From contig CANIQT010000009.1 in NCBI GenBank assembly GCA_947469885.1, positions 62,001 to 126,000 on the forward strand: a stretch of DNA of 64,000 bases, in the 5' to 3' direction. The stretch's first letter is position 1, and each line of letters begins with the position of its first letter. Source of the DNA: Bacteroidota bacterium (GTDB lineage Bacteria > Bacteroidota > Bacteroidia > 2-12-FULL-35-15). The position numbers and the translations under genes were made by a program. This document shows positions 1 through 64,000 of the stretch, piece after piece. The notes under the pieces are model-generated. The model worked only from the letters and a program-made list of their open reading frames with translations, did no database searches and was not told the DNA's origin.

Positions 1-321
1 AATAAACAACTGAGGCGGTTTCTCCTTTATCAACGCTCGTGCTTCAGCCGAATAATTATTTGGATAACCACCAATATGAGTCATCAAGACATCCACCTTT
101 TCACACATCCACCGTTCATTCTTTTTATACACACTCCTCACATCCTGCCCGTCAATATTGCCATACACACCCACCACAGGTTTTATTTTTCTCAGCTCAT
201 CCATAATCCCGATGGTACCCACATCCCCTGCATGCCATATCTGGTCGCACGTTTCAAAGTACTTAAAAATCTTCGGGTCTAAATAATTATGCGTATCCGA
301 AAGTAAAGCTATTCGCTGCAT
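1..321 (-). CDS. YfcE/MJ0936-type metallophosphoesterase (3' end outside window)
   Basis: The reading frame opens with ATG at 319-321 and runs off the left edge, so only the first 107 residues are visible. Calcineurin-like metallophosphoesterase motifs are present: LSDTHN (Asp9, His11), WHAGDVG, VYGNID and the later MTHIGG. These supply metal ligands in the small bacterial phosphodiesterases of the YfcE/MJ0936 group, which hydrolyse phosphodiester bonds in the cytoplasm; the natural substrate is usually unknown. Family members are about 160-180 residues, so roughly a third of the protein is missing here. It lies on the same strand as the Bat operon, just downstream of batE with a gap of about 38 nt, so it could be read through from that operon. 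Confidence 0.85.
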   Translation of the reverse strand, partial: MQRIALLSDTHNYLDPKIFKYFETCDQIWHAGDVGTIGIMDELRKIKPVVGVYGNIDGQDVRSVYKKNERWMCEKVDVLMTHIGGYPNNYSAEARALIKEKPPQLFI

Positions 322-359
322 TTAGTAAGGGATTGTTTCAAAGGGAATAATTGCAGAAA

Positions 360-1118
360 CTAAATAGCACTCAAACTTTTCACTGGCAACCAGCCAACAT
401 TTCCATTCGCTATTTTTATTTCAGTCCAGCCACCATCTTCCTCATTAATATTTACTTTGGTTCCTTCGTGAAGAATAAATAATTTGGTTCCCTTCTCATT
501 TGGCGAGCCATAAACAGTTACAGCAGCCGAGGTAATAACAGCAGTGGTGCTTGTTTGGGTTAGTTCGTATTTATGTTTTGCAATAAAGTAAATAGCAATG
601 GTGGTTACCATCAAAAAACAGCCACCAAAGAAACCAATTTGTTTTATTGCTTTATTGGAAGTGAAAATATAAATGATAAATAATAAGAGTGCAAATACAT
701 TTAACAGGATGCACAATTCCGACCAGCCCTTTTCACTCATCAAGTCTACCAACCCGTTTTTCCAAGTAGTTAAAAATAATTGTGGTGCAGCTTCTATTTT
801 ATCTTCAGTTTTTTGATTCGCTAATTTTAAATTTACAGTAATATCATCATCATCAGGCGAAAGCTTTTTTGCACGCTCATAATTCAAAATAGCATAACCA
901 ATATTATTTGATTTGTAATATGCATTACCAAGGTTGAAATAGAGTTCAGGGGCTGTTTGTCCTTGTATAATTATGGTTTCATACAATTTTATCGCCTTCT
1001 CATAATTTCCTTTTGCATAAGCAACATTGGCGCTATCCAATGTTATATTATTATCGTTTGCCATACACGACAATGAAAACAGGAATAAAAATAATATAAA
1101 TAACCTATTTAATTTCAT
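360..1118 (-). CDS. batE: BatE: TPR and SH3 domain membrane protein, last gene of the Bat operon
   Basis: This 252-residue protein has an N-terminal signal sequence ending near the CMAND segment, which could be a lipobox. TPR helices follow (about residues 30-100, with YFNLGNAYYKSNNIGYAILNY visible in part). Two membrane segments lie near residues 137-153 and 161-180, and an SH3-like C-terminus contains GWTEIKIANGNVGWLP. That order is typical of BatE in Bacteroidota. The start codon lies inside the end of batD (14-nt overlap), which indicates translational coupling. Bat proteins were named for aerotolerance in Bacteroides fragilis; their biochemical job is not established. It probably acts at the inner membrane together with BatA-D. 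Confidence 0.88.
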   Translation of the reverse strand: MKLNRLFILFLFLFSLSCMANDNNITLDSANVAYAKGNYEKAIKLYETIIIQGQTAPELYFNLGNAYYKSNNIGYAILNYERAKKLSPDDDDITVNLKLANQKTEDKIEAAPQLFLTTWKNGLVDLMSEKGWSELCILLNVFALLLFIIYIFTSNKAIKQIGFFGGCFLMVTTIAIYFIAKHKYELTQTSTTAVITSAAVTVYGSPNEKGTKLFILHEGTKVNINEEDGGWTEIKIANGNVGWLPVKSLSAI

Positions 1119-2922
1119 CTTCTATTTTAGTAATCAGTTGAACCGTATTATCATAAATATTTTTTAAATCCCCAGAAACTGCACTGGGTGCATAATGTGC
1201 AAACTCGCAATTATCAAGCGTACTTAGCAATTGCTGAATGGTTGTTTCGGAAACATTTTTTATTTTCAGCGAATCGGTAATTGTTTCTTTATTCAGATTG
1301 GCGGTAGGGATATTTAATTTATTACTCAAGTAACCATACAAGGCTTTAAATATCTCCACATAAAACAATTCTTTATTGTTCGATTTTAAATGTTTCTCTG
1401 CAACCAATAGTTGTTTCTTAGCCATTTTAGTTGCTTTCCGGCTTTTCACTGCCACCACATCTTTGTTTTGTTCAATCCGTTTTCTTCTCACAAAAATAAA
1501 TGCAAAGAACAAAACGAAAGGCATTATTAAACCTAAATAAAATAATCCTGAACCAAAAAAATAATTTTCTTTCGGCAGAAGTTGAATGTTATTTGTTTTG
1601 ATGTAACGGATATCATTTCCTAATACTTTAACATCTTCCTTGTTTCTCGGGTTAAATATATTGGCACCGCCATCACCATCTTTCCCTTTATCCACATGAA
1701 TTTTAAATTCAGGTGACGGAAGTGTAATATATTGTTTTTTCTCCGGGTCAAAATAACTGAAATCAATATGGTCTATTGCATAATCACCTTCGTGACGTGG
1801 TATAACAAGGTAATCAAATGTTTTACTTCCGCTAACTCCTGTTGCACCCGTTGTAATATTTTCTTTTGTTTTTGCATCATACGTTTCGAAATCTTCCGGG
1901 AAATTAACTTTCAGCGGGTCAATCAATTTTATATTTCCTTTGCCGTTTATAGTAACGGTCAGGTTTATCGCATCATTTGCTTTTACCTTATCTTTATTTA
2001 CTTCTGCTTTAAAGGAGTAATCGCCTACCGCACCTGCAAATCCTGCCGGTTTATTTGCATCAGGTAAAGGAGTAACATCAATTGTTATTGGTTTGCTTTT
2101 TACTGAATAGGTTGCATCTTCATACCCTCCTCCAAAAAATTGTTCAAACACGTCTCTTGGTTTTCTGTTCGATTGTTTTCTCACCACCACTTCCACTTTC
2201 ATTGGTTCAATCTGCAATTTACCACTTCGTTGAGGAAATAAATACGTCTTTTTTAATTCAGCAACATTGAACACTACGCCATCAATATTTTCGCTCGACA
2301 CTTGAATTTGCTGGTTGTTCGAAGGTAAATCTTGGGACCAAAAACCTGTATAATCCGGGAACTTAATATCCTGAAAACCCCTCAACTGGTATCTGGTATA
2401 TACTTTGTGCGTTACAGTAACTTGTTCTCCTTGATAAACTTTTGTTTTATTTACGGAGGTTTTTACAAATAAATTATCACCTATATCAACACTGCTAGGT
2501 GCAGTCGGGTTTTGTTGCTGACCATTATTGTTTTGATTCTGCTGATTAGATGCACCACCTTTCACTACTTCAATCGCTATTGAATTCGATTGTACACTTG
2601 CTCCATTGACTGTTACACTTGCAGGTGGAATAGTCAATTTCCCTTCTTTTTTAGCAGCTATGATATAAGATAGAGTAATTGATTGACTCATGGCTCCGTT
2701 CACAAACGACATGCTGGTGCTTTGGTTAGGACCTGAATATACATCAAATTCGTTTAATGCCGGCATTTTAAAATTAGCTCCGTTTGCATTTAATGAAAAC
2801 GTTACTTGGAAAGTTTCGCCTACTGCTACTTTAGTTTTACTGGCTGAAGCAGTAAACTTTTGTGCCATTGCCGAATTGACAATCACTACAAATAAAAGTA
2901 ATATGTAAGCTATTTTTTTCAC
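1105..2922 (-). CDS. batD: BatD: large periplasmic beta-sandwich protein with C-terminal membrane anchor
   Basis: The protein has 605 residues. A signal peptide (cleavage after SAMA-QK, about residue 20) precedes repeated beta-sandwich stretches such as VAVGETFQVTFSLNANG and VYQGEQVTVTHKVYTRY. A glutamine/asparagine-rich linker lies near residue 130. A single transmembrane segment near residues 455-478 (FYLGLIMPFVLFFAFIFV) is followed by a basic, helical cytoplasmic tail. This matches the BatD/oxygen-tolerance family. The start codon is GTG; no ATG gives the complete signal peptide. It overlaps batE by 14 nt, and a 46-nt gap carrying a heptamer repeat separates it from batC. Confidence 0.9.
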   Translation of the reverse strand: MKKIAYILLLFVVIVNSAMAQKFTASASKTKVAVGETFQVTFSLNANGANFKMPALNEFDVYSGPNQSTSMSFVNGAMSQSITLSYIIAAKKEGKLTIPPASVTVNGASVQSNSIAIEVVKGGASNQQNQNNNGQQQNPTAPSSVDIGDNLFVKTSVNKTKVYQGEQVTVTHKVYTRYQLRGFQDIKFPDYTGFWSQDLPSNNQQIQVSSENIDGVVFNVAELKKTYLFPQRSGKLQIEPMKVEVVVRKQSNRKPRDVFEQFFGGGYEDATYSVKSKPITIDVTPLPDANKPAGFAGAVGDYSFKAEVNKDKVKANDAINLTVTINGKGNIKLIDPLKVNFPEDFETYDAKTKENITTGATGVSGSKTFDYLVIPRHEGDYAIDHIDFSYFDPEKKQYITLPSPEFKIHVDKGKDGDGGANIFNPRNKEDVKVLGNDIRYIKTNNIQLLPKENYFFGSGLFYLGLIMPFVLFFAFIFVRRKRIEQNKDVVAVKSRKATKMAKKQLLVAEKHLKSNNKELFYVEIFKALYGYLSNKLNIPTANLNKETITDSLKIKNVSETTIQQLLSTLDNCEFAHYAPSAVSGDLKNIYDNTVQLITKIEDEIK

Positions 2923-2933
2923 GCTCTTTAAAA

Positions 2934-2964
2934 TTCCTAATTCCTAATTCCTAATTCCTAATTC
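2934..2964. repeat. TTCCTAA heptamer tandem repeat between batC and batD
   Basis: Four perfect copies of the heptamer TTCCTAA are followed by a partial TTC in the short gap between batC and batD. It is one of several locus-specific heptamer repeats at gene borders in this window. Confidence 0.9.
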
Positions 2965-2968
2965 TTTC

Positions 2969-3739
2969 TTACCAATCCTTTTCAATATTTGCTTTCGAGC
3001 CTTTCACTTTTGCCTTCTTCATTTTATCCTGAAGATTTTTTTCATCATTTTGCAATGCGTCTAATAAACGTTTTGCATCCTCTTTTGAAATTTGTTGTTG
3101 TTCTTTTTTCTCTTTTTCTTCTTTAGGCTTATCCTGTTTGTCCTTTTTTTCTTTATCTTCTTTTTTTTCTTTATCTTTATTATCCTTGTTGTCTTTATCC
3201 TTCTGATCTTTTTTCTTATCGTCTTTTTTATCTTTATCTTTTTTGTCCTTATCCTGTTTTTGTTGTTGCTGTTGTTGTTTCAGCATTTGTTGTGCATAAG
3301 AATAATTGTAACGTGTATCCTCGTCATTCGGATTATTTTTCAAAGCATTCTTATAAGCATCCAAAGCGTCCTGATATTTTTTTGATTGCAATAATGAATT
3401 TCCTAAATTGTGATAAGCCTTTGCTAGTGTATCTTTCGATGTAGCCTTGTGTGTTACCGACTGAAACTTTTCTGCTGCTTCCTCATATTTCTTTTGTTTA
3501 TAGTAAGCATCACCAAGGTTAAAAGCTCCTTTATACGAATCTTTATTTTTATTGATTGCCTTACTGTAATTTTTTTCCGCATCCGAATATTTTTTATTTT
3601 CATATTCTTTGTTTCCATCTCGTATAAATTTCTTCTCCTGTTGAGCATTCATTGAAAATGAAAACAGAAAAACAAGAAGAAACAATAAGCTGCATTCTGA
3701 TTGCCTATTGCCTATTGCCAATTGCCTATTATTTCTCAT
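2969..3739 (-). CDS. batC: BatC: TPR protein with a long charged C-terminal tail
   Basis: Start set at the ATG 3737-3739, which overlaps the batB stop codon (ATGAGAAATAA); an upstream TTG would add two residues. After a signal peptide ending at SMNAQQ, TPR units run from about residue 25 to 145 (KGAFNLGDAYYKQKKYEEA and AYHNLGNSLLQSKKYQDA). A run of Gln is followed by an extremely Lys/Asp/Glu-rich stretch of about 75 residues. The same build, TPR plus a charged tail, is found in BatC. The first codons of the signal peptide are made of the TTGCCTA repeat read in reverse (RQLAIGNRQS), so the N-terminus has absorbed a DNA repeat. Probably periplasmic or membrane-tethered. Confidence 0.87.
   Translation of the reverse strand: MRNNRQLAIGNRQSECSLLFLLVFLFSFSMNAQQEKKFIRDGNKEYENKKYSDAEKNYSKAINKNKDSYKGAFNLGDAYYKQKKYEEAAEKFQSVTHKATSKDTLAKAYHNLGNSLLQSKKYQDALDAYKNALKNNPNDEDTRYNYSYAQQMLKQQQQQQKQDKDKKDKDKKDDKKKDQKDKDNKDNKDKEKKEDKEKKDKQDKPKEEKEKKEQQQISKEDAKRLLDALQNDEKNLQDKMKKAKVKGSKANIEKDW
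3701..3731. repeat. ATTGCCT heptamer repeat inside the batC start region
   Basis: Four near-identical ATTGCCT/ATTGCCA units lie over the 5' end of batC and are translated as RQLAIGNRQ in the n-region of its signal peptide. The end coordinates are good to a base or two. Confidence 0.8.
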
Positions 3740-4766
3740 TTCCAAATAAATTTAAACGTTGATACAATTTACTTTTTCGTTCTGATAAAAAGGTTTCAAT
3801 TAACAAAAGTAATAGTGCTGCAGAAACAAACCATTGAAAACGGTCTTCATAATCGCTGTACATTTTGCTGTCAAATTGTCTTTTCTCTAATTTATTTATT
3901 GCATCCAATACATTATTCAATCCTGCATCAGAGTTGGATGCACGCACATAAATCCCACTACCTGCCGAAGCAATTTCCTGAAGAGTTTGTTCGTTTAATT
4001 TAGTAACTACAGTATTTCCTTCCTTATCCTTCCTGAATCCTTCACGCACAATACCTCTATAAAGGGGAATTGGCGTACCTTCTGCCGAACCCATTCCAAT
4101 GGTATGTATTGCAATTCCTTTTTCTGCTGCTGCTTCTGCCGATTTTACAGCACCTGCTTCGTTATCCTCACCATCAGTAATAATGATAATGGCTTTGTTT
4201 TTTCCTTCATCTTTTCCAAATGATTCAATTGCTAAATCAATCGCTCCTCCAATATCAGTTCCCTGGGTCGGAATAATATCTGTGTTAATACTTTCAAGAA
4301 ATAATTTGCCTGCTGAATAATCTGTGGTTATAGGTAACTGAACATAAGCTTGTCCGGCAAACACAATAATTCCTATCCTGTCTCCTTCCAGTTTATCAAG
4401 TAATTTTGATATAGCCTGCTTTGCTTTTTCCAATCGGTTAGGCTGCAAATCTTCTGCTTTCATACTGTTCGAAACGTCAAGACAAATCATTAAATCAGCT
4501 CCTTTGCGTTTTACTTCTTCAAGTTTAGTTCCAACTTGGGGATTTACAATTCCAACAATTAAAAATGCAAATGCAACCGAAAATAAAATAAATTTCCAGA
4601 AACGTTTTGATTTTGAAACATATGGAAACAATTGTTGTATAACCGAAATATCCCCATAATTCTTCAGAGCTTTTTTTCTCCAAATGTTTGCCAGCATAAA
4701 AATGATGATGAACAGAGGAATTAACCCTAAAGCATAAAAATAAAATTTATTTTCAAATTGAAACAT
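3729..4766 (-). CDS. batB: BatB: VWA-domain inner-membrane protein
   Basis: The 345-residue protein has N-terminal membrane segments (residues 9-27 and 58-77). A von Willebrand A domain follows, with a complete MIDAS metal site DVSNS (Asp97, Ser99, Ser101) and the later VFAGQ and TDGEDNEAG strands. A final membrane helix lies near residues 316-330. That order, TM-TM-VWA-TM, is the BatA/BatB pattern. It is separated from batA by 3 nt and overlaps batC, so it belongs to one transcript. VWA proteins beside MoxR ATPases are thought to be assembly partners of the ATPase; no specific client can be read from the sequence. Confidence 0.92.
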   Translation of the reverse strand: MFQFENKFYFYALGLIPLFIIIFMLANIWRKKALKNYGDISVIQQLFPYVSKSKRFWKFILFSVAFAFLIVGIVNPQVGTKLEEVKRKGADLMICLDVSNSMKAEDLQPNRLEKAKQAISKLLDKLEGDRIGIIVFAGQAYVQLPITTDYSAGKLFLESINTDIIPTQGTDIGGAIDLAIESFGKDEGKNKAIIIITDGEDNEAGAVKSAEAAAEKGIAIHTIGMGSAEGTPIPLYRGIVREGFRKDKEGNTVVTKLNEQTLQEIASAGSGIYVRASNSDAGLNNVLDAINKLEKRQFDSKMYSDYEDRFQWFVSAALLLLLIETFLSERKSKLYQRLNLFGNEK

Positions 4767-4769
4767 CTG

Positions 4770-5780
4770 CTATGGAATACTTCTTAAAAATGTGTGCTTC
4801 AACAAAAATTCACCAAGTAATAACAACGCAGCGCTAATTGCAAAAGGCAAAAAATGTTCTGCTTTATTCGTAAAATTCTTTTCTTCAAAAATGGTTTTTT
4901 CCAATCGGTCAATCTCTTTATAAATATTTTTCAGCTTGTCATTATCGGTAGCGCGAAAATATTTTCCACCTGTTCCATCAGCTATTTCACCCAAAGTTTT
5001 TTCGTCAATATTTACATCTACATAACCATACTGGAAACTTCCGTCAGGGTACATCGCAATAGGAGCAAGGGCTTTACCAATAGTTCCAACTCCAACAGTA
5101 TAAACACGTACCCCAAAAGCCTTTGCTATTTCTGCAGCTGTCAGCGGTGCCACCGACCCCTGATTATTTACACCATCCGTTAACAATATCACCACCTTAC
5201 TTTTAGCTTTACTATCTTTTACTCTTGTAACTGCTGTTGCCAGACCGTTTCCAATTGCTGTTCCATCAGCCACCATCCCTGTATGTATTCCCGAAAATAA
5301 ATTTTTAATCACTGCATGGTCTGTTGTCAGCGGACATTGTGTAAAACTTTCTCCACTAAAAATTACCAAACCAATTCTGTCGTTTGGGCGGCTGTCTATA
5401 AAATCCTGAGCCACTTCTTTTGCTGCTTCAATACGGTTTGGTTTAAAATCTTTTGCCAGCATACTTCCCGAAATATCAAGACACATCACAATATCAATTC
5501 CCTCAGTTTTTACATCTTTATAACTTGAACGGGATTGTGGTCGTGCCAAAACGATTACCAATAAAGCAACTGCCAATACTCTTAAAACTATCCCTGCGTG
5601 ACGAAGATATTGTTTGAACGACATTTTTATTCCTTCAAATCCGGCTATAGTAGATACTTTTAACTCTGCTGTGTATGTTTTGTTTTTCCAGATATACCAT
5701 GCTACAATTGCTGGAATTAGCAGTAACAACCAAAGTAGTTCTTTGTTAGCAAAAGTTATATCATTGAAAAAATCAAACAT
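4770..5780 (-). CDS. batA: BatA: VWA-domain inner-membrane protein
   Basis: The 336 residues share the layout of the next gene: a membrane segment at 15-30, a second near 62-79, then a VWA domain with MIDAS residues DISGS (Asp102, Ser104, Ser106), VIFSGESF and LLTDGVNNQG, and a C-terminal hydrophobic helix near 310-325. BatA and BatB are paralogues that always travel together in this operon. The gene starts 9 nt after the stop of the upstream membrane protein. It is assigned BatA rather than BatB by gene order (moxR-DUF58-x-A-B). Confidence 0.92.
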   Translation of the reverse strand: MFDFFNDITFANKELLWLLLLIPAIVAWYIWKNKTYTAELKVSTIAGFEGIKMSFKQYLRHAGIVLRVLAVALLVIVLARPQSRSSYKDVKTEGIDIVMCLDISGSMLAKDFKPNRIEAAKEVAQDFIDSRPNDRIGLVIFSGESFTQCPLTTDHAVIKNLFSGIHTGMVADGTAIGNGLATAVTRVKDSKAKSKVVILLTDGVNNQGSVAPLTAAEIAKAFGVRVYTVGVGTIGKALAPIAMYPDGSFQYGYVDVNIDEKTLGEIADGTGGKYFRATDNDKLKNIYKEIDRLEKTIFEEKNFTNKAEHFLPFAISAALLLLGEFLLKHTFLRSIP

Positions 5781-5789
5781 TCTTTATAT

Positions 5790-6797
5790 CTATTTACTAT
5801 TCGCTATTGCTTGTTTACTATTTTCTTCATCCCTCTTCGTTCCGTTCACAAAATCATAACTGTTTCCAAGGCACAATTCATTTTCAGTTGGTGTTGGTTG
5901 TTCTTTTGCAAACTTCACCAAATCGGATAAAATCAATACCTGTTTTAATTTTGTTTTACTTTCTTCATCTATAGCAACATTGCGAAAACCATATAAAATC
6001 TCATCTGTGGTTTGTTCCATTGCTTGGATTTTGAAACGATTCTCAATATATTCACGCACAATATCTGTCAATGAACTGTAGTGCAATTTCAACTTTCCTT
6101 CCTGCCACAGTTTTTCGTTCTTCAGTTTTTCTAATTTTTCATAAGCTATCACATGTGCAGGAATTTTAGGAGCTTCCACCATAATTAATTCAGGTTTTAC
6201 TTTTTTGAATCTTCTCACTAAATAGATAATTAGTAATGTAACAAGAATTGCAATTGCTGTTCCCCAAACCACATACATATTATCTTTTAACCAATCCAGA
6301 AAAGAATAAGGTTGATCGAAAGGAGGTTTAATATCTTTTATTGCAATGGTTGTATCCACAGCCATTCCCCCAACATGCAACAATAATGGTTCTGTGAAAA
6401 TACCAGTTGTGTCATCATTCACCATAAATTTAATTGGTGGAATTGCCCAGTAACCAGAGTCGAAGGAAGTAATATAAAGTGTTTTGGATTGAATAAATTT
6501 TACCGGATTGTTTTTATCAGGTATCAAGGTATCCAGTTTTGACTGACCAACTACTTCAACTTCTTTCCGCAATGTATCAGCAATATCGGGCCATTGAATT
6601 TTTATATGTTTTCCGTTATCAGCTTTATATTGGATACTAAGTTTTAATTTTACCTGCTGACCAATTTTTATAGTGTTGCTATCAAGTGTAGCTGTAGCTT
6701 TTATTTCCTGTGCAGAAGAAGCAAATGAAAAACAAAGCAATGTAAACAACAAAATAGTTGTCCTGATTAACTTTATATATTTCGTTTCTAATTTCAT
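5790..6797 (-). CDS. Bat-operon membrane protein with periplasmic N-terminal half (DUF4381-like)
   Basis: The 335-residue protein has a signal peptide (cleaved near FASSAQE), then a periplasmic beta-rich part with KIGQQVKLKLSIQYK. One transmembrane helix lies near residues 172-190 (MYVVWGTAIAILVTLLIIYLV), followed by a cytoplasmic helical tail. A protein of this kind stands between the DUF58 gene and batA in Bacteroidota operons, and the cytoplasmic part resembles DUF4381 (YTSLTDIVREYIENRFKIQA-like helices). The position and topology are clear, but the family name is an inference. It probably joins the VWA/MoxR membrane complex. Confidence 0.75.
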   Translation of the reverse strand: MKLETKYIKLIRTTILLFTLLCFSFASSAQEIKATATLDSNTIKIGQQVKLKLSIQYKADNGKHIKIQWPDIADTLRKEVEVVGQSKLDTLIPDKNNPVKFIQSKTLYITSFDSGYWAIPPIKFMVNDDTTGIFTEPLLLHVGGMAVDTTIAIKDIKPPFDQPYSFLDWLKDNMYVVWGTAIAILVTLLIIYLVRRFKKVKPELIMVEAPKIPAHVIAYEKLEKLKNEKLWQEGKLKLHYSSLTDIVREYIENRFKIQAMEQTTDEILYGFRNVAIDEESKTKLKQVLILSDLVKFAKEQPTPTENELCLGNSYDFVNGTKRDEENSKQAIANSK

Positions 6798-6868
6798 TCT
6801 TTTTGTTTTACAACAGATTAAATAGATGTTAACGGATTCGTAAATTCGTTTTCATTCGATATCCGTAT

Positions 6869-7732
6869 CTATCGCCTCTTAAATAAATTTGTAAGCGGCT
6901 GAACATAAGACTCTGCAGTATTAATATTTGCTGTATCAACTCCTGATTTATTAAACATCTCTTTTAATTTAGCTTCACGTTTTTTTGCTGTTGCAGCAAA
7001 ATGAATACGTACTTTTTTATCAGCAGTATCTATCCATTTAATTGTTCCAGATTCAGCATCAATAAATTTTACTAATCCTACATTCGGTAGTTCCTGTTCG
7101 CGTTTATCATAAATACGAAGAGCCACCAAATCATGTTTTTTATTTGCAATCTTAAGTGCATCAGTAAAATTATCATCCATAAAATCGGAAATCAAAAATG
7201 CAATACTTCTTTTTTTAATCACACCAGTTAAGTATTTTAAAGCAAGTTCAATATCTGTTTTTTTATGTTCCGGTTTAAATTCAATCAAATCGCGAATGAT
7301 ACGCAACACATGACTCTTTCCTTTTTTGGGAGGAATAAATTTTTCTATTTTATCTGTGAAGAATATTATTCCGATTTTATCATTATTTTGAATGGAAGAG
7401 AAAGCAAGCACTGCACATAACTCAGTAATCAATTCAAGTTTCAATTGTTTTTGTGTCCCAAACTCGCCTGAAGCACTAACATCTACCAGCAGCATCACTG
7501 TCATTTCGCGTTCTTCTTCAAACACTTTTACAAAGGGAGAATTAAATCTGGCAGTCACATTCCAGTCAATCGAACGAATATCATCACCCGGCTGGTATTC
7601 CCGAACCTCACTAAACGTCATACCCCTTCCTTTAAAAGCACTATGATACTCTCCTGAAAATATCTGGTTAGAGAGACCGCGTGTTTTAATCTCAATTTTT
7701 CTGACTTTTTTTAATAATTCTGATGTTTCCAT
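6869..7732 (-). CDS. DUF58 (VWA-like) protein of the MoxR-Bat operon
   Basis: The start is placed at the ATG giving METSELLKK, eight codons inside the longest frame, because this is where DUF58 proteins normally begin. The longer N-terminus would be translated from an AATTTG repeat. The DUF58 signature GRGMTFSEVREYQPGDDIRS followed by IDWNVTARF is present near residues 35-65, and a degenerate VWA strand LLVDVSASGEFG follows. No signal peptide or membrane helix is seen, so it is cytoplasmic. These proteins are usual partners of MoxR AAA+ ATPases. The gene is separated from moxR by about 108 nt that contain an inverted repeat. Confidence 0.92.
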   Translation of the reverse strand: METSELLKKVRKIEIKTRGLSNQIFSGEYHSAFKGRGMTFSEVREYQPGDDIRSIDWNVTARFNSPFVKVFEEEREMTVMLLVDVSASGEFGTQKQLKLELITELCAVLAFSSIQNNDKIGIIFFTDKIEKFIPPKKGKSHVLRIIRDLIEFKPEHKKTDIELALKYLTGVIKKRSIAFLISDFMDDNFTDALKIANKKHDLVALRIYDKREQELPNVGLVKFIDAESGTIKWIDTADKKVRIHFAATAKKREAKLKEMFNKSGVDTANINTAESYVQPLTNLFKRR

Positions 7733-7754
7733 TAATTCAAGTTGAATATTAAAC

Positions 7755-7838
7755 AATTTGAAAATTTGAAAATTAAAAAGGACATTTAAATCCAGTCTGT
7801 GCCATTCTCAAATTGACACATTTTCAAATTTTCAAATT
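7755..7838. repeat. Inverted repeat (19-bp arms) between moxR and the DUF58 gene
   Basis: AATTTGAAAATTTGAAAAT at 7755-7773 is the exact reverse complement of 7820-7838, with 46 nt between. Each arm is itself a tandem of AATTTGAA words. If transcribed with the operon it would fold into a long AU-rich stem just after the moxR stop codon. It could attenuate or stabilise the transcript; no U-tract typical of a terminator follows. Confidence 0.8.
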
Positions 7839-7840
7839 AA

Positions 7841-8827
7841 TTAAGGCACTTCAATAGTATTCAAAATCTCATTAATGATCATTTCGGAAGTAATGTTTTC
7901 TGCTTCTGCTTCATAAGTCAAGCCGATACGGTGACGTAAGACATCTGTACAAATAGCACGAACATCTTCAGGAATTACATATCCTCTGCGCTTAATGAAG
8001 GCGTAAGCTTTTGCAGCCATCGCCAAATTGATACTTGCACGTGGAGAACCACCAAAACTAATAAGCCCTGCAAATTTATTTAATCTATATTCCGCAGGGT
8101 ATCGGGTAGCAAAAACAATATCAACAATATATTTTTCAATCTTCTCATCCATATAGACATCCTTCACCACTTTGCGTGCATTCAGAATATCATCCGTTTT
8201 GAGAATTGAATTTACTGTGGGATATTCTGCTGCAAGATTTTGACGAATAATTTTACGTTCATCTTCTTTGTTTGGGTAACCGATGACTACCTTCAACATA
8301 AAACGGTCAACTTGTGCTTCAGGCAATGGATAGGTACCTTCCTGCTCAATAGGATTTTGAGTAGCAAGAACTAAAAACGGGTTAGGCAATTTGAAAGTTT
8401 GTTCACCAATGGTGACTTGTTTCTCTTGCATCGCTTCTAGCAAAGCACTTTGAACCTTTGCAGGAGCACGGTTTATCTCATCTGCTAAAATAAAATTAGC
8501 GAAGATAGGACCGTGTTTTACAGTAAATTCTTCTTTTTTTTGACTATAAATCATCGTGCCGATTAAATCGGCAGGTAACAAATCGGGAGTAAATTGAATA
8601 CGGCTGAAGTTAGCATGAATAGTAGCAGCAAGCGATTTTATAGCAAGTGTTTTTGCTAAGCCAGGAACACCTTCAAGTAGAATATGCCCGTTTGATAATA
8701 AGCCAATCAGCAATCGCTCCACCATGTATTTTTGTCCAACTATTACCTTGTCCATTTCCAGAGTTAGTAAGTCAACAAAAGCAGATTCGCGTTGAATACG
8801 TTCGTTTAATTCTTTAATGTCAGTCAT
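7841..8827 (-). CDS. MoxR-family AAA+ ATPase
   Basis: The 328-residue protein has the Walker A motif GVPGLAKT (53-60), a Walker B motif ending ILADEINR (Asp116, Glu117), sensor 1 LATQNPIEQEGTYPLPEAQ and the pore/helix features of the MoxR class. It is a cytoplasmic ATPase that works as a chaperone-like partner of VWA proteins, and it heads the operon containing the DUF58 protein and BatA-E. The length and motifs are complete. A TAnnTTTG box lies about 50 nt upstream of the start. Confidence 0.96.
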   Translation of the reverse strand: MTDIKELNERIQRESAFVDLLTLEMDKVIVGQKYMVERLLIGLLSNGHILLEGVPGLAKTLAIKSLAATIHANFSRIQFTPDLLPADLIGTMIYSQKKEEFTVKHGPIFANFILADEINRAPAKVQSALLEAMQEKQVTIGEQTFKLPNPFLVLATQNPIEQEGTYPLPEAQVDRFMLKVVIGYPNKEDERKIIRQNLAAEYPTVNSILKTDDILNARKVVKDVYMDEKIEKYIVDIVFATRYPAEYRLNKFAGLISFGGSPRASINLAMAAKAYAFIKRRGYVIPEDVRAICTDVLRHRIGLTYEAEAENITSEMIINEILNTIEVP

Positions 8828-8876
8828 TGTTTTTTAGATTTGAATTACAAATAAAATATTTTGTTTTTGGAGTAGG

Positions 8877-8884
8877 CAAAAGTA
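8877..8884 (-). promoter_or_regulatory. -7 promoter box for the moxR-bat operon
   Basis: The minus strand reads TACTTTTG, a match to the Bacteroidota -7 consensus TAnnTTTG, about 50 nt before the moxR ATG. No perfect TTTG is seen at -33; the nearest is ATTG about 18 nt upstream. It would drive the eight-gene operon. Confidence 0.55.
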
Positions 8885-9001
8885 ACTAGAATGCAAGGGA
8901 TGCAATTCCTTTGTGCTGTTAAAAAGTGTTAAGAATAAATTGATTTAAGACTTTTTAAGAATTCAATAGTGGCGGGGGTTTTGGAGAATATTATATACTT
9001 C

Positions 9002-10687
9002 TTAATTCGCAGTTTTTATTAATTTTTTTGTGCAGCTTATTTCGTTATTTGAGTATGATAGTAAATAAATTCCTTCATCAATAATTTTATCAATTATTAA
9101 ACTTATTTCTCCATTTTCGGAAAATGAAATAGAGTTCCATTTGCAAATCAAACTTCCGGTTATTGAACTTAAAGTTATAGTTAAATTTTTCATTTCCTTT
9201 TGTGAATAAATTTTAATTGTTTGTCCAATTGGGTTGATAACAGTAACAGATGGAGCTGCTTCGTCATCAAAAATTTCGATTGCCGTTGTTGTATTCATAT
9301 TGCAATTATTTGTCAATGGATTTAATTCAATAGGAGCTCCGGGGAGTAAAGTATGCCCTGCAAAACCGCTGTAGGTTATGGGATAATAGATACAACGAAA
9401 ACTTTGATTGGATGTTGGAGCAGTCCCTTGTGTGATAAGTCCTGTTGTTTCCACCGGATTTACATAATTCCAAACCGTATTTGCAGTGGAATCTATTTCA
9501 AAAAAATCTCCTGTTGTTGCTTCGCAAATAATCGTATTTCCATTAATCAATGGTTGCGCACTTCCCATCGATTGAGCAAAAAATGAACTGGGTACTATTG
9601 CTGAATAGGTCCAGTAAAGAGAAGCTGGAGCATAAGCCAAACCTGCCGAAAGCGGATAATTTCCAAAACCATCAACAGGAGGAGAAATTATATCAACTGA
9701 CGAAGAATTGCCACCAGGGCGATTGACACCATTATTAAAAATCATTATTTTATTTGCATTGGGATAACCTGCTGGAATCCATGTAGGGTTATGTTGCAAA
9801 AACAATTTTCTATCTGCAACTGTTCCTCGGTTATATGATTGCGGATTTCCCCAACGATATAAAAAATCTCCACCTTTGTTGTGAGCCCCTCCTGCATGTG
9901 TTGCTGCTTCGGCTGTTGTGGTGCTATGGTCAATGATATAAATTTCACTCAGGTTATGCGAACTAAACATAACTTGATGCAGAGTTTCATTATAGGTTAC
10001 TGCATTGAGGTGAATCCAATCAACTGAAGTAGCAGCATTGGTCCCGTTAAAATTCAGATTTAATAATTCAGGATTGCTAGCAACCACTCCATAATTTGTT
10101 TTTGTTGAATCAAAATCCTGAACCAAATGGTCCCACAAACGCCATTGCCAAACTATGTTTGCTCCGGTTGCACCAACAGGTTGAATTTCTGTTAATTTAC
10201 AACTCCATAATTCGCTAGCTAAGATTGCAGGATTTCTGCCGGCAGAAATAGCTTGAGCGGCTGTTAGTTTTTCCCACACAGCTACAATAACATTTCCATT
10301 TGGCAATGGACACACATCATGATTTTGTGTTTGTAACGAATCAGAAAGCGTGTATGACCAAAGCAAATTACTGTTCCAATCGTATTTTTCTATTTTGCCA
10401 CCAGCTGCTCCTTGCCCACTAAAAGTGGCACTCAGAATGCTTGCTGTGCGAAGTAAATTTCCATCAGGCAACAGATAAACCGATAGCCCTGGTTTTTTTG
10501 TACTCGACCATTGATGTACTTTTTTTCCACATTTATCTATCAGGTAAGTACTATCCGAATGAATAGGAGCAAACAAAACATACCCATCAGTAGAACCTGC
10601 GGCTTGATTAAATAATCCTACTGTTTGTTGTGCAAACAATATGTTAAGAAAACACAAGAAAAATATTGATGTGGATAGGGATTTCAT
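9002..10687 (-). CDS. Secreted arylsulfotransferase-like protein with T9SS sorting domain
   Basis: The 561 residues begin with a signal peptide (cleaved after LFAQ). The N-terminal half carries arylsulfotransferase-family beta-propeller signatures: GYVLFAPIHSDSTYLID, LLPDGNLLRTA, HDVCPLPNGNVIVAVWE and WIHLNAVTYNETLHQVMFSS. The last 75 residues, starting at SVTVINPIGQTIKIYSQKE and ending ISCTKKLIKTAN, look like a T9SS type A sorting domain. It is therefore probably exported through the outer membrane. Arylsulfotransferases move sulfate between phenols, but the catalytic residues were not verified here, so the enzymatic activity is inferred. It stands alone, with about 150 nt on its 5' side. 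Confidence 0.8.
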   Translation of the reverse strand: MKSLSTSIFFLCFLNILFAQQTVGLFNQAAGSTDGYVLFAPIHSDSTYLIDKCGKKVHQWSSTKKPGLSVYLLPDGNLLRTASILSATFSGQGAAGGKIEKYDWNSNLLWSYTLSDSLQTQNHDVCPLPNGNVIVAVWEKLTAAQAISAGRNPAILASELWSCKLTEIQPVGATGANIVWQWRLWDHLVQDFDSTKTNYGVVASNPELLNLNFNGTNAATSVDWIHLNAVTYNETLHQVMFSSHNLSEIYIIDHSTTTAEAATHAGGAHNKGGDFLYRWGNPQSYNRGTVADRKLFLQHNPTWIPAGYPNANKIMIFNNGVNRPGGNSSSVDIISPPVDGFGNYPLSAGLAYAPASLYWTYSAIVPSSFFAQSMGSAQPLINGNTIICEATTGDFFEIDSTANTVWNYVNPVETTGLITQGTAPTSNQSFRCIYYPITYSGFAGHTLLPGAPIELNPLTNNCNMNTTTAIEIFDDEAAPSVTVINPIGQTIKIYSQKEMKNLTITLSSITGSLICKWNSISFSENGEISLIIDKIIDEGIYLLSYSNNEISCTKKLIKTAN

Positions 10688-10803
10688 ATTGGTTGTTTTA
10701 AATTTAATTTCTTGTCTGACGTTATTTTTTATTATTAGTTTAATATCATTATCTCAATCCTTCTAAATAAAAACAAATATAATTATTATCTCTCAGTTTT
10801 ACT

Positions 10804-10811
10804 TACTTTTG
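10804..10811 (+). promoter_or_regulatory. -7 promoter box for the small secreted protein gene
   Basis: TACTTTTG matches TAnnTTTG and ends 25 nt before the start codon of the downstream gene. No clear -33 TTTG is seen. Confidence 0.5.
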
Positions 10812-10836
10812 TTCAAATAGCAATAAAAAATTTAAA

Positions 10837-11274
10837 ATGAAAAAAGCCTTTACCTTTCTATCTATATCTTGTTTTTTAGTTCTTTCCTCTGCAACAAAAA
10901 TAATTGCACAAGCCACAACAAAAGAAATCACAGACAATTTTTTTCTTTTGTTTCAAAAGACACCAGACAAGGCAATAGAATATGCTTTTTCTACAAATAA
11001 ATGGATGGAACAAAAACCGGAAGTGGTGACTCAGGTAAAAACGCAATTGAAAGGACTGACTGATATGCTTGGCGATTGTTATGGATATGATTTAATCTCA
11101 GATAATTCTATTACAGAGAATCTACGTGAAATAAAGTATTTGATCAGATATGACCGAGAACCTCTTCGGTTTACCTTTTTGCTTTATAAACCCAAAGACA
11201 AATGGGAAGTTCTTAATTTTTCTTTCAACGAAAACATGGACAAAGAAATAGAGGAAGCTGAGAAAACTAAATAG
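10837..11274 (+). CDS. Small secreted protein of unknown function
   Basis: The 145-residue protein has a signal peptide (MKKAFTFLSISCFLVLSSAT, cleavage near IIAQA) and a compact alpha/beta domain with NFFLLFQKTPDKAIEYAFS, LGDCYGYDLISDN and the strand pair FTFLLYKPKDKWEVLNFSF. The closing strands resemble the NTF2/DUF3887-type fold seen in small Bacteroidota periplasmic proteins, but no specific family is recognised. It is monocistronic and converges on the T9SS gene downstream with only 1 nt between stops. A TAnnTTTG box precedes it. Confidence 0.75.
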   Translation: MKKAFTFLSISCFLVLSSATKIIAQATTKEITDNFFLLFQKTPDKAIEYAFSTNKWMEQKPEVVTQVKTQLKGLTDMLGDCYGYDLISDNSITENLREIKYLIRYDREPLRFTFLLYKPKDKWEVLNFSFNENMDKEIEEAEKTK

Positions 11275-11275
11275 T

Positions 11276-12469
11276 CTATTCTTTCATTAATTTAAAAGTC
11301 CTGTTGCTGTTATCAGATATAATATATATAAAATAAATTCCTGAAGGCTCTTTTGTCAAATCTATTTCGGTTGACAGATTTTGTTTTGCATTACTATAAA
11401 TAATTTCACCCAATACATTTATTATTTTTACATCAAAAGAAGCAGACTGTTTTTCTGATTTTGTAATACTGAATTTGCCTTCTGAAGGATTTGGAAAAAT
11501 ACTAAGATCAGTTGCATACTTAATTTTATTTATTCCGACCGTTGCAATATTGTAACAATTAGAAGTGTCCGAACAACCATTGGTAGTAATGATTACAGCA
11601 TAATTTCCATTAGTTGTTGCGGTATAACTTTGGTTGGATTCACCTGCAATAGATGTATTCCCATTACAGTTAATCCACTGATAAGTTGCCATAGGTAAAT
11701 CAGCGGTAAGTGTTGTTCCTGCAACCGAGACACTTGTGTTTACAATTATTTCTGAAACATTTGTATTATCAGAACTCGTACATCCGGGAGTAGTGATGGT
11801 AACACTATATGTTCCCGAAGCACTTGCAATAATAGATGTATCGGTTGAATTGTTTGACCACAAATAACTGATTTCATTAACGTATGTTTGAAAAACCATA
11901 TCGAATCCGGTATTGTAAGTACCCGATGGATCAACAATTGCAAAATAGCCACCACTATATGTCCCGGGGTTCTCTGCCTGAACACCATAAGGGTCAGGTA
12001 TTCCATTGCCCGGGGTGAACGAAAAAGTATAATCCATTCCTGACGAAACAGGAATATTTACATAAAAAGGAATCATGCAATTTCCCCCACTGCAAAATAT
12101 AGAGGCTGTTTGCGAACTAAGCAAAATACCTGTCGTGCCTGTTCCCTGAAACACTTCGAACAAACCAACACCATTAATATTTGTAAACATTCCTATGTTT
12201 ATTTGCGTCAAAGTGCCTGTCATTCCTGTTGTGAATGATTGCCAAATAGAATATCCAGGCAGGTTTCGTGCACTTGTTCCGGCATTATAATTCAATTGCG
12301 ACTGGTCAATGGCTACAGATGCGCCCGAAGCCACAGCTGACAGAATAACCGAATCGCCACTACAAAAGGTAGTCGAACCTTGAGTAACGATATTTACCGA
12401 ACATTGTGATTGAGAATAAAAAGAAATAATAATAAATACTGCAGTGAAAAGTATAGGTTTTGCTTTCAT
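11276..12469 (-). CDS. T9SS-secreted Ig-like adhesin-type protein
   Basis: The 397 residues start with a signal peptide and an Ig-like strand rich in Cys (CSVNIVTQGSTTFCSGDSV). A jelly-roll-like region (residues 60-190, with FTTGMTGTLTQINIGMF) is followed by two Ig-like segments with paired Cys (CTSSDNTNVS; CSDTSNCYNIA). The protein ends with a classical T9SS tail containing IFPNPSEGKFSI and LTKEPSGIYFIYI. The jelly-roll part suggests carbohydrate or surface binding, but the ligand cannot be predicted. It is probably attached to the cell surface or released. The gene has its own TAATTTTG promoter box. Confidence 0.82.
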   Translation of the reverse strand: MKAKPILFTAVFIIISFYSQSQCSVNIVTQGSTTFCSGDSVILSAVASGASVAIDQSQLNYNAGTSARNLPGYSIWQSFTTGMTGTLTQINIGMFTNINGVGLFEVFQGTGTTGILLSSQTASIFCSGGNCMIPFYVNIPVSSGMDYTFSFTPGNGIPDPYGVQAENPGTYSGGYFAIVDPSGTYNTGFDMVFQTYVNEISYLWSNNSTDTSIIASASGTYSVTITTPGCTSSDNTNVSEIIVNTSVSVAGTTLTADLPMATYQWINCNGNTSIAGESNQSYTATTNGNYAVIITTNGCSDTSNCYNIATVGINKIKYATDLSIFPNPSEGKFSITKSEKQSASFDVKIINVLGEIIYSNAKQNLSTEIDLTKEPSGIYFIYIISDNSNRTFKLMKE

Positions 12470-12488
12470 AATTATCTATTTACGAAAA

Positions 12489-12496
12489 CAAAATTA
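12489..12496 (-). promoter_or_regulatory. -7 promoter box of the T9SS Ig-like protein gene
   Basis: The minus strand reads TAATTTTG, matching TAnnTTTG, 19 nt before the ATG. Confidence 0.5.
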
Positions 12497-12547
12497 CAAC
12501 ATTAATTGACAAATAAATCAAACATAACAAGTGTCATATTTAAAAAA

Positions 12548-13123
12548 CTAATTTTTGTCAAACTCAGTATTGGCAATGATGATTATCTCATCGCTAAGTA
12601 TTGCCGAAGAGACAGGGATTGCAATTCCAAATTCGGTTCGTTTAATAGTCCCGGAAATTTTAAATCCTGCAATTGGTTTCTTGGTTTTAGGATGAATTCC
12701 AGTTCTGCACATGGCATCCAGCTCAATTTCTTTGGTAATTCCGTGAAGAGTAAAATCACCTCTTACTTTATAATTGTTATCGCTTACTTTTTTAAATGAT
12801 TTACTTTTAAAACTAACGGTGTTAAATTTATACGTATCCATGAAATCAACTCCTCTTATATGTTTGTCTCTTCCTTCATCTTCAGTATTTATCGAACCTG
12901 CATCAGCAGTCATTTCCACAGTTGCGTCCGAAAAATCTTCTTTAGAAGAAGAAATAGTTGCATCAAATTTCTTAAACCATCCTTCACAGTCAGTCACTAA
13001 CATGTGAGTGATTGTAAACCCAAGTTTTGAATGAGATTTATCAAGTGTCCAGGTTGCAGTTTCAGCAGGTTTAAAAGAAACCAGTGCAACTAGTGTTATT
13101 GTAATAAATATTATTTTTTTCAT
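12548..13123 (-). CDS. Secreted YceI-family protein, copy 1
   Basis: The start is set at MKKIIFITI (ATG 13121-13123), because the longer frame would push the signal peptide inside; 191 residues result. After the signal peptide (SFKPAETA) comes the YceI lipocalin-like barrel, with WTLDKSHSKLGFTITHMLV, VEMTADAGSINTEDEGRDKH and DFTLHGITKEIELDAMCR. YceI proteins bind polyisoprenoids such as quinone side chains in the periplasm. It is close in sequence to the next gene and both are about 190 residues, so they are a tandem duplication. It lies downstream in the likely three-gene yceI operon. Confidence 0.93.
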   Translation of the reverse strand: MKKIIFITITLVALVSFKPAETATWTLDKSHSKLGFTITHMLVTDCEGWFKKFDATISSSKEDFSDATVEMTADAGSINTEDEGRDKHIRGVDFMDTYKFNTVSFKSKSFKKVSDNNYKVRGDFTLHGITKEIELDAMCRTGIHPKTKKPIAGFKISGTIKRTEFGIAIPVSSAILSDEIIIIANTEFDKN

Positions 13124-13216
13124 ACAATTTATTTTAAAATACTCTAGAATTGAAAACAAAAAACCAAAATAATTAAGGGGCGAAATTCTTAATTATTTTG
13201 GTCAAAAACTAATTAA

Positions 13217-13792
13217 TTAATTTTTATTAAACTCTGCATTTGAAACAATCTGAATCTCATCGCCTACAATTGCATTAGGAGTTTTAGGACCAATGCCAAA
13301 GTCCGAGCGTTTCAGAGTCCCGGAAATTTTGAAACCTGCAATTATTTTTTTGCTCATCGGGTTTTCACCCATTCTGCACATAGCATCCAGTTCAATGGTC
13401 TTAGTAATTCCGCATATCGTCAAATCACCTGACACTTTATAAACATTATCTTTCACTCTTTTAAAAGATTTACTTTTAAATGTAAGTGTAGGATATTTTT
13501 CTACATCAAAGAAATTTCCTGAGCGCAAATCTTTGTCACGCATTTCAATATCAGTGTTGATGCTTTTAACTTCTGCTGTAAGTTCCACTTCCGCGTCTGC
13601 AAAATCTGCTTTTGTTGAAGTTAGTGTTGCGTCAAAGGTTTTAAACCATCCTTCCACGTCTGATACCATCATGTGTGTCACCATAAATCCTAATTTAGCA
13701 TGATTTTTATCTAGTGCCCATGTTGTTTTTTCTATTGGTTTAAACGAAACTAATGCCACCATTGCTATTGAAATAAATATTTTTTTTTTCAT
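13217..13792 (-). CDS. Secreted YceI-family protein, copy 2
   Basis: The 191-residue protein has a signal peptide (MKKKIFISIAMVALVSFKPI) and a YceI barrel with WALDKNHAKLGFMVTHMMV, SINTDIEMRDKDLRSGNFFD and DLTICGITKTIELDAMCR. It pairs closely with copy 1 in the N- and C-terminal thirds, but keeps the FFDVEKYP motif that copy 1 has changed to FMDTYKFN. A role in isoprenoid/quinone binding in the periplasm is inferred from the family. About 93 nt separate it from copy 1 and 39 nt from copy 3. Confidence 0.93.
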   Translation of the reverse strand: MKKKIFISIAMVALVSFKPIEKTTWALDKNHAKLGFMVTHMMVSDVEGWFKTFDATLTSTKADFADAEVELTAEVKSINTDIEMRDKDLRSGNFFDVEKYPTLTFKSKSFKRVKDNVYKVSGDLTICGITKTIELDAMCRMGENPMSKKIIAGFKISGTLKRSDFGIGPKTPNAIVGDEIQIVSNAEFNKN

Positions 13793-13831
13793 ACTTATTT
13801 TTTGATACTAATTATTACTCTTTATTTATAT

Positions 13832-14386
13832 TTACGCTACAACCGGCTCATTTACTTTTTCCATTACAAATTCTGCATTTGCAACTATTTTTACTTCTTC
13901 TCCAAGGAGTATCCCACCAGTTTCAGAAACCATACTGAAACTTACACCATAATCTTTACGGTTAATTTTACCCGTTACCGAAAAACCGATTCTGGTAAAT
14001 CCCCAAGGGTCAACTGTTTTCCCGCCAAATTCGGCATCCAATACCACAGCTTTGCTAACACCTCTCATCGTAAGTGTTCCATGCAATTTGTAATTTTCTT
14101 CATTTGCTTTTTCTAATTTAGTTCCTTCAAAAATAAGTTGAGGATGATTTTCGACATCAAAAAAATCACCTGTTTTTAAATGCCCATCACGTTGGTCATT
14201 ATTAGTTGTAATAGAATCAATGTCGGCCTTAAAGTGAACTATTGCTGTACTCAAATTTTCACCGGTTGTTTCCACTGTTGCTTCAAACTTGTCGAACTGT
14301 CCAGTTACAGTTGAAATCATTAGGTGTTTTACTTTGAAATGAATTTCTGAATGTGTTGGGTCTAAAGCCCATTTAATTTTTTTCAT
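13832..14386 (-). CDS. Cytoplasmic YceI-family protein, copy 3
   Basis: The 184 residues begin directly with MKKIKWALDPTHSEIHFKV, so no signal peptide is present and the protein should be cytoplasmic, unlike its two neighbours. YceI motifs include HFKADIDSITTNNDQRDGHL, FFDVENHPQLIF and GTLTMRGVSKAVVLDAEFGG, and DPWGFTRIGFSVTGKINRKD is typical of the canonical family. It is first in the minus-strand run and faces the HxlR regulator gene across a 270-nt region with palindromes. A TAACTTTG box lies about 70 nt upstream. Confidence 0.94.
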   Translation of the reverse strand: MKKIKWALDPTHSEIHFKVKHLMISTVTGQFDKFEATVETTGENLSTAIVHFKADIDSITTNNDQRDGHLKTGDFFDVENHPQLIFEGTKLEKANEENYKLHGTLTMRGVSKAVVLDAEFGGKTVDPWGFTRIGFSVTGKINRKDYGVSFSMVSETGGILLGEEVKIVANAEFVMEKVNEPVVA

Positions 14387-14456
14387 TGTTTTATTGTTTT
14401 TAGTTTATTATTTGTGTTATTATTTAATTGTTGTTTATTCGCTTTCAATATGACCG

Positions 14457-14464
14457 CAAAGTTA
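14457..14464 (-). promoter_or_regulatory. -7 promoter box for the yceI genes
   Basis: The minus strand reads TAACTTTG, a match to TAnnTTTG, 70 nt upstream of the first yceI start. It lies in the shared divergent region with the hxlR promoter. Confidence 0.5.
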
Positions 14465-14576
14465 CTTTGTTGTTATTCGATTTTTATTTCACTATATATA
14501 TTAAGAGTTGTATAATTCGCATCTTTGTTTTAAAAAAATAAATGAACTTTTATTTATTTCGTGTTACAAATGTATG

Positions 14577-14584
14577 TATCTTTG
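14577..14584 (+). promoter_or_regulatory. -7 promoter box of the HxlR regulator gene
   Basis: TATCTTTG matches TAnnTTTG. The predicted transcription start (about 5-7 nt downstream) falls just before the first of three palindromes, so a bound repressor would block this promoter. Confidence 0.6.
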
Positions 14585-14593
14585 CTATACAAA

Positions 14594-14644
14594 AGTAAGT
14601 ACTTACTCATTGTATAGTACTATACTTTGTTATAGTATAACAAA
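14594..14644 (+). promoter_or_regulatory. Three contiguous perfect palindromes, probable HxlR operator cluster
   Basis: Three palindromes stand almost end to end. AGTAAGTACTTACT occupies 14594-14607 and GTATAGTACTATAC occupies 14612-14625. TTTGTTATA-G-TATAACAAA fills 14626-14644. All are perfect. They fill the 5' leader of the hxlR gene, directly after its -7 box. HxlR/DUF24 repressors bind dyad sites around TAC...GTA cores, so autoregulation is likely. Whether the yceI promoter 130 nt away is also controlled cannot be read from the sequence. Confidence 0.75.
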
Positions 14645-14656
14645 ATATTTAAGCAA

Positions 14657-15019
14657 ATGAAAAAAGAAAAAGAACTCAAAACGTACAGTGAGTGCACCAA
14701 AGCGATACTACCTGTGCGAGACGCATTGGACATTTTATCAGGCAAGTGGAAACTGCCTATCATCATTTCCTTAACTTTTGGCAACAAAAGATTTGGTGAA
14801 ATGAAAAAAGAAATTCCCGGAATAACCGACCGTATGCTCTCCAAAGAACTTCGTGACCTCGAAATAAATATGCTTATAAAACGGACGGTGTACGATGCCG
14901 TCCCAGTTATCGTTGAGTATTCAATGACTACTTACGGTAAGTCATTAGAAAATTTGATTAATGAATTGCGCGACTGGGGTATACTTCATAGAAAACGAAT
15001 AATAGGAAAGGAAAAATAG
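14657..15019 (+). CDS. HxlR-family (DUF24) winged-helix transcriptional regulator
   Basis: The 120-residue protein has the HxlR pattern: a conserved Cys near the N-terminus (YSECTKAILPVRDALDIL), GKWKLPIIISLTFGNKRFGE, KKEIPGITDRMLSKELRDLE and the wing VPVIVEYSMTTYGKSLENLI. HxlR proteins are dimeric repressors or activators, and several sense electrophiles, quinones or disulfide stress through the N-terminal Cys. The single Cys here (residue 13) fits that class. The gene is divergent from three yceI genes, and YceI proteins bind quinone-like isoprenoids, so a quinone/redox link is plausible but inferred. Confidence 0.95.
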   Translation: MKKEKELKTYSECTKAILPVRDALDILSGKWKLPIIISLTFGNKRFGEMKKEIPGITDRMLSKELRDLEINMLIKRTVYDAVPVIVEYSMTTYGKSLENLINELRDWGILHRKRIIGKEK

Positions 15020-15030
15020 AACTAATTTCT

Positions 15031-15309
15031 TCAGAGATACTTTTCAATCTCTTCAGCGAAATCAATGTCTTTTTGCGTAACTCCGCTCTCTTCGTGGGTA
15101 CTCAATTTAATATTCACTTTGTTATATACTCCCGACCAGTCAGCATGATGGTTTACTTTTTCAGAATACAAAGCAATACGGGTAAGAAAACCAAATGCTT
15201 CATTAAAATCTTTAAAAACAAATTTCTTTTCAATAGCATTACAATTGTAACTCCATCCCTTCAATACTTGTAGAGCAGTATTTGTTTCTTCGTCACTTAG
15301 TTTTTGCAT
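15031..15309 (-). CDS. phhB: Pterin-4a-carbinolamine dehydratase
   Basis: The 92 residues match the PCD/DCoH family in full length. The central motif EKVNHHADWSGVYNKVNIKL contains the His-His pair used for dehydration of 4a-hydroxytetrahydropterin, and HEESGVTQKDIDFAEEIEKY closes the fold. The enzyme recycles the pterin cofactor of aromatic amino-acid hydroxylases. No hydroxylase gene is in the window, but PTPS/QueD and FolE genes for pterin synthesis lie near 62-63 kb. It sits 8 nt after the stop of an upstream T9SS gene, so the two are probably co-transcribed. Confidence 0.93.
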   Translation of the reverse strand: MQKLSDEETNTALQVLKGWSYNCNAIEKKFVFKDFNEAFGFLTRIALYSEKVNHHADWSGVYNKVNIKLSTHEESGVTQKDIDFAEEIEKYL

Positions 15310-15317
15310 TTGATTAT

Positions 15318-16262
15318 TTATTTTTTTATAAACATTTTAGTAATTATTTGTTTATCGTTTTTAATTCTTACAAAATAAACTCCTTGAGATACATCTGACA
15401 AATCAATTGTTTTGCTTTGTCGTCCGATAGAAGTAAACAGATGTTCAGAATAAATTAATTGTCCTAGACTGTTTTTTATTTCAATGAGAGCATTTTTTGA
15501 TTCTTTGGCAACATATTCAATATTTAATACATCTGTTGCAGGATTAGGGTTGATATCAAATGTAAAACCATTGGTAAGTTCAATAACAGATTCGGAAGTT
15601 TCGTGAATTAATACTACACTGTCTAAATAAAAATACACTTCTGACACATTACATGAATCTCCAGAAAGGGCAATTATATTTGAATTAGCAGGAGCAACAA
15701 ACGAAAAGCTGTGACGTTTCCACGCTACATTGGAAATAGAATCGGAAGGAACAAAACCCACCATGTGTATGCCAGGAGTGGCAGCAGGACAGGCATCAAC
15801 CACAGTATCAATATTAGTATAGACAGCATAACCAGAAGGTCCGTTAATAAATAAACCTGATTGGCAATTCATCAAGTCAAATGAGATAGTATATACATCA
15901 CCTGTTATCAATGGTGTTGCCAGAATCTGGTAAATAGATTCGTTATAAAAAGGATTGTAAATGCGGGTGTGCATTCCTACATAAGCAGTTCCATTGGCAC
16001 CAACTGACGGTACAGGACCCGGCAAACAATTGCTATAGTTCGGTTCTCCGCAATATAAATCAACAGAAGGAATAAACCCGAGTGCAGAAATAAAATTTCC
16101 TGGGTGCCATCCTCCAAGCTCTTGTATAAAAGCACCGTTTGGAGAGCCTCCCGGACACGAGCCTGAAAAATATTCAAAACTTCCATTAGTAATTAAGTTT
16201 ACCTGTGCAGTTGTTTTCAAAACAAAAAGCAAAAGAATAGCGAATGTAATTTTTGATTTCAT
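15318..16262 (-). CDS. T9SS-secreted protein with a discoidin/jelly-roll-like domain
   Basis: The 314 residues have a signal peptide (cleaved after TTAQ). A beta-sandwich opens with NLITNGSFEYFSGSCPGG, the NGSFE start common to carbohydrate-binding-like or choice-of-anchor sandwiches in Bacteroidota. A typical T9SS sorting tail follows (FDINPNPATDVLNIEYV to SQGVYFVRIKNDKQIITKMF). The substrate is unknown. A TAACTTTG box is 24 nt before the start. The pterin dehydratase gene follows after 8 nt, which is odd company for a surface protein. Confidence 0.82.
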   Translation of the reverse strand: MKSKITFAILLLFVLKTTAQVNLITNGSFEYFSGSCPGGSPNGAFIQELGGWHPGNFISALGFIPSVDLYCGEPNYSNCLPGPVPSVGANGTAYVGMHTRIYNPFYNESIYQILATPLITGDVYTISFDLMNCQSGLFINGPSGYAVYTNIDTVVDACPAATPGIHMVGFVPSDSISNVAWKRHSFSFVAPANSNIIALSGDSCNVSEVYFYLDSVVLIHETSESVIELTNGFTFDINPNPATDVLNIEYVAKESKNALIEIKNSLGQLIYSEHLFTSIGRQSKTIDLSDVSQGVYFVRIKNDKQIITKMFIKK

Positions 16263-16285
16263 AGTTTATTTGTTTTGATGTTTTA

Positions 16286-16293
16286 CAAAGTTA
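16286..16293 (-). promoter_or_regulatory. -7 promoter box of the T9SS/PCD transcript
   Basis: The minus strand reads TAACTTTG, matching TAnnTTTG, 23 nt before the ATG of the T9SS gene. Confidence 0.55.
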
Positions 16294-16336
16294 ATTATTT
16301 TATTAGCCATTGAAGATCTTATCAGCTTCAATTTAA

Positions 16337-17614
16337 TTATTCTTTATTTTCTGGTTCATCAAAGTCTAGCTCTGAATTCGGCAGTTCAAGTGCTTTAACC
16401 GATTGTATTGCATTACCGGCAATTCCTTTTATCGAGCCGTGCATGTCAATAGTATTAATAGTTACTTTTTCAATTTGTTTTTCTCTTTTTTTCCAAATGT
16501 TTTGCATCGCTCTTTTTTCACTTTCCAAATCGGCTTTCATTTGTGAAAAGCCTTCAACAATAGCTTCTACCTGCAAGCGAAAAGTATTTCCAGTTAAGTA
16601 ATCATAAAGCAGGTGCATTTTGTCACCTTTGTTTTCCTGAGAACTTATAGCATTACTTACTTTAATAAGTGAATCGCGTAAGACAGCACAAAGGGCTTTA
16701 AATTCATCAAAATTACAAATCCATATTCCGTCTTTCAATCCCATTCTTTCCATATCTGATGGCATTGCATCAGTTACCAGCACACCAATGTTTGCACCTC
16801 TTGTACGGATATCTGCTTTAAATTTTTCTATCCAGTTAGCCTGAAAATCTTTTGTTCGTTTACTTTCATAATAAATACTTCCGCAATTTTGTTGTTCTCG
16901 GGTATGAACAATTTGAATACAATCGCCACCTCGGGCTCCCTTTTTAATTTCTTCAATTGTATCCAAAGGAAACTGAGCAGCCAGCCATTCTTCAATTGCC
17001 AGTTCCTGCACTTCACCCTGCAACTGCATGGAGCCTTGTTCCTGTTTGCGTTTCATTTCTTCGGTTAGCTTTTTCTGGTCTTCCAACTGTTTAATGAGTT
17101 CCTTAAAACGCAATTCGTTTTTATCTTCTTCTGTTTTCCTAATCTTTTCTTTTTCTTCCGCAATAAGTTGATTCAATTTTTTCTGCGATTCAGCTTCAAT
17201 GGATTCCTTAAGTTCAAGTTTTTCTCTTTTTAATTTTTCTATTTCAGCTTTTGTTTTATTTAGTTCTTTTATTTGCTCCGATTTTTCGTTCAGTTCTTTA
17301 TTAAGCATAGCGTACTGTTCCGCATTTTCTTCCTTCAACTGATTTTTTAATTTCTTTTCCAGTTGCTCTTTTTCTTCTTTTAGTTTAGTCTGCAACTTTT
17401 CCTGAAAAAGTTCATTCTCTTTTTGTTTTTTTTGTTCAAACTCTTCTTTAGCTTTATCTAAAGCAACGGCCTGATTGTCGTATTTTTTCTTTTCAATTGC
17501 AAGAGCCAACTGAAATTTTTTCTTTAGCCCTTCTTCCAATTGATGAGACAGTATATCCTGCACATCTATGTCTGTTCCGCAATTTGGGCATTTTACCTGA
17601 GTTTGATTTTCCAT
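16337..17614 (-). CDS. DUF2130 protein: zinc ribbon, coiled coil and C-terminal DUF2130 domain
   Basis: The 425 residues open with a Cys pair (VKCPNCGTDI) that forms a half zinc ribbon. A highly charged Lys/Glu coiled coil runs from about residue 25 to 195. The C-terminal DUF2130 domain contains EWLAAQFPLDTIEEIKKGAR, GGDCIQIVHTREQQNCGSIY, ESKRTKDFQANWIEKFKADI and GANIGVLVTDAMP. The E-x-K and DUF2130 core look related to restriction-endonuclease-like nucleases, so a DNA-related role is often suggested; none is proven. No signal peptide is present. It is separated from the divergent MFS gene by 90 nt. Confidence 0.9.
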   Translation of the reverse strand: MENQTQVKCPNCGTDIDVQDILSHQLEEGLKKKFQLALAIEKKKYDNQAVALDKAKEEFEQKKQKENELFQEKLQTKLKEEKEQLEKKLKNQLKEENAEQYAMLNKELNEKSEQIKELNKTKAEIEKLKREKLELKESIEAESQKKLNQLIAEEKEKIRKTEEDKNELRFKELIKQLEDQKKLTEEMKRKQEQGSMQLQGEVQELAIEEWLAAQFPLDTIEEIKKGARGGDCIQIVHTREQQNCGSIYYESKRTKDFQANWIEKFKADIRTRGANIGVLVTDAMPSDMERMGLKDGIWICNFDEFKALCAVLRDSLIKVSNAISSQENKGDKMHLLYDYLTGNTFRLQVEAIVEGFSQMKADLESEKRAMQNIWKKREKQIEKVTINTIDMHGSIKGIAGNAIQSVKALELPNSELDFDEPENKE

Positions 17615-17689
17615 TTAATTAATAGATAAGTAAAAATTAATTGTTTTTTATTTCTGCTAAAATAATAAAATTAAATACAGATATTAAAT

Positions 17690-17697
17690 TATATTTG
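17690..17697 (+). promoter_or_regulatory. -7 promoter box of the MFS gene
   Basis: TATATTTG matches TAnnTTTG. It ends only 7 nt before the ATG at 17705, so the mRNA would have almost no 5' leader. Confidence 0.5.
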
Positions 17698-17704
17698 TTG
17701 CCCT

Positions 17705-18907
17705 ATGAAAGAAAACCGTAATCCCATTATTTTTATTTTCATTACTGTATTAATAGACTGCATAGGTATTGGAATTATTTTTCCTGTAGCAGCAACAATA
17801 ATTACACAGGTTAGCCATGTTGACATAAATAGGGCAACCACTTACAGTGGTTATATGATGGCATCGTATGCTATCATGCAATTTGTTTTTGCTCCAGTAT
17901 TGGGTGGTATCAGTGACCGTTATGGTAGAAGACCGGTGTTGCTTCTGTCACTTTTCGGATTAGGCTGTGATTACATTTTTCTTTCTCTTGCCAATACATT
18001 ACCATTACTTTTTGTGGGAAGAATATTAGCAGGAATATGCGGAGGAAGTTTTACCACTAGCTTTGCATACATTGCGGATGTAAGCGCACCTGAAAATAGA
18101 GCAAAAAATTTTGGAATGATGGGAGCTGCATTTGGTTTAGGATTTATTATTGGACCAATTATAGGAGGTTTGTTCAGCGGGTTGGGACCACGTGCTCCTT
18201 TTGTGGCAGCGGCTTGTCTTTCTTTGCTTAATTGGTTGTATGGTTATTTTATTTTACCTGAATCATTGAAGCCAGAAAACCGAAGAGCATTTGACATTAA
18301 ACGAGCTAATCCTTTTGGTGCATTTGTTCAATTAAGAAAGAGTAAACATATTCGTGTTTAAGTTGTGGGTATGTTCTTTCTTTATCTTGCCGGACAAGTG
18401 ATGCCAGCTATCTGGCCTTTTTATACCAAGTTCCTTTATCATTGGAACGATCGTGAAATTGGTTATTCGCTTGCATTTGTGGGAGTGATGGTTTCTATTG
18501 TTCAGGGAGGATTGATTAACTGGGCAAAGAATAGGTCTGGTAATACCAATGCTGTGTACGTAGGATTAGCGATGTATTTCATCGGTTTGACTTTGTTTGC
18601 ATTCGCCAATCAATCATGGATGATGTACGCTTTCACTTTTGTATATGCACTTGGAGGCATTGCTCCACCAACCATACAGGGAATTATTTCCGGAAGAGTA
18701 CCTCCCAATAAACAGGGTGAGTTACAAGGTATGCTAACAGCTATGATGAGTGTATCCACAATTCTTTCGCCATTAATAATGACGAATCTGTTTTATTTTT
18801 TTACAAAAGAAACATCTCCTGTTTATTTTCCGGGAGCATCCTTTGGTGCAGCAGCCATCCTTATTATTATTGGTGGATTGATGTGCATAAGAGGATTGAA
18901 ACAATAA
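17705..18907 (+). pseudogene. TetA-like MFS drug exporter interrupted by one in-frame TAA
   Basis: Two reading frames, 17705-18361 and 18365-18907, are in the same frame and separated only by TAA at 18359-18361. Together they give about 400 residues, the normal length of TCR/Tet MFS exporters. The first half has motif A (GGISDRYGRRPVLLLSL), and FVGRILAGICGGSFTTSFAY lies near residue 110. The second half continues with VGMFFLYLAGQ and the helix-rich C-terminal domain. The stop falls between the two six-helix halves; TTA (Leu) to TAA would explain it. It could be a true inactivation or a sequencing error, since nothing else in the frame has decayed. The second half could start at GTG 18365. Confidence 0.85.
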
Positions 18908-18922
18908 AATGCTCGGCTGTAA

Positions 18923-19957
18923 ATGAAGATGAGGTATAAAGAATTAGATGCACTTCGTGGAATAGCTGCTTTGTTTGTGGTTCTCTTTCATTTCTCGATG
19001 GGGAGAGAACAATTGCATCTTGGTTTTTATTTAGGCATTACAGGAGTTGATTTGTTTTTCCTCATTAGTGGTTTCGTCATCTTTATGAGCATTAGTAATG
19101 TTTCTAAAGTTTCCGAATTTATTGTAAACAGATTCACAAGGTTATATCCTACCTATTGGACATGTGTAACAATTACCTTCATTTCAAAATTACTAATGAA
19201 TAATTATGCTAATGGAAATCATGTGGCTTCTCTTCCGCAATATTTAATTAACCTTACCATGTTTCAGTACCATTTTAATACTGCAAGTATGGATGATTCG
19301 TATTGGACATTAATAATTGAAATGTGGTTTTATATTTTAATCGGTTTGCTTTTTACTTTTAAAAAGATGAAGTACATCATTCCAATCGGTTTAGTTTCTC
19401 TTGGTTTATTAGCCATCAGTTATTTGTTTCCCGATATTGGCTATTCAATTGTTTTCAAAAAAGTGTGTGGCTTTATTCCTTTTATAAATTATCTACCACT
19501 GTTTCTTGGAGGTATTATTTTTTATAAAATAATTAATTGTAAAGAAAACTGCTTTTGGTATTATATTATTTTAGTGCTCTGTTTTGCTATAAAAATAATT
19601 CCTGCCGATAATGGTGCATTCATTCATCATAACGAATATATATGGATGTTGATTCTATATTTCTCTTTGTTTATTTTGTTTGTGAATCACAAGTTGAATT
19701 TTCTTGTTTCGAAAGCTACATTGTTTCTTGGTAAAATTTCTTTTGCATTATATCTTATTCATCAGTTCATCAGCACGGAGGTAGTTCTTCCTTATTTAAT
19801 AAATCAATGTCAGATTAATTATTGGTTTGCTGCTTTTATTACCCTTGTAATAGTTGGGTTAATTGCAACAGGGGTGACTTATTTAATTGAAATTCCTTTT
19901 GGTAAACGAATGAATAATTATTTGCGCACCGCATTGCATTTGCAAAAGCGATTGTAA
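18923..19957 (+). CDS. Acyltransferase-3 family membrane protein
   Basis: The 344 residues have about ten hydrophobic segments and the family hallmarks: YKELDALRGIAALFVVLFHF (catalytic-type His near residue 23), GVDLFFLISGFVIFMS, RFTRLYPTYWTC and DDSYWTLIIEMWFYILIG. These enzymes transfer acyl groups onto surface sugars or antibiotics from the inner membrane. The gene begins 15 nt after the broken MFS gene on the same strand, so it may share that transcript. The start is ATG 18923, with ATG 18929 also possible. It meets the opposite-strand DedA-like gene with 2 nt between stops. Confidence 0.9.
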   Translation: MKMRYKELDALRGIAALFVVLFHFSMGREQLHLGFYLGITGVDLFFLISGFVIFMSISNVSKVSEFIVNRFTRLYPTYWTCVTITFISKLLMNNYANGNHVASLPQYLINLTMFQYHFNTASMDDSYWTLIIEMWFYILIGLLFTFKKMKYIIPIGLVSLGLLAISYLFPDIGYSIVFKKVCGFIPFINYLPLFLGGIIFYKIINCKENCFWYYIILVLCFAIKIIPADNGAFIHHNEYIWMLILYFSLFILFVNHKLNFLVSKATLFLGKISFALYLIHQFISTEVVLPYLINQCQINYWFAAFITLVIVGLIATGVTYLIEIPFGKRMNNYLRTALHLQKRL

Positions 19958-19959
19958 AG

Positions 19960-20553
19960 TTATCTCCAGATTCTAAAATTCAATTTGAATTTTTTATGTT
20001 GAATCCAGGATCTCCAATCTACAAAAAGGAGTGCCGCAACAAGCAATATACCCAATGCAAGTCCCGAAATTGATTTCCAGGACATGGACCCTTCGAATAC
20101 TCCTTCGGCATTTTCAGCTGCATATTTTCCAATAAGTACAGCAATAGTATCGCTGATAAATTTACCAACAAAAAATGCAGGAATAATAAAATAAGGTTTC
20201 ATCTTTGCCATTCCTCCGGCAATGAATAAAGGCGTTGTAGGAAGAGGGAGCAACGAATAAGTAAGTATAGCTACCTGACTCTTCCATCCTTTTTCCTTCA
20301 ACTTTTTTCCAAGAAACTGAACGTCTTCATTCTTTGCTGGGTTAAAAATTCGTCCAGCTATTTTTGGAATATATAAGGTAAGTATATATCGCCCTAAAAT
20401 GGAGCCGGCAACTCCCACAACTATTACTATCCACACATTGAGATTAAATTGAATCTGCAAAAATATCATAATAACAAAGGCAGGAGGGAGGGGTAATGGA
20501 ACTATATCAACCACCATTGCTGAACCAAAAACTAATAAATATTTCAACCACAT
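19960..20553 (-). CDS. DedA/VTT-domain (SNARE-associated) membrane protein
   Basis: The 197 residues contain several membrane segments and the VTT pattern: a GVAGSILGRYILTLYIPKI stretch near residue 50, LTYSLLPLPTTPLFIAGGMA near 100, and FFVGKFISDTIAVLIGKY. DedA-type proteins are proposed lipid flippases for undecaprenyl phosphate or phospholipids at the inner membrane. This one is shorter and more diverged than canonical DedA. It is followed after about 45 nt by pbpC on the same strand order (pbpC lies further right). Confidence 0.72.
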   Translation of the reverse strand: MWLKYLLVFGSAMVVDIVPLPLPPAFVIMIFLQIQFNLNVWIVIVVGVAGSILGRYILTLYIPKIAGRIFNPAKNEDVQFLGKKLKEKGWKSQVAILTYSLLPLPTTPLFIAGGMAKMKPYFIIPAFFVGKFISDTIAVLIGKYAAENAEGVFEGSMSWKSISGLALGILLVAALLFVDWRSWIQHKKFKLNFRIWR

Positions 20554-20598
20554 AAAAACTTTCTTTTAATTGATGCAAGGTAGTAAATAAAGGGGAGA

Positions 20599-22974
20599 TT
20601 ACTTTTTCTTACTTACAATTTCAAATTGCTGAACAAGCATTTCTCCATCTTCATCTGTGATAGTAAGTTTATGCAATCCCTCGTCAGGAGCCAATGCCAT
20701 TTGATGTATGTTTTGTGTAAGACCTAAATAAGTTCCATCCAAATCCCAGTAGAGTATGGTGTTTTGTTTTCGATGCGCCACCTGGAAAACAGTTTTTCCC
20801 ATGGTTCCATCCAGTTCAACAGGTACATAAATTTTACTGAACTGTTTTGGATAAATAAATTCCATTGACTTCAATCCACTAATTTCACAGTCTTTTCTTA
20901 GGGCCGGTAAATCTTTATAAGAAGAATTCTTTGATTTATAATACCATTCCATTGCAGGCGGTAATACAAACCAACTTACATGTTTCATTTTACCTACTTC
21001 TTCGCAATTGCTGTTTACGCGGTAGTTTCCCGTTTCATCCAAATGAATCAAACGATGATATTTGCAAGGTTCAGAATTTAATCCTGACTTTTGAATCCAT
21101 GCAGTGTCTATTGGTTCGCATATTTCTGTTGCTCTACAGCCACTCTGGTGGCAGATAGCAATTTTTTCCATCTCATCATACGGAGGCGAAAACCATTTGC
21201 CCGGTTTCAACACACCGAAAATATCGAACAGGATGGGAGCAGCGGTTTGAATGCCCACTAATCCCGGGCGACCTTCCCCATCTGCATTACCCACCCATAC
21301 ACCCACCACATATTTAGGGGTTACACCAACAGCCCATCCATCGCGATAGCCATAACTTGTTCCTGTTTTCCATGCTACTTTACTTGCCGAAGTATATTGT
21401 TTCCATCCTGCATCTTCATCCGGGCGCGATACTTCCACCATTGCTTCAAAAGTTAAATAAATGGAAGCAGCATCTATAAATGATTCTTTGGTTAGTTCAG
21501 GCTCTTTCTTTTTCTTCGGATATGTATATCGTGGAGGATGAATATCATCGCTATTATATTTGCCGTTATAAGTAGTATAATGATTTAATGTTCGTGCCAT
21601 ACTTGCATACATTCCGGCAATGTCCCACAATTTACCTTCTGCACCACCTAATATTATTGTTAATCCATAGTGTTCGGGATTATAAGTAAGGCTTGTCATT
21701 CCCAACTTCTTTAAATTAAAATTAAATTTTTCGGTGCCATAGTTTTGAAGCATTCTCACAGCAGGGATATTTAAACTCCTTGCCAATGCACGTTTGGCTG
21801 GTACAGCACCATCGAAAGTAGTATTGTAATTTTGCGGTGTATATCCTCCAATCTGTGTTGGAACATCGGGAACAAGTGAAGTGGCAAGCAATTCACCATC
21901 ATTGAGCATGGAAGCAAACAGAAAAGGTTTGAGAATACTGCCTGTACTTCTTGGTGCTACAATCACATCCACATCCGATTGGTATTCGGGTTTGCCTGTG
22001 TTATCAGTATTTCCGACATAGGCCAAAACATTTCCTGTATTTACATCCAGCACTATTGCACAGGCATTATGAATTTCATTTGCCTTTAAAAGTTTGTGAT
22101 GATTTTCAATTATTTCGTTAACCCGTTGTTGAATATGCCCATCAATAGTGGAAGGTATTCGTAACCCCTCAAAACCTTCCTTGGCTGCACGCTGTAATAA
22201 GTGAGGTGCTATTTGCGGCAGTGCAAAAGGTTTTCCGGGCAGGGTTTCCTGTTTGCTTAATTCACAGGTTTCTTTATCAATTATTTTTGCTGTGAGCAAT
22301 CTGTCTAATAAACGATTTCGTTTTGCTAATAATCGTTCCTGATTTTTTCCCGGATAAATTAAACTGGGAGCATTAGGCAAAATGGCTAATGTGGCTGCTT
22401 CTGCCCACGAAAGTTTTTCTGCTTCTCTTCCAAAGTATCTCCATGATGCCGCATCTATGCCCACCACATTACTTCCGTAAGGTGCATTGGAAGCATACAA
22501 CGAAAGTATTTCAAATTTAGAATAAGTCAATTCTAACCGTGTTGCATAAATTATTTCAATCAACTTTTCAGTAATGCTTCTGCTTTTTCCTTTTCTTGCC
22601 AGCCTGATAACCTGCATGGATAAAGTACTTCCGCCACTTATTATTTTTCTTGCTTTTATATTCTGAATAAATGCCCGAGTAAATGCCATCGGGTTAAATC
22701 CTTTGTGGGCAAAAAACTCTCGGTCTTCGAACTGAATTATGCTTTCAACAAATTTATAAGGAACAGTTTTGCATTTCGGGAAACGCCATTGCCCGTCATC
22801 TGCTATTCGGGCGGCAAGCAGTTTGCCGGTATTGTCTTCTAAAACTGTTGATGTACGATTTTTAAATAATGGAGAAGGCAAACAAAACCAAAACCAAATG
22901 CAGAGCAGAAATAAAATGGAGTACCCAATTCTCTTTTTAGTTGCGGTTGTTAACTTCGGGAAAAAATGTTTCAA
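20599..22974 (-). CDS. pbpC: Penicillin-binding protein 1C (glycosyltransferase + transpeptidase)
   Basis: The 791 residues have an N-terminal anchor (15-33) and a GT51 glycosyltransferase domain with FEDREFFAHKGFNP (Glu83) and SGGSTLSMQVIRL. The transpeptidase domain carries all three motifs: SILK (Ser346, Lys349), SLN (400-402) and KTGTS (534-536). The BiPBP_C domain closes the protein. PBP1C makes and cross-links peptidoglycan strands. The start is TTG, because the anchor begins immediately after it and no ATG exists upstream of residue 96. PBP1C genes are often next to an alpha-2-macroglobulin gene, but none is seen here. A TAGTTTTG box lies 25 nt upstream. Confidence 0.95.
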   Translation of the reverse strand: MKHFFPKLTTATKKRIGYSILFLLCIWFWFCLPSPLFKNRTSTVLEDNTGKLLAARIADDGQWRFPKCKTVPYKFVESIIQFEDREFFAHKGFNPMAFTRAFIQNIKARKIISGGSTLSMQVIRLARKGKSRSITEKLIEIIYATRLELTYSKFEILSLYASNAPYGSNVVGIDAASWRYFGREAEKLSWAEAATLAILPNAPSLIYPGKNQERLLAKRNRLLDRLLTAKIIDKETCELSKQETLPGKPFALPQIAPHLLQRAAKEGFEGLRIPSTIDGHIQQRVNEIIENHHKLLKANEIHNACAIVLDVNTGNVLAYVGNTDNTGKPEYQSDVDVIVAPRSTGSILKPFLFASMLNDGELLATSLVPDVPTQIGGYTPQNYNTTFDGAVPAKRALARSLNIPAVRMLQNYGTEKFNFNLKKLGMTSLTYNPEHYGLTIILGGAEGKLWDIAGMYASMARTLNHYTTYNGKYNSDDIHPPRYTYPKKKKEPELTKESFIDAASIYLTFEAMVEVSRPDEDAGWKQYTSASKVAWKTGTSYGYRDGWAVGVTPKYVVGVWVGNADGEGRPGLVGIQTAAPILFDIFGVLKPGKWFSPPYDEMEKIAICHQSGCRATEICEPIDTAWIQKSGLNSEPCKYHRLIHLDETGNYRVNSNCEEVGKMKHVSWFVLPPAMEWYYKSKNSSYKDLPALRKDCEISGLKSMEFIYPKQFSKIYVPVELDGTMGKTVFQVAHRKQNTILYWDLDGTYLGLTQNIHQMALAPDEGLHKLTITDEDGEMLVQQFEIVSKKK

Positions 22975-22999
22975 TGGATTGGGTTGATTTATTTGAATT

Positions 23000-23007
23000 C
23001 AAAACTA
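23000..23007 (-). promoter_or_regulatory. -7 promoter box of pbpC
   Basis: The minus strand reads TAGTTTTG, matching TAnnTTTG, 25 nt before the TTG start of pbpC. Confidence 0.45.
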
Positions 23008-23109
23008 AATAAAAAAGATGATTGTAAAGTAAACTGAATATTTATTTTGAGTCCCCTGTAACTTTTTAATTATCTCAATCGTCATACTTCTAAAACCAAA
23101 ACTCTACCT

Positions 23110-23856
23110 ATGAAAAACACTTTTCTTATCTCCCTTTTTTTTGCCACTGCTATGGCGTTTACCAGTTGCGACAACATGACTAATTCGAACGATGATTCTG
23201 CTGCCAAAGTGAATGGTAATGGTTCAGTTCAATCACAAAACAGACCTGTTACTTCATTTGATAAAATAGAAATTGAAGGAGTTTTTAATGTGTTTTTGGA
23301 ACAAAAAGAAACAGAAAGTGTGAGAGTGGAAACGGATGAAAACATTCAACCACTAATTATTACTTCTGTTGAAAACGATGTATTGTCGGTTAAAATGCGC
23401 GACAGTAATTCGATTGGTAATGTCAAAAAAATAAATATCTATATCAACATTCATCAACTCACTAAATTAAGAACAAATGGTGTTGGTAAATTGACTTGTC
23501 AAAATAAATTAAAATTACCCCAATTAGATTTGACTTGCACAGGAGTTGGCATTACAGATTTGAATCTGGAAACAGAACAACTCCATATTAAATCAGAAAT
23601 TGTGGGTGCATTACAATTGTCAGGTAGTGCCAAACAAGCTAAAATAGACCATTCGGGAGTAGGGATTATTCAGGCTTTTGACTTAAAAACAGAACAACTG
23701 AGTCTAGATGTTGATGGCATTGGTGCTGCCGAAGTATATGCTTCTAAAGAATTAAACGTAAATGCAAAAGGAGTAGGAGGGGTAAAATATAAAGGTAATC
23801 CGGAAAAAACCAATGTGAAGAACGAAGGTTTGGGGAAAGTAGAACGGGCAGATTAG
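23110..23856 (+). CDS. Head-GIN (DUF2807) domain lipoprotein
   Basis: The 248-residue protein starts with a lipoprotein signal (MAFTSC lipobox, Cys near residue 20). A DUF2807 beta-helix contains VTSFDKIEIEGVFNVFLEQK, VRVETDENIQPLIITSVEND and the repeated LTCTGVGITDLNLETEQL and SGVGIIQAFDLKTEQL. Such proteins are outer-membrane or surface lipoproteins of unknown function, suggested to be auto-adhesin-like. It is alone on the plus strand and ends at a bidirectional terminator. Confidence 0.88.
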   Translation: MKNTFLISLFFATAMAFTSCDNMTNSNDDSAAKVNGNGSVQSQNRPVTSFDKIEIEGVFNVFLEQKETESVRVETDENIQPLIITSVENDVLSVKMRDSNSIGNVKKINIYINIHQLTKLRTNGVGKLTCQNKLKLPQLDLTCTGVGITDLNLETEQLHIKSEIVGALQLSGSAKQAKIDHSGVGIIQAFDLKTEQLSLDVDGIGAAEVYASKELNVNAKGVGGVKYKGNPEKTNVKNEGLGKVERAD

Positions 23857-23862
23857 TTCAGC

Positions 23863-23893
23863 AAAAAAGCCTCACATTTCTGTGAAGCTTTTT
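23863..23893. terminator. Bidirectional intrinsic terminator
   Basis: A hairpin with GC and TCACA/TGTGA stems (one C-A mismatch) and a TTTC loop is flanked by A5 on the left and T5 on the right. It can end transcription from both the DUF2807 gene and the opposite-strand gene. Confidence 0.7.
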
Positions 23894-23931
23894 AAACTTT
23901 GAACACTGAACTTTTAAACTTTTAACTATTC

Positions 23932-24750
23932 TTAAAACGGCATAATGGCTTTAGAAACCACCCATTCGGAATAACCATTTTTGGTCCAAGTACGTTTTCT
24001 GAATTTTACAGATACATTAGCAGTCAATCCGGTGGCGATAATTATTGCTTTATGCGAAGGGTCCATTTCTATCCATGTTGCACCATTATCAATAGATTTA
24101 TTCCAGAAAAAAGTGGTTTTTAATTTTTTAGCATCTTCCATAGGCCACATCGAACGAACAATTATTTGCCCTGATGCAGAACCTAATTTAACAGCTATTT
24201 CCTGAATGTTTATTGTTCCTCTGCCAACCACTTCCATCAGCGCAGCTTCAATGATAGCAACCGCCTGCCGCTGATTGAGCAGGCACTTTCGGTTGATGTA
24301 AGCCAAAGCCAGTATCAGTGTTACTTTCAAGTCGTTCATTGCAGTAATTTTGTCACCATCTCCTTCCACCACTCCGTTAGTAATATCGGTGATAGCATTA
24401 CTCAATGCAGTGTTTTGTGTTTCCCAGGTTGCAAGCAAATCGAACGGTACTGTAAAAAATCCGGAAGTGTTGTCAAATTGCGCAGCACGCATATCCTCCG
24501 AATGACGGAGATACGCCAACTCTGCAACCGGCATTGCCAATTTTGCCTTTATCAGCCTTGTGTTTTGTACGGCCAGCATTACTATTATTCTGGTTCTTCC
24601 TTTTTTCATTGCATTGGCATTATGTATATAATGCTTTACGCCTGCAATACTTTTTATTGCCTTGATTTTTTTTTCTTCCTTTTTAAATAACCGCATTTCA
24701 GCAGCATTCAAATCCTGAATTGTCTCAGGTGACCATTTTTGTTTTTTCAT
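23932..24750 (-). CDS. Uncharacterised 272-residue protein
   Basis: No family is recognised. The N-terminal two thirds are helical and charged (KKEEKKIKAIKSIAGVKHY; LKVTLILALAYINRKCLL). The C-terminal 80 residues look like a beta-sandwich of fibronectin type, with FFWNKSIDNGATWIEMDPS and VSVKFRKRTWTKNGYSEW. No signal peptide or membrane helix is seen. It lies just downstream of a 21-bp minisatellite, 83 nt away, and shares its strand with the next unknown gene at 25.5 kb. The build could suit a host- or surface-associated helper, but no function is proposed. Confidence 0.7.
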   Translation of the reverse strand: MKKQKWSPETIQDLNAAEMRLFKKEEKKIKAIKSIAGVKHYIHNANAMKKGRTRIIVMLAVQNTRLIKAKLAMPVAELAYLRHSEDMRAAQFDNTSGFFTVPFDLLATWETQNTALSNAITDITNGVVEGDGDKITAMNDLKVTLILALAYINRKCLLNQRQAVAIIEAALMEVVGRGTINIQEIAVKLGSASGQIIVRSMWPMEDAKKLKTTFFWNKSIDNGATWIEMDPSHKAIIIATGLTANVSVKFRKRTWTKNGYSEWVVSKAIMPF

Positions 24751-24860
24751 TTGTTTTTTGTTTTTAATTGTTATTATTTATTGAATTGTTGAACTTTTAC
24801 TTTTACTGTTTCCTTTTTTACCAGAATTAACCCTCATTGATCAAGAAAAAACCACTTTTT

Positions 24861-25178
24861 GACCAGTTTGGATTGCTTCTGTACCAACTCGGATTGCTTC
24901 TGTACCAGTTTGGATTGCTTCTGTACCAGTTTGGATTGCTTCTGTACCAGTTTGGATTGCTTCTGTACCAGTTTGGATTGCTTCTGTACCAGTTTGGATT
25001 GCTTCTGTACTAGTTTGGATTGCTTCTGTACTAGTTTGGATTGCTTCTGTACCAACTTGGATTGCTTCTGTACTAAATTGGATTGCTTCTGTACCAGTTC
25101 GGGTTGCTTCTGTACCAACTTGGATTGCTCCTGTACCAGTTCGGGTTGCTTCTGTACCAACTTGGATTGCTCCTGACT
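24861..25178. repeat. 21-bp minisatellite, 14 full copies
   Basis: The unit GATTGCTTCTGTACCAGTTTG is repeated 14 times in register (24871-25164), with partial copies at both ends. Middle copies are nearly identical; right-end copies alternate between two variants (GGTTGCTTC.. and GATTGCTCC..). On the minus strand it reads as an uninterrupted heptapeptide repeat KQSKLVQ from a TTG (25187) to a stop at 24834, and on the plus strand as a Cys-rich heptad. A 21-bp period keeps both frames open automatically, so openness is not evidence of coding. A real minus-strand product of 117 residues would be a heptad coiled coil. Confidence 0.9.
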
Positions 25179-25187
25179 TTTTTTCAA

Positions 25188-25510
25188 TTACTTTCTACCC
25201 AAAAGCAACTGTTCACTATCATCATCCGATTGCTAACAACTAAAAAACAATTGCAATTAATAGAAGTGCAACTGGTTTTTTAATAAAACAAAGAACGATT
25301 ACTTTATTTGCAATTTACTTCCTCCCGTTTATGCCTGCTTTCAGTAAGTTTTGCCTTACAAAAGTATACACAAAATTTTGGATAAAACCAAAAGCGAACA
25401 ACCAAAATGGCTATATTTTCGATTTTGAAGATTTCAAAAAATCGGCTGAATGTATAGTAAATATAAGGGTTGTAGAGGAAATTGCAAAAACAGTAAAAAT
25501 AGGCAAATGG
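25188..25510. other. Intergenic region upstream of the minisatellite
   Basis: An AT-rich stretch of 323 nt. A 66-codon frame opens at 25331 on the plus strand but has no recognised family, no clear ribosome site and runs into the neighbour gene, so I do not call it. No terminator or promoter is convincing. Confidence 0.5.
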
Positions 25511-25927
25511 CTATTTGAAAAAATCTCTTAGTTTTTTGACGCTACGGATGCCAGTTAAATTAAAAATAGAAGTGTCGAGAACTTTAACCTTAGCCACCGA
25601 AAGATTTAATATGTCGGCTGTTTGTAAGCGACTGCAACCTTCCATATACAACAGAGCGCAATTTATTGCAGGAGTTTTAACACCACACAATTCGAGGCAG
25701 AAAATAAGCCACGAAGTTTCGGCTATTGGATGAACTTTGCGTCTATAATCTTCGTAAAGCGGTATCCAATAAATCTTGTTTTCTTTATTTACTAGAAATC
25801 TTGATTTTAATTTTTCAGTTGCAATGGCTTGTTCCGAAGTCCATTCGGCAGTGGTGATGGTTTCAGGAAAATAAAACAGGTGTGTTACTTTTCCCTTTTT
25901 TTTAATACAATATAATTTCTTTTCCAT
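25511..25927 (-). CDS. Uncharacterised 138-residue protein with helix-turn-helix-like C-terminus
   Basis: No family is recognised. Residues 1-80 include several aromatic residues (LFYFPETITTAEWTSEQ; KIYWIPLYEDYRRKVH). From about residue 105, MEGCSRLQTADILNLSVAKV resembles the recognition helix pair of a helix-turn-helix, but no complete DNA-binding domain can be traced. No signal peptide is present. It is on the same strand as the 272-residue unknown protein, with the minisatellite between. It is followed upstream by a promoter for the divergent T9SS gene. Confidence that it is a gene is moderate. Confidence 0.6.
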   Translation of the reverse strand: MEKKLYCIKKKGKVTHLFYFPETITTAEWTSEQAIATEKLKSRFLVNKENKIYWIPLYEDYRRKVHPIAETSWLIFCLELCGVKTPAINCALLYMEGCSRLQTADILNLSVAKVKVLDTSIFNLTGIRSVKKLRDFFK

Positions 25928-26016
25928 GCGAAAAAAGTTGAAACTGATTAATATTAATTCTTATCTAATAATAATAGGTACTATACAGTAAACGAAAAAA
26001 CATTAAAAATATTGTA

Positions 26017-26024
26017 TAACTTTG
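26017..26024 (+). promoter_or_regulatory. -7 promoter box of the T9SS beta-propeller gene
   Basis: TAACTTTG matches TAnnTTTG, 29 nt before the ATG at 26054. It overlaps the first codons of the longest open frame (from 26012), which argues against that earlier start. Confidence 0.55.
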
Positions 26025-26053
26025 AAAATAAATTTTACTTAACTCCTTTTATC

Positions 26054-27514
26054 ATGAAAAAAAATGTACTAATATTAGTTTTATTTACAATCCTTTTTAA
26101 TAAGGGATACGGTCAATGGCAATGGGCTAAAGGCCGTACAGAGCCTTATCCGGTTACAGGTCAGGATATTTGTTTAGACCCTTCGGGCAATATTTATGTA
26201 GTTGCCAGTGGAGGCTCAGCTCCTATTGGATGGGGTGCAATGACTTTTACTGCAAAATACGACCCTTTAGGAAATGCAAAATGGTATAGTTGCGACTCTA
26301 CAATGGAGGCGGACCATAGAACCGCTACTGCTATTTGTTATGATGGAATGGGTTATATATATTCAGCAGGTTCTATTGATCCAATGGATACGCTTAGAAT
26401 CGGAACTTATGTTATTCCCGGACCAAACTATTTAATTAAATACGATACGTTAGGTAATATAATTTGGGCAAATCGTACAGGAGCAGGTCACCACGGTATG
26501 AAGGCAGATGCAGCAGGAAATATTTATATAGCGAGTGACAGTGTTAGGAAATTTGATTCGAATGGAAACGTACTTTGGGCTATTAATGTTCGTGCACAAA
26601 GTTTAACCATTGACAATTCGGGAAACATTTATGTTCTCGGGCGATTTAATACTCCTACTATTATTGTTGGTTCGGATACCCTTACAAACATAAATACTAC
26701 AACACCTGATTTTTATGTTGTTCGCATTGATTCGAATGGAAATATTATTTGGGTCGAAAGTGCTGGATGCAATGCTAATATAAATGTAGGCAATATTACA
26801 ACAGATAATTTTGGGAATGTTTATATAGTTGGCGGATTTTATAATGGCTCCGTTAATTTTGGAACTGTGACAATAAACTCTGGTGCAACATGGGAAGGAT
26901 TTGTTGCAAAATATGATTCAGGCGGAACGGTGCTTTGGGCGAATGGTGCATATAACAATACTGACATACTTGGAAATATAATTTTTGACGGAGTAGCTAG
27001 CCTATATCTCTCAGGAGGATATACAGGAATAAATATTTTAAAAATGGATTTATCAGGTAATGTTATTGGAACGTTGCACATGGGAGACTAAGATTGTTCA
27101 AATTCTATGTGCTCTGATGCTAATGGAAATATTATGATTACTGGTGGTTATGGCGATTCTATTTATTTCGGCTCAACTCTTTTAATAGGGAACTACTACA
27201 ATTATATGATGTTTGTTGCAAAGATGAGTGGCTTTACTTTAGGTATAAACCAAAACTCATTTGGCAATCAGTCCTCAAACATTTCCATTTACCCCAACCC
27301 TGCAACCGACCAGCTTAACATCACTATCAATAATGCTAATTTTAATTCTGCAGAAATAAAAATCAATAATATTATAGGAGAATGTGTGCTTCAATCTCCT
27401 CCCCTTTGGGGAGGTCGGGAGGGGCTTGATATTAGTAGCCTTTCCAAAGGAATGTATTTTGTGGAATCAATAGTTGATGGAAAAAGAAGTGTGATGAAAC
27501 TGGTGAAGGGATAA
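26054..27514 (+). pseudogene. T9SS-secreted beta-propeller protein interrupted by one in-frame TAA
   Basis: Frames 26054-27091 and 27107-27514 are in the same reading phase. TAA at 27089-27091 is the only interruption, after the motif VIGTLHMGD. Upstream are SBBP-like repeats of about 40 residues (DPSGNIYVVASGG, DAAGNIYIASDS, DNFGNVYIVGGF), and the repeat continues after the stop as SDANGNIMITGGYGDS, so the frame is one gene of about 485 residues. The tail IYPNPATDQLNITINNANF is a T9SS sorting domain. The stop would remove the tail and so prevent T9SS export. The rest of the gene is intact, so a recent mutation or sequencing error is likely. The start is placed at MKKNVLILVL, a good signal peptide. 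Confidence 0.85.
27395..27425. repeat. GC-rich palindromic element inserted in the T9SS tail
   Basis: CCTCCCC-TTT-GGGGAGG (27398-27414) is a perfect hairpin followed by a third similar arm GGGAGGGG. The element stands out in AT-rich DNA and is translated as SPPLWGGREGL inside the sorting domain, in frame. It resembles dispersed palindromic intergenic repeats of Bacteroidota. It lies in the loop between two strands of the tail (ECVLQ and DISSLSKGMYFV), where extra residues may be tolerated. Confidence 0.75.
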
Positions 27515-27612
27515 ATAATGTAGTTTGCTTGTAATTAATTTTTATAGTAGCACTCGTTTCTGGTTTATATTATTTGAGTTGCAGATTTACGAATGAACCA
27601 ATGACCAATGCA

Positions 27613-28242
27613 CTATTTACAATTCTTTTTAATATAATCGTACGCTTTAAAATCTCCTAACTCTCCTGCTTTGCTCCAGTCTTTGCAGGCACCTTTTGCA
27701 TCTCCCATTTCAAATTTAGCTCTTCCTCTTTGCTCGTATGCCTGAAAATCTTTTTTATTCATTGAGATAACTTTAGTATAATCTTCAATACTTGATTTAT
27801 ATTCTTTCAATGATTCGTACGAAGTGGCACGGTTGAAATACGCATCCGAAAAACTTTTGTCCTGTTTAATCGCAATATTAAAATCATCTATCGCTCCGCG
27901 ATAATCTTCCAGCATGGCTTTGAGTGCGCCTCTGTCTTTATATGCTTTTGAGTAAGTAGAATCGAGCTCAATGGTTTTGTTGAAATTTTCCATTGCTTTT
28001 TTATTATCCTTTTGCAAAAAAGAAATTTCGCCAAGGTAATAATATACTTCCGCACATTTAGGACACTGTTCAATTGCTTTATTAAATTCCATCACCGCCA
28101 CATCATAATTTCCTTCATTGAATTTTGCAATGCCGCTTTTAAGATTTGCGGTCGAATCTTTTTGGGAAAAAGAAAATAAAGGTAGGAGGAATAAAAGGAA
28201 GAAGGAATAAAAAAGTTTTTTTGAATATCGAATAACGAACAT
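27613..28242 (-). CDS. Secreted TPR protein
   Basis: The start is chosen at the ATG 28240-28242 (MFVIRYSKKLFYSFFLLF), because the 23 residues before it are encoded by a CGAATT-type repeat and the remaining N-terminus forms a normal signal peptide ending at FSFSQ. Five TPR units follow (GIAKFNEGNYDVAVMEFNKA, AEVYYYLGEISFLQKDNKKA and others), with a C-terminal GDAKGACKDWSKAGELGD motif typical of Sel1/TPR ends. Probably a periplasmic scaffold. It lies right behind the giant secreted protein gene on the same strand, but a short repeat-filled gap separates them, and no partner is known. Confidence 0.85.
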   Translation of the reverse strand: MFVIRYSKKLFYSFFLLFLLPLFSFSQKDSTANLKSGIAKFNEGNYDVAVMEFNKAIEQCPKCAEVYYYLGEISFLQKDNKKAMENFNKTIELDSTYSKAYKDRGALKAMLEDYRGAIDDFNIAIKQDKSFSDAYFNRATSYESLKEYKSSIEDYTKVISMNKKDFQAYEQRGRAKFEMGDAKGACKDWSKAGELGDFKAYDYIKKNCK

Positions 28243-28315
28243 CGAATTTCGAATGTCGAGATGTATACGTGTTACTTCATTATTCATAATTCGATGTTTG
28301 ATATTCGACATTATT
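28213..28315. repeat. CGAATT-type repeats forming an inverted pair
   Basis: Words of the form CGAATAT / CGAATTT / CGAATGT occur repeatedly at 28221-28258, and the reverse complement of such words at 28287-28310 (shared core AACATCGAATT). The block sits between the giant gene and the TPR gene and covers the possible longer start of the latter. Confidence 0.6.
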
Positions 28316-31300
28316 TTATTTTATGAGAACCAGTCGCCTACTCACACTTCCTCGCTCTGTTGCAATTTCAATCATATATACTCCAGCATCCAAGGTGCTG
28401 GAATCAAACGTATATTTATGTTTTTGCAAACCGGAAATCATTTTTTCTTCACGCACTGTTCTCACATTTTGTCCTAATTTGTTGAACAAATTAATATCTA
28501 TAGCAGTAGTTGCAGTAGTACTGAATTCAATAGTAAATTCATCAATAGCAGGGTTTGGATAAATAAGTACATCTTCCAGCGGAATACCTGCTTCGTCAAT
28601 ACCTACGTGAGTTACCACTACTTGTATAACAGTATCCGAACTGCAACCTTGTGCATTGGTTCCTGTTACGGTGTAAGTAGTGGTTACTGTTGGCGAAGCA
28701 ATAACAGTTGCTCCTGTAGTGGTGTTCAATCCTGTTGGTGGAGCCCATGAATACGTCACAGCATTATAAGCAGTTAAGGTAACTGAGTTACCAAACAATA
28801 AACTTGCAGAGTAGGTATTAGCTGTAATGAGCGGTGCAGGGTTGATGGTTAAGTGTGCTGTGTCGGGCGTTGAGTTCGGACAAAGCGTATTGTTATCGGT
28901 TACGTAATAGGTAAATGTACCCACATTGGTAACACCCGTATTAAAGTTGTTTCCGCTTCCTAAGAAATTAATCAAGGTAATATCGCTGTACCAATGAGGA
29001 TTATTTCCTGTTGAGAATAGATTAGGAGCGCCACCTATACAAATAGTTGTATCGTGTGCAGTAGGTTGTGGTGGCGATTGATTGATGGTTAACATCACCG
29101 AATCAACACTTGTACTAGTACATCCACCAACACTATCCGTTACAAAATAAGTATATGTTCCGGCAGTGGTTTGTCCGGTTGTGTAGGTGTTGCCTGTGTT
29201 TACAATGGTTGTAAGGGTAGCATCGTTATACCAAGTAACGTTTGTTCCTGTGGCTGATAAATCAGGAATAATTGTACCTGTACAAACTGTTATGTTGTTG
29301 GCAACCGGAACAGCAGGCACAGGCAGGATAACAAGAGTAGCAGTATCCAAATCGCTACCGCAACCAGTTACGGTATCGTTTTGTAATACATAATAAGGAT
29401 ACGTTCCCGCAAGGGTTTGTCCGGTTGCAAACGAAGCACCACTGAACAAGAAAACATTGGCAGTATCGTACCATTGAATATTGTTGCCTGTTGCAATCAA
29501 GTTTGGAATGGTTGCAGATGCACATACTGTAGTATCAGTAGTTATTGGCATTCCGGGTAATGAGTTAATTATCATGTTCACACTATCTACAGGACTAACA
29601 CAACCATTCACTGTATCCGTTTGAGTGACATAATAAGGATAAATGCCCGGAACCACGTGTGCAGTATTGAATACATCTCCAGAATGAACAAGCGTCATAG
29701 AGGTGTTGTACCATTGCACATTTTGTCCGTGATAAATTAATATTGCCAATGCAGTTCGGAAACAAATGGCGGTATCATCAACAGTAGGCATTGCAGGTGT
29801 TTGATTGATGGTTAACGAAACAGTATCCGTCATCCCCGCAGGGCAACCAGCAATGTTATCGTTTACATAATACGTATAAACCCCCGCAGCGGTTTGTCCT
29901 GTCGGGAAGTTAGAGCCAATGTTTACTAAGTTGGTTAACAATGTATCGCTGTACCAATTTACGATAGTTCCTGTAGTTGCAACCAAATCAGGCATTGCAC
30001 CACCGCTACACACTAAAATATTTGCTACAGCAGGTGCAATGGTTGGTTGTGTGTTGATGGTGAGCATAGCTGTATCTACAGGACTTGCAAGGCATCCCGG
30101 TAAACTATCGGTTACATAATACGTATAAGTACCTGCTGCGGTTTGTCCGGTAGCAAAGGTGTTTCCAACATTTACTAACGTAGTTAAACTGGCATCGCTG
30201 TACCATTGAATAATTGTTCCGGTTGAAGAAACCAAATCAGGAGTAGCAATGCTGGTACAAGTAATTACATCAGCCACTGTTGGTGCATTGTTAGGCTGAA
30301 CACTTATTGTTAAGGTGGTGGTATCAGAATAACTCGAACAACCTGTAATAGCATCCACATCAATAACCGTATAAGTATATGCCCCAGATGCAGTGATTCC
30401 GGTAGCAAATGTATTTCCTGTTGAAACAAGCAATGCGTTGTTGTCGTACCATTGAATATTATTACCTGTTGATATTAAATCGGGAACTGTACTTCCAAAA
30501 CATGCAGAAGCATCAGCCGACAATGGTGTTGCAGGTAGAGCATTAATAGTAAGTGTTGTTGTGTCGGGCGCACTTTCGCATCCGTTAACAGTTGTTGTAA
30601 CGGTGTACACATATACACCCACCGCTGTTTGACCAGTAGCAAAAGTATCCAATGTAGAAACACTTGTCATGGTGTTATCATACCAGTTAATGTTTCCACC
30701 TTGTGTAATTAAATCAGGAGTTGGTGTTCCAAAACAAATACTTTGGTCGGCAGCAATTGGTGCAACAGGCACAGCACTAATAGTCAATGTATCCAACCCA
30801 TAAGGACTTTGAATTCCATTCACTGTTTGAGTTACATAATATACATAACTGCCCGGAGCGGTTTGTCCGGTAGCATAAGGATTTCCTGAATAAACATTGT
30901 TGGTAAGCAACGAATCAGCGTACCAGTTGATGTTTGTGCCCACCGCAGTTAAATCAGGAATGATGCCACCAGCACAAATTACCTGACTTGCTAATAGCGG
31001 TGCTCCTGGGTATATGGTGAGAACAACTGTATCAGGAGTACTTTCGCAACCGTTCATTGTTTGTGTAACATAATAAGTATAAACACCAACTGCTGTTTGT
31101 CCGGTTGCCAATGTATCATTGGTAGAAACAACAACCATTGCAGTATCGTACCATTGAATGTTAGTTCCCGATGTAATTAAATCGGGAGTTGGTAAGCTGT
31201 ATGCAACCATCGTATCGTTAACAGAAACAGGTGGAGTGTAGTTAATAGTAAACACAACTGTTGATGCAGGACTTGTACAGCCGTTCATCGAATCGGTTAT

Positions 31301-34300
31301 GTAATAAGTAAAGGTTCCTGCTGTTGTCTGAATCGGAGTATATGGACTTCCTGTAAATACAAGTGTAGTCAGCAACGAATCGTTATACCATTGAACATTG
31401 GTTCCTGTTGCAGTAAATGTAGGGTTCGTAGTTCCAAAACAAATAGCTGTATTTGCAGATGTGGTTGGAGCAAGAGGAATTGCATAGATGGTAAGAGTAG
31501 CTGTGTCAGCAGGACTTTCACAACCGTTTACCGTTTGAGTAAGAGTATAAGTATAAACTCCCGCATTGGTTTGTCCTGTTGCAAATGTATCATTTGTAGA
31601 AACACTTACCATAGCAGTATCGTACCATGTAATGTTTGTACCGTTTGTTGTCAAATCAGGAATAATGCTTCCGAAACAAACACTTTGATTAGTTGCAACA
31701 GGAGTTGCAGGAATAGCATTTATAGTTAATATTACTGTTGTAGTCTCACTTGTAATATTATTTTCCGTTTGATTTATATAATAAGTGTAACTACCCACAG
31801 CAGTATCTCCTGTTGCATAAGGACTACCCGAATAAACAGGAACAGTTAACAATGAATCGCTATACCACTGAACATTTAAACCCGTTGCAGTTAAATCAGG
31901 AACAGAGTTTCCATAACAAACAGTTTGGTTAGGTGATGTTGGAGCCACAGGATAAATAGTAAGAACCATGGTATCCAATGTACTTTCGCATCCATTCAAC
32001 GTTTGACTTACATAATAAGTATAAGCACCAACTGCTGTAAGTCCGGTTGCAAATGTATCATTAGTAGAAACAGAAACCATAGCGGTATCGTACCAGGTGA
32101 TGTTATCACCAACTGCAATCAAATCAGGTGTTGCAGAACCAAAGACTGAGGAAGCATCAACAACAGAAACTGGAGGCGTTAAATGAATTGTAAATACAAC
32201 AGTTGCATACGGACTGCTGCAACCATTTGCAGATTGAGTGATATAATAACTATAAACTCCTGGAGCTGATTGTACAGGTGTATATGTTGTTCCGCTTGAA
32301 ACAAGAACAGTTAATGTAGAATCGCTGTACCAATTTAAGTTGGTTCCTGTTGCACTAAATGTTGGATTCGTTTGTCCGAAACATATCGCTGCATTGCCTG
32401 ATGTGGTTGGCATTGCAGGGGTAGGATAGATAGTTAAAGAAATAGAATCAGCAGGACCTTCGCAACCAAACGTTGTTTGTGTTACATAATAGGTATAAAT
32501 TCCAATTGCTGTTTGTCCAGTGTTATAAGGATTTCCTGCAAACAATACTGTTGTTAAAGTGGTATCACCATACCATTGCAAGTTACTGCCCGTTGCAGTA
32601 AGTGGTGTTATTGATTGCCCGAAACAAGCTGTTGTATTTGTCACTACCGGAGCAGCCGGAGCAGTATTGATTGATAGGATAACAGAATCAGGAGTACTGG
32701 TACAACCTGTAACAGAATCGGTTTGTGTTACAAAATAAACATGTGTACCAATTGCTGTTTGTCCGGTATTGAAAGATGTTCCACTATGAACAAAAGTCAT
32801 GGAAGAATCATACCATTGAACATCATTTCCTGTTGCAACTAAAGAAGGAATGGAATACAATGCACAAACATATACATCAGGAGTAACAGGTGGCGGAGTA
32901 AAATGAATGGTTAAGCTCACTGTATCAGCATGGCTTTCGCATCCTGTTAAAGTATTGGTTTGAGTAACGTAGAACATGTGAACACCTCCGGCAGTTATTC
33001 CGGTAGCAAACGGACTACCTGTTCCGGCAATAGTTCCCGAAGTATCATACCACTGAATGTTTACACCAGTTGATGTTAAATCAGGAGTTGAAGTTCCAAA
33101 ACAAATTGCAGTGTCAGTTGAAATTGGTGTTGCTGGAAGTGCATTGATAGTAAGCGTTACAGAAGTGTGCGGACTTTCGCAACCGTTAGCAGTTTGAGTT
33201 ACTGAATAAGAATATACACCAACTGCTGTTTGTCCTGTTGCAAAAGGACTACCACTAAACACAACTGTGGTGGTATCGTACCATTGTATAGCGGTTCCCG
33301 TTGCAGTTAAATCAGGAATTGTCCCTTCAAAACAAGCATTCTGATTAGACGAAACAGGAGCAGCCGGAATAGCATTAATAGTAAGTGTTACAGAAGTGGA
33401 AGGACTTTCAATACCATTAATTGTTTGTGTTACATAATAGGTATAAACTCCTACAGCCGTTTGTAAAGTTGAGAATGGATTTCCGGCAAAAACCAAATTA
33501 GTCAGCAACGAATCGCTGTACCATTGAATATTTACACCAATTGCAGACAAGTCAGGAATGGTTGTTCCAAAACAAGCAGATTGATTAGATGCAGGAGGAT
33601 TGCTTGGATAAATTGTTACTGTAACTGTATCCAACGTGCTCTCACATCCATTCATTGTTTGCGAAACATAATAAGTATAAACACCTATCGCAGTTTGCCC
33701 CGTTGCAAATGTATCATTGGTTGAAACACTAACCATAGCAGTATCGTACCATGTAATATTGCTTCCAACTGCAATCAAGTCTGGTGTTGGGGTTCCGAAT
33801 GGAACAGAAATATCATTTACAGAAACAGGAGGTGTGAAGTAAATTGTAAACACAACAACAGAAGCAGGACTATTACAACCGTTCACTGTTTGAGTAACAT
33901 AATATGTATAAACTCCTGGAGCCGTTGGCAAAGGAGTATAAGTACTTCCGCTATTAACATGTGTAACAAGTGTTGAATCACTGTACCAGTTGATGTTTGC
34001 TCCTGTACAAGTTAATGTTGGATTTGTTTGACCGAAACAAACGGATGTATTTACTGGAGCGGTTGGTGCAGCTGGAATTGGATGAATAGTTAATGTTAAT
34101 GTATCAGCCGGACCTTCGCAACCTCCGGCACTCTGTGTTACATAATAGGTATAGGTTCCAGCTGCAGATTGTCCCGTGTTATAAGAACTACCACTTGATA
34201 CTAAAGTCATGGAAGTGTTATACCATTGAATACCTGTTCCTGTTGCTGTCAGATTTGGTATTGACTGTCCGAAACAAGCATTTGCATCGTTTGATGTTGG

Positions 34301-37300
34301 GGCGGTTGGAATTGCATTAATCGTAAGAACAACCGAATCAGGAATACTTTGACATCCTGTTAACGTATTAGTTTGTGTCACAAAATAGGTATAAACACCA
34401 ACTGCTGTTTGTCCTGTTGAGTAAGAGCTTCCTGTTGCAACTTGCGTCATTGCTGAGTTATACCATTGTATGTTTGTTCCAATTGCAGTAAGTGGCGGCA
34501 CAGTTAATCCTGCACAAACAATAACATTTGAATTTACAGGTGGAGGTGTAAAGTTTATTGTTAAAGTAACAGTATCGGAAAGACTTTGACAACCAGTTAA
34601 CGAATTCGTTTGTGTAACAAACAAATTATAAACCCCTGCAGCAGTTATTCCTGTTGCATAAGGACTACCTGTTCCAACTTGTATTCCGAGAGTATTGTAC
34701 CAACGGATAGTTGTTCCAGTAGCAGTTAAAGCAGGGGTTGTACTTCCAAAACAAGAGGAAGTATCAGAAGCAATGGGTGTAGATGGCAGTGCATCAATAG
34801 TTAGTGACACATTGGTGTGCGGACTTTCACAACCATTCACCGTTTGAGTAACAGAGTAATTATAAACTCCAACTGCTGTATTTCCGGTTGCAAATGGAGT
34901 TCCGTTATGAACCACAAATGTAGTATCATACCATTGAATAGTTGTTCCTGTTGATGTTAAATTAGGAATAGTACCGCCAACACAAGCAGTTTGATTGGTT
35001 GAAACAGGTGCAGTTGGAATAGCATTAATGGTTAAAGTAACTATTGTTGCAGGACTTGGAATGCTGTTTATAGTTTGTGTAACATAATACGTATAAACAC
35101 CAACAGCAGTTTGTCCTGTTGGGAAGGCACTTCCAGTATGAACCAGATTGGTCAATGTGGAATTGCTATACCAATTGATATTTGTACCAGTTGCAATTAA
35201 ATCAGGAACAGTAGTCCCAAAACAAATGGTTTGGTTGGTTGAAGTTGGTGCAAGCGGATGAATAGTAAGTGTAACGGTATCAGGAGTACTTGCACAACCA
35301 TTTAATGTTTGGGTTACATAATAAGTGTAAGCACCTATTGCTGTTTGCCCTGTTGCAAATGTATTATTAGTCGAAACAATAACCATAGCAGTATTATACC
35401 AAGCGATGCTTGAACCAACAGCAATCAAATCTGGTGTTGCGGTACCAAATGGAATGGATATATTACTTACAGAAACAGGAGGTGTATAATAAATGGTGAA
35501 TACAACTATAGATGCCAAACTACTACAACCATTAGCTGTTTGTGTTACATAGAAAGTGTATGTACCTGCCGCAGTTTGTGTAGGGGTAAAAGTACTTCCT
35601 GTATGGACAAGATTAGTTAAACCAATATTACTATACCAGTTAATATTCGTTCCTGTTGCTGTTAATGTTGGATTCGACTGACCAATACAAATGGAAGCAT
35701 TACCCGAAGTTGTAGGTGCTGATGGAATTGGATATATGTTTAAAGTTGCTGTATCCGCTGAACTTGAAGCACATCCTGCGGTACTGTCTTTTACATAAAA
35801 AGTATAAGAACCAACAGTAGTTAGTCCGGTATTATAAGTACCACCTGTATGAACAAGATTAGTTAATGCAGTATCATTATACCATTGAATAATTGTTCCT
35901 GTAGATGTCATTGGTGGAATTGCCTGACCGAAACAAGCATTCACATCATTAGCACTTGGCTGAACAGGTGTTGAATTTATTACCAATGTAACGGTATCAG
36001 AAAAACTATGACAACCGCTTGAAGTATCCGTTTGATTTACATAATACGTATAAGTACCTATTGCTGTTTGTCCAGTGGAGAATGGATTGCCTGTATAAAC
36101 TAGATTTGTTAATCCCGGATTACTGAACCATTTGACAGTGTCCGAACCTGTAGATGCTGCAACAAAATCGGATACTGAGAAACCAAAACACGCGTTTATG
36201 TTTGCAGTAATTGGGCGAACAGGAATAGGACCAATAATTAAATGAACAGTATCAGCATGCGATGCACAACCTAATACCGATTGGGTTACATAAAAAGTAT
36301 AATTTCCAACAGCCGTCAAGCCTGTGTTGTATGGACTTCCACTATGAACTAAATTAGTTAATGTTGCATTACTGTACCATTGGATGGTGGCACCAGTCGC
36401 AGTTAATGCAGGTGTTGCCTGTCCAAAACAAATGGTGATATCAGAGGCAACAGGTGTGGATGGAATAGGATTGATGGTAAGAATTACCATCTTAGCTGAA
36501 CTTTCACAGCCATTCAACGTTTGTGTTACATAAAATGTATCTACACCCACAGCCGTTAACCCCGTGTTATAAGGATTTCCAGAGTACATCAATGTCATAG
36601 CCGAGTTATACCATTTTAAATTTGAACCGGTAGCGGTAAGTATTGTAGATGTACTACCAAAACAACCTGTCTGGTTATTTGCTGTTGGTTGAGGTGTAAA
36701 ATGAATGGTAAGAGTGGCAGTATCTCTCGGACTAATACATCCTAATAACGAATCAGTTTGAGTTACATAATAATTGTAAATACCGGGAGAAGTAACACCT
36801 GTTACCAACGGATTTCCGTTTTGAATAAACACCAATGCAGAAGTGTACCATTTGATGGTATCACTTCCTGTTCCAACAGCTGATAAAGTTGGAGTGGCTG
36901 TTCCAAAACAAGAATTCACATCGGTGGCTACTGGTTTTGATGGCAAAGAATGGATAGTTAATGTTACTGTGTCAGCCGGGCTTTTCGGGCAACCTATAGT
37001 ACTGTCAGATACATAGAATGTATATGTTCCTGCTACTGTTATTCCAGTGTTGTATGGATTGCCAGTAAATACATGATTCGTTAATCCGGGATTGGTGTAC
37101 CATAATTGAAAAGTACCAGTCGAAGTTAAAGCTGGGATAGAAGAACCAAAACAGACAGACTGATTTGTAGCCGAAGGTTGAGTAGGCGCACTGTTAATTT
37201 GCAAAGTTACTGTATCTGCCCGGCTTTCACAACCATTTACCGAATCAGTAGAGGTAACATAATAGGTGTAAATTCCAGCTGCTGTTTGTCCTGTATTATA

Positions 37301-40300
37301 AGGACTACCTATATGTTGCAATACATTTGTCGAGTTATACCATTTAATAGTATCGCCTGTGTTGGCAGTTGCGGTTAATGCCGGAATAGGATTTCCAAAA
37401 CATTCGCTTTGATTATTAGCAACAGGTGGAGTAGGGGGAATAGAATCAATGGTCATTGTTACTGCAATGGTATCAACGGCATTTAAAGGGTCGTTTGAAT
37501 TCAAATATATGTTATAATTGTGAACACCAAAACTTTGTCCGACTTTGTAGAACATGGCAGTAACATTGGTATTACCACCTGCCACAATTGTTCCAGCTTG
37601 TGGATTAAATGTTGTTGTACTATTATAATCATGTGCATTTGGTGTACTAAACAAAGTATTTCCATTTACTGTTCCATTATTACCAAAAGAAGTGATATCC
37701 TGTGCAGTTCCATTATTAAAATTCCAATATCCCCTTAATCCCGTTTCGTTGCCAACTAATTCAATATTCATTGAATTCAAAATCTGGGCTTGTGTTTTAG
37801 CATAATTATATATTCTAACCTCATCAATTCTTCCATTAAAATATCTTCCAGGATAATCTGTTGCACCAATTGATAAATTTGTTGACTGAACATTGGGTGC
37901 AAAACCAAGGGTACCACTAATTGGAACTCCATTCATATACAAAGTAACGGAAGTTCCATTAAGAACACAGGCAATATGATTCCAATGATTGAGAACTGCG
38001 GTTGGTCCGGTACTTGGAACAAAATCATTACACCAAGTTGCCATGCTTGGTCTTCCATTGTTTTGAATTGAGAGCAACATTGAAGTGCCTGAACAATATC
38101 TTCCTCCCCAACATACAATTCCATTGTAACTTGCATCTGAATAGGATGTCGGATAAATCCATGCTTCTGCCGTCATCACACTTCCAATAGGCAAGTTTAC
38201 TGTATTTCTATTAATATAATCTCCATTACCATCGAATAGGGCACTTTCACCGTTTGTGTTTGTAAGATTCCAATTAAGATTACTTCCCCCGTTAGTATTA
38301 CAAACATTTATTTGTCTTTCTATGGAATCCTGACATATTGTAAAGTGAACATCCAACGAATTTGGAGTATGACATTGAACTGGTTTTGGATAAGCAATTC
38401 CATGCAGACAAACAGTTTGAGTAACATTGTTATTTAAAAAGGTTAAGGTGTCGTTATAGGTACCTGCTATAAGTGGAGCAAAAGTGGTAATTAAACTTGC
38501 TGAATCTCCTGGAAGAATTGTATAGGTGGTTTGATTAACCGAATACACTCCCAGTTGGTGAGTGATGTTTGTAATTACCAATGTGTCACAACCTGTGTTT
38601 CTGATAATGAGTGAATCAACACTGGTGGTGTATGTCATTATTGAATCAAGATTCAGGCAATTATTTGATAAAGCAATGATTGGTGTACCAACTATATTAA
38701 GAGTTATAGGAACTGTATCAATCGGATGTAAAGGGTCGTTCGAATTAATAACCAGATTGGTGTTATAAACCCCGACAGTATTTCCACAACTAATAAATTG
38801 GAGATTTACTATAGACGAATCTCCTGCAGGAACAGTACCGTTGGTAGGGGCTATACTTAAATAATCAGGAATTTGTTGAATTCCTGTTATTGTAATATCA
38901 TCAATATTCACTCCTTGGGAAGTTACAGAATAATCCGCATAAAAGAAAAACCGTATCTTTATTTGACTTCCGTTTGTAACATACGGTGTTAAAGAAAACG
39001 TATGAAAACTCCAGCTTGATTGATTACAACTCAACGAATTCAAATTAGTATATGCTCCGTTATTTACACTTATTTGAACCTGGAAACCATCACAACAGCA
39101 CTCCATCTGACTTTTACTCCAAAAAGATAATGTGGAAGTGGCTGCCGAGGTGATTGTTAACGGTTGTACTAATTCTATATATTGATTCCAGTTATTTCCG
39201 TAAAAGCCATTTGGACTTTCGGCAAGAGAATACGAACCTGAATGAGGGTCCGCTGTTTCTCCCCAGTTACCTCCTGTTGCTCCACTGGTTACCCATCTGC
39301 CTGCTAAAGGAGTTTCAAAACCCTCGAAAAAATTCAGATTAGTATTAATACTATAAATCAGATTATTTGCACCTACATTGTAAATGGAAAGCGGATAAGC
39401 CAATGTGTCGCAACAACCAATTGTTACATTTATTGATTCAGGATTGGTTAAAATCTCCGGTTTTGCGTATGCTTTTCCTGACAGGCAAACTTTTTTGGTT
39501 ACATTACTATTCAGAATAGTTAATGTATCTACAAATGTTCCTGGTGAAGTAGGAGCAAACGTTGCAATTAATTTAACCGAATCGCCTGGCATAATATCAA
39601 AAGAAGTTTGGTTAACTGTAAATATACTCGTTTGACTTGTCACATTGGTAACATGTAATGTATCGCATCCTACATTTCTTACATACAACGAATCACTATG
39701 AGTTGTGTATTCCATAATAGAATCCAGATACAGACAGTTTCTCGACAATTCAATTTTTCCAATACCAATAACATGTAAAATGGTTGGAATAGAAACGGTA
39801 GGATTTAAAGGGTCATTAGTGGTTATGTTAACTGTTGTATTATAGGTTCCCACATTAAGCCCGGTTGAATTAAAAGTAAAGTGTACAGAATCATTACCAC
39901 TAGCAACAACAGTACCCGCAAGTGTATCAGCCGACAACCACGTAGCACTGCTTCCGCCATATCTTACCACTTCCTGAATCATGTCTGCAACCACAGGGTT
40001 GTAATTTGGATTATCCGAATAGTCCCAATTTAAAATTATTATTTTTCCTGCTCCATAGTTTTTTTCAACCAATAAAGGATTGTTTCCATAAGAAGCATGA
40101 TTCACACTTATTATTTTTGTTGCCTGCGGGTCAGTAATTCCGGTCAAATTACGCATATAATCGCATGGGTCAAAGCCAACAGGCATAGAAGCCCAGTTGA
40201 TATGAGTGGCTAAATAATGGTTGGGTACCAAAACATTTACACTTTGTGAACCGCTCGATGCATTGTTGGGACTTGTTCCGGTAATTGCACCCCAAGGCGA

Positions 40301-43300
40301 AATAGGAAACTCATTACTGGAATATTCCCCAATCCATGTGCCTCCGTTACTTATCCAATTCAGCACATCAGCCTGATTCAAATTATTGTTTCGAATATTC
40401 ATCAATACATCATAATTGGCGAGAGTTGCGGCATTATAAGTGGAGACCGTTGTTGCTATTAAGTCGCTTTGCGTGTTCAATACCGAAGTAATTCCTGAAT
40501 GATTATATACCGCAACCCGCACCTGACCACTACTGGTTCCTCCCGAAATAGAAAGACTAAAATTAAGAGGACTCAATCCTGAATTACAAACATTGAGCGG
40601 AATAATCACAGAATCAACACAACCTAGAGTAACCTCCAGCGAATCCGGATTCCAACAAACTGTTGGTCTTGCAAATCCTTTTCCAGAAAGACAGACTTTC
40701 ATAGTCGTGTCATTATTCAATATGGTAAGTGTATCTGTAAAAGTACCCACTGCAACCGGAGCAAATGTTACCTTTAACTTAGCCGAATCGCCAGGAACAA
40801 TATTGTAAACAGTTTGGTTAACTGTAAAAATGCTTGTTTGGTTGGTAATATTTGTAACATGTAATGTGTCGCATCCAGTGTTTTTTATGTAAAGTGAATC
40901 TATATGGGTGGTAAATTCCATAATCGAATCAAGATACAAACAATTCCTTGATAGTCCTATATGACTTACCCCAACAACATTCATCGTCACATTTACATTC
41001 ACATTTGGACTAAGTGGGTCGTTTGATAAAATGGTAATTGGATAATTATACACCCCATTATTAAGGTTCAATGTATTAAAATTAAGTTGCACTGTTTGAG
41101 AAGCTGATGGAACCAAAGTTCCCGAAACAGGTTGAATGCTAAGTCCGGGAGAACCAACCCTGATTCTGTAATCTTCCTCCTCACCATAATAACTACTTAA
41201 AGCACCGCAAGGAGCAGGGGCACTTCCATTTGTCCAGTCAATTACTCTCATCCGAGTAAAACCAATGCTAGCTGAAAGTGGAACAGTTATAGTAAAATTT
41301 GTTAATGTATTATTTGTATTAACATTATTCACCATTCTTTCCGAAGCATCGTAAACTCCATTTCTATTCCAATCAATCCATACCGAAATGTAGGCAATGT
41401 TGCCAGAACCTTGAGCTTGCACGGTAAGTGTAAACGTACCTCCGGGTACTTCAGAAATTAAACTGGAAGGATAATAATTTACTCCTAGTCCTGCATTGCT
41501 TGTAAATCCTGCACCTAAAGCAGTTGTTTGGTTAATCGTTCCTCCTGATGTGGTTACACTATTAATATATGAGTACGAATTAGAAGGGTACATTGTGGGG
41601 ATACAATATCCTGTTGGGGGGGCTCCAGTTCCTCCGCTTGCAACTGCATTCCAGTTAAGTACACCTAAACCTGAATTATTAATTGTCAACGAGGTAAGCA
41701 AAGAATCTCCGCAAGGCACTGTTACATTTATCGTTGACGGATTTAAATTAATGACAGGCATTTCATAAGACTTACTGCTTAAACAAACTTTTTTTGTCAC
41801 ATCATTATTAAGAATAGTCAACGTATCTATAAAGGTACCAACCGTTGTAGGAGCAAATGTTACTCTTAGTTTTGCAGAATCTCCAGGAACAATATTAAAA
41901 ACACTTTGATTGACAGTGTAAACACCTAATATATTTGTAATATTTGTAACATGCAAAGTATCGCACCCAGTATTTTTAATATACAATGAATCTTTTCGTG
42001 AAGTGTTTTGCATAATTGAATCATGGCTCATGCAATTTCTTGTTAATGCTATAGTACCCACCCCGGAAACATGAAGGGTGAAAGGAACTAAATACGGATT
42101 GTTTAATGGGTCATTCGAATTGAATACTATATTTCCTGAATAATTTCCTGCATTTAAACCTGCTGAATAAAAATTAACATTTATCGAAGATGAACCTCCT
42201 GGAGCAATTATTCCCGAACTGGATGATAACAACACTGTCGAAGCAATTTTAACTGAATAATCTTCAAATTGTCCATATTGAACATTAGTACAAGGTTGTG
42301 GTGGGGCATTAAACTGGTATTCGGAACCCACCCGCATTCTCACTGCCTTGTTTCTCACAGCAGTTAAAGGAATAGTAACAGTACCTGTGTGAAACCTGTT
42401 TGGTAAAACATTAAGATTGGCATTCATCACTCTTTCCGTCACCTGGAAAACTCCATCATTATTGAAATCAATCCACACACTTACATATTCATTATATGAA
42501 GTACCAGTTTGGACTGACAATGAATACGTTTGTCCAGGATTTACAAAAGTGCTTTGTGTAGCAGTATAGTTCTGATAACCCTGAGTGGCATTTCCTGTTG
42601 TATTATTAATACTACCAAAAGTTACATTATAGATACCCATGCTGCAACAAGTAGATGTGGTGATAGGAGTACATGATGCAGGAATAAGAACATTGGAAGA
42701 AAAAGATGGATTCTGAACAATAGCAGTGTAGTTTAACGAACTTCCTCCGGCATTAACAATAAGCAATGGCAAAGAAGTTGAATCATTACAGCCAAGTGTT
42801 AAATTGAACGAAGAAGGGACTGTTGAAATGGTAGGATTAGCGAAAGCTTTCCCTATTAAACAAATGGTAGTATCAAGCACATTAGTATGAACAGTAAGCG
42901 AACCATTGTAAACACCAAGAACAGTTGGAGAAAACTGAACAACAATATTTTTTGTACCACCGGGGACAATTGTTGTTGGAGAAGAAAATACTGTAAACAC
43001 CGAAGGAGAAATATTCAAACTGGTAATATCAAGTGTATCGCATCCCGTATTATGTATGGCAATCGAATCTCTACTGAAAGTATTTGCCATAATAGAATCA
43101 AGATTAAGACAAGGTTGCGAAGTATTGAATAATGAAAACTGCATGTGAGCAATACCTACCACATTCATGGTAGCATTAATCGCAATTGGTGAATTAAGCG
43201 GGTCGTTAGATGTAAAAGTAATAGGATAGCTATAAACGCCTGCAATAAGTCCTGTACTGTTAAAGTGAAGTTGAATAGTTTGTGACCCCGATGGATTAAC

Positions 43301-46300
43301 AGTTCCTGAAGAAGGAACAATAGTAAGACCCGGATAACCCACTCTAACAAGGTAATCTTCTTCTTCACCATACCAACCACTTAAAGCACCACAAGGGGCA
43401 GGAGGTGATCCGTTCGTCCAGTCTATTATCCTCATTCGGGTTACACCAACAACTGCAGATACCGGAACAGTTATTGTAAAATTTGTTACCGCATTTGCCG
43501 TACTAATATTATTTACCATTAATTCGGAAGCATCAAACACTCCGTTTCTGTTCCAATCTACCCAAACCGAAAAACGCGCATTGTTACCTGAACCTGCTGC
43601 CTGTACGGTTAGCGTAAATGAAGCACCTTGTACTTGCGAAACCATCGCAGAAGGATAGTAATTTACCCCCGTTCCTGCATTACCTGTGAACCCTGCATCT
43701 GCCGCTGTAGTAATATTTAATGTACCTCCCGTGGTTGTTACACTGTTGATGTATGAGTATGAATTAGTCGGATACATAGTAGGAATACAATATCCAGTTG
43801 GAGGATTTCCATTACCTCCTCCTACTGCACTCCAGTTAAGAACCCCGCCTCCGGTATTGTTAATAATTAAAGGGCTTGACAAAGAATCGTTACAGGCTAC
43901 AGTTACGTTGACTGAAGAAGGAGTGAAAGAAATAGATGGTCCCGGAAAAGCTTTTCCTATTAAACAAATGGCCGTGTCAAGAACATTGGAATAAATGGAA
44001 AGTGAACCATTGTAAGTTCCAGCTGTGGTTGGTGCAAATTGTACTATTACATGTCCGCTCATTCCCGGGTATATAATAGTTGGAGAAGATATTATAGAAT
44101 ACTGTGCGGGGGTAATATGCAAGCTATCAATATAAAGAGTGTCGCATCCTGTGTTAGTAATGGCTATTGAATCCCTGCTTGTGGTATTAGCCATTATAGA
44201 ATCTAAATTAAGGCAGGGTTGATTTGTATTATAGAGTGAAATGCTCATATGAGCTGTACCAACTATATTCATTGTCACCGGCACTGTATCAGGTGTATTC
44301 GGGTCGTTTGAATTTATAATTAAAGAATAGTTATATGTTCCAGCATTCATACCCCTGCTATCAAATTTTACTGTTGCGTTTTGAGTACCAGACGGGCTTA
44401 CCATTCCCGCAGGTGGGATAATGCTTATTCCCTGTGCCCCTATAGTAATATCATATTCCTCACATTCTCCATAAGAAAAATTTGAGCAATACTGTGTTGC
44501 ATTTAAAGTAGAATTATATGCGCACCTGACACGTAATCGCGTTCTGCCTAAGGCTGTATTTGTAGGAATAGTAATATTGCCAGTAAACATACTTTGACCT
44601 GCTGATGGTGATGCATATACAAATTCTCCTGCATCTCCGTAATCCCCATTCCTGTTATAATCTATCCATACACCAAACCCCTCGTTATAACCTCCACCTT
44701 GCTGCATACTTATTGCGTATGTTCCGCCTCTTTGAACTAAAGTGGTGAAGGCTGGATAAGTGGTGGCTGGATAATAAATATAATTGCCAGTGTTATTATT
44801 ACAACCTGAGTTCAGATTTTGTATCGTATTAAACGAAAAATTAGTCATCCAGTCTTCTGAACTGCAATCGTTATTCGTATAGTTTGTTGAACAATAACCA
44901 GTCGGTGAAGTGGTGTTATAACTTGTAACCACACCATTCCATGAAAGATTTCCTGCACCAGAATTGCTGATATCAATACTGCTTAAGGAAGTATCTCCGC
45001 AAGCTAAGGTAACATTAAATGAAGTCGGGTTTAAACTTATGAATGGTGCAGCAACTGATATTCCTGTAAGACACATGGTGGTATCATGCACATTATTAAA
45101 AATAGTAAGTGTTCCTGTATTGTTACCTATAACCGTAGGCGCAAATGTTACAGTGAATTGTGCCGAACTCCAGGGTGCAATTGTATCATTAACAGGACTT
45201 GCAGTAAATACAGAATTGGAACTTGTAATATTTGTGATAATAAGATTGGAACAACCAATGTTTGAAATAGTAAATGTTTGCTGTGATTGTCCTGTTATTA
45301 CTGTTGTATCCGAATTTACACAATTGGAAGATAAGGACACTTCTCCTTGGTTAGAACAGCAAAAATGAACCTGTACAGGTATTAAACGGTCGCCAGTTCC
45401 GGTTCCATCCCCCAATTCTCCGTCCCAGTTTTGCCCCCAACCCCAAACACTTCCATCACTTTTTAAGGCAAGTGAATGATAATAACCTGCTGCAATGGCT
45501 GTAATCCCTGTTAAGTTAAGCACCTGGACCGGTACAGTTCTGTAGGTATAGGTGCCGTCACCCAGCTGACCATCACCATTGTCACCACAAGCCCATACAG
45601 TTCCATTGCTTTTTAATATTAATGTATGATAACGACCTCCCGCAACACGTGTTGCACCTGCCATACCCGTCATTTGAACAGGCGAAGTTCTGTTGGTAGT
45701 AGTGCCATCACCCAACTCTCCATCTCCATTATATCCCCAACCCCAAACCGTCCCATTATTTTTTACACCCAGCGAATTGTATCTGCCTGCTGTTATAGCA
45801 GTCATTCCCGAAAGAGCAGATACTAAAATCGGTGTACTGCTGTTAGTAGTAGTTCCGTTACCTAACTGACCATTTCCATTATATCCCCAATCATAAATAG
45901 TTCCGTTACTTTTTAATGCAATGGAATGATAATAACCTGCAGCTACTTTAGTCATTGTTGTTAAACCAGTAACCTGAACAGGCAATAAACTCATAGTAGT
46001 TGTTCCATTCCCTAATTGACCATAATAATTATAACCCCACGCCCATACAGTACCGTTACTTTTCACCGCAAGACTATGATAAGCCCCTGCTGCAATTGAT
46101 ATTACTCCTGTCAAACCCTGAACCTGTACAGGGTAAGTTCTTTCAGTTGTGGTATTGTCTCCCAACTGCCCGTAATAGTTATAACCCCATGCCCATACTG
46201 TTCCATCACTTTTTAAGGCTAATGTAAAGTCCGCTCCTCCGGCTACTGCTATTACACCGCTTATACCGTTAATATGTATAGGTGTATTTATCTGGTCATA

Positions 46301-46483
46301 CAACGTAGTACTGTCGCCCAGTTGCCCGTCCCAATCGGCACCAGTTGCATGTACAGTACCATTGTTGCAAGCTATTAAACTATGATAACCACCGGCAGCA
46401 ATAAATTGTGCATTAGCCCTTTCGGTAATGAAAGAAAAAACAAGTACTACTAATAAGGTATGTAAAACAAATTTTATTTTCAT
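28316..46483 (-). CDS. Giant T9SS-secreted repeat protein (about 6055 residues)
   Basis: The start is ATG at 46481-46483; a GTG two codons earlier is also open. Reading from the N-terminus: signal peptide (to about residue 28); a seven-bladed RCC1-type propeller (about 30-376), each blade ending like WGYNYYGQLGD; then seven cassettes of about 400 residues, each made of an ASH-like segment (for example CLNLDSIMANTTSRDSIAI), a BACON-like half, an inserted domain, and the closing NSNDP half. The inserts are four GEVED domains, a GATase/ThuA-like domain, a MAM-like domain and a LamG domain. Next come 36 tandem Ig-like domains of about 80 residues (CHU_C-associated type) and a PKD-like unit. The end is a T9SS tail (IYPNPAIDEFTIEF). 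The gene is unbroken over 18.2 kb. The product is likely a very long surface adhesin, by family analogy. Confidence 0.93.
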   Translation of the reverse strand: MKIKFVLHTLLVVLVFSFITERANAQFIAAGGYHSLIACNNGTVHATGADWDGQLGDSTTLYDQINTPIHINGISGVIAVAGGADFTLALKSDGTVWAWGYNYYGQLGDNTTTERTYPVQVQGLTGVISIAAGAYHSLAVKSNGTVWAWGYNYYGQLGNGTTTMSLLPVQVTGLTTMTKVAAGYYHSIALKSNGTIYDWGYNGNGQLGNGTTTNSSTPILVSALSGMTAITAGRYNSLGVKNNGTVWGWGYNGDGELGDGTTTNRTSPVQMTGMAGATRVAGGRYHTLILKSNGTVWACGDNGDGQLGDGTYTYRTVPVQVLNLTGITAIAAGYYHSLALKSDGSVWGWGQNWDGELGDGTGTGDRLIPVQVHFCCSNQGEVSLSSNCVNSDTTVITGQSQQTFTISNIGCSNLIITNITSSNSVFTASPVNDTIAPWSSAQFTVTFAPTVIGNNTGTLTIFNNVHDTTMCLTGISVAAPFISLNPTSFNVTLACGDTSLSSIDISNSGAGNLSWNGVVTSYNTTSPTGYCSTNYTNNDCSSEDWMTNFSFNTIQNLNSGCNNNTGNYIYYPATTYPAFTTLVQRGGTYAISMQQGGGYNEGFGVWIDYNRNGDYGDAGEFVYASPSAGQSMFTGNITIPTNTALGRTRLRVRCAYNSTLNATQYCSNFSYGECEEYDITIGAQGISIIPPAGMVSPSGTQNATVKFDSRGMNAGTYNYSLIINSNDPNTPDTVPVTMNIVGTAHMSISLYNTNQPCLNLDSIMANTTSRDSIAITNTGCDTLYIDSLHITPAQYSIISSPTIIYPGMSGHVIVQFAPTTAGTYNGSLSIYSNVLDTAICLIGKAFPGPSISFTPSSVNVTVACNDSLSSPLIINNTGGGVLNWSAVGGGNGNPPTGYCIPTMYPTNSYSYINSVTTTGGTLNITTAADAGFTGNAGTGVNYYPSAMVSQVQGASFTLTVQAAGSGNNARFSVWVDWNRNGVFDASELMVNNISTANAVTNFTITVPVSAVVGVTRMRIIDWTNGSPPAPCGALSGWYGEEEDYLVRVGYPGLTIVPSSGTVNPSGSQTIQLHFNSTGLIAGVYSYPITFTSNDPLNSPIAINATMNVVGIAHMQFSLFNTSQPCLNLDSIMANTFSRDSIAIHNTGCDTLDITSLNISPSVFTVFSSPTTIVPGGTKNIVVQFSPTVLGVYNGSLTVHTNVLDTTICLIGKAFANPTISTVPSSFNLTLGCNDSTSLPLLIVNAGGSSLNYTAIVQNPSFSSNVLIPASCTPITTSTCCSMGIYNVTFGSINNTTGNATQGYQNYTATQSTFVNPGQTYSLSVQTGTSYNEYVSVWIDFNNDGVFQVTERVMNANLNVLPNRFHTGTVTIPLTAVRNKAVRMRVGSEYQFNAPPQPCTNVQYGQFEDYSVKIASTVLLSSSSGIIAPGGSSSINVNFYSAGLNAGNYSGNIVFNSNDPLNNPYLVPFTLHVSGVGTIALTRNCMSHDSIMQNTSRKDSLYIKNTGCDTLHVTNITNILGVYTVNQSVFNIVPGDSAKLRVTFAPTTVGTFIDTLTILNNDVTKKVCLSSKSYEMPVINLNPSTINVTVPCGDSLLTSLTINNSGLGVLNWNAVASGGTGAPPTGYCIPTMYPSNSYSYINSVTTSGGTINQTTALGAGFTSNAGLGVNYYPSSLISEVPGGTFTLTVQAQGSGNIAYISVWIDWNRNGVYDASERMVNNVNTNNTLTNFTITVPLSASIGFTRMRVIDWTNGSAPAPCGALSSYYGEEEDYRIRVGSPGLSIQPVSGTLVPSASQTVQLNFNTLNLNNGVYNYPITILSNDPLSPNVNVNVTMNVVGVSHIGLSRNCLYLDSIMEFTTHIDSLYIKNTGCDTLHVTNITNQTSIFTVNQTVYNIVPGDSAKLKVTFAPVAVGTFTDTLTILNNDTTMKVCLSGKGFARPTVCWNPDSLEVTLGCVDSVIIPLNVCNSGLSPLNFSLSISGGTSSGQVRVAVYNHSGITSVLNTQSDLIATTVSTYNAATLANYDVLMNIRNNNLNQADVLNWISNGGTWIGEYSSNEFPISPWGAITGTSPNNASSGSQSVNVLVPNHYLATHINWASMPVGFDPCDYMRNLTGITDPQATKIISVNHASYGNNPLLVEKNYGAGKIIILNWDYSDNPNYNPVVADMIQEVVRYGGSSATWLSADTLAGTVVASGNDSVHFTFNSTGLNVGTYNTTVNITTNDPLNPTVSIPTILHVIGIGKIELSRNCLYLDSIMEYTTHSDSLYVRNVGCDTLHVTNVTSQTSIFTVNQTSFDIMPGDSVKLIATFAPTSPGTFVDTLTILNSNVTKKVCLSGKAYAKPEILTNPESINVTIGCCDTLAYPLSIYNVGANNLIYSINTNLNFFEGFETPLAGRWVTSGATGGNWGETADPHSGSYSLAESPNGFYGNNWNQYIELVQPLTITSAATSTLSFWSKSQMECCCDGFQVQISVNNGAYTNLNSLSCNQSSWSFHTFSLTPYVTNGSQIKIRFFFYADYSVTSQGVNIDDITITGIQQIPDYLSIAPTNGTVPAGDSSIVNLQFISCGNTVGVYNTNLVINSNDPLHPIDTVPITLNIVGTPIIALSNNCLNLDSIMTYTTSVDSLIIRNTGCDTLVITNITHQLGVYSVNQTTYTILPGDSASLITTFAPLIAGTYNDTLTFLNNNVTQTVCLHGIAYPKPVQCHTPNSLDVHFTICQDSIERQINVCNTNGGSNLNWNLTNTNGESALFDGNGDYINRNTVNLPIGSVMTAEAWIYPTSYSDASYNGIVCWGGRYCSGTSMLLSIQNNGRPSMATWCNDFVPSTGPTAVLNHWNHIACVLNGTSVTLYMNGVPISGTLGFAPNVQSTNLSIGATDYPGRYFNGRIDEVRIYNYAKTQAQILNSMNIELVGNETGLRGYWNFNNGTAQDITSFGNNGTVNGNTLFSTPNAHDYNSTTTFNPQAGTIVAGGNTNVTAMFYKVGQSFGVHNYNIYLNSNDPLNAVDTIAVTMTIDSIPPTPPVANNQSECFGNPIPALTATANTGDTIKWYNSTNVLQHIGSPYNTGQTAAGIYTYYVTSTDSVNGCESRADTVTLQINSAPTQPSATNQSVCFGSSIPALTSTGTFQLWYTNPGLTNHVFTGNPYNTGITVAGTYTFYVSDSTIGCPKSPADTVTLTIHSLPSKPVATDVNSCFGTATPTLSAVGTGSDTIKWYTSALVFIQNGNPLVTGVTSPGIYNYYVTQTDSLLGCISPRDTATLTIHFTPQPTANNQTGCFGSTSTILTATGSNLKWYNSAMTLMYSGNPYNTGLTAVGVDTFYVTQTLNGCESSAKMVILTINPIPSTPVASDITICFGQATPALTATGATIQWYSNATLTNLVHSGSPYNTGLTAVGNYTFYVTQSVLGCASHADTVHLIIGPIPVRPITANINACFGFSVSDFVAASTGSDTVKWFSNPGLTNLVYTGNPFSTGQTAIGTYTYYVNQTDTSSGCHSFSDTVTLVINSTPVQPSANDVNACFGQAIPPMTSTGTIIQWYNDTALTNLVHTGGTYNTGLTTVGSYTFYVKDSTAGCASSSADTATLNIYPIPSAPTTSGNASICIGQSNPTLTATGTNINWYSNIGLTNLVHTGSTFTPTQTAAGTYTFYVTQTANGCSSLASIVVFTIYYTPPVSVSNISIPFGTATPDLIAVGSSIAWYNTAMVIVSTNNTFATGQTAIGAYTYYVTQTLNGCASTPDTVTLTIHPLAPTSTNQTICFGTTVPDLIATGTNINWYSNSTLTNLVHTGSAFPTGQTAVGVYTYYVTQTINSIPSPATIVTLTINAIPTAPVSTNQTACVGGTIPNLTSTGTTIQWYDTTFVVHNGTPFATGNTAVGVYNYSVTQTVNGCESPHTNVSLTIDALPSTPIASDTSSCFGSTTPALTATGTTIRWYNTLGIQVGTGSPYATGITAAGVYNLFVTQTNSLTGCQSLSDTVTLTINFTPPPVNSNVIVCAGLTVPPLTAIGTNIQWYNSAMTQVATGSSYSTGQTAVGVYTYFVTQTNTLTGCQSIPDSVVLTINAIPTAPTSNDANACFGQSIPNLTATGTGIQWYNTSMTLVSSGSSYNTGQSAAGTYTYYVTQSAGGCEGPADTLTLTIHPIPAAPTAPVNTSVCFGQTNPTLTCTGANINWYSDSTLVTHVNSGSTYTPLPTAPGVYTYYVTQTVNGCNSPASVVVFTIYFTPPVSVNDISVPFGTPTPDLIAVGSNITWYDTAMVSVSTNDTFATGQTAIGVYTYYVSQTMNGCESTLDTVTVTIYPSNPPASNQSACFGTTIPDLSAIGVNIQWYSDSLLTNLVFAGNPFSTLQTAVGVYTYYVTQTINGIESPSTSVTLTINAIPAAPVSSNQNACFEGTIPDLTATGTAIQWYDTTTVVFSGSPFATGQTAVGVYSYSVTQTANGCESPHTSVTLTINALPATPISTDTAICFGTSTPDLTSTGVNIQWYDTSGTIAGTGSPFATGITAGGVHMFYVTQTNTLTGCESHADTVSLTIHFTPPPVTPDVYVCALYSIPSLVATGNDVQWYDSSMTFVHSGTSFNTGQTAIGTHVYFVTQTDSVTGCTSTPDSVILSINTAPAAPVVTNTTACFGQSITPLTATGSNLQWYGDTTLTTVLFAGNPYNTGQTAIGIYTYYVTQTTFGCEGPADSISLTIYPTPAMPTTSGNAAICFGQTNPTFSATGTNLNWYSDSTLTVLVSSGTTYTPVQSAPGVYSYYITQSANGCSSPYATVVFTIHLTPPVSVVDASSVFGSATPDLIAVGDNITWYDTAMVSVSTNDTFATGLTAVGAYTYYVSQTLNGCESTLDTMVLTIYPVAPTSPNQTVCYGNSVPDLTATGLNVQWYSDSLLTVPVYSGSPYATGDTAVGSYTYYINQTENNITSETTTVILTINAIPATPVATNQSVCFGSIIPDLTTNGTNITWYDTAMVSVSTNDTFATGQTNAGVYTYTLTQTVNGCESPADTATLTIYAIPLAPTTSANTAICFGTTNPTFTATGTNVQWYNDSLLTTLVFTGSPYTPIQTTAGTFTYYITDSMNGCTSPASTVVFTINYTPPVSVNDTMVAYSLPTPDLITSGTNIQWYDTAMVVVSTNDTLATGQTAVGVYTYYVTQTMNGCESTPDTVVLTIYPGAPLLASQVICAGGIIPDLTAVGTNINWYADSLLTNNVYSGNPYATGQTAPGSYVYYVTQTVNGIQSPYGLDTLTISAVPVAPIAADQSICFGTPTPDLITQGGNINWYDNTMTSVSTLDTFATGQTAVGVYVYTVTTTVNGCESAPDTTTLTINALPATPLSADASACFGSTVPDLISTGNNIQWYDNNALLVSTGNTFATGITASGAYTYTVIDVDAITGCSSYSDTTTLTISVQPNNAPTVADVITCTSIATPDLVSSTGTIIQWYSDASLTTLVNVGNTFATGQTAAGTYTYYVTDSLPGCLASPVDTAMLTINTQPTIAPAVANILVCSGGAMPDLVATTGTIVNWYSDTLLTNLVNIGSNFPTGQTAAGVYTYYVNDNIAGCPAGMTDTVSLTINQTPAMPTVDDTAICFRTALAILIYHGQNVQWYNTSMTLVHSGDVFNTAHVVPGIYPYYVTQTDTVNGCVSPVDSVNMIINSLPGMPITTDTTVCASATIPNLIATGNNIQWYDTANVFLFSGASFATGQTLAGTYPYYVLQNDTVTGCGSDLDTATLVILPVPAVPVANNITVCTGTIIPDLSATGTNVTWYNDATLTTIVNTGNTYTTGQTTAGTYTYFVTDSVGGCTSTSVDSVMLTINQSPPQPTAHDTTICIGGAPNLFSTGNNPHWYSDITLINFLGSGNNFNTGVTNVGTFTYYVTDNNTLCPNSTPDTAHLTINPAPLITANTYSASLLFGNSVTLTAYNAVTYSWAPPTGLNTTTGATVIASPTVTTTYTVTGTNAQGCSSDTVIQVVVTHVGIDEAGIPLEDVLIYPNPAIDEFTIEFSTTATTAIDINLFNKLGQNVRTVREEKMISGLQKHKYTFDSSTLDAGVYMIEIATERGSVSRRLVLIK
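28319..28605 (-). other. T9SS sorting domain of the giant protein
   Basis: The last 95 residues (VGIDEAGIPLEDVLIYPNPAIDEFTI in parts, then LDAGVYMIEIATE) form the Por_Secre_tail type A sorting domain. It directs transport by the T9SS and removal or anchoring at the surface. Confidence 0.9.
28842..37441 (-). repeat. Array of 36 tandem Ig-like domains
   Basis: The segment encodes 36 units of about 80 residues (about 239 bp each), each with the pattern P..P.A.....CFG...P.LTATG..I.WY followed by Y.TGQTA.G.YTYYVTQT..GC.S..DTV.LTI. Most have one Cys near the start and one near the end, as expected for a disulfide-closed Ig domain. Unit boundaries were read by eye. Confidence 0.9.
30301..35731 (-). 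repeat. Higher-order repeat ABCDEFG within the Ig array
   Basis: Domains 8-30 of the array repeat as a larger unit. A, for example SGNASICIGQSNPTLTATG with an end VVFTI; B starts TPPVSV; C starts xAPxxxNQ; D starts IPxAPVxxNQ; E starts LPxTPI; F starts TPPPV; G starts xPxAPxxxxxACFGQ. Copy 1 occupies 35731-34083, copy 2 occupies 34082-32431, copy 3 (ABCD only) 32430-31485 and copy 4 (ABCDE) 31484-30301. Copies 1 and 2 are each about 1.65 kb. The boundaries are read from motif positions. Confidence 0.8.
37620..44905 (-). repeat. Seven scaffold cassettes with different inserted domains
   Basis: The inserted domains lie at about 44905-44445 (GEVED 1), 43800-43340 (GEVED 2), 42690-42265 (GEVED 3), 41615-41150 (GEVED 4), 40540-39950 (GATase/ThuA-like), 39325-38900 (MAM-like) and 38250-37620 (LamG). 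All sit between the same two halves: an N-terminal half ending like LTINNSGLGVLNWNAV and a C-terminal half starting with a form of ISIIPPAGMVSPSG. GEVED 2 and GEVED 4 are nearly the same sequence, so they are a recent duplication. Confidence 0.8.
45361..46400 (-). other. Seven-bladed RCC1-type propeller of the giant protein
   Basis: Seven RCC1-like repeats are seen (motifs WDGQLGD, YYGQLGD, YYGQLGN, GNGQLGN, GDGELGD, GDGQLGD, WDGELGD), the number of blades in eukaryotic RCC1. The blade signature G.V.AWG...YGQLG is present in each. Confidence 0.9.
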
Positions 46484-46489
46484 CAACAC

Positions 46490-47185
46490 GGTTTGTTTCG
46501 GGGATATGATTTTTATACGGTGCTAAATTATAAATTTGTTTTATATTAAAAAAATATATTGCCAAAAAAAAAGAAATGAATGGAAATAGCTTCAATTATT
46601 TTTTTTCCAATAAAATTCCAAAACATAAACACTACACTTCCATTTTCTTTTTTTTGATTTATTTAGTACTCCTAACCCTAAAAATAAATTCAGTTTTCTA
46701 ACAAAAATACATCTCCAAATCCAGCTTAAAATCAAATTGAACCAAAACTAAAGTTAATTTTGTCAAATTTTATGTTTAAAAGCCAAAATCCAATTTACAA
46801 ACCCTAAAAATGAATTTTTGGATACAAAAAAACAAAATACATACCCTAATAATAACACTTTAAGAAAGGGTGTTTTGTTTCGGAAGAGGGGTATTTACAA
46901 TTGTTAAAGGGGTATTCATAATCTTAGGAGGTGTATAGCTAATCTGTACAATGGATAAGTATAATCCAAAGGGTAATAATCATACTATAAAGAACAGTGT
47001 TAACAATCGGAAAAGGAGTATTTTGTTTCTAAACACAAAAAAACTACTCTTTTTTGTCTCGCTTCGCAAAATACAAGAACCCTCATTTAATGTCAAAATA
47101 TTTTTGAAAGAAAATAATATTAATTACTTTAGCCGAATAATTATTTAATATTTCTGTTTAAGAAACCAACCAAAATTCTGTTAAC
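46490..47185. other. AT-rich region upstream of two divergent genes
   Basis: No gene is convincing; a 65-codon frame at 46951-47148 has no family match. The block contains short partial repeats (CCCTAAAAATAAATT near 46676 and CCCTAAAAATGAATT near 46802) and spaced GGGGTATT words. The divergent promoters for the giant gene and the 901-residue gene must lie here; one candidate for the plus strand is TTTG 47103-47106 with TACTTTAG 47125-47132. Confidence 0.5.
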
Positions 47186-49891
47186 ATGAAAAAACAATAT
47201 TCCTTCCATCTATCATTTCAGCCGTTGTTGGTGTTTTCACCAACAACTCTTAAAAATTATTCCTTCGCCATTTCTTTCTTTCTTTTTTTTACCCTTGCAA
47301 GTATTTTCACAAACACTTGCTGTGCAAAAGAAAATCAAAACAAAACCATTTCTTCCACCGATATGGTCGAAGAAGGAAATTCTCTTTTAAAGAAAGGACA
47401 ATTCAGTGCAGCCATCACTGTCTGGCAAAAGGTAGTGGATGCTGACAAAGCCAACGCCAATGCCAATTTTAAATTAGGAATGTGTTATTACAATTCCATT
47501 GACGCGCAACCCAAAGCCCTGCCTTTTCTCCTTAAAGCAACTTTAAATCTTACTGATAAATATGATTTTTTCGACAACAACCAAAAAGCCGCCCCCTTCG
47601 ATGCACTTTATTTTCTGGCACAAACCTATCTCACCAACAACCAGCCCGATAGTGCACTCACTGTCTTTTTTCAGTATGATGATAAGTACAACGGCAACCC
47701 GCCAATTCCCGTTCAAAAAATGATACGCAATTGCATCAATGCAAAAAATGCAGTCAAAAGTCCGAGAGATGTGACCATGAAAAATCCGGGAAAAAATATC
47801 AACTCTAATTATGCCGAAACTAATCCTGTTCTCACGATTGATAATTCCGTAATGTTTTTCGCTTCGCGAAGAGAACCAAAAGAAGGGCACAAAGAAGTAA
47901 GCACCACCACAGGTATGCTGGACGAAGATATTTATTATTCTCAAAAAGATGCTTCCGGAAAATGGGAAGCAGCCCTTCCTTTTCGTTGGAACTCCGCAAG
48001 CGATGAAGCCCCACTTTGTCTTTCTTCCGATGGTTTAACGTTATATTTCAGAAAAGAAGTGAAAGGACAAACCGATATTTTTAAAAGCAATTATATAGAT
48101 AAAGTGTGGCGCGAACCAGTACCAGTTTCTCAAATAAATACTTCTGCAAACGAAACAGGAGTAAGTGTTTCGGCTGATGGCAAATACCTTTATTTCTGCT
48201 CTGATAAGGAAGGCGGCACCGGACGATTTGATATTTATCAATGCACCAATAATGCAGGAAGTTGGAGCAAGCCCAAAAATCTTGGTACAATTATTAATAC
48301 CACCTCCAGCGAAATATCTCCCTTTATCAATCCAAACGGAAAAACATTATTCTTCAGTTCCAACGGCTATGCTGACGGAATGGGAGGTTTCGATATTTTT
48401 TATTCCGAAATGAAAGATGACGGCAGTTGGACCACCCCGCAAACAATGGGTTTTCCAATAAACACCACCCGCGATGATGTCAACTATTATATCATCGGAG
48501 GTGGAACAAGATACTACTCCACCATTCGCGAAGAAAGTGATAGCTGGGATATTTTTAAAATAGAAGGTGGCGGGTTTGCCATCGAAAACATTGATGCAAC
48601 AGGGCAAGTAGTTACACTTACCAAAGAGATGAGTGTAAGCGATGTGGTAGAGGTAAACAAAACAGTAGAAAAAGAGGTAGAGGTAGTGGAAACAGTGGAA
48701 ACTACTGTGGAGGTGATAAAAGAAGTAGAGAGAGTAGATGTGGAAAAAGAAAAAATAAAAATGGATTCCATGCTAGTGCTTGCTCGCAAAGAAGTGCAGG
48801 CTGATAAACTAAAACAAGAAACCGAAAAAGCAGTAGCAGAAACAGAGCGACTAAAAGCAGAAGCTGCCATAAAAACAGCAGAAGCAACTAAAGCTGCTGC
48901 AGATGCGGAACGAGCAAAAGCAGATGCACAAAAAGCAACTGCCGATGCCGACAAAGCAAAATCGGATGCAGCAAGAGCAGTTTCCGAAGCCACCAAAGCC
49001 AAAGCAGATGCAGTAATAGCAGCAGCTCAAAAAGCAAAAGACGATTTGGCAAAAGCAAAAATAGATGCGGACACTAAAAAATCAGAAGCTACCATTGCAC
49101 AGGCAAATGCCACTAAAGCAAAAGCAGAAGCGGACAAATCAAAGAGTGAAGAAAACAAAGTGAAAGCCGAAAGCGACAAAATTACTTCCGCTGCCGCAAA
49201 AGCAAAAGCAGACGAAAGCGCATTGCAATTGAAAAATCAATTAGCAGAAACAGAAAAACCAAAATACGAAGCACAGAAAATTCAAGCAGAAGCAAACAAA
49301 CTAAAAGCAGAAAACGACAAAATGAAAGCTCAGGAATTAGTGGTTAGTGCTCAGAAAGCCAAAGACGAAGCAACAAAAGCAAAAGCTGAAGCCGAAGCAC
49401 AAAAAGCGGCTACTGCTGCTGCAACCATTACTGCAACTGCCGAAATAAAAAAGGCAGATGCGGAAAAAGCAAAAGCAGAAGCACAGAGTACGGCTGCCAC
49501 AAAAGCTCAGGCAGATGCCACCAAAGCTTCCGCTGCTGCCGATTTAGCAAAAGCTACTGCCGATGCTAAAAAAGCCGATGCCGACAAAGCAAAAGCAGAA
49601 GCCGATATAGCACTCGCAACAAAAGCAAAAGCCGATGCCGACAAAGCAGCTTCCAATGCTGTGAAAGCACAGGCCGATGCCGACAAAGCAAAAGCAGATG
49701 CAGAAGCCAAAAAAGCATTAGCCGATATTGCTGCTGCCGACAAAGCAAAAGCAGATGCCACCAAAGCTGAAGCACAGGCAGAAAAGGCAAAAGCAAATGC
49801 GGCAGCTAAACAGGCACAACTGGAAATTCTGAAACTGCAACCTCCGAAACCTAAGACTGACAGCCCTAAACCCGTTGAGAAGAAAAAATAA
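47186..49891 (+). CDS. TPR and PD40 propeller protein with long Ala/Lys coiled-coil tail
   Basis: The 901 residues begin with a long signal segment (hydrophobic 26-45, CCAKEN). A TPR-like domain follows (about 55-170: EEGNSLLKKGQFSAAITVW). A PD40 beta-propeller occupies about 195-460, with VSVSADGKYLYFCSDKEGG, FINPNGKTLFFSSNGYADG and FDIFYSEMKDDGSW. A Val/Glu-rich stretch (475-530) leads into an Ala/Lys/Asp repeat (KAKADADKAKADA type, about 530-880), and the end is PPKPKTDSPKPVEKKK. TPR plus PD40 is the start of the Bacteroidota PorE/OmpA-like proteins, but those end in OmpA; here the OmpA domain is replaced by a TolA-like coiled coil. Probably periplasmic; function unknown. Confidence 0.85.
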   Translation: MKKQYSFHLSFQPLLVFSPTTLKNYSFAISFFLFFTLASIFTNTCCAKENQNKTISSTDMVEEGNSLLKKGQFSAAITVWQKVVDADKANANANFKLGMCYYNSIDAQPKALPFLLKATLNLTDKYDFFDNNQKAAPFDALYFLAQTYLTNNQPDSALTVFFQYDDKYNGNPPIPVQKMIRNCINAKNAVKSPRDVTMKNPGKNINSNYAETNPVLTIDNSVMFFASRREPKEGHKEVSTTTGMLDEDIYYSQKDASGKWEAALPFRWNSASDEAPLCLSSDGLTLYFRKEVKGQTDIFKSNYIDKVWREPVPVSQINTSANETGVSVSADGKYLYFCSDKEGGTGRFDIYQCTNNAGSWSKPKNLGTIINTTSSEISPFINPNGKTLFFSSNGYADGMGGFDIFYSEMKDDGSWTTPQTMGFPINTTRDDVNYYIIGGGTRYYSTIREESDSWDIFKIEGGGFAIENIDATGQVVTLTKEMSVSDVVEVNKTVEKEVEVVETVETTVEVIKEVERVDVEKEKIKMDSMLVLARKEVQADKLKQETEKAVAETERLKAEAAIKTAEATKAAADAERAKADAQKATADADKAKSDAARAVSEATKAKADAVIAAAQKAKDDLAKAKIDADTKKSEATIAQANATKAKAEADKSKSEENKVKAESDKITSAAAKAKADESALQLKNQLAETEKPKYEAQKIQAEANKLKAENDKMKAQELVVSAQKAKDEATKAKAEAEAQKAATAAATITATAEIKKADAEKAKAEAQSTAATKAQADATKASAAADLAKATADAKKADADKAKAEADIALATKAKADADKAASNAVKAQADADKAKADAEAKKALADIAAADKAKADATKAEAQAEKAKANAAAKQAQLEILKLQPPKPKTDSPKPVEKKK

Positions 49892-49953
49892 ATTGACAGT
49901 TGTTTGTCGTAAAATACAATTAACTTTTATTACAATCTTGTTGATAAGATTTA

Positions 49954-49985
49954 TTTGCTGTGCATTAAAACTAAGTATATCTTTG
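49954..49985 (+). promoter_or_regulatory. Complete Bacteroidota promoter for the initiator tRNA
   Basis: TTTG at 49954-49957 is followed 20 nt later by TATCTTTG at 49978-49985, both exact consensus elements. The predicted transcription start lies about 45 nt before the tRNA. Confidence 0.75.
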
Positions 49986-50038
49986 CAACCGATTTTAAAA
50001 AATCATACCAATAAAGCAACTAATTATTAAAAATATAT

Positions 50039-50111
<73 letters not shown>

Positions 50112-50120
50112 CTCAAAGAG

Positions 50121-50150
50121 AGTCGTCCAAACGGGCGACTTTTTTGTTTT
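50121..50150 (+). terminator. Intrinsic terminator of the tRNA gene
   Basis: GTCGTCC (50122-50128) pairs with GGGCGAC (50133-50139) around the loop AAAC, with one T-G pair, and is followed by six T from 50140. Confidence 0.85.
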
Positions 50151-50190
50151 CAATGATTAGTAAGAATGATTATTGTTTGGTAAACGAATT

Positions 50191-51558
50191 CTAAATCACA
50201 ATTACTTTCGATTTATTTCCTTTCATCCATCCTTTCACCAAATCATCAGCATCGGGATAATAGCTGGTGCGCTTTACAAGGGTTTTAAATTCTTCGGGAG
50301 AATTGATTTGTTCGGTGGTATCGATGTACCCGTATCCGGCATAGTGGCCTTTCTCAATAAGAATGACAGATTGCTGTGTTTGTGATTTTCCTTTGTCGAT
50401 AATTACAAAGTTGGGGTGAGTAAAAATGTATTCATCCAAAATTGCTTTCGCACGTTTGTTATAGATTTCGATTTCTTCCTGCTCTGCACAAATACCATTG
50501 CACTTTTTCAGTTGATGATTAAAACAAACTGAGGTGTCATCAGTTAATCCGCAATAGCGCAAACAAAGGGTATGTTTATCAATCCATGCTTCCAGTTTTT
50601 CTCTTGCCGAAAAATACCCTGTGAATGACATGAGTGCATTTTCTGCATTTTCGTATTCGGTTAATTTAAAATTGATAATTCCTTTATCGTCTTTGAACCA
50701 ATCAATACTGTGTGTAAATGAATCTGCTTTTTTTCGCTTGTTGAATTTTGGTTTGTGCTTTTTTATTTCTTCATTTTCAAGAAGCAATGCTATCAGTTCA
50801 CTGCCGGTTGGAACAAAATCAACATTGTATAATTCGTTGAGCATTTTTCTGCCTTTTTGTTCTTTGGAATTAAAATGGCTCATGGCGCGGTTATAGGCAT
50901 TAGTGCTTTTGCCGATGTAAATAATGTTCTGGTCCTGGTCAAGGAAGTAATACACACCACATTCCTCCGGAAGTTTATTGAGAATATATTTTTTAATATT
51001 ATCAATCCGCCTTACCATTAACTCATCCACGCCTTTGTTTTTATATATAGGGTGTGCGCTTTTTACCTGCATTAGTATATCAAACAGCTTTGCTGTAGCC
51101 ACTGCATCGCCTTCTGCCCGATGCCTTGCTTCGTTATCTATACCTAACGATTCGCAAAGGTTTCCTAAGCTGTATGATTTTTTTCCGGGGATTAGTTTCC
51201 TGCTTAACCGAACGGTGCACAGTGTATCCCGTTTATATTTTGCACCGAGGGAATTAAATTCTTCTTTTATAAAACCATAATCAAAACCAACATTGTGGGC
51301 TACAAATATTTTTCCTTCGGTCATGTCCCAAATTTTTTTTGCTACCTGTGCAAATGTGGGAGCGCCTTCTACCATTTCATTCGTGATGCCTGAAATGCGA
51401 ACGAATGTGGGGCTTATATAACATTGGGGATTGATAAGTGTAGAGAATTTTTCTGTAACAGATAATCCATCGTGAATTAAAATACAGATTTCAATTACGT
51501 GTCCTCTGCGGTATTCGAACTTACCTCCGCAGGTTTCTATGTCAATGATTGCAAACAT
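50191..51558 (-). CDS. DEDDh exonuclease fused to a GIY-YIG nuclease
   Basis: The 455 residues begin with a DnaQ-like exonuclease domain (AIIDIETCGGKF with Asp6 and Glu8; VAHNVGFDYGF with Asp93; RHRAEGDAVA with His146 and Asp151), so all DEDDh residues are present. From about residue 198 a GIY-YIG domain follows (GVYYFLDQDQNIIYIGKST, motif at 201-216), like that of UvrC/Cho. The C-terminal region includes a Cys/His segment (LCLRYCGLTDDTSVCFNH). The combination is a known Bacteroidota protein, probably for DNA repair or processing of branched or damaged DNA. It is single on the minus strand, with a 100-nt gap to the LexA-like gene. Confidence 0.92.
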   Translation of the reverse strand: MFAIIDIETCGGKFEYRRGHVIEICILIHDGLSVTEKFSTLINPQCYISPTFVRISGITNEMVEGAPTFAQVAKKIWDMTEGKIFVAHNVGFDYGFIKEEFNSLGAKYKRDTLCTVRLSRKLIPGKKSYSLGNLCESLGIDNEARHRAEGDAVATAKLFDILMQVKSAHPIYKNKGVDELMVRRIDNIKKYILNKLPEECGVYYFLDQDQNIIYIGKSTNAYNRAMSHFNSKEQKGRKMLNELYNVDFVPTGSELIALLLENEEIKKHKPKFNKRKKADSFTHSIDWFKDDKGIINFKLTEYENAENALMSFTGYFSAREKLEAWIDKHTLCLRYCGLTDDTSVCFNHQLKKCNGICAEQEEIEIYNKRAKAILDEYIFTHPNFVIIDKGKSQTQQSVILIEKGHYAGYGYIDTTEQINSPEEFKTLVKRTSYYPDADDLVKGWMKGNKSKVIVI

Positions 51559-51658
51559 TAATGTTGTATAAATTCTAAATCCTAATTTCTAAATAAATGG
51601 AACGCTGATGACGCAGATTGTTATGATAAAAAATGATTTTTGCAGTTGATAACTGATT

Positions 51659-52417
51659 TTATTTTCCCATTTCTACTCGTTGCGTTTGCAGAAAACGAAT
51701 GACACTTTCCATATTCAAATCTTCTGTTTTGTATTCACCGATATTAAGGCTGCATACAAAACTCCATACTTCCAGGATGTTTCGGCCCTGCACAGCATAA
51801 GGTGAATAGGTTTTGTTATCAGAACAAAACAAAAAGGTATCGGCTGATTTTTTCTTTTCATTATATAAGCGTTTGTAAACTACTCCGTCATCTTTGGTAA
51901 GTATAATGTAGGTTTGGCCGTCTTTGATTTCGTTGAGTGATTCGACATATTTACCTACTACTATGGTTCCGCTTTTTAAGGGTGGCATGGAATCGCCTTT
52001 GATGGTGAAGGCGCGGTGCTTGCCTACTATTTTGAAAGGGAGATTCATGATGGGTAAATCTTCTATATAATCAGGGTCGGCATAGCCGGTGAGGTAACCT
52101 GCCATCGCTTTTACAGGGACGACTTCTATCACATCATTGCCATCGGCATCCACCTGTATGGGAAACAGAATACGGTTTTTTCCTAACTTCATTAGTGCTG
52201 AAGGGGGCGTTTTCGAAAGGTCTCCGCGCACCATTGCATCCATGGAAACATTGAAGTAGTCGGCAATGGTAACGAGTAAATCGTAAGGAGGTTCGGCCCT
52301 TCCTTCTTCGTAGGAACCTAAACGTGAACGGTTAATTTTTAATTCCTCGGCTAATGTTGCCTGTGAAATGTTTTTTAAGTCCCTCAGGACCCTAATGTTT
52401 GTTGCTATTTTCGACAT
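51659..52417 (-). CDS. LexA-like XRE-S24 autoproteolytic repressor
   Basis: The start is placed at MSKIATNIRV (ATG 52415-52417), because the longer frame begins inside the -7 box. The protein is 252 residues long. A helix-turn-helix of XRE type is at residues 5-60 (ISQATLAEELKINRSRLGSY). The S24 domain has the Ala-Gly cleavage pair in KAMAGYL (106-107), Ser143 in IKGDSMPPL and Lys182 in GVVYKRL, so self-cleavage of LexA/CI type is likely. It is divergent from dinB by about 200 nt and probably controls both. SOS-type control is inferred from the family. Confidence 0.92.
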   Translation of the reverse strand: MSKIATNIRVLRDLKNISQATLAEELKINRSRLGSYEEGRAEPPYDLLVTIADYFNVSMDAMVRGDLSKTPPSALMKLGKNRILFPIQVDADGNDVIEVVPVKAMAGYLTGYADPDYIEDLPIMNLPFKIVGKHRAFTIKGDSMPPLKSGTIVVGKYVESLNEIKDGQTYIILTKDDGVVYKRLYNEKKKSADTFLFCSDNKTYSPYAVQGRNILEVWSFVCSLNIGEYKTEDLNMESVIRFLQTQRVEMGK

Positions 52418-52434
52418 TGCTAAATAATTTGGCA

Positions 52435-52442
52435 CAAATATA
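52435..52442 (-). promoter_or_regulatory. -7 promoter box of the LexA-like gene
   Basis: The minus strand reads TATATTTG, matching TAnnTTTG, 17 nt before the chosen ATG. Confidence 0.55.
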
Positions 52443-52455
52443 CTAAGAATATGAG

Positions 52456-52488
52456 TAACTTTGCAGTGGGGAACAACTATTTTTTGTT
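52456..52488 (+). promoter_or_regulatory. dinB-side promoter box and candidate operator
   Basis: TAACTTTG (52456-52463) matches TAnnTTTG. Just behind it an inverted repeat AACAA-N7-TTGTT spans 52472-52488, placed where a repressor would block the start of transcription. The operator is only a candidate, because short AT-rich dyads arise by chance. Confidence 0.4.
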
Positions 52489-52616
52489 TTACCTACCACA
52501 GAATAACAACGCTATCTATATCAGGGGTCTGTTTTCAATAAAGAATAAACACAGCCATGGTTATTAAATAATTGGAACTCCCCGGTATATGATGGTTTTT
52601 TAAAATGATATGAGTA

Positions 52617-53795
52617 ATGAGTGAGCGTTCGGTAATGCATATTGATTTGGATACTTTTTTTGTATCGGTGGAGCGATTGAAGAATTCGAAGCTGATAGGG
52701 ATGCCTGTGTTGGTTGGTGGTACGAGCGACAGGAGTGTTGTTGCTTCGTGCAGTTATGAGGCACGGAGGTTTGGGGTTCATTCGGGGATGGCGATGCGGA
52801 CGGCACGGCAGCTGTGCCCAGAAGCTATACTGGTGAGGGGAGATTCGGAGGAATATAGTAAGTATTCGAAAGAGGTTACGGAGATTATTCATGAACGGGT
52901 GCCGCTGTATGAAAAGACTTCGATTGATGAGTTTTATATTGACCTGACGGGGATGGATACTTTTTGGGGTTCGTATAAACTGGCGAGTGAGGTGAGGCAG
53001 CAGATAATGAAGGAAACTCATTTGCCGATTTCGTTTGCTTTGAGCACTAATAAAACGGTGGCAAAGGTGGGTACGGGGGAAGCGAAACCGAACGGACAGA
53101 AGGAGATTCCGACTGGAACTGAAAGGGGATTTTTGGCTCCTTTGAGTATAAAGAAGATACCGATGGTTGGGGATAAAACGTATATGCTGCTGAGGGATAT
53201 GGGTGTGGAGAAGATTCATACTTTGCAGGAGATGCCTGTGGAGTTGATGGAACAGGTGCTTGGAATAAACGGGAGGGTGATATGGAGGAAAGCAAACGGG
53301 ATTGATAACAGCCCTGTGGAGCAATACAGTGAGCGGAAGAGTATAAGTACAGAACGGACTTTTGATAAGGACACCATTGATGTGAAGGCTTTGAAGTTTT
53401 TGCTGGTGAGTATGACGGAGAAACTTGCTTTTCAGCTGAGGAGTGAAGGGAAGCTAACGAGTTGTGTGATGGTGAAGATACGGTATTCGGATTTTAATAC
53501 TTATACGGTGCAGGCTCGTTTGGGATATACGAGTTTGGACCATGTGATTATAGAGAAGGTGAAGGAGTTATTTGATAAACTTTACCAGAAGCGGATGTTG
53601 ATACGGCTGATTGGGATTAGGTTTAGCGGATTGGTGCAGGGGAATTACCAATACAATTTGTTTGAGGATAATGCGGAGCAGTTGCAGCTTTACGGGGCAA
53701 TGGATAAAATGCGGCTTAGGTATGGGGAGGATGCTGTGAAGAGGGCTTCGGGACTGGAGATAAAGTTGAGAAATTTTAATCCTTTTAAGGGGTAA
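52617..53795 (+). CDS. dinB: DNA polymerase IV (Y-family translesion polymerase)
   Basis: The 392 residues carry the Y-family features: MHIDLDTFFVSVERLKNS at the start (Asp of the metal site), the palm acidic pair in TSIDEFYIDLTGMD, and the helix-hairpin-helix region GDKTYMLLRDMGVEKIHTL. The little-finger domain contains YTVQARLGYTSLD. It copies damaged DNA with low fidelity. The pairing with an S24 repressor gene is a Bacteroidota SOS cassette, usually followed by a dnaE homologue, and the remains of one are found right after this gene. Composition is G-rich and higher in GC than the neighbours, and long antisense frames are open, which may indicate transfer. Confidence 0.95.
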   Translation: MSERSVMHIDLDTFFVSVERLKNSKLIGMPVLVGGTSDRSVVASCSYEARRFGVHSGMAMRTARQLCPEAILVRGDSEEYSKYSKEVTEIIHERVPLYEKTSIDEFYIDLTGMDTFWGSYKLASEVRQQIMKETHLPISFALSTNKTVAKVGTGEAKPNGQKEIPTGTERGFLAPLSIKKIPMVGDKTYMLLRDMGVEKIHTLQEMPVELMEQVLGINGRVIWRKANGIDNSPVEQYSERKSISTERTFDKDTIDVKALKFLLVSMTEKLAFQLRSEGKLTSCVMVKIRYSDFNTYTVQARLGYTSLDHVIIEKVKELFDKLYQKRMLIRLIGIRFSGLVQGNYQYNLFEDNAEQLQLYGAMDKMRLRYGEDAVKRASGLEIKLRNFNPFKG

Positions 53796-53800
53796 GTAAA

Positions 53801-53825
53801 ATTGGGAATTGGGAATTAGGAATTG
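53801..53825. repeat. ATTGGGA heptamer repeat after dinB
   Basis: ATTGGGA, ATTGGGA, ATTAGGA, ATTG in tandem, directly in front of the first dnaE remnant. Confidence 0.75.
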
Positions 53826-53987
53826 ATGTTGCTCAACTGTCATACATACTATAGCTTTTGCTACGCTACATTTACTGTTGAGGAATTGGTGTCTGAAGTA
53901 AAACAAAAAGGCTATTCTTCATTTGTGCTTAATAATATTAAAAATGCTTCTGCCTGCATAGATATGGTTCGTTTGGTAAACGCATGA
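53826..53987 (+). pseudogene. Truncated N-terminus of a DnaE-type polymerase III alpha
   Basis: The frame ATG...TGA gives 53 residues: MLLNCHTYYSFCYATFTVEE, then LVSEVKQKGYSSFVLNNIKN and ASACIDMVRLVNA. It has the order of the DnaE PHP-domain start (LNCHSYYS-RYGT---EEL-----KG---ALTDINN-S---FVRL), as I recall the family. The frame then ends, so only the first ~5 percent of a ~1000-residue protein is left. It follows dinB, where the Bacteroidota cassette normally has an intact dnaE. Confidence 0.7.
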
Positions 53988-54133
53988 AATACTTAACTGC
54001 TTTAAACGGCTAATTTAAAAAGTTAGGAGGTGGACAAATGGTGCGAGGTTGATGACAAGTTGCCCCCGACAGCCGTGTTCAGAAGAATTAGGATTAAGGA
54101 TTAATGAATTAGGGGGTTAGAGATTGTTAAAAA

Positions 54134-54211
54134 ATGTATTTGCGTTGTCATAGTTATTATAACTTTTGTTACGGGACATAGGTGGCGGGGGAATTAGGAA
54201 CTTGGTGATTG
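54134..54211 (+). pseudogene. Second decayed copy of the same DnaE N-terminus
   Basis: Reading from ATG 54134 gives MYLRCHSYYNFCYGT, then TAG, then VAGELGTW and a stop. The 66 nt align codon by codon, without gaps, with those at 53826 (for example CAT, TAT/TAC, TTT and GAA codons shared), so both pieces are degraded copies of one start region. Stop codons and replaced residues show it is not functional. Confidence 0.6.
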
Positions 54212-54341
54212 GTTCATTTACCATTGATTTAGGATATAATTATTGAACTAATAAGTGATGATAACCGCAATTCCCAAAATTTGCCAACGGAACACGCTAT
54301 TTAGTTTATTTATGTAATTTCGCATCACTTGTAAAAAAATA

Positions 54342-55313
54342 ATGAGCAAAATAAAATACAGGTTTAATACCAAAAGTTTAACATACGAAAAGGATATAGC
54401 GAGCATCGGTAGGCGGGTGTGGCAAGTACTATCGTATTTGGCTACGGGTTTGTTTTTTGCTACCATCACCATTATGCTTGCTTATAAGTACCTCGATTCG
54501 CCAAAAGAAAAACAATTGCAGCGCGAGATAAGTGAGCTAACGTTGCAATACGAATTGCTGAATAGCAGAATGGGGGAGGTTTCGGAGGTGCTGAAAGACA
54601 TTCAAGAGCGCGATAATAATGTGTATCGCACTATTTTTGAAGCCGAAGCAATTCCTGAAAGTATACGAAAAGCTGGGTTTGGCGGGGTGGAGCGATACAA
54701 AGAACTGCAAGGGTATAACAATACCGACCTGATGATTGAGAGTACACAACGGCTGGACAGGATTAGCAAGCAGTTGTATATTCAATCCAAATCGTTTGAC
54801 GAAGTGGCGAAACTGGTGAAGAACAAAGAGCAGTTGCTGGCTTCTATCCCTGCCATTCAGCCGATTGCGAACAAAGATTTGAAACACGTGCCTTCGGGAT
54901 ATGGTTGGCGCACCGACCCAATTTATAAGACACCTGAATTTCACCCGGGATTAGACTTTACTGCCAATACTGGTACCGAAATATATGCCACAGGCGATGG
55001 GGTAGTGGTGACTGCTGATGCAGTGATGCAAGGCTATGGCAACCATGTGGTGATCAATCATGGGTTTGGTTATCAAACCTTGTATGGACACATGAGCAAG
55101 GTGGCGGTCCGTCCAGGACAAAAAGTAAAACGAGGCGAGTTAATTGGTTTTGTGGGCAGTACAGGGCGGTCAACAGGACCACACGTACATTATGAAGTAA
55201 TTAGAAATGGAGAAAAAATAAATCCGATTAACTTTTTCTTCAACGACCTTTCGCCTGCTGCTTATCAGCAGTTGATAAGCCTATCATCTCAACCTTCACA
55301 ATCGTTCGATTAA
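54342..55313 (+). CDS. M23 peptidoglycan metallopeptidase with membrane anchor and coiled coil
   Basis: The 323 residues have a transmembrane segment (29-48), a coiled coil (about 52-92 and 128-165) and a C-terminal LytM/M23 domain. Zinc ligands are complete: His201 and Asp205 in FHPGLDF, His281 and His283 in GPHVHYEV, and YGHMSK supplies the active-site His. Such proteins cut peptide cross-links in the periplasm or activate other hydrolases. The domain GYGWRTDPIYKTPEFHPG is characteristic. It is followed after 21 nt by an amino-acid permease gene on the same strand. Confidence 0.94.
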   Translation: MSKIKYRFNTKSLTYEKDIASIGRRVWQVLSYLATGLFFATITIMLAYKYLDSPKEKQLQREISELTLQYELLNSRMGEVSEVLKDIQERDNNVYRTIFEAEAIPESIRKAGFGGVERYKELQGYNNTDLMIESTQRLDRISKQLYIQSKSFDEVAKLVKNKEQLLASIPAIQPIANKDLKHVPSGYGWRTDPIYKTPEFHPGLDFTANTGTEIYATGDGVVVTADAVMQGYGNHVVINHGFGYQTLYGHMSKVAVRPGQKVKRGELIGFVGSTGRSTGPHVHYEVIRNGEKINPINFFFNDLSPAAYQQLISLSSQPSQSFD

Positions 55314-55334
55314 TGAAGGGCAATACATTTGTTT

Positions 55335-56627
55335 ATGAATAAAAAAGCGATTGGCTTTTATACAGCTACTTCTATTGTTATTGCCAATATGGTGGGCACG
55401 GGAGTGTTTACCAGTCTGGGTTATCAGGTGCTTGATATAAAAAACGGAAGCAGTATTTTATTGCTTTGGATAATAGGTGGAGTGGTTTCATTGTTAGGCG
55501 CATTGTGTTATGCAGAGATTGGAACCACTTTTCCCCGCTCAGGTGGGGAGTATAATTACCTTTCAAAAATATATCATCCTGCTGTTGGTTTTATGTCGGG
55601 GTTCGTTTCTGCAACTGTTGCATTTGCAGCTCCTGTAGCTGCTGCTGCATTGGCTTTGGGAACTTATTTTAATAACGTTTTTGCTGTTGACCCAAAGATT
55701 ACTGCAAGTATTGTGGTGGTGCTGTTGTCCTTGCTTCATGCGTTAACATTGAATTGGGGAAGTAAGATTCAAACCATATTTACTGCAATAAAAGTAGTAT
55801 TGATTGTTCTTTTTATTGGATTTGGTTTGTGTTCGGGTCATACCGGAGATGTTAGTTTTGCAATGAATTCAAACACTCTTGGCGACCTTACCACAGCAGG
55901 ATTCGCGATTGCTTTGTTTTTTGTTTCCTATTCTTATTCGGGCTGGAATGCAGCTTCGTATATAGCTGGCGAAATAGAAAACCCACAGAAAAACTTACCT
56001 AAATCTTTGCTTTACGGAACAGCGATAGTAACTGTGCTTTATGTGTTGTTGAATTATGTGTTCCTATACTCTGCTCCAATTGGTGAGTTGGCAGGCAAAG
56101 CAGATGTGGGATTTGTGTCTGCTAATTTTATTTTTGGTGCAACAGGAGGAAAAATAATTTCTATCATTATTTCTATTCTACTTGTTTCGTCAGTAAGCTC
56201 AATGGTGTTGGCAGGACCAAGAGTGAGCCAAACGATGGGAGTGGATATGAAGTTTCTTTCGTTTTTAGGCAAAACAACAAATAACAATACTCCTTTGAAT
56301 GCTACCTTTTTTCAATGTATCATTTCCTTGTTCTTCATATTTACTGCTACTTTTAGCCAGGTGATAACATACATTGGTTTTACTTTGATGCTCTTTACAT
56401 TCCTTACGGTGTTTGGTTTGTTCGTGATAAGGATGAAAAAGATGAGCATTCCCGGAGCTTTCAAAACACCGTTTTATCCCATTACCCCAATCTTATTCCT
56501 CGTGTTTAATACTTGGTTGCTTTATTTTGGATTTACACAAAAACCTTACGAATCGCTGATAGGAGTGGGAACTGTATTATTAGGTTTGGCAGTTTACTTT
56601 ATTGGAAGAAAAAAATCTGATGAATAA
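55335..56627 (+). CDS. APC-family amino-acid permease
   Basis: The start is set at MNKKAIGFY (ATG 55335), two codons after the frame opening. The 430 residues hold about twelve membrane segments and APC motifs: VGTGVFTSLGYQVLDI, LCYAEIGTTFPRSGGEYNYL, FVSYSYSGWNAASYIAGEIE and LVSSVSSMVLAGPRVSQTMG. It is probably an amino-acid/H+ symporter or exchanger of the inner membrane; the substrate cannot be told. It may be co-transcribed with the M23 gene upstream (21-nt gap). Confidence 0.93.
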   Translation: MNKKAIGFYTATSIVIANMVGTGVFTSLGYQVLDIKNGSSILLLWIIGGVVSLLGALCYAEIGTTFPRSGGEYNYLSKIYHPAVGFMSGFVSATVAFAAPVAAAALALGTYFNNVFAVDPKITASIVVVLLSLLHALTLNWGSKIQTIFTAIKVVLIVLFIGFGLCSGHTGDVSFAMNSNTLGDLTTAGFAIALFFVSYSYSGWNAASYIAGEIENPQKNLPKSLLYGTAIVTVLYVLLNYVFLYSAPIGELAGKADVGFVSANFIFGATGGKIISIIISILLVSSVSSMVLAGPRVSQTMGVDMKFLSFLGKTTNNNTPLNATFFQCIISLFFIFTATFSQVITYIGFTLMLFTFLTVFGLFVIRMKKMSIPGAFKTPFYPITPILFLVFNTWLLYFGFTQKPYESLIGVGTVLLGLAVYFIGRKKSDE

Positions 56628-56637
56628 GTATAAAATC

Positions 56638-56645
56638 TATATTTG
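56638..56645 (+). promoter_or_regulatory. -7 promoter box of the lipoprotein-hydrolase pair
   Basis: TATATTTG matches TAnnTTTG, 53 nt before the lipoprotein ATG. Confidence 0.5.
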
Positions 56646-56698
56646 CGACTTATTTTTAAAAAAGTATAACACTAATTAATATTTATATAAACTACAAA

Positions 56699-57919
56699 AT
56701 GAAAATCAAAAGTACATTACTTGCTTTATTATTAGGAACTTCTTTTATGATAATTACCGCTTCGTGCGGAAATGCAACTGAGAAAAAGGAACCTGTAGTG
56801 GTGGAGAAAAAAGACACCGTTAAAGCACCGCCAATTGACTCTTCGGCGATTGAAGTAAAATCATCACTTCCTGTTCATCCTGTATTAAATGATGAAGCAA
56901 AATATATTGCAGGAATGAATATTACTTCTTCCAAATCTATTGATTCGTCACTTACCAATAATAAAAACTGGAAAGAATATGCTGCTGAATTTGATAAAAG
57001 CTGGATGAAACTGGACACTTCTAAAATTCAAAAAATGAAAGACTGGAGAGGTGTGGAATTAAAAGAAGCAAATACGAAAACTATTTTCTATCCTTTTTCT
57101 GGTGCTGATTTCTTTAATGTTTATACACTTTTCCCTAAAGCAGATAGTTATATTATGGTTGGTTTGGAACCTGTAGGAACACTACCTCACTTCCACAAAG
57201 GAATGCCTAAGGATTCTATTTCATCTTATTTGCAAAAAGTTCATAAATCATTGTTTGAGATATTTAATTTTAGTTTTTTCAAAACACATAATATGTCAAT
57301 TGATTTCAATTACAAAGATTTGAATGGTACTATTCATTTAATTGTATTGTTTATTGAACGCACAGGAAACTCAATTGTTGATGTAAAACCAGCAGGCGTT
57401 GATAAGGAAGGAAAGATATTTAATTACAGTACTTTCAGAGAACAAGCTAATTCGGGAGATGTAAATCGTGGAACCGAAATTGATTTTATCAATGCAGATC
57501 ATGTTTTGAAAAAAGCATATTATTTCTCAGTAAATTTAGATAATCCACATTTGGAAAAGAATACTAATTTTACTAAAATGATTGCAAATAATAAAGGCAC
57601 TATTACTACGTATGTTAAATCTGCATCTTACTTAATGCACAAAGATTATTTTTCGAATGTAAGAGATTTAATTATTGCTAATAGTTCATATATATTACAA
57701 GATGATTCTGGTATTCCTTACAAATATTTTAAACCTGAAACTTGGAACATAGGATTATATGGCACATACACCGGCTCTATTCCTTTGTTTTCTGGTGTAT
57801 TTCAAAATGATTTGGATGCAGCTTACAAAGCTAAAACAGGAGTGAAACCACTTAAATTCGGAATTGGTTATAAGTATATTGTTGGCGAATCGAACCTGTT
57901 GTACTTTAAGAAAAAATAA
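56699..57919 (+). CDS. Lipoprotein of unknown function
   Basis: The 406 residues start with a lipoprotein signal; the lipobox ends at ITASC (Cys24). The next 60 residues are Lys/Glu/Val-rich (ATEKKEPVVVEKKDTVKAPP), a linker typical of surface lipoproteins. The main domain (80-406) contains RGVELKEANTKTIFYPFSGAD, YLQKVHKSLFEIFNFSFFKT and VDVKPAGVDKEGKIFNYSTF, and its family is not recognised. It is 2 nt from the serine hydrolase downstream, so they act together or are regulated together. Length and quality suggest a real gene. Confidence 0.85.
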   Translation: MKIKSTLLALLLGTSFMIITASCGNATEKKEPVVVEKKDTVKAPPIDSSAIEVKSSLPVHPVLNDEAKYIAGMNITSSKSIDSSLTNNKNWKEYAAEFDKSWMKLDTSKIQKMKDWRGVELKEANTKTIFYPFSGADFFNVYTLFPKADSYIMVGLEPVGTLPHFHKGMPKDSISSYLQKVHKSLFEIFNFSFFKTHNMSIDFNYKDLNGTIHLIVLFIERTGNSIVDVKPAGVDKEGKIFNYSTFREQANSGDVNRGTEIDFINADHVLKKAYYFSVNLDNPHLEKNTNFTKMIANNKGTITTYVKSASYLMHKDYFSNVRDLIIANSSYILQDDSGIPYKYFKPETWNIGLYGTYTGSIPLFSGVFQNDLDAAYKAKTGVKPLKFGIGYKYIVGESNLLYFKKK

Positions 57920-57921
57920 TT

Positions 57922-59217
57922 TTGAAAACTACTTGCTATATAACTTCCCTAATATTTATAGCAAGTAGTTTTTTTTTCTCTTTTCCATCTTCTGTTTTTT
58001 GTCAGCAGGTAAAGCAACTTGAAACCAAAAACCCGGATGCTGATTTTATTGAAAGTCTTTTAAAAAGCCACCCAAAAGAGTTTCAGAATATACTTTCCAA
58101 TTCAAAGAAGTATGAAGTTCAAATTATCTACACGCAAATAAACAGGGATAAAAACAATGTTCCTTCCTTTAAACAATACACTTATCATCTTGACCCAACA
58201 AATTATTTTTATCCTGCAAGTCTTGTGAAACTGCCTTGTTCGGCAATGGCACTTGAAAAATTAAATCACTTAAATATTCCTGCACTTGATAAGCACACCT
58301 GTATGCAAACCGATAGTGCTTATATGTGTCAGCGAAAAATAACTAAAGATACAACGGCTTTAAATAAAGTTCCTACTGTTGCAAATTATATTAAAAGAAT
58401 GCTGCTTGTTAGTGATAATGATGCTTACAGTCGTATCTATGAATTCCTCGGACAACAATACATCAATGAAGAATTAAATAAAAAAGGGTATCCCAATATT
58501 AGAATCACTCATCGATTTGATGCAGATTGTGATACGAAGCAGAATAAATGTACAAATCAAATTACATTTTTAGATGCAGGTGGAAAAAGTGTGTATAACC
58601 AACCAATGGTAATAAACACAAACGAATTGAAAAATCCGATTGGGGTAGTTAAAAAAGGAAAGGGTTATATCGATGGCAAAGGAAGACTGGTTCGAGAACC
58701 TAAAGATTATACTTTTATGAACTATATGAGTTTGCAAGATATTAATGATATTTTGAAATCTATTCTGTTTCCCGGAAGTATTGAAAAGGAAAAACGATTT
58801 GATTTAACAAAAGAAGATTATACTTTTTTATATAAATATATGTCTATGTATCCTCGGGAATCGGATTACCCTGGATACAATATAAAAGAATTTGAGGACA
58901 GCTATAAAAAGTATTTTATGTATGCCAACTTTCATAAAAAGATTGAGACTGATTCTGTTCGTATTTTTAATGTTGTTGGACAATCGTATGGAAATCTTGC
59001 CGATTGTGCATATATTGTAAACCTTGACAGGAAAATTGAGTTTATGCTTTCGGCAGTTATCTATGTGAATGAAGATGGAATATTAAATGATGGAAAATAT
59101 GAATATAAAACAATTGGCTTCCCGTTTTTAGATGCTTTAGGAAAAGTATTTTATGATTACGAATTAAAAAGAAAAAAGAATTATTTACCAAATTTGAGTA
59201 ATTTTAAACTCAGATAA
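57922..59217 (+). CDS. Beta-lactamase-fold serine hydrolase (class A-like)
   Basis: The start is TTG, since only this gives the signal peptide (TTCYITSLIFIASSFFFSF, cleavage near VFCQQ). Of 431 residues, the nucleophile motif is SLVK in FYPASLVKLPCSA and the SDN loop is present (LLVSDNDAYSRIYEF), both hallmarks of class A beta-lactamases. An obvious KTG was not found; a KGYIDGKG segment lies later. It is probably a periplasmic hydrolase with the beta-lactamase fold; antibiotic hydrolysis is not shown by the sequence. It follows the lipoprotein gene by 2 nt. Confidence 0.87.
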   Translation: MKTTCYITSLIFIASSFFFSFPSSVFCQQVKQLETKNPDADFIESLLKSHPKEFQNILSNSKKYEVQIIYTQINRDKNNVPSFKQYTYHLDPTNYFYPASLVKLPCSAMALEKLNHLNIPALDKHTCMQTDSAYMCQRKITKDTTALNKVPTVANYIKRMLLVSDNDAYSRIYEFLGQQYINEELNKKGYPNIRITHRFDADCDTKQNKCTNQITFLDAGGKSVYNQPMVINTNELKNPIGVVKKGKGYIDGKGRLVREPKDYTFMNYMSLQDINDILKSILFPGSIEKEKRFDLTKEDYTFLYKYMSMYPRESDYPGYNIKEFEDSYKKYFMYANFHKKIETDSVRIFNVVGQSYGNLADCAYIVNLDRKIEFMLSAVIYVNEDGILNDGKYEYKTIGFPFLDALGKVFYDYELKRKKNYLPNLSNFKLR

Positions 59218-59226
59218 ATTTTAGTG

Positions 59227-59586
59227 ATGGCTTACAAAGAAAGAGATATTGATAAATTATACTATACAATTGGTGAAGTTGCAAAATTATTTGAAGTCAA
59301 AGCTTCACTCATTCGCTACTGGGAAAACGAGTTTGATGTTATTCAACCCAAATTAAATAAAAAGGGAAACCGCCTTTTTACTCCGCAAGATATCGAAACG
59401 TATAAAATAATATTTAATCTGATTCGCGTCCAGGGATTAACATTGGATGGGGCAAAAAAATATTTAAAAGAAAATAAAACGGCAGTGAAACACGAGATAA
59501 AAACAGCTGAAACCCAATTTTCGGAAATAGAAAATAAATTAAAAAAGATTAAAAAATCGTTGATAGAATTAAGAGATCAGCTTTAA
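59227..59586 (+). CDS. MerR-family transcriptional regulator
   Basis: The start is taken at ATG 59227 rather than the GTG one codon before. The 119 residues open with the MerR helix-turn-helix IGEVAKLFEVKASLIRYWEN (about residues 15-35) and the wing PKLNKKGNRLFTPQDIETYK, followed by a coiled-coil dimerisation helix. No Cys or other effector site is seen, so it is one of the small MerR-like proteins without ligand domain. It ends with a 4-nt overlap of stop codons with hldD on the other strand. Confidence 0.93.
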   Translation: MAYKERDIDKLYYTIGEVAKLFEVKASLIRYWENEFDVIQPKLNKKGNRLFTPQDIETYKIIFNLIRVQGLTLDGAKKYLKENKTAVKHEIKTAETQFSEIENKLKKIKKSLIELRDQL

Positions 59587-60548
59587 TAATACTTCTTTCC
59601 CACTAAATAATTCTCTACATAATCTTTTACTCCTTCTTCCAACGAATGAAAAGGTTTATCATATCCAATCGATTTTAGTTTGGTCATATTGGCTTCGGTG
59701 AAATATTGGTATTTATCACGGATGTCAATTGGAGTATCGATAAAATTAATGTTGGCTTTTTTGTTCACTCCTGCAAAAGTATTGTTTACCAAATCTAAAA
59801 AAGTTCTTGCTTTACCTGACCCAAGATTATAAATACCGGAATCTTTTCGATGGTGTAAAAGAAAATAACATACTGCTACCACATCTTTTACATAAACAAA
59901 ATCACGTAGTTGCTCTCCATCCTTATAATTAGGATTGTGCGAGCGAAATAATTTCACTTCTCCTTTTTCCTTTATTTGATTGTAAGCATGCATAATGACA
60001 GAAGCCATTCTGCCCTTATGATATTCATTGGGTCCGTAAACATTAAAAAATTTTAAACCAACCCAAAAATATGGTTTGTGTTCTTGTTTAATAGCCCATT
60101 TATCAAAATCATTTTTAGAATCTCCATAAGGATTCAATGGTTTTAGTTTTTCTATTATTTCATGATTATCTTCATAACCAAATTCCCCTAAACCATAAGT
60201 GGCAGCAGAGGAGGCATACACAAACGGCAAACCAAATTCTACACAAACATTCCAAACATCTTTGGTGTAATTCAAATTCAGTTTATCAAATATTTCTTTG
60301 TTGAATTCGGTGGTATCTGTTCTTGCACCAATATGAAATACCATTTGTACTAATCGCTGATTAGCAGATAGCCATGATATAAATTTATCCCTATTTACCT
60401 TTTGAGAATATATCTTCCCGTCCAGATTTTTCATTTTTGTTTCATCAGAAAAATCATCAACGATAATAATATCTTTAAACCCTTCTTTGTTTAATTTACT
60501 AACCAAACAACTTCCTATAAAGCCTGCTGCACCTGTTACTACTATCAT
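59583..60548 (-). CDS. hldD: ADP-L-glycero-D-manno-heptose-6-epimerase
   Basis: The 321 residues form an extended SDR epimerase: NAD-binding GAAGFIG (6-12), the region HIGARTDTTEFN (about 72-83) and the catalytic YGDSK (Tyr141, Lys145). Family-specific stretches include KFFNVYGPNEYHKGRMASV and QLRDFVYVKDVV. It makes the heptose precursor for lipopolysaccharide inner core, in the cytoplasm. No other heptose genes are near. A repeat of ACGAAT words lies just upstream. Confidence 0.94.
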   Translation of the reverse strand: MIVVTGAAGFIGSCLVSKLNKEGFKDIIIVDDFSDETKMKNLDGKIYSQKVNRDKFISWLSANQRLVQMVFHIGARTDTTEFNKEIFDKLNLNYTKDVWNVCVEFGLPFVYASSAATYGLGEFGYEDNHEIIEKLKPLNPYGDSKNDFDKWAIKQEHKPYFWVGLKFFNVYGPNEYHKGRMASVIMHAYNQIKEKGEVKLFRSHNPNYKDGEQLRDFVYVKDVVAVCYFLLHHRKDSGIYNLGSGKARTFLDLVNNTFAGVNKKANINFIDTPIDIRDKYQYFTEANMTKLKSIGYDKPFHSLEEGVKDYVENYLVGKKYY

Positions 60549-60554
60549 ATATAC

Positions 60555-60584
60555 TACGAATTACGAATATTAACGAATTATGAA
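60555..60584. repeat. ACGAATT-type repeat upstream of hldD
   Basis: ACGAATT, ACGAATATT, ACGAATT, ATGAATT in tandem between hldD and mqnD. Confidence 0.7.
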
Positions 60585-60600
60585 TTTGTTTTTCAATCAA

Positions 60601-61479
60601 TTAACTTACAAAAATATTATCTTCCATTTTTTCTATTACTCCTAATTCCTGGGCTTTGTCAAACAATAGTTTTACAGCTCGTTTTCCTTCTTCACCCAAA
60701 TTGAGTGAATAATTATTGACATATAAATCAATGTGTTTTTTAATCACATCATCATGCATGGTTTGAGAATGCAGCTTTACATAAACTTTGCTGGAATCAG
60801 GATTTGCAAAGGCATACTCAACACTTCTCCTGATTATACGATTCACTTTTTGCTTCAATTCTTCTGAAAAGTTTCTTTTTATAACGATGCCACCTAACGG
60901 AATGGGTGCAATGGCAAGTGTTTCCCAGTATTCGCCTAAATCAATTATTTTCTTCAACCCTTTTTGCTCATATGTAAAACGATTTTCATGAATGATTAAT
61001 CCTGCATCCACATCACCTCTCACTACTGCATCTTCGATATCATTAAATTTCATTTCAACAGTATTTATTGCAAATGGAAAAGCTAAAGCCAACAGAAAAT
61101 TAGCAGTGGTAAACTTTCCAGGAATAGCAATGGAAAGATTTGCCATCTTGGATTTTAAATTTGTAATAACATAATTGGTATCCTCGTTCATACTTACCAA
61201 TAATGGGCCACAGCCATTACCTAAAGCACTACCTGCGTTAAGCAACTGATAATTTTTCGTGATATAAGCGTAGGCATGGTAGGAGAGTTTAGTAATGTCA
61301 AGTTTGTTGTCAAAAGCTTTCTGGTTTAATGATTCCACATCATCCATATACACCTCAAACTTCAATCCTTCTGTATCTATTTTACTATTCACCATTGCAT
61401 CAAAAATAAAACAATCGTTGGGGCAAGGACTGAAACCTAATGTCAATATTGATTGTTGATTGTTGATTGTTAAATTCAT
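60601..61479 (-). CDS. mqnD: 1,4-dihydroxy-6-naphthoate synthase
   Basis: The 292 residues match MqnD: LTLGFSPCPNDCFIFDAMVN (residues 13-32), VYMDDVESLNQKAFDNKLDI, KLSYHAYAYITKNYQLLNAG and the late GLIIHENRFTYEQKGLKKI. It cleaves cyclic dehypoxanthinyl futalosine to 1,4-dihydroxy-6-naphthoate in the futalosine route to menaquinone. The gene for the preceding step, mqnB, is adjacent (6 nt apart). The first codons include a TTGAT repeat read as LTINNQQS, so the N-terminus is partly repeat-derived. Confidence 0.96.
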   Translation of the reverse strand: MNLTINNQQSILTLGFSPCPNDCFIFDAMVNSKIDTEGLKFEVYMDDVESLNQKAFDNKLDITKLSYHAYAYITKNYQLLNAGSALGNGCGPLLVSMNEDTNYVITNLKSKMANLSIAIPGKFTTANFLLALAFPFAINTVEMKFNDIEDAVVRGDVDAGLIIHENRFTYEQKGLKKIIDLGEYWETLAIAPIPLGGIVIKRNFSEELKQKVNRIIRRSVEYAFANPDSSKVYVKLHSQTMHDDVIKKHIDLYVNNYSLNLGEEGKRAVKLLFDKAQELGVIEKMEDNIFVS

Positions 61480-61485
61480 CTTCTT

Positions 61486-62154
61486 TTAAAAAGCATCTAA
61501 TATTTCTATTAATTTATTATTCAGATTTTTGATAGCAAGCGGAATATTCCATGCCTTCTTATTTCTCTTCTCCACAAAATTAGAAACACAACGAATCTGG
61601 TAATTAGCTAATCCGAAATCATCGCATGCTAACATAAATGAAGCCCCTTCCATACTTTCCACTATCGGATGAAATCGCTTCACTACCCTTTCGATACTTT
61701 TTTCATTTCCATGAACAGTATTAACTGTTATTCCATTTACTTTGGGTAAAAGTTCAATTTGGAAATTTGAAAAGTCTTTGCTCAGGTTAATATTTTCAAT
61801 AGTAGTAACAGCATATAGCTTTAACTTGGAAACACTAAGGAAATTATCCCCATCCTCTGCACCCATTTCAGAAAATGTATCTTTATAGACGTTTACAATC
61901 GTTCCAATTTCAAGGTTTCTATTAAAGCTCCCGCACAACCCAACATTTAAAGCTACATCATAGGTTTCTTCTGCAAGAATAGCGACTGTATCCATTGCTG
62001 TTTGAACCATTCCGACTCCAGTAATTGCGATTGAGATTTTCAGTTTTTTATATTTGAAATCGGTTGTAGTAAACGGAATTGGCGATTTCAATTTCTTTAA
62101 TTTTAACAACGGTTCAATTTCTTTCTCCGTTGCTGCTACTATTAATATTTTCAT
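61486..62154 (-). CDS. mqnB: Futalosine hydrolase
   Basis: The start is placed at MKILIVAATEKEIEP (ATG 62152-62154), nine codons inside the long frame, because it is the normal family start. The protein is about 222 residues. Signatures of nucleoside phosphorylase/hydrolase folds are seen: LIVAATEKEIEPLL, ALNVGLCGSFNRNLEIGTIV, MGAEDGDNF and the late VESMEGASFMLACDDFG. It hydrolyses futalosine to dehypoxanthine futalosine. A -7 box TAACTTTG ends 6 nt before the ATG, so the transcript is nearly leaderless. Confidence 0.95.
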   Translation of the reverse strand: MKILIVAATEKEIEPLLKLKKLKSPIPFTTTDFKYKKLKISIAITGVGMVQTAMDTVAILAEETYDVALNVGLCGSFNRNLEIGTIVNVYKDTFSEMGAEDGDNFLSVSKLKLYAVTTIENINLSKDFSNFQIELLPKVNGITVNTVHGNEKSIERVVKRFHPIVESMEGASFMLACDDFGLANYQIRCVSNFVEKRNKKAWNIPLAIKNLNNKLIEILDAF

Positions 62155-62160
62155 AGGAGG

Positions 62161-62168
62161 CAAAGTTA
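62161..62168 (-). promoter_or_regulatory. -7 promoter box of mqnB-mqnD
   Basis: The minus strand reads TAACTTTG; the ATG begins 6 nt further on. Divergent from the next box by about 30 nt. Confidence 0.6.
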
Positions 62169-62198
62169 CAATTTTAAACATTACTCATTAAAACGTAT

Positions 62199-62206
62199 TA
62201 TCTTTG
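62199..62206 (+). promoter_or_regulatory. -7 promoter box of the PTPS/QueD gene
   Basis: TATCTTTG matches TAnnTTTG, 20 nt before the ATG at 62227. Confidence 0.6.
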
Positions 62207-62226
62207 CACCCTATTTTTACAAAACA

Positions 62227-62640
62227 ATGATATACATTACAAGAAGGGAACATTTTAATGCCGCTCACAAATTGTTTAACACAAACTGGAGCGAAGAAAA
62301 AAACAATGAAGTGTTTGGCAAATGTGCTAACCCCAATTGGCACGGACATAACTACAATTTATATGTTACTGTTAAAGGAAGCGTGAATCCTGACACCGGT
62401 TATTCGGTTAACTTAAAAGAATTAAGTTCGATTATCCGTATTTATATTACAGATAAATTAGATCATAAAAATCTTAATCTGGATGTTGATTTTATGAAAG
62501 GATTAATGCCATCGACAGAGAATGTAGCCATTGCAATATGGAAAGAACTTTTGCCACATGTCAATAAATTGGATTGCAAACTTCATAGCATTAAACTTTA
62601 TGAAACAGAAAATAATTATGTTGAATACTTTGGCGAATAA
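62227..62640 (+). CDS. 6-pyruvoyltetrahydropterin synthase / 6-carboxytetrahydropterin synthase family
   Basis: The 137 residues contain the three zinc His: His14 (EHFNAAHK) and His39/His41 (NWHGHNYN). The catalytic Cys33 lies in VFGKCANPNWHGHNYN, and LDHKNLNLDVDF closes the core. The motif FGKC-NPN-HGHNY, with six residues between Cys and the first His, resembles eukaryotic-type PTPS more than E. coli QueD, where the spacing is shorter. It makes 6-pyruvoyl- or 6-carboxy-tetrahydropterin from dihydroneopterin triphosphate, the product of folE, which lies 73 nt downstream. Confidence 0.9.
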   Translation: MIYITRREHFNAAHKLFNTNWSEEKNNEVFGKCANPNWHGHNYNLYVTVKGSVNPDTGYSVNLKELSSIIRIYITDKLDHKNLNLDVDFMKGLMPSTENVAIAIWKELLPHVNKLDCKLHSIKLYETENNYVEYFGE

Positions 62641-62712
62641 TTAGTTGATGTACTGATTTCCGATGAGCTGATTCAAACAATAAAACAATTTAACAATAAT
62701 CCAAGATAATAC

Positions 62713-63336
62713 ATGAGCCACGATGAATTTGATGATGTAGAAGGATATAAAAAAATAGACCGTTATAATTTAAAGTCTATTGAAACTATCGCGACTAATT
62801 ATAAAAGTATTTTAAAAGAAATGGGTGAAGACTCTGCTCGTGAAGGGCTTTTGAAAACACCTGAAAGGGTTGCAAAATCGCTTCAATTTCTTACTCATGG
62901 TTATGATTTGGACCCTGAAAAGATTTTGAAAGATGCTATGTTTAAAGAAGACTATAAACAAATGGTGATTGTAAAAGACATAGAAGTGTATTCAATGTGC
63001 GAACATCACTTGCTCCCTTTCTTTGGTAAAGCCCATGTAGCTTATATCCCTAATGGTTGTATTGTTGGATTAAGTAAAATTCCCCGTGTGGTAGACGCTT
63101 TTGCAAGAAGATTACAGGTACAAGAAAGATTGACTACTGAAATAAGAGATTGTATTGAAGAAACCCTGAAACCTATGGGAGTTGCAGTGGTTATAGAGTG
63201 TTCTCACCTTTGTATGCAAATGAGGGGAATTCAAAAACAAAATTCTGTTACTACTACTTCGGCCTTTACAGGTGAATTTCTGAAAGATACTACCCGTAAA
63301 GAATTTATAAGTTTGATAGGAGCTAAACTTCATTAA
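62713..63336 (+). CDS. folE: GTP cyclohydrolase I
   Basis: The 207 residues are complete, with zinc ligands Cys96 and His99 in [19 protein letters not shown] and Cys167 in [13 protein letters not shown]. The [20 protein letters not shown] stretch is the family core. It forms dihydroneopterin triphosphate from GTP, the first step to folate and tetrahydropterins. It follows the PTPS/QueD gene by 73 nt, so the two are probably one pterin transcript; the far PCD gene (15 kb) completes a possible BH4 recycling set. Confidence 0.97.
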
Positions 63337-63360
63337 TAAATCATAAAATTAACTGACATT

Positions 63361-63392
63361 TTTGCATACAATGGCATTCGGTATTATCTTTG
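63361..63392 (+). promoter_or_regulatory. Complete Bacteroidota promoter for the Bax-inhibitor-1 gene
   Basis: TTTG at 63361-63364 is followed exactly 20 nt later by TATCTTTG at 63385-63392, 33 nt before the ATG. Confidence 0.75.
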
Positions 63393-63425
63393 TACCGTTA
63401 TTTACAACTAAAACATATATATACA

Positions 63426-64000
63426 ATGGAAACCAATAATTTTAATTACGTTCAATCAAGAGAAGAAACAGCAGCTATCTCTAAAACCTTTATGTCATCT
63501 GTGTTTTCATGGATGTTTGCTGCCTTGGCAATTACTTCGGTGGTGGCTTATTATTTTGGAAACAGTTTGGATTTAATTACTTTACTTGTTGACCCTATGG
63601 TAGGCAAAATGACAGGACTTGGTTATGCAGTAATGTTTGCCCCTCTGGCATTTATTTTAATCATGTCGTTTGGGTTTAACAAACTTTCTTACCCAGTATT
63701 ATTATTTATTTTTCTAGCCTTTTCAGCAGTTATGGGAATGAGTTTAAGTTTCATTTTCCTTGCTTACACTGCGGGTTCTATATTTGGAACATTTGTGGCT
63801 GCTTCAGGAATGTTTGGTGTAATGGCATTGGTAGGATATACTACCAAAACAGATTTAACCAAATTTGGTTCTATTATGATGATGGGATTAGTAGGTATTA
63901 TTATTGCTTCAATAATAAATATGTTTTTGCACAGCAGCGGAATGGAATACATGATAAGCTTTATTGGAGTTCTTGTATTTACTGGGTTAACCGCTTATGA
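63426..64000 (+). CDS. Bax inhibitor-1/YccA family membrane protein (3' end outside window)
   Basis: From ATG 63426 the frame is open to the right edge (191 complete codons). Several membrane helices and the BI-1 core are visible: SSVFSWMFAALAITSVVAYY near the start, LAFSAVMGMSLSFIFLAYTA and FVAASGMFGVMALVGYTTKT. Such proteins are inner-membrane channels or modulators of proteases and calcium in bacteria (YccA/YbhL group). About 40 residues are missing. Confidence 0.9.
   Translation, partial: METNNFNYVQSREETAAISKTFMSSVFSWMFAALAITSVVAYYFGNSLDLITLLVDPMVGKMTGLGYAVMFAPLAFILIMSFGFNKLSYPVLLFIFLAFSAVMGMSLSFIFLAYTAGSIFGTFVAASGMFGVMALVGYTTKTDLTKFGSIMMMGLVGIIIASIINMFLHSSGMEYMISFIGVLVFTGLTAY

Follow-up and report, generated by a model that had tools for sequence, protein, structure and literature searches.

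The 64,000-nucleotide stretch of DNA analysed here (the window) carries a gene for a very long protein which is probably a surface-anchored fibrillar adhesin, exported by the T9SS and using split-domain display, with guest domains held inside interrupted Ig-like hosts. At the level of sequence we find the overall architecture of this fibre, the split hosts, guests that differ between related hosts, empty sockets, a coupling of cysteines across neighbouring stalk domains and a linkage to a PorE-like partner gene, and on this basis an adhesive role for the fibre is likely.

The fibre gene and its product

The fibre gene lies on the minus strand (46483-28316), running from an ATG at 46483 to a stop codon at 28316, with a GTG two codons upstream of that ATG as an alternative start. 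It is a single open frame of 6055 codons with no internal stops, as a preliminary description had proposed without giving a strand, and its predicted product has 6055 aa and a mass of 638 kDa. Given that the genome was assembled into 50 contigs and is 91% complete, one might suspect that repeats were wrongly joined during metagenome assembly, but we consider such an artefact barely credible. The CDS contains no exact repeat of at least 30 nt, which also makes repeat collapse unlikely, and the same architecture is seen in two separately named MAGs, G004 (6455-aa frame) and G005 (5547-aa frame). Nucleotide identity between Ig copies is 81% at most.

Domains were called with Pfam/NCBIfam at curated cut-offs, which RCC1, GEVED, Laminin_G_3, Ig_7 and Por_Secre_tail/TIGR04183 all pass (Table 1). 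The RCC1 propeller had been described as having exactly seven blades, and seven PF00415 stretches together with the regular spacing of the blade motifs (at residues 53, 105, 155, 205, 255, 305 and 355) confirm this. The count of 36 Ig domains was likewise recovered with a profile built from the array, and the GEVED (3 + 1) and LamG content and the T9SS tail were upheld by scores above the curated cut-offs. The MAM-like guest is present but weakly supported, with InhA-like_MAM (PF20773) giving 25.9 bits where 26.9 are required; a homologue of this guest in G005 reaches 31.9 bits. Two things had been overlooked, a ThuA-like guest and the backbone of the cassette region, which consists of 14 ASH/HYDIN/PapD-like Ig domains. 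The proposal of a very long surface protein, T9SS-exported and bearing an Ig stalk, is well supported by this architecture, from which an adhesin or filament stalk, as had also been suggested, is probable; the adhesion itself is something we infer.

Table 1. Features of the fibre gene, its product and the adjoining genes (positions in the window; residues refer to the fibre protein)
Feature	Positions	Strand	Basis or remark
Sec signal peptide, residues 1-26	46406..46483	-	by eye; hydrophobic N-terminus ending ANAQ
RCC1 propeller, 7 blades, residues 27-377	45353..46405	-	PF00415, 7 stretches; PF25390, 293.3 bits; motif spacing
Module 1: ASH + split Ig host, guest GEVED (44432-44923)	44258..45352	-	
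Module 2: ASH + split Ig host, guest GEVED (43331-43816)	43157..44257	-	
Module 3: ASH + split Ig host, guest GEVED (42239-42712)	42065..43156	-	
Module 4: ASH + split Ig host, guest GEVED (41147-41635)	40973..42064	-	AlphaFold2 model m6c8307a84c6a
Module 5: ASH + split Ig host, guest ThuA-like (39941-40543)	39767..40972	-	PF06283, 27.0 bits, cut-off 33.4
Module 6: ASH + split Ig host, guest MAM-like (38864-39337)	38690..39766	-	PF20773, 25.9 bits, cut-off 26.9
Module 7: ASH + split Ig host, guest LamG/pentraxin-like (37619-38254)	37445..38689	-	PF13385, 95.4 bits; AlphaFold2 model m148d15053667
36 Ig_7 domains, block duplications (lag 7, then lag 4)	28844..37444	-	profile
Predicted unstapled interface (hinge), Ig copies 9 and 10	35033..35497	-	C1 of 9 and C2 of 10 absent
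Predicted unstapled interface (hinge), Ig copies 16 and 17	33383..33847	-	
Predicted unstapled interface (hinge), Ig copies 23 and 24	31727..32191	-	
Predicted unstapled interface (hinge), Ig copies 27 and 28	30785..31249	-	
Divergent 37th Ig, array end	28610..28843	-	C1 absent, C2 kept
T9SS type A C-terminal sorting domain	28328..28564	-	TIGR04183, 38.1 bits; PF18962, 46.3-50.1 bits
Intergenic region, 702 nt, divergent, between fibre and partner genes	46484..47185	.	
Partner, 901 aa: TPR + PD40 propeller + Ala/Lys/Asp-rich coiled coil	47186..49891	+	coil by eye
TPR protein, 232 aa, 4 nt downstream of fibre gene	27613..28311	-	

Split Ig domains as sockets for guests

The region behind the propeller had been described as a set of cassette modules. 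Seven modules do exist at residues 378-3013, all on one common plan, but their domains are not simply joined end to end; rather, the guests sit inside one fixed Ig loop. Each module has an ASH domain (~105 residues), then the N-terminal part of a second Ig-like domain (~40 residues, up to a point near '..G..LNW'), the guest (158-212 residues in the window), and finally 58 residues which finish the second Ig domain and carry an invariant 'NDP'. The ASH domain is uninterrupted in 7/7 modules, the second, ASH/PapD-like Ig is interrupted at one loop in 7/7, and the guests comprise four GEVED domains and one each of the ThuA-like, MAM-like and LamG types. When host halves were joined in silico, the best matched HYDIN-Ig with 34.6 bits (cut-off 25.5) over residues 3-91 of 99, and two further joined hosts scored 26.5 bits and, below the cut-off, 18.5 bits. 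The view that the two halves may form one rejoined domain has support from modelling and from fold comparison. The AlphaFold2 module models draw on alignments 15-17 sequences deep and have pTM values of 0.53-0.58, with pLDDT blocks of 38-84 in the GEVED guest, and the fold comparison reports just the first and last aligned residues. The fold matches of the LamG guest are pentraxins and glycan-binding modules; such guest matches fill the list for the LamG model, which says little on its host, and a Foldseek comparison of this model was set aside as consisting mostly of multi-domain matches with poor rmsd. By analogy with the RTX adhesins considered below, the seven modules would hold their guests beyond the stalk and outside the fibre axis, with both guest ends emerging from one host loop.

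The combination of domains had been thought an unfamiliar one-off, which does not hold. With a profile (A1) of the window's seven ASH + N-half segments, scores above 100 bits are found in 13/148 genomes, always in frames of at least 1353 aa; the window's genus accounts for five of these genomes, that of the window among them, and the rest of the class for eight. At E <= 1e-3 the profile matches 112/148, mostly weakly. Across a class-wide sample the scaffold is found in 26/395 genomes at E <= 1e-25. A separate scan, with an 8-row alignment as query, returned 14 loci, all from MAGs and all but one, from Calditrichaeota, of Bacteroidetes, Flavobacteriales or Bacteroidales; the habitats of these are mostly guessed from isolate names. 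All of the named comparison records are MAGs.

From the window and its relatives we collected 149 complete modules in 36 frames, 139 filled and 10 empty (2-5 residues). These counts cover modules with both halves: left out of the first set were five ASH + N-halves lacking a C-half (two at contig ends, three in G050) and two C-halves lacking a full first part, and some scaffold-bearing contigs, for instance those of G160 and G224 and some second contigs, contribute no modules. Guests span 117 to 328 residues, with propellers at ~317, and tandem arrays reach ten modules. Clustering (phmmer, E <= 1e-4, single linkage) gave 14 guest clusters, the commonest of which is ThuA-like (35/139), a cluster that grew by linkage and may mix several families, followed by GEVED (25), LamG (22), a 121-aa class (11), a 196-aa class (10), Reelin-B (9), YVTN/lactonase-type propellers (8), a 217-aa class (5), MAM-like (4) and five smaller ones. 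Two of the small clusters also resemble Rossmann folds by eye, so the number of distinct folds is lower than that of clusters. A propeller guest of G057 scores 49.8 bits with Lactonase (cut-off 21.7). In one relative, G147, an apparent M4-type peptidase (by eye) lies ahead of the modules.

The nature of the guests bears on whether the fibre could instead be a multi-enzyme or substrate-capturing surface platform, likened to surface digestion complexes, whose guests attach to or process food particles of polysaccharide or protein rather than cells. The resemblance of the LamG guest to pentraxins and glycan-binding modules would fit such a platform, as would the prevalence of ThuA-like guests, the lactonase-type guest of G057 and the peptidase of G147. 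However, no glycosidase or polysaccharide lyase passed its cut-off when three guests from the window and ten from relatives were scanned alone, and the excerpt of PMC10952558 places GEVED in fibrillar adhesins. We therefore consider a platform unlikely and favour a fibrillar adhesin, the guests of which would be putative ligand binders (LamG/pentraxin-like, MAM-like, GEVED) or ThuA-like.

Probable guest exchange on related hosts

A host tree was built from 76/79 first-set modules, with three hosts of at most 140 residues omitted and with SH-aLRT support only. One group (support 94) unites seven first-position modules, namely the five from the window's genus plus one each from G042 and G129, although their guests are of the GEVED, 217-aa, ThuA-like, 196-aa or 121-aa class; the first-position modules of G050, G058 and G101 fall elsewhere. 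The last-position clade of the window's genus (SH-aLRT 100) holds LamG in four species and is empty in G005; this empty socket (module 6), whose host sequence continues without a break, groups with the window's LamG module 7. Within G057, the ASH-halves of modules 3 and 4, 4 and 5, and 3 and 5 are 77%, 73% and 66% identical, and the three modules bear three different guests. Guest labels change 37 times on the host tree compared with 43-54 times in 200 shuffles, so guests appear to be inherited but often replaced; labels fully independent of the host, or strictly co-inherited with it, both fail to fit the tree. Reciprocal-best congeneric host pairs differ in guest cluster in 31/67 cases (17/48, 11/13 and 3/6 per genus), at host identities of 39-67%, and of these differing pairs five involve an empty socket and three contrast two clusters that both look Rossmann-like (by eye).

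It might be argued that the guests are no cassettes at all, host and guest having always moved together, and that the apparent swaps reflect poor host alignment and loose clustering. The non-random distribution of guest labels on the tree would be in line with this, as would the 31/48 reciprocal-best pairs of the window's genus that keep their guest and the many differing pairs whose hosts are just 39-60% identical. Such co-movement is nevertheless improbable, given the three guests on the similar hosts of G057, the mixture of LamG and empty sockets in a fully supported clade and the ten empty sockets overall. We prefer a model in which guests would be exchanged between species and hosts kept, and regard the empty sockets and the guest differences on related hosts, as read from sequence comparison, as the strongest results of this study.

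A cysteine rule in the Ig_7 stalk

By their Pfam scores the stalk domains are members of Ig_7 (PF19081, a CHU_C-associated Ig-like domain): the two halves of the array reach 398.8 and 326.0 bits (cut-off 27.3). In the class, 98/149 genomes sampled contain the family. Block duplication has enlarged the array, since copies at lag 7 share a mean aa identity of 0.544, compared with 0.473-0.487 at lags 5, 6, 8 and 9, and a lag of 4 relates copies 22-25 to copies 26-29. If each domain is assumed to span ~4 nm, the 36 copies would form a stalk of ~150 nm.

Two cysteines mark the usual Ig_7 copy, C1 within 'CFG' and C2 within 'NGCES'. Among 278 domains from 13 fibre proteins both are present in 235, C1 is absent in 22 and C2 in 21, and no domain lacks both. 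A C1-less domain directly precedes a C2-less domain in 20 cases and the reverse order never occurs, while in 5000 order shuffles such neighbour pairs averaged 2.2 and never exceeded 8. C1 of a domain is correspondingly strongly coupled to C2 of its successor (phi 0.95, against -0.08 for the intradomain pair; 275/278 domains, G058's two domains and G034's last, contig-cut domain being excluded), with 20 joint losses and two single ones, both of which are ambiguous X residues in G167a. We had at first assumed that C1 and C2 pair within a domain, and dropped this because no domain had lost both. A bond between the leftover cysteines of a '-C'/'C-' pair was also considered and was replaced by the simpler loss of a single bond. 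The simplest reading, and our prediction, is that C1 of one Ig_7 domain would be bonded to C2 of the next.

If this is the case, then the last domain of an array is free to lose C1, and C1 is lost from the array-final domain in 9/10 proteins with a C-terminus, the exception being G004, which keeps it (by eye). Since hinges were copied with the block duplications, the 20 coupled losses represent far fewer independent events, and we therefore tested the rule on other Ig_7 proteins (37 loci with 278 domains, 13 doubling loci of 50 being left out). Here, C1 was lost in 11/70 run-final domains compared with 1/199 domains followed by another Ig_7 (Fisher 1.9e-6), and C2 in 4/73 run-initial domains compared with 0/197 (p 0.005); two of these loci, L138 and L148, are from the same genus and look homologous, so independent events are again fewer. 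In the fibre proteins, read with a looser profile, C1 was lost in 5/25 run-end domains against 14/272 (p 0.014), C2 loss was no commoner in run-initial domains (1/28 against 21/278, p 0.71), and one neighbour pair of G332b, with C1 present and C2 absent, is a counter-example. No PDB chain matches the seven-copy Ig_7 profile of the window at E <= 1, and an inter-domain disulfide in Ig_7 was not among the matches listed in our literature search. Disulfides from C1(n) to C2(n+1) would join neighbouring domains into a stiff ladder, in which the four predicted unstapled interfaces (Table 1) may act as hinges.

Export and the question of gliding

The C-terminal tail of the fibre scores 38.1 bits with TIGR04183 (cut-off 23) and 50.1 bits with PF18962 (cut-off 27), which makes it type A; the CHU_C model for type B gives 14.3 bits, below its cut-off of 27. 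The genome also encodes SprA (2535.6 bits) and two C25 peptidases as candidates for PorU. Taken with the type A tail, these point by analogy to the export and anchoring of type A cargo: after Sec export, the tail would take the fibre through the T9SS translocon and its C-terminus would be held at the surface, with the N-terminal RCC1 propeller facing outwards, as we infer from type A cargo in general.

SprB of Flavobacterium is a giant T9SS surface fibre too, of ~200 nm according to the excerpt of PMC12635249, and one could picture the present protein as a gliding adhesin of that kind, with SprF as its carrier and the GldK track as the rail along which it is dragged. Its giant size, its PorE-like partner and the presence of a T9SS would all agree with this. 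Nevertheless, the type A tail differs from the type B tail of SprB, and the genome's 12 PorP/SprF family genes above the cut-off all lie on contigs other than that of the fibre; we thus discarded membership of the SprB type, and a gliding role is very improbable.

A PorE-like partner gene

Divergently from the fibre gene lies a partner gene whose product shares the TPR and PD40 propeller of PorE. It reaches 163.1 bits with the PorE model NF052230 (cut-off 600), over profile positions 20-411 of 648. Where PorE has an OmpA_C end, the partner gives no OmpA family match and has a ~400-residue Ala/Lys/Asp-rich, coiled-coil-like end instead (coil by eye). In the intergenic region there is one minus-strand match to a Bacteroidota-type promoter pattern, an uncontrolled observation which we set aside. 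The TPR gene that follows the fibre gene on its other side has counterparts by homology in G004 and G005, again located downstream of the fibre gene.

At E <= 1e-20, 143/148 genomes have PorE-like matches. The eleven highest-scoring ones (382-1105 bits), however, belong without exception to fibre-bearing genomes, and G136 follows with 361 bits; this corresponds to 11/13 fibre-bearing genomes compared with 0/135 others (Fisher 6e-15, kinship ignored). Class-wide, 14/395 genomes have a match that passes 1e-95, 11 of them among the 26 that bear the scaffold, and the other three (G136, G213 and G404) have 690-703-aa frames with an OmpA-like end (by eye); at this threshold the partner was not found in 15/26 scaffold-bearing genomes. 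The coiled-coil form is seen in 12/13 fibre-bearing genomes with a partner, the thirteenth being G058, in which the gene is contig-cut with a stop inside the match. Among the close matches whose C-termini were read (those at E <= 1e-95, plus G005 and G012), this form is confined to fibre-bearing genomes; PorE-like proteins with lower scores reach 1557 aa. The two genes lie head-to-head within 700 nt, frame to frame, in the window and in G004, G005, G050, G058, G093, G101, G129 and G219, within 6 kb of one another in G057 and G167, and on separate contigs in G012 and G042. In G034, where the fibre frame runs off the contig, no partner was found. The scaffold proteins without Ig_7 that could be read whole (G333, G250 and G398) all come from genomes without this partner.

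Going by the excerpt of PMC7192894, PorE has a peptidoglycan-binding OmpA_C domain and further parts with a presumed role in binding other proteins. Because the partner keeps the latter and lacks the former, we propose a cargo-specific export or seating factor, and its linkage suggests that it would be dedicated to the fibre.

Comparison with known systems

In RTX adhesins, ligand-binding domains bud from discontinuous Ig-like 'split' domains, away from the axis (excerpts of PMC12077191 and PMC10865825). The T1SS-exported AhLap (A. hydrophila), FrhA (V. cholerae) and MpIBP (M. primoryensis) likewise have a very long chain of Ig-like extenders, and the fibre appears to share with them, as a working principle, split Ig-like domains that bear another domain. 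Unlike them, it has a T9SS tail, and no RTX-repeat family is among its Pfam matches (E <= 0.01); with the RTX nonapeptide repeats absent from these matches, we rejected its inclusion among the RTX adhesins. It also differs in having seven sockets in tandem, all at one loop, compared with the three ligand-binding domains of AhLap (excerpt of PMC12077191), and in its ASH/PapD-like host, a single family accommodating all the guest clusters.

GEVED (PF20009) is known in shuffled fibrillar adhesins of the CshA_NR2 + GEVED type (excerpt of PMC10952558). The domain is common to these proteins and to the fibre, but in the latter it sits inside a split Ig host, and a general Pfam search returned no family for the NR2 ligand-binding domain that stands upstream of GEVED in the CshA type. 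The CshA anchor is of the Gram-positive wall type, whereas the fibre has a T9SS tail. In a literature search that covered few subscription papers, the term 'split domain' in connection with Bacteroidota was used only for RTX adhesins among the matches listed. For the combination of RCC1, T9SS and GEVED, nothing was found with GEVED, and a wider search gave no such protein by title or start of abstract.

Implications

The separate findings may be joined into one picture, which we hold tentatively and at somewhat less than an even chance. The Bacteroidota would possess a general socket that takes at least ten guest classes, in which recombination swaps the guests and the hosts stay, together with a disulfide-ladder stalk whose hinges are dropped single bonds copied by block duplication, and a fibre-only PorE-like paralogue in which the peptidoglycan grip became a coiled coil.

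Split-domain display, described for type I-secreted RTX adhesins, would be extended to T9SS fibres of environmental Bacteroidota. Since many guest types occupy the one socket, ligand-binding domains of unknown function may become recognisable by their position, and empty and filled sockets at one position in related species represent a ready testbed for domain insertion. The cysteine rule provides a simple and falsifiable structural prediction for a widespread stalk domain. More broadly, swappable plug-in domains suggest a way in which microbes may change what they stick to.

Genomic context of the fibre gene

The features flanking the fibre gene and its divergent, PorE-like partner gene are collected in the table below. 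Homologues of the TPR protein gene were also found downstream in two congeneric species (loci L040 and L042), and the 21-nt repeat array has several long open frames, lying on both strands, which would encode heptads such as EAIQTGT or KQSKLVQ. Matches to the T9SS tail number at least 150 in genome G000 (4.07 Mb; 150 scored of 356 candidates), one of which sits in a 3324-aa frame (C8:138759, a contig position).

Features near the fibre and partner genes
Feature	Window position	Remarks
Head GIN domain (DUF2807) protein	23110-23856	152 bits; close to fibre gene
21-nt repeat array	24862-25175	15 copies, 89% alike
TPR protein gene	27613-28311	4 nt downstream of fibre gene
tRNA-Met gene	50039-50112	shortly past partner gene

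Ig_7 domains and split-socket modules in relatives

Ig_7 domains (PF19081) were matched at E <= 1e-12 in 98 of 149 sampled genomes of the class, and across the Ig_7 loci of this class survey (L100-L149) the first cysteine, that of the 'CFG' motif, is more often lost in run-final copies. In genome G057, an empty-socket ASH module (frame residues 4395-4589; locus L052, 7254-7673 and downstream) lies within the Ig_7 array rather than ahead of it. A 2256-aa frame in genome G147 (L055) carries, judged by eye, an M4-type peptidase-like N-terminus ahead of its split-socket modules. Outside Bacteroidota, a Calditrichaeota MAG record (L073) contains five modules of this kind, whose guests are 233-264 residues long.
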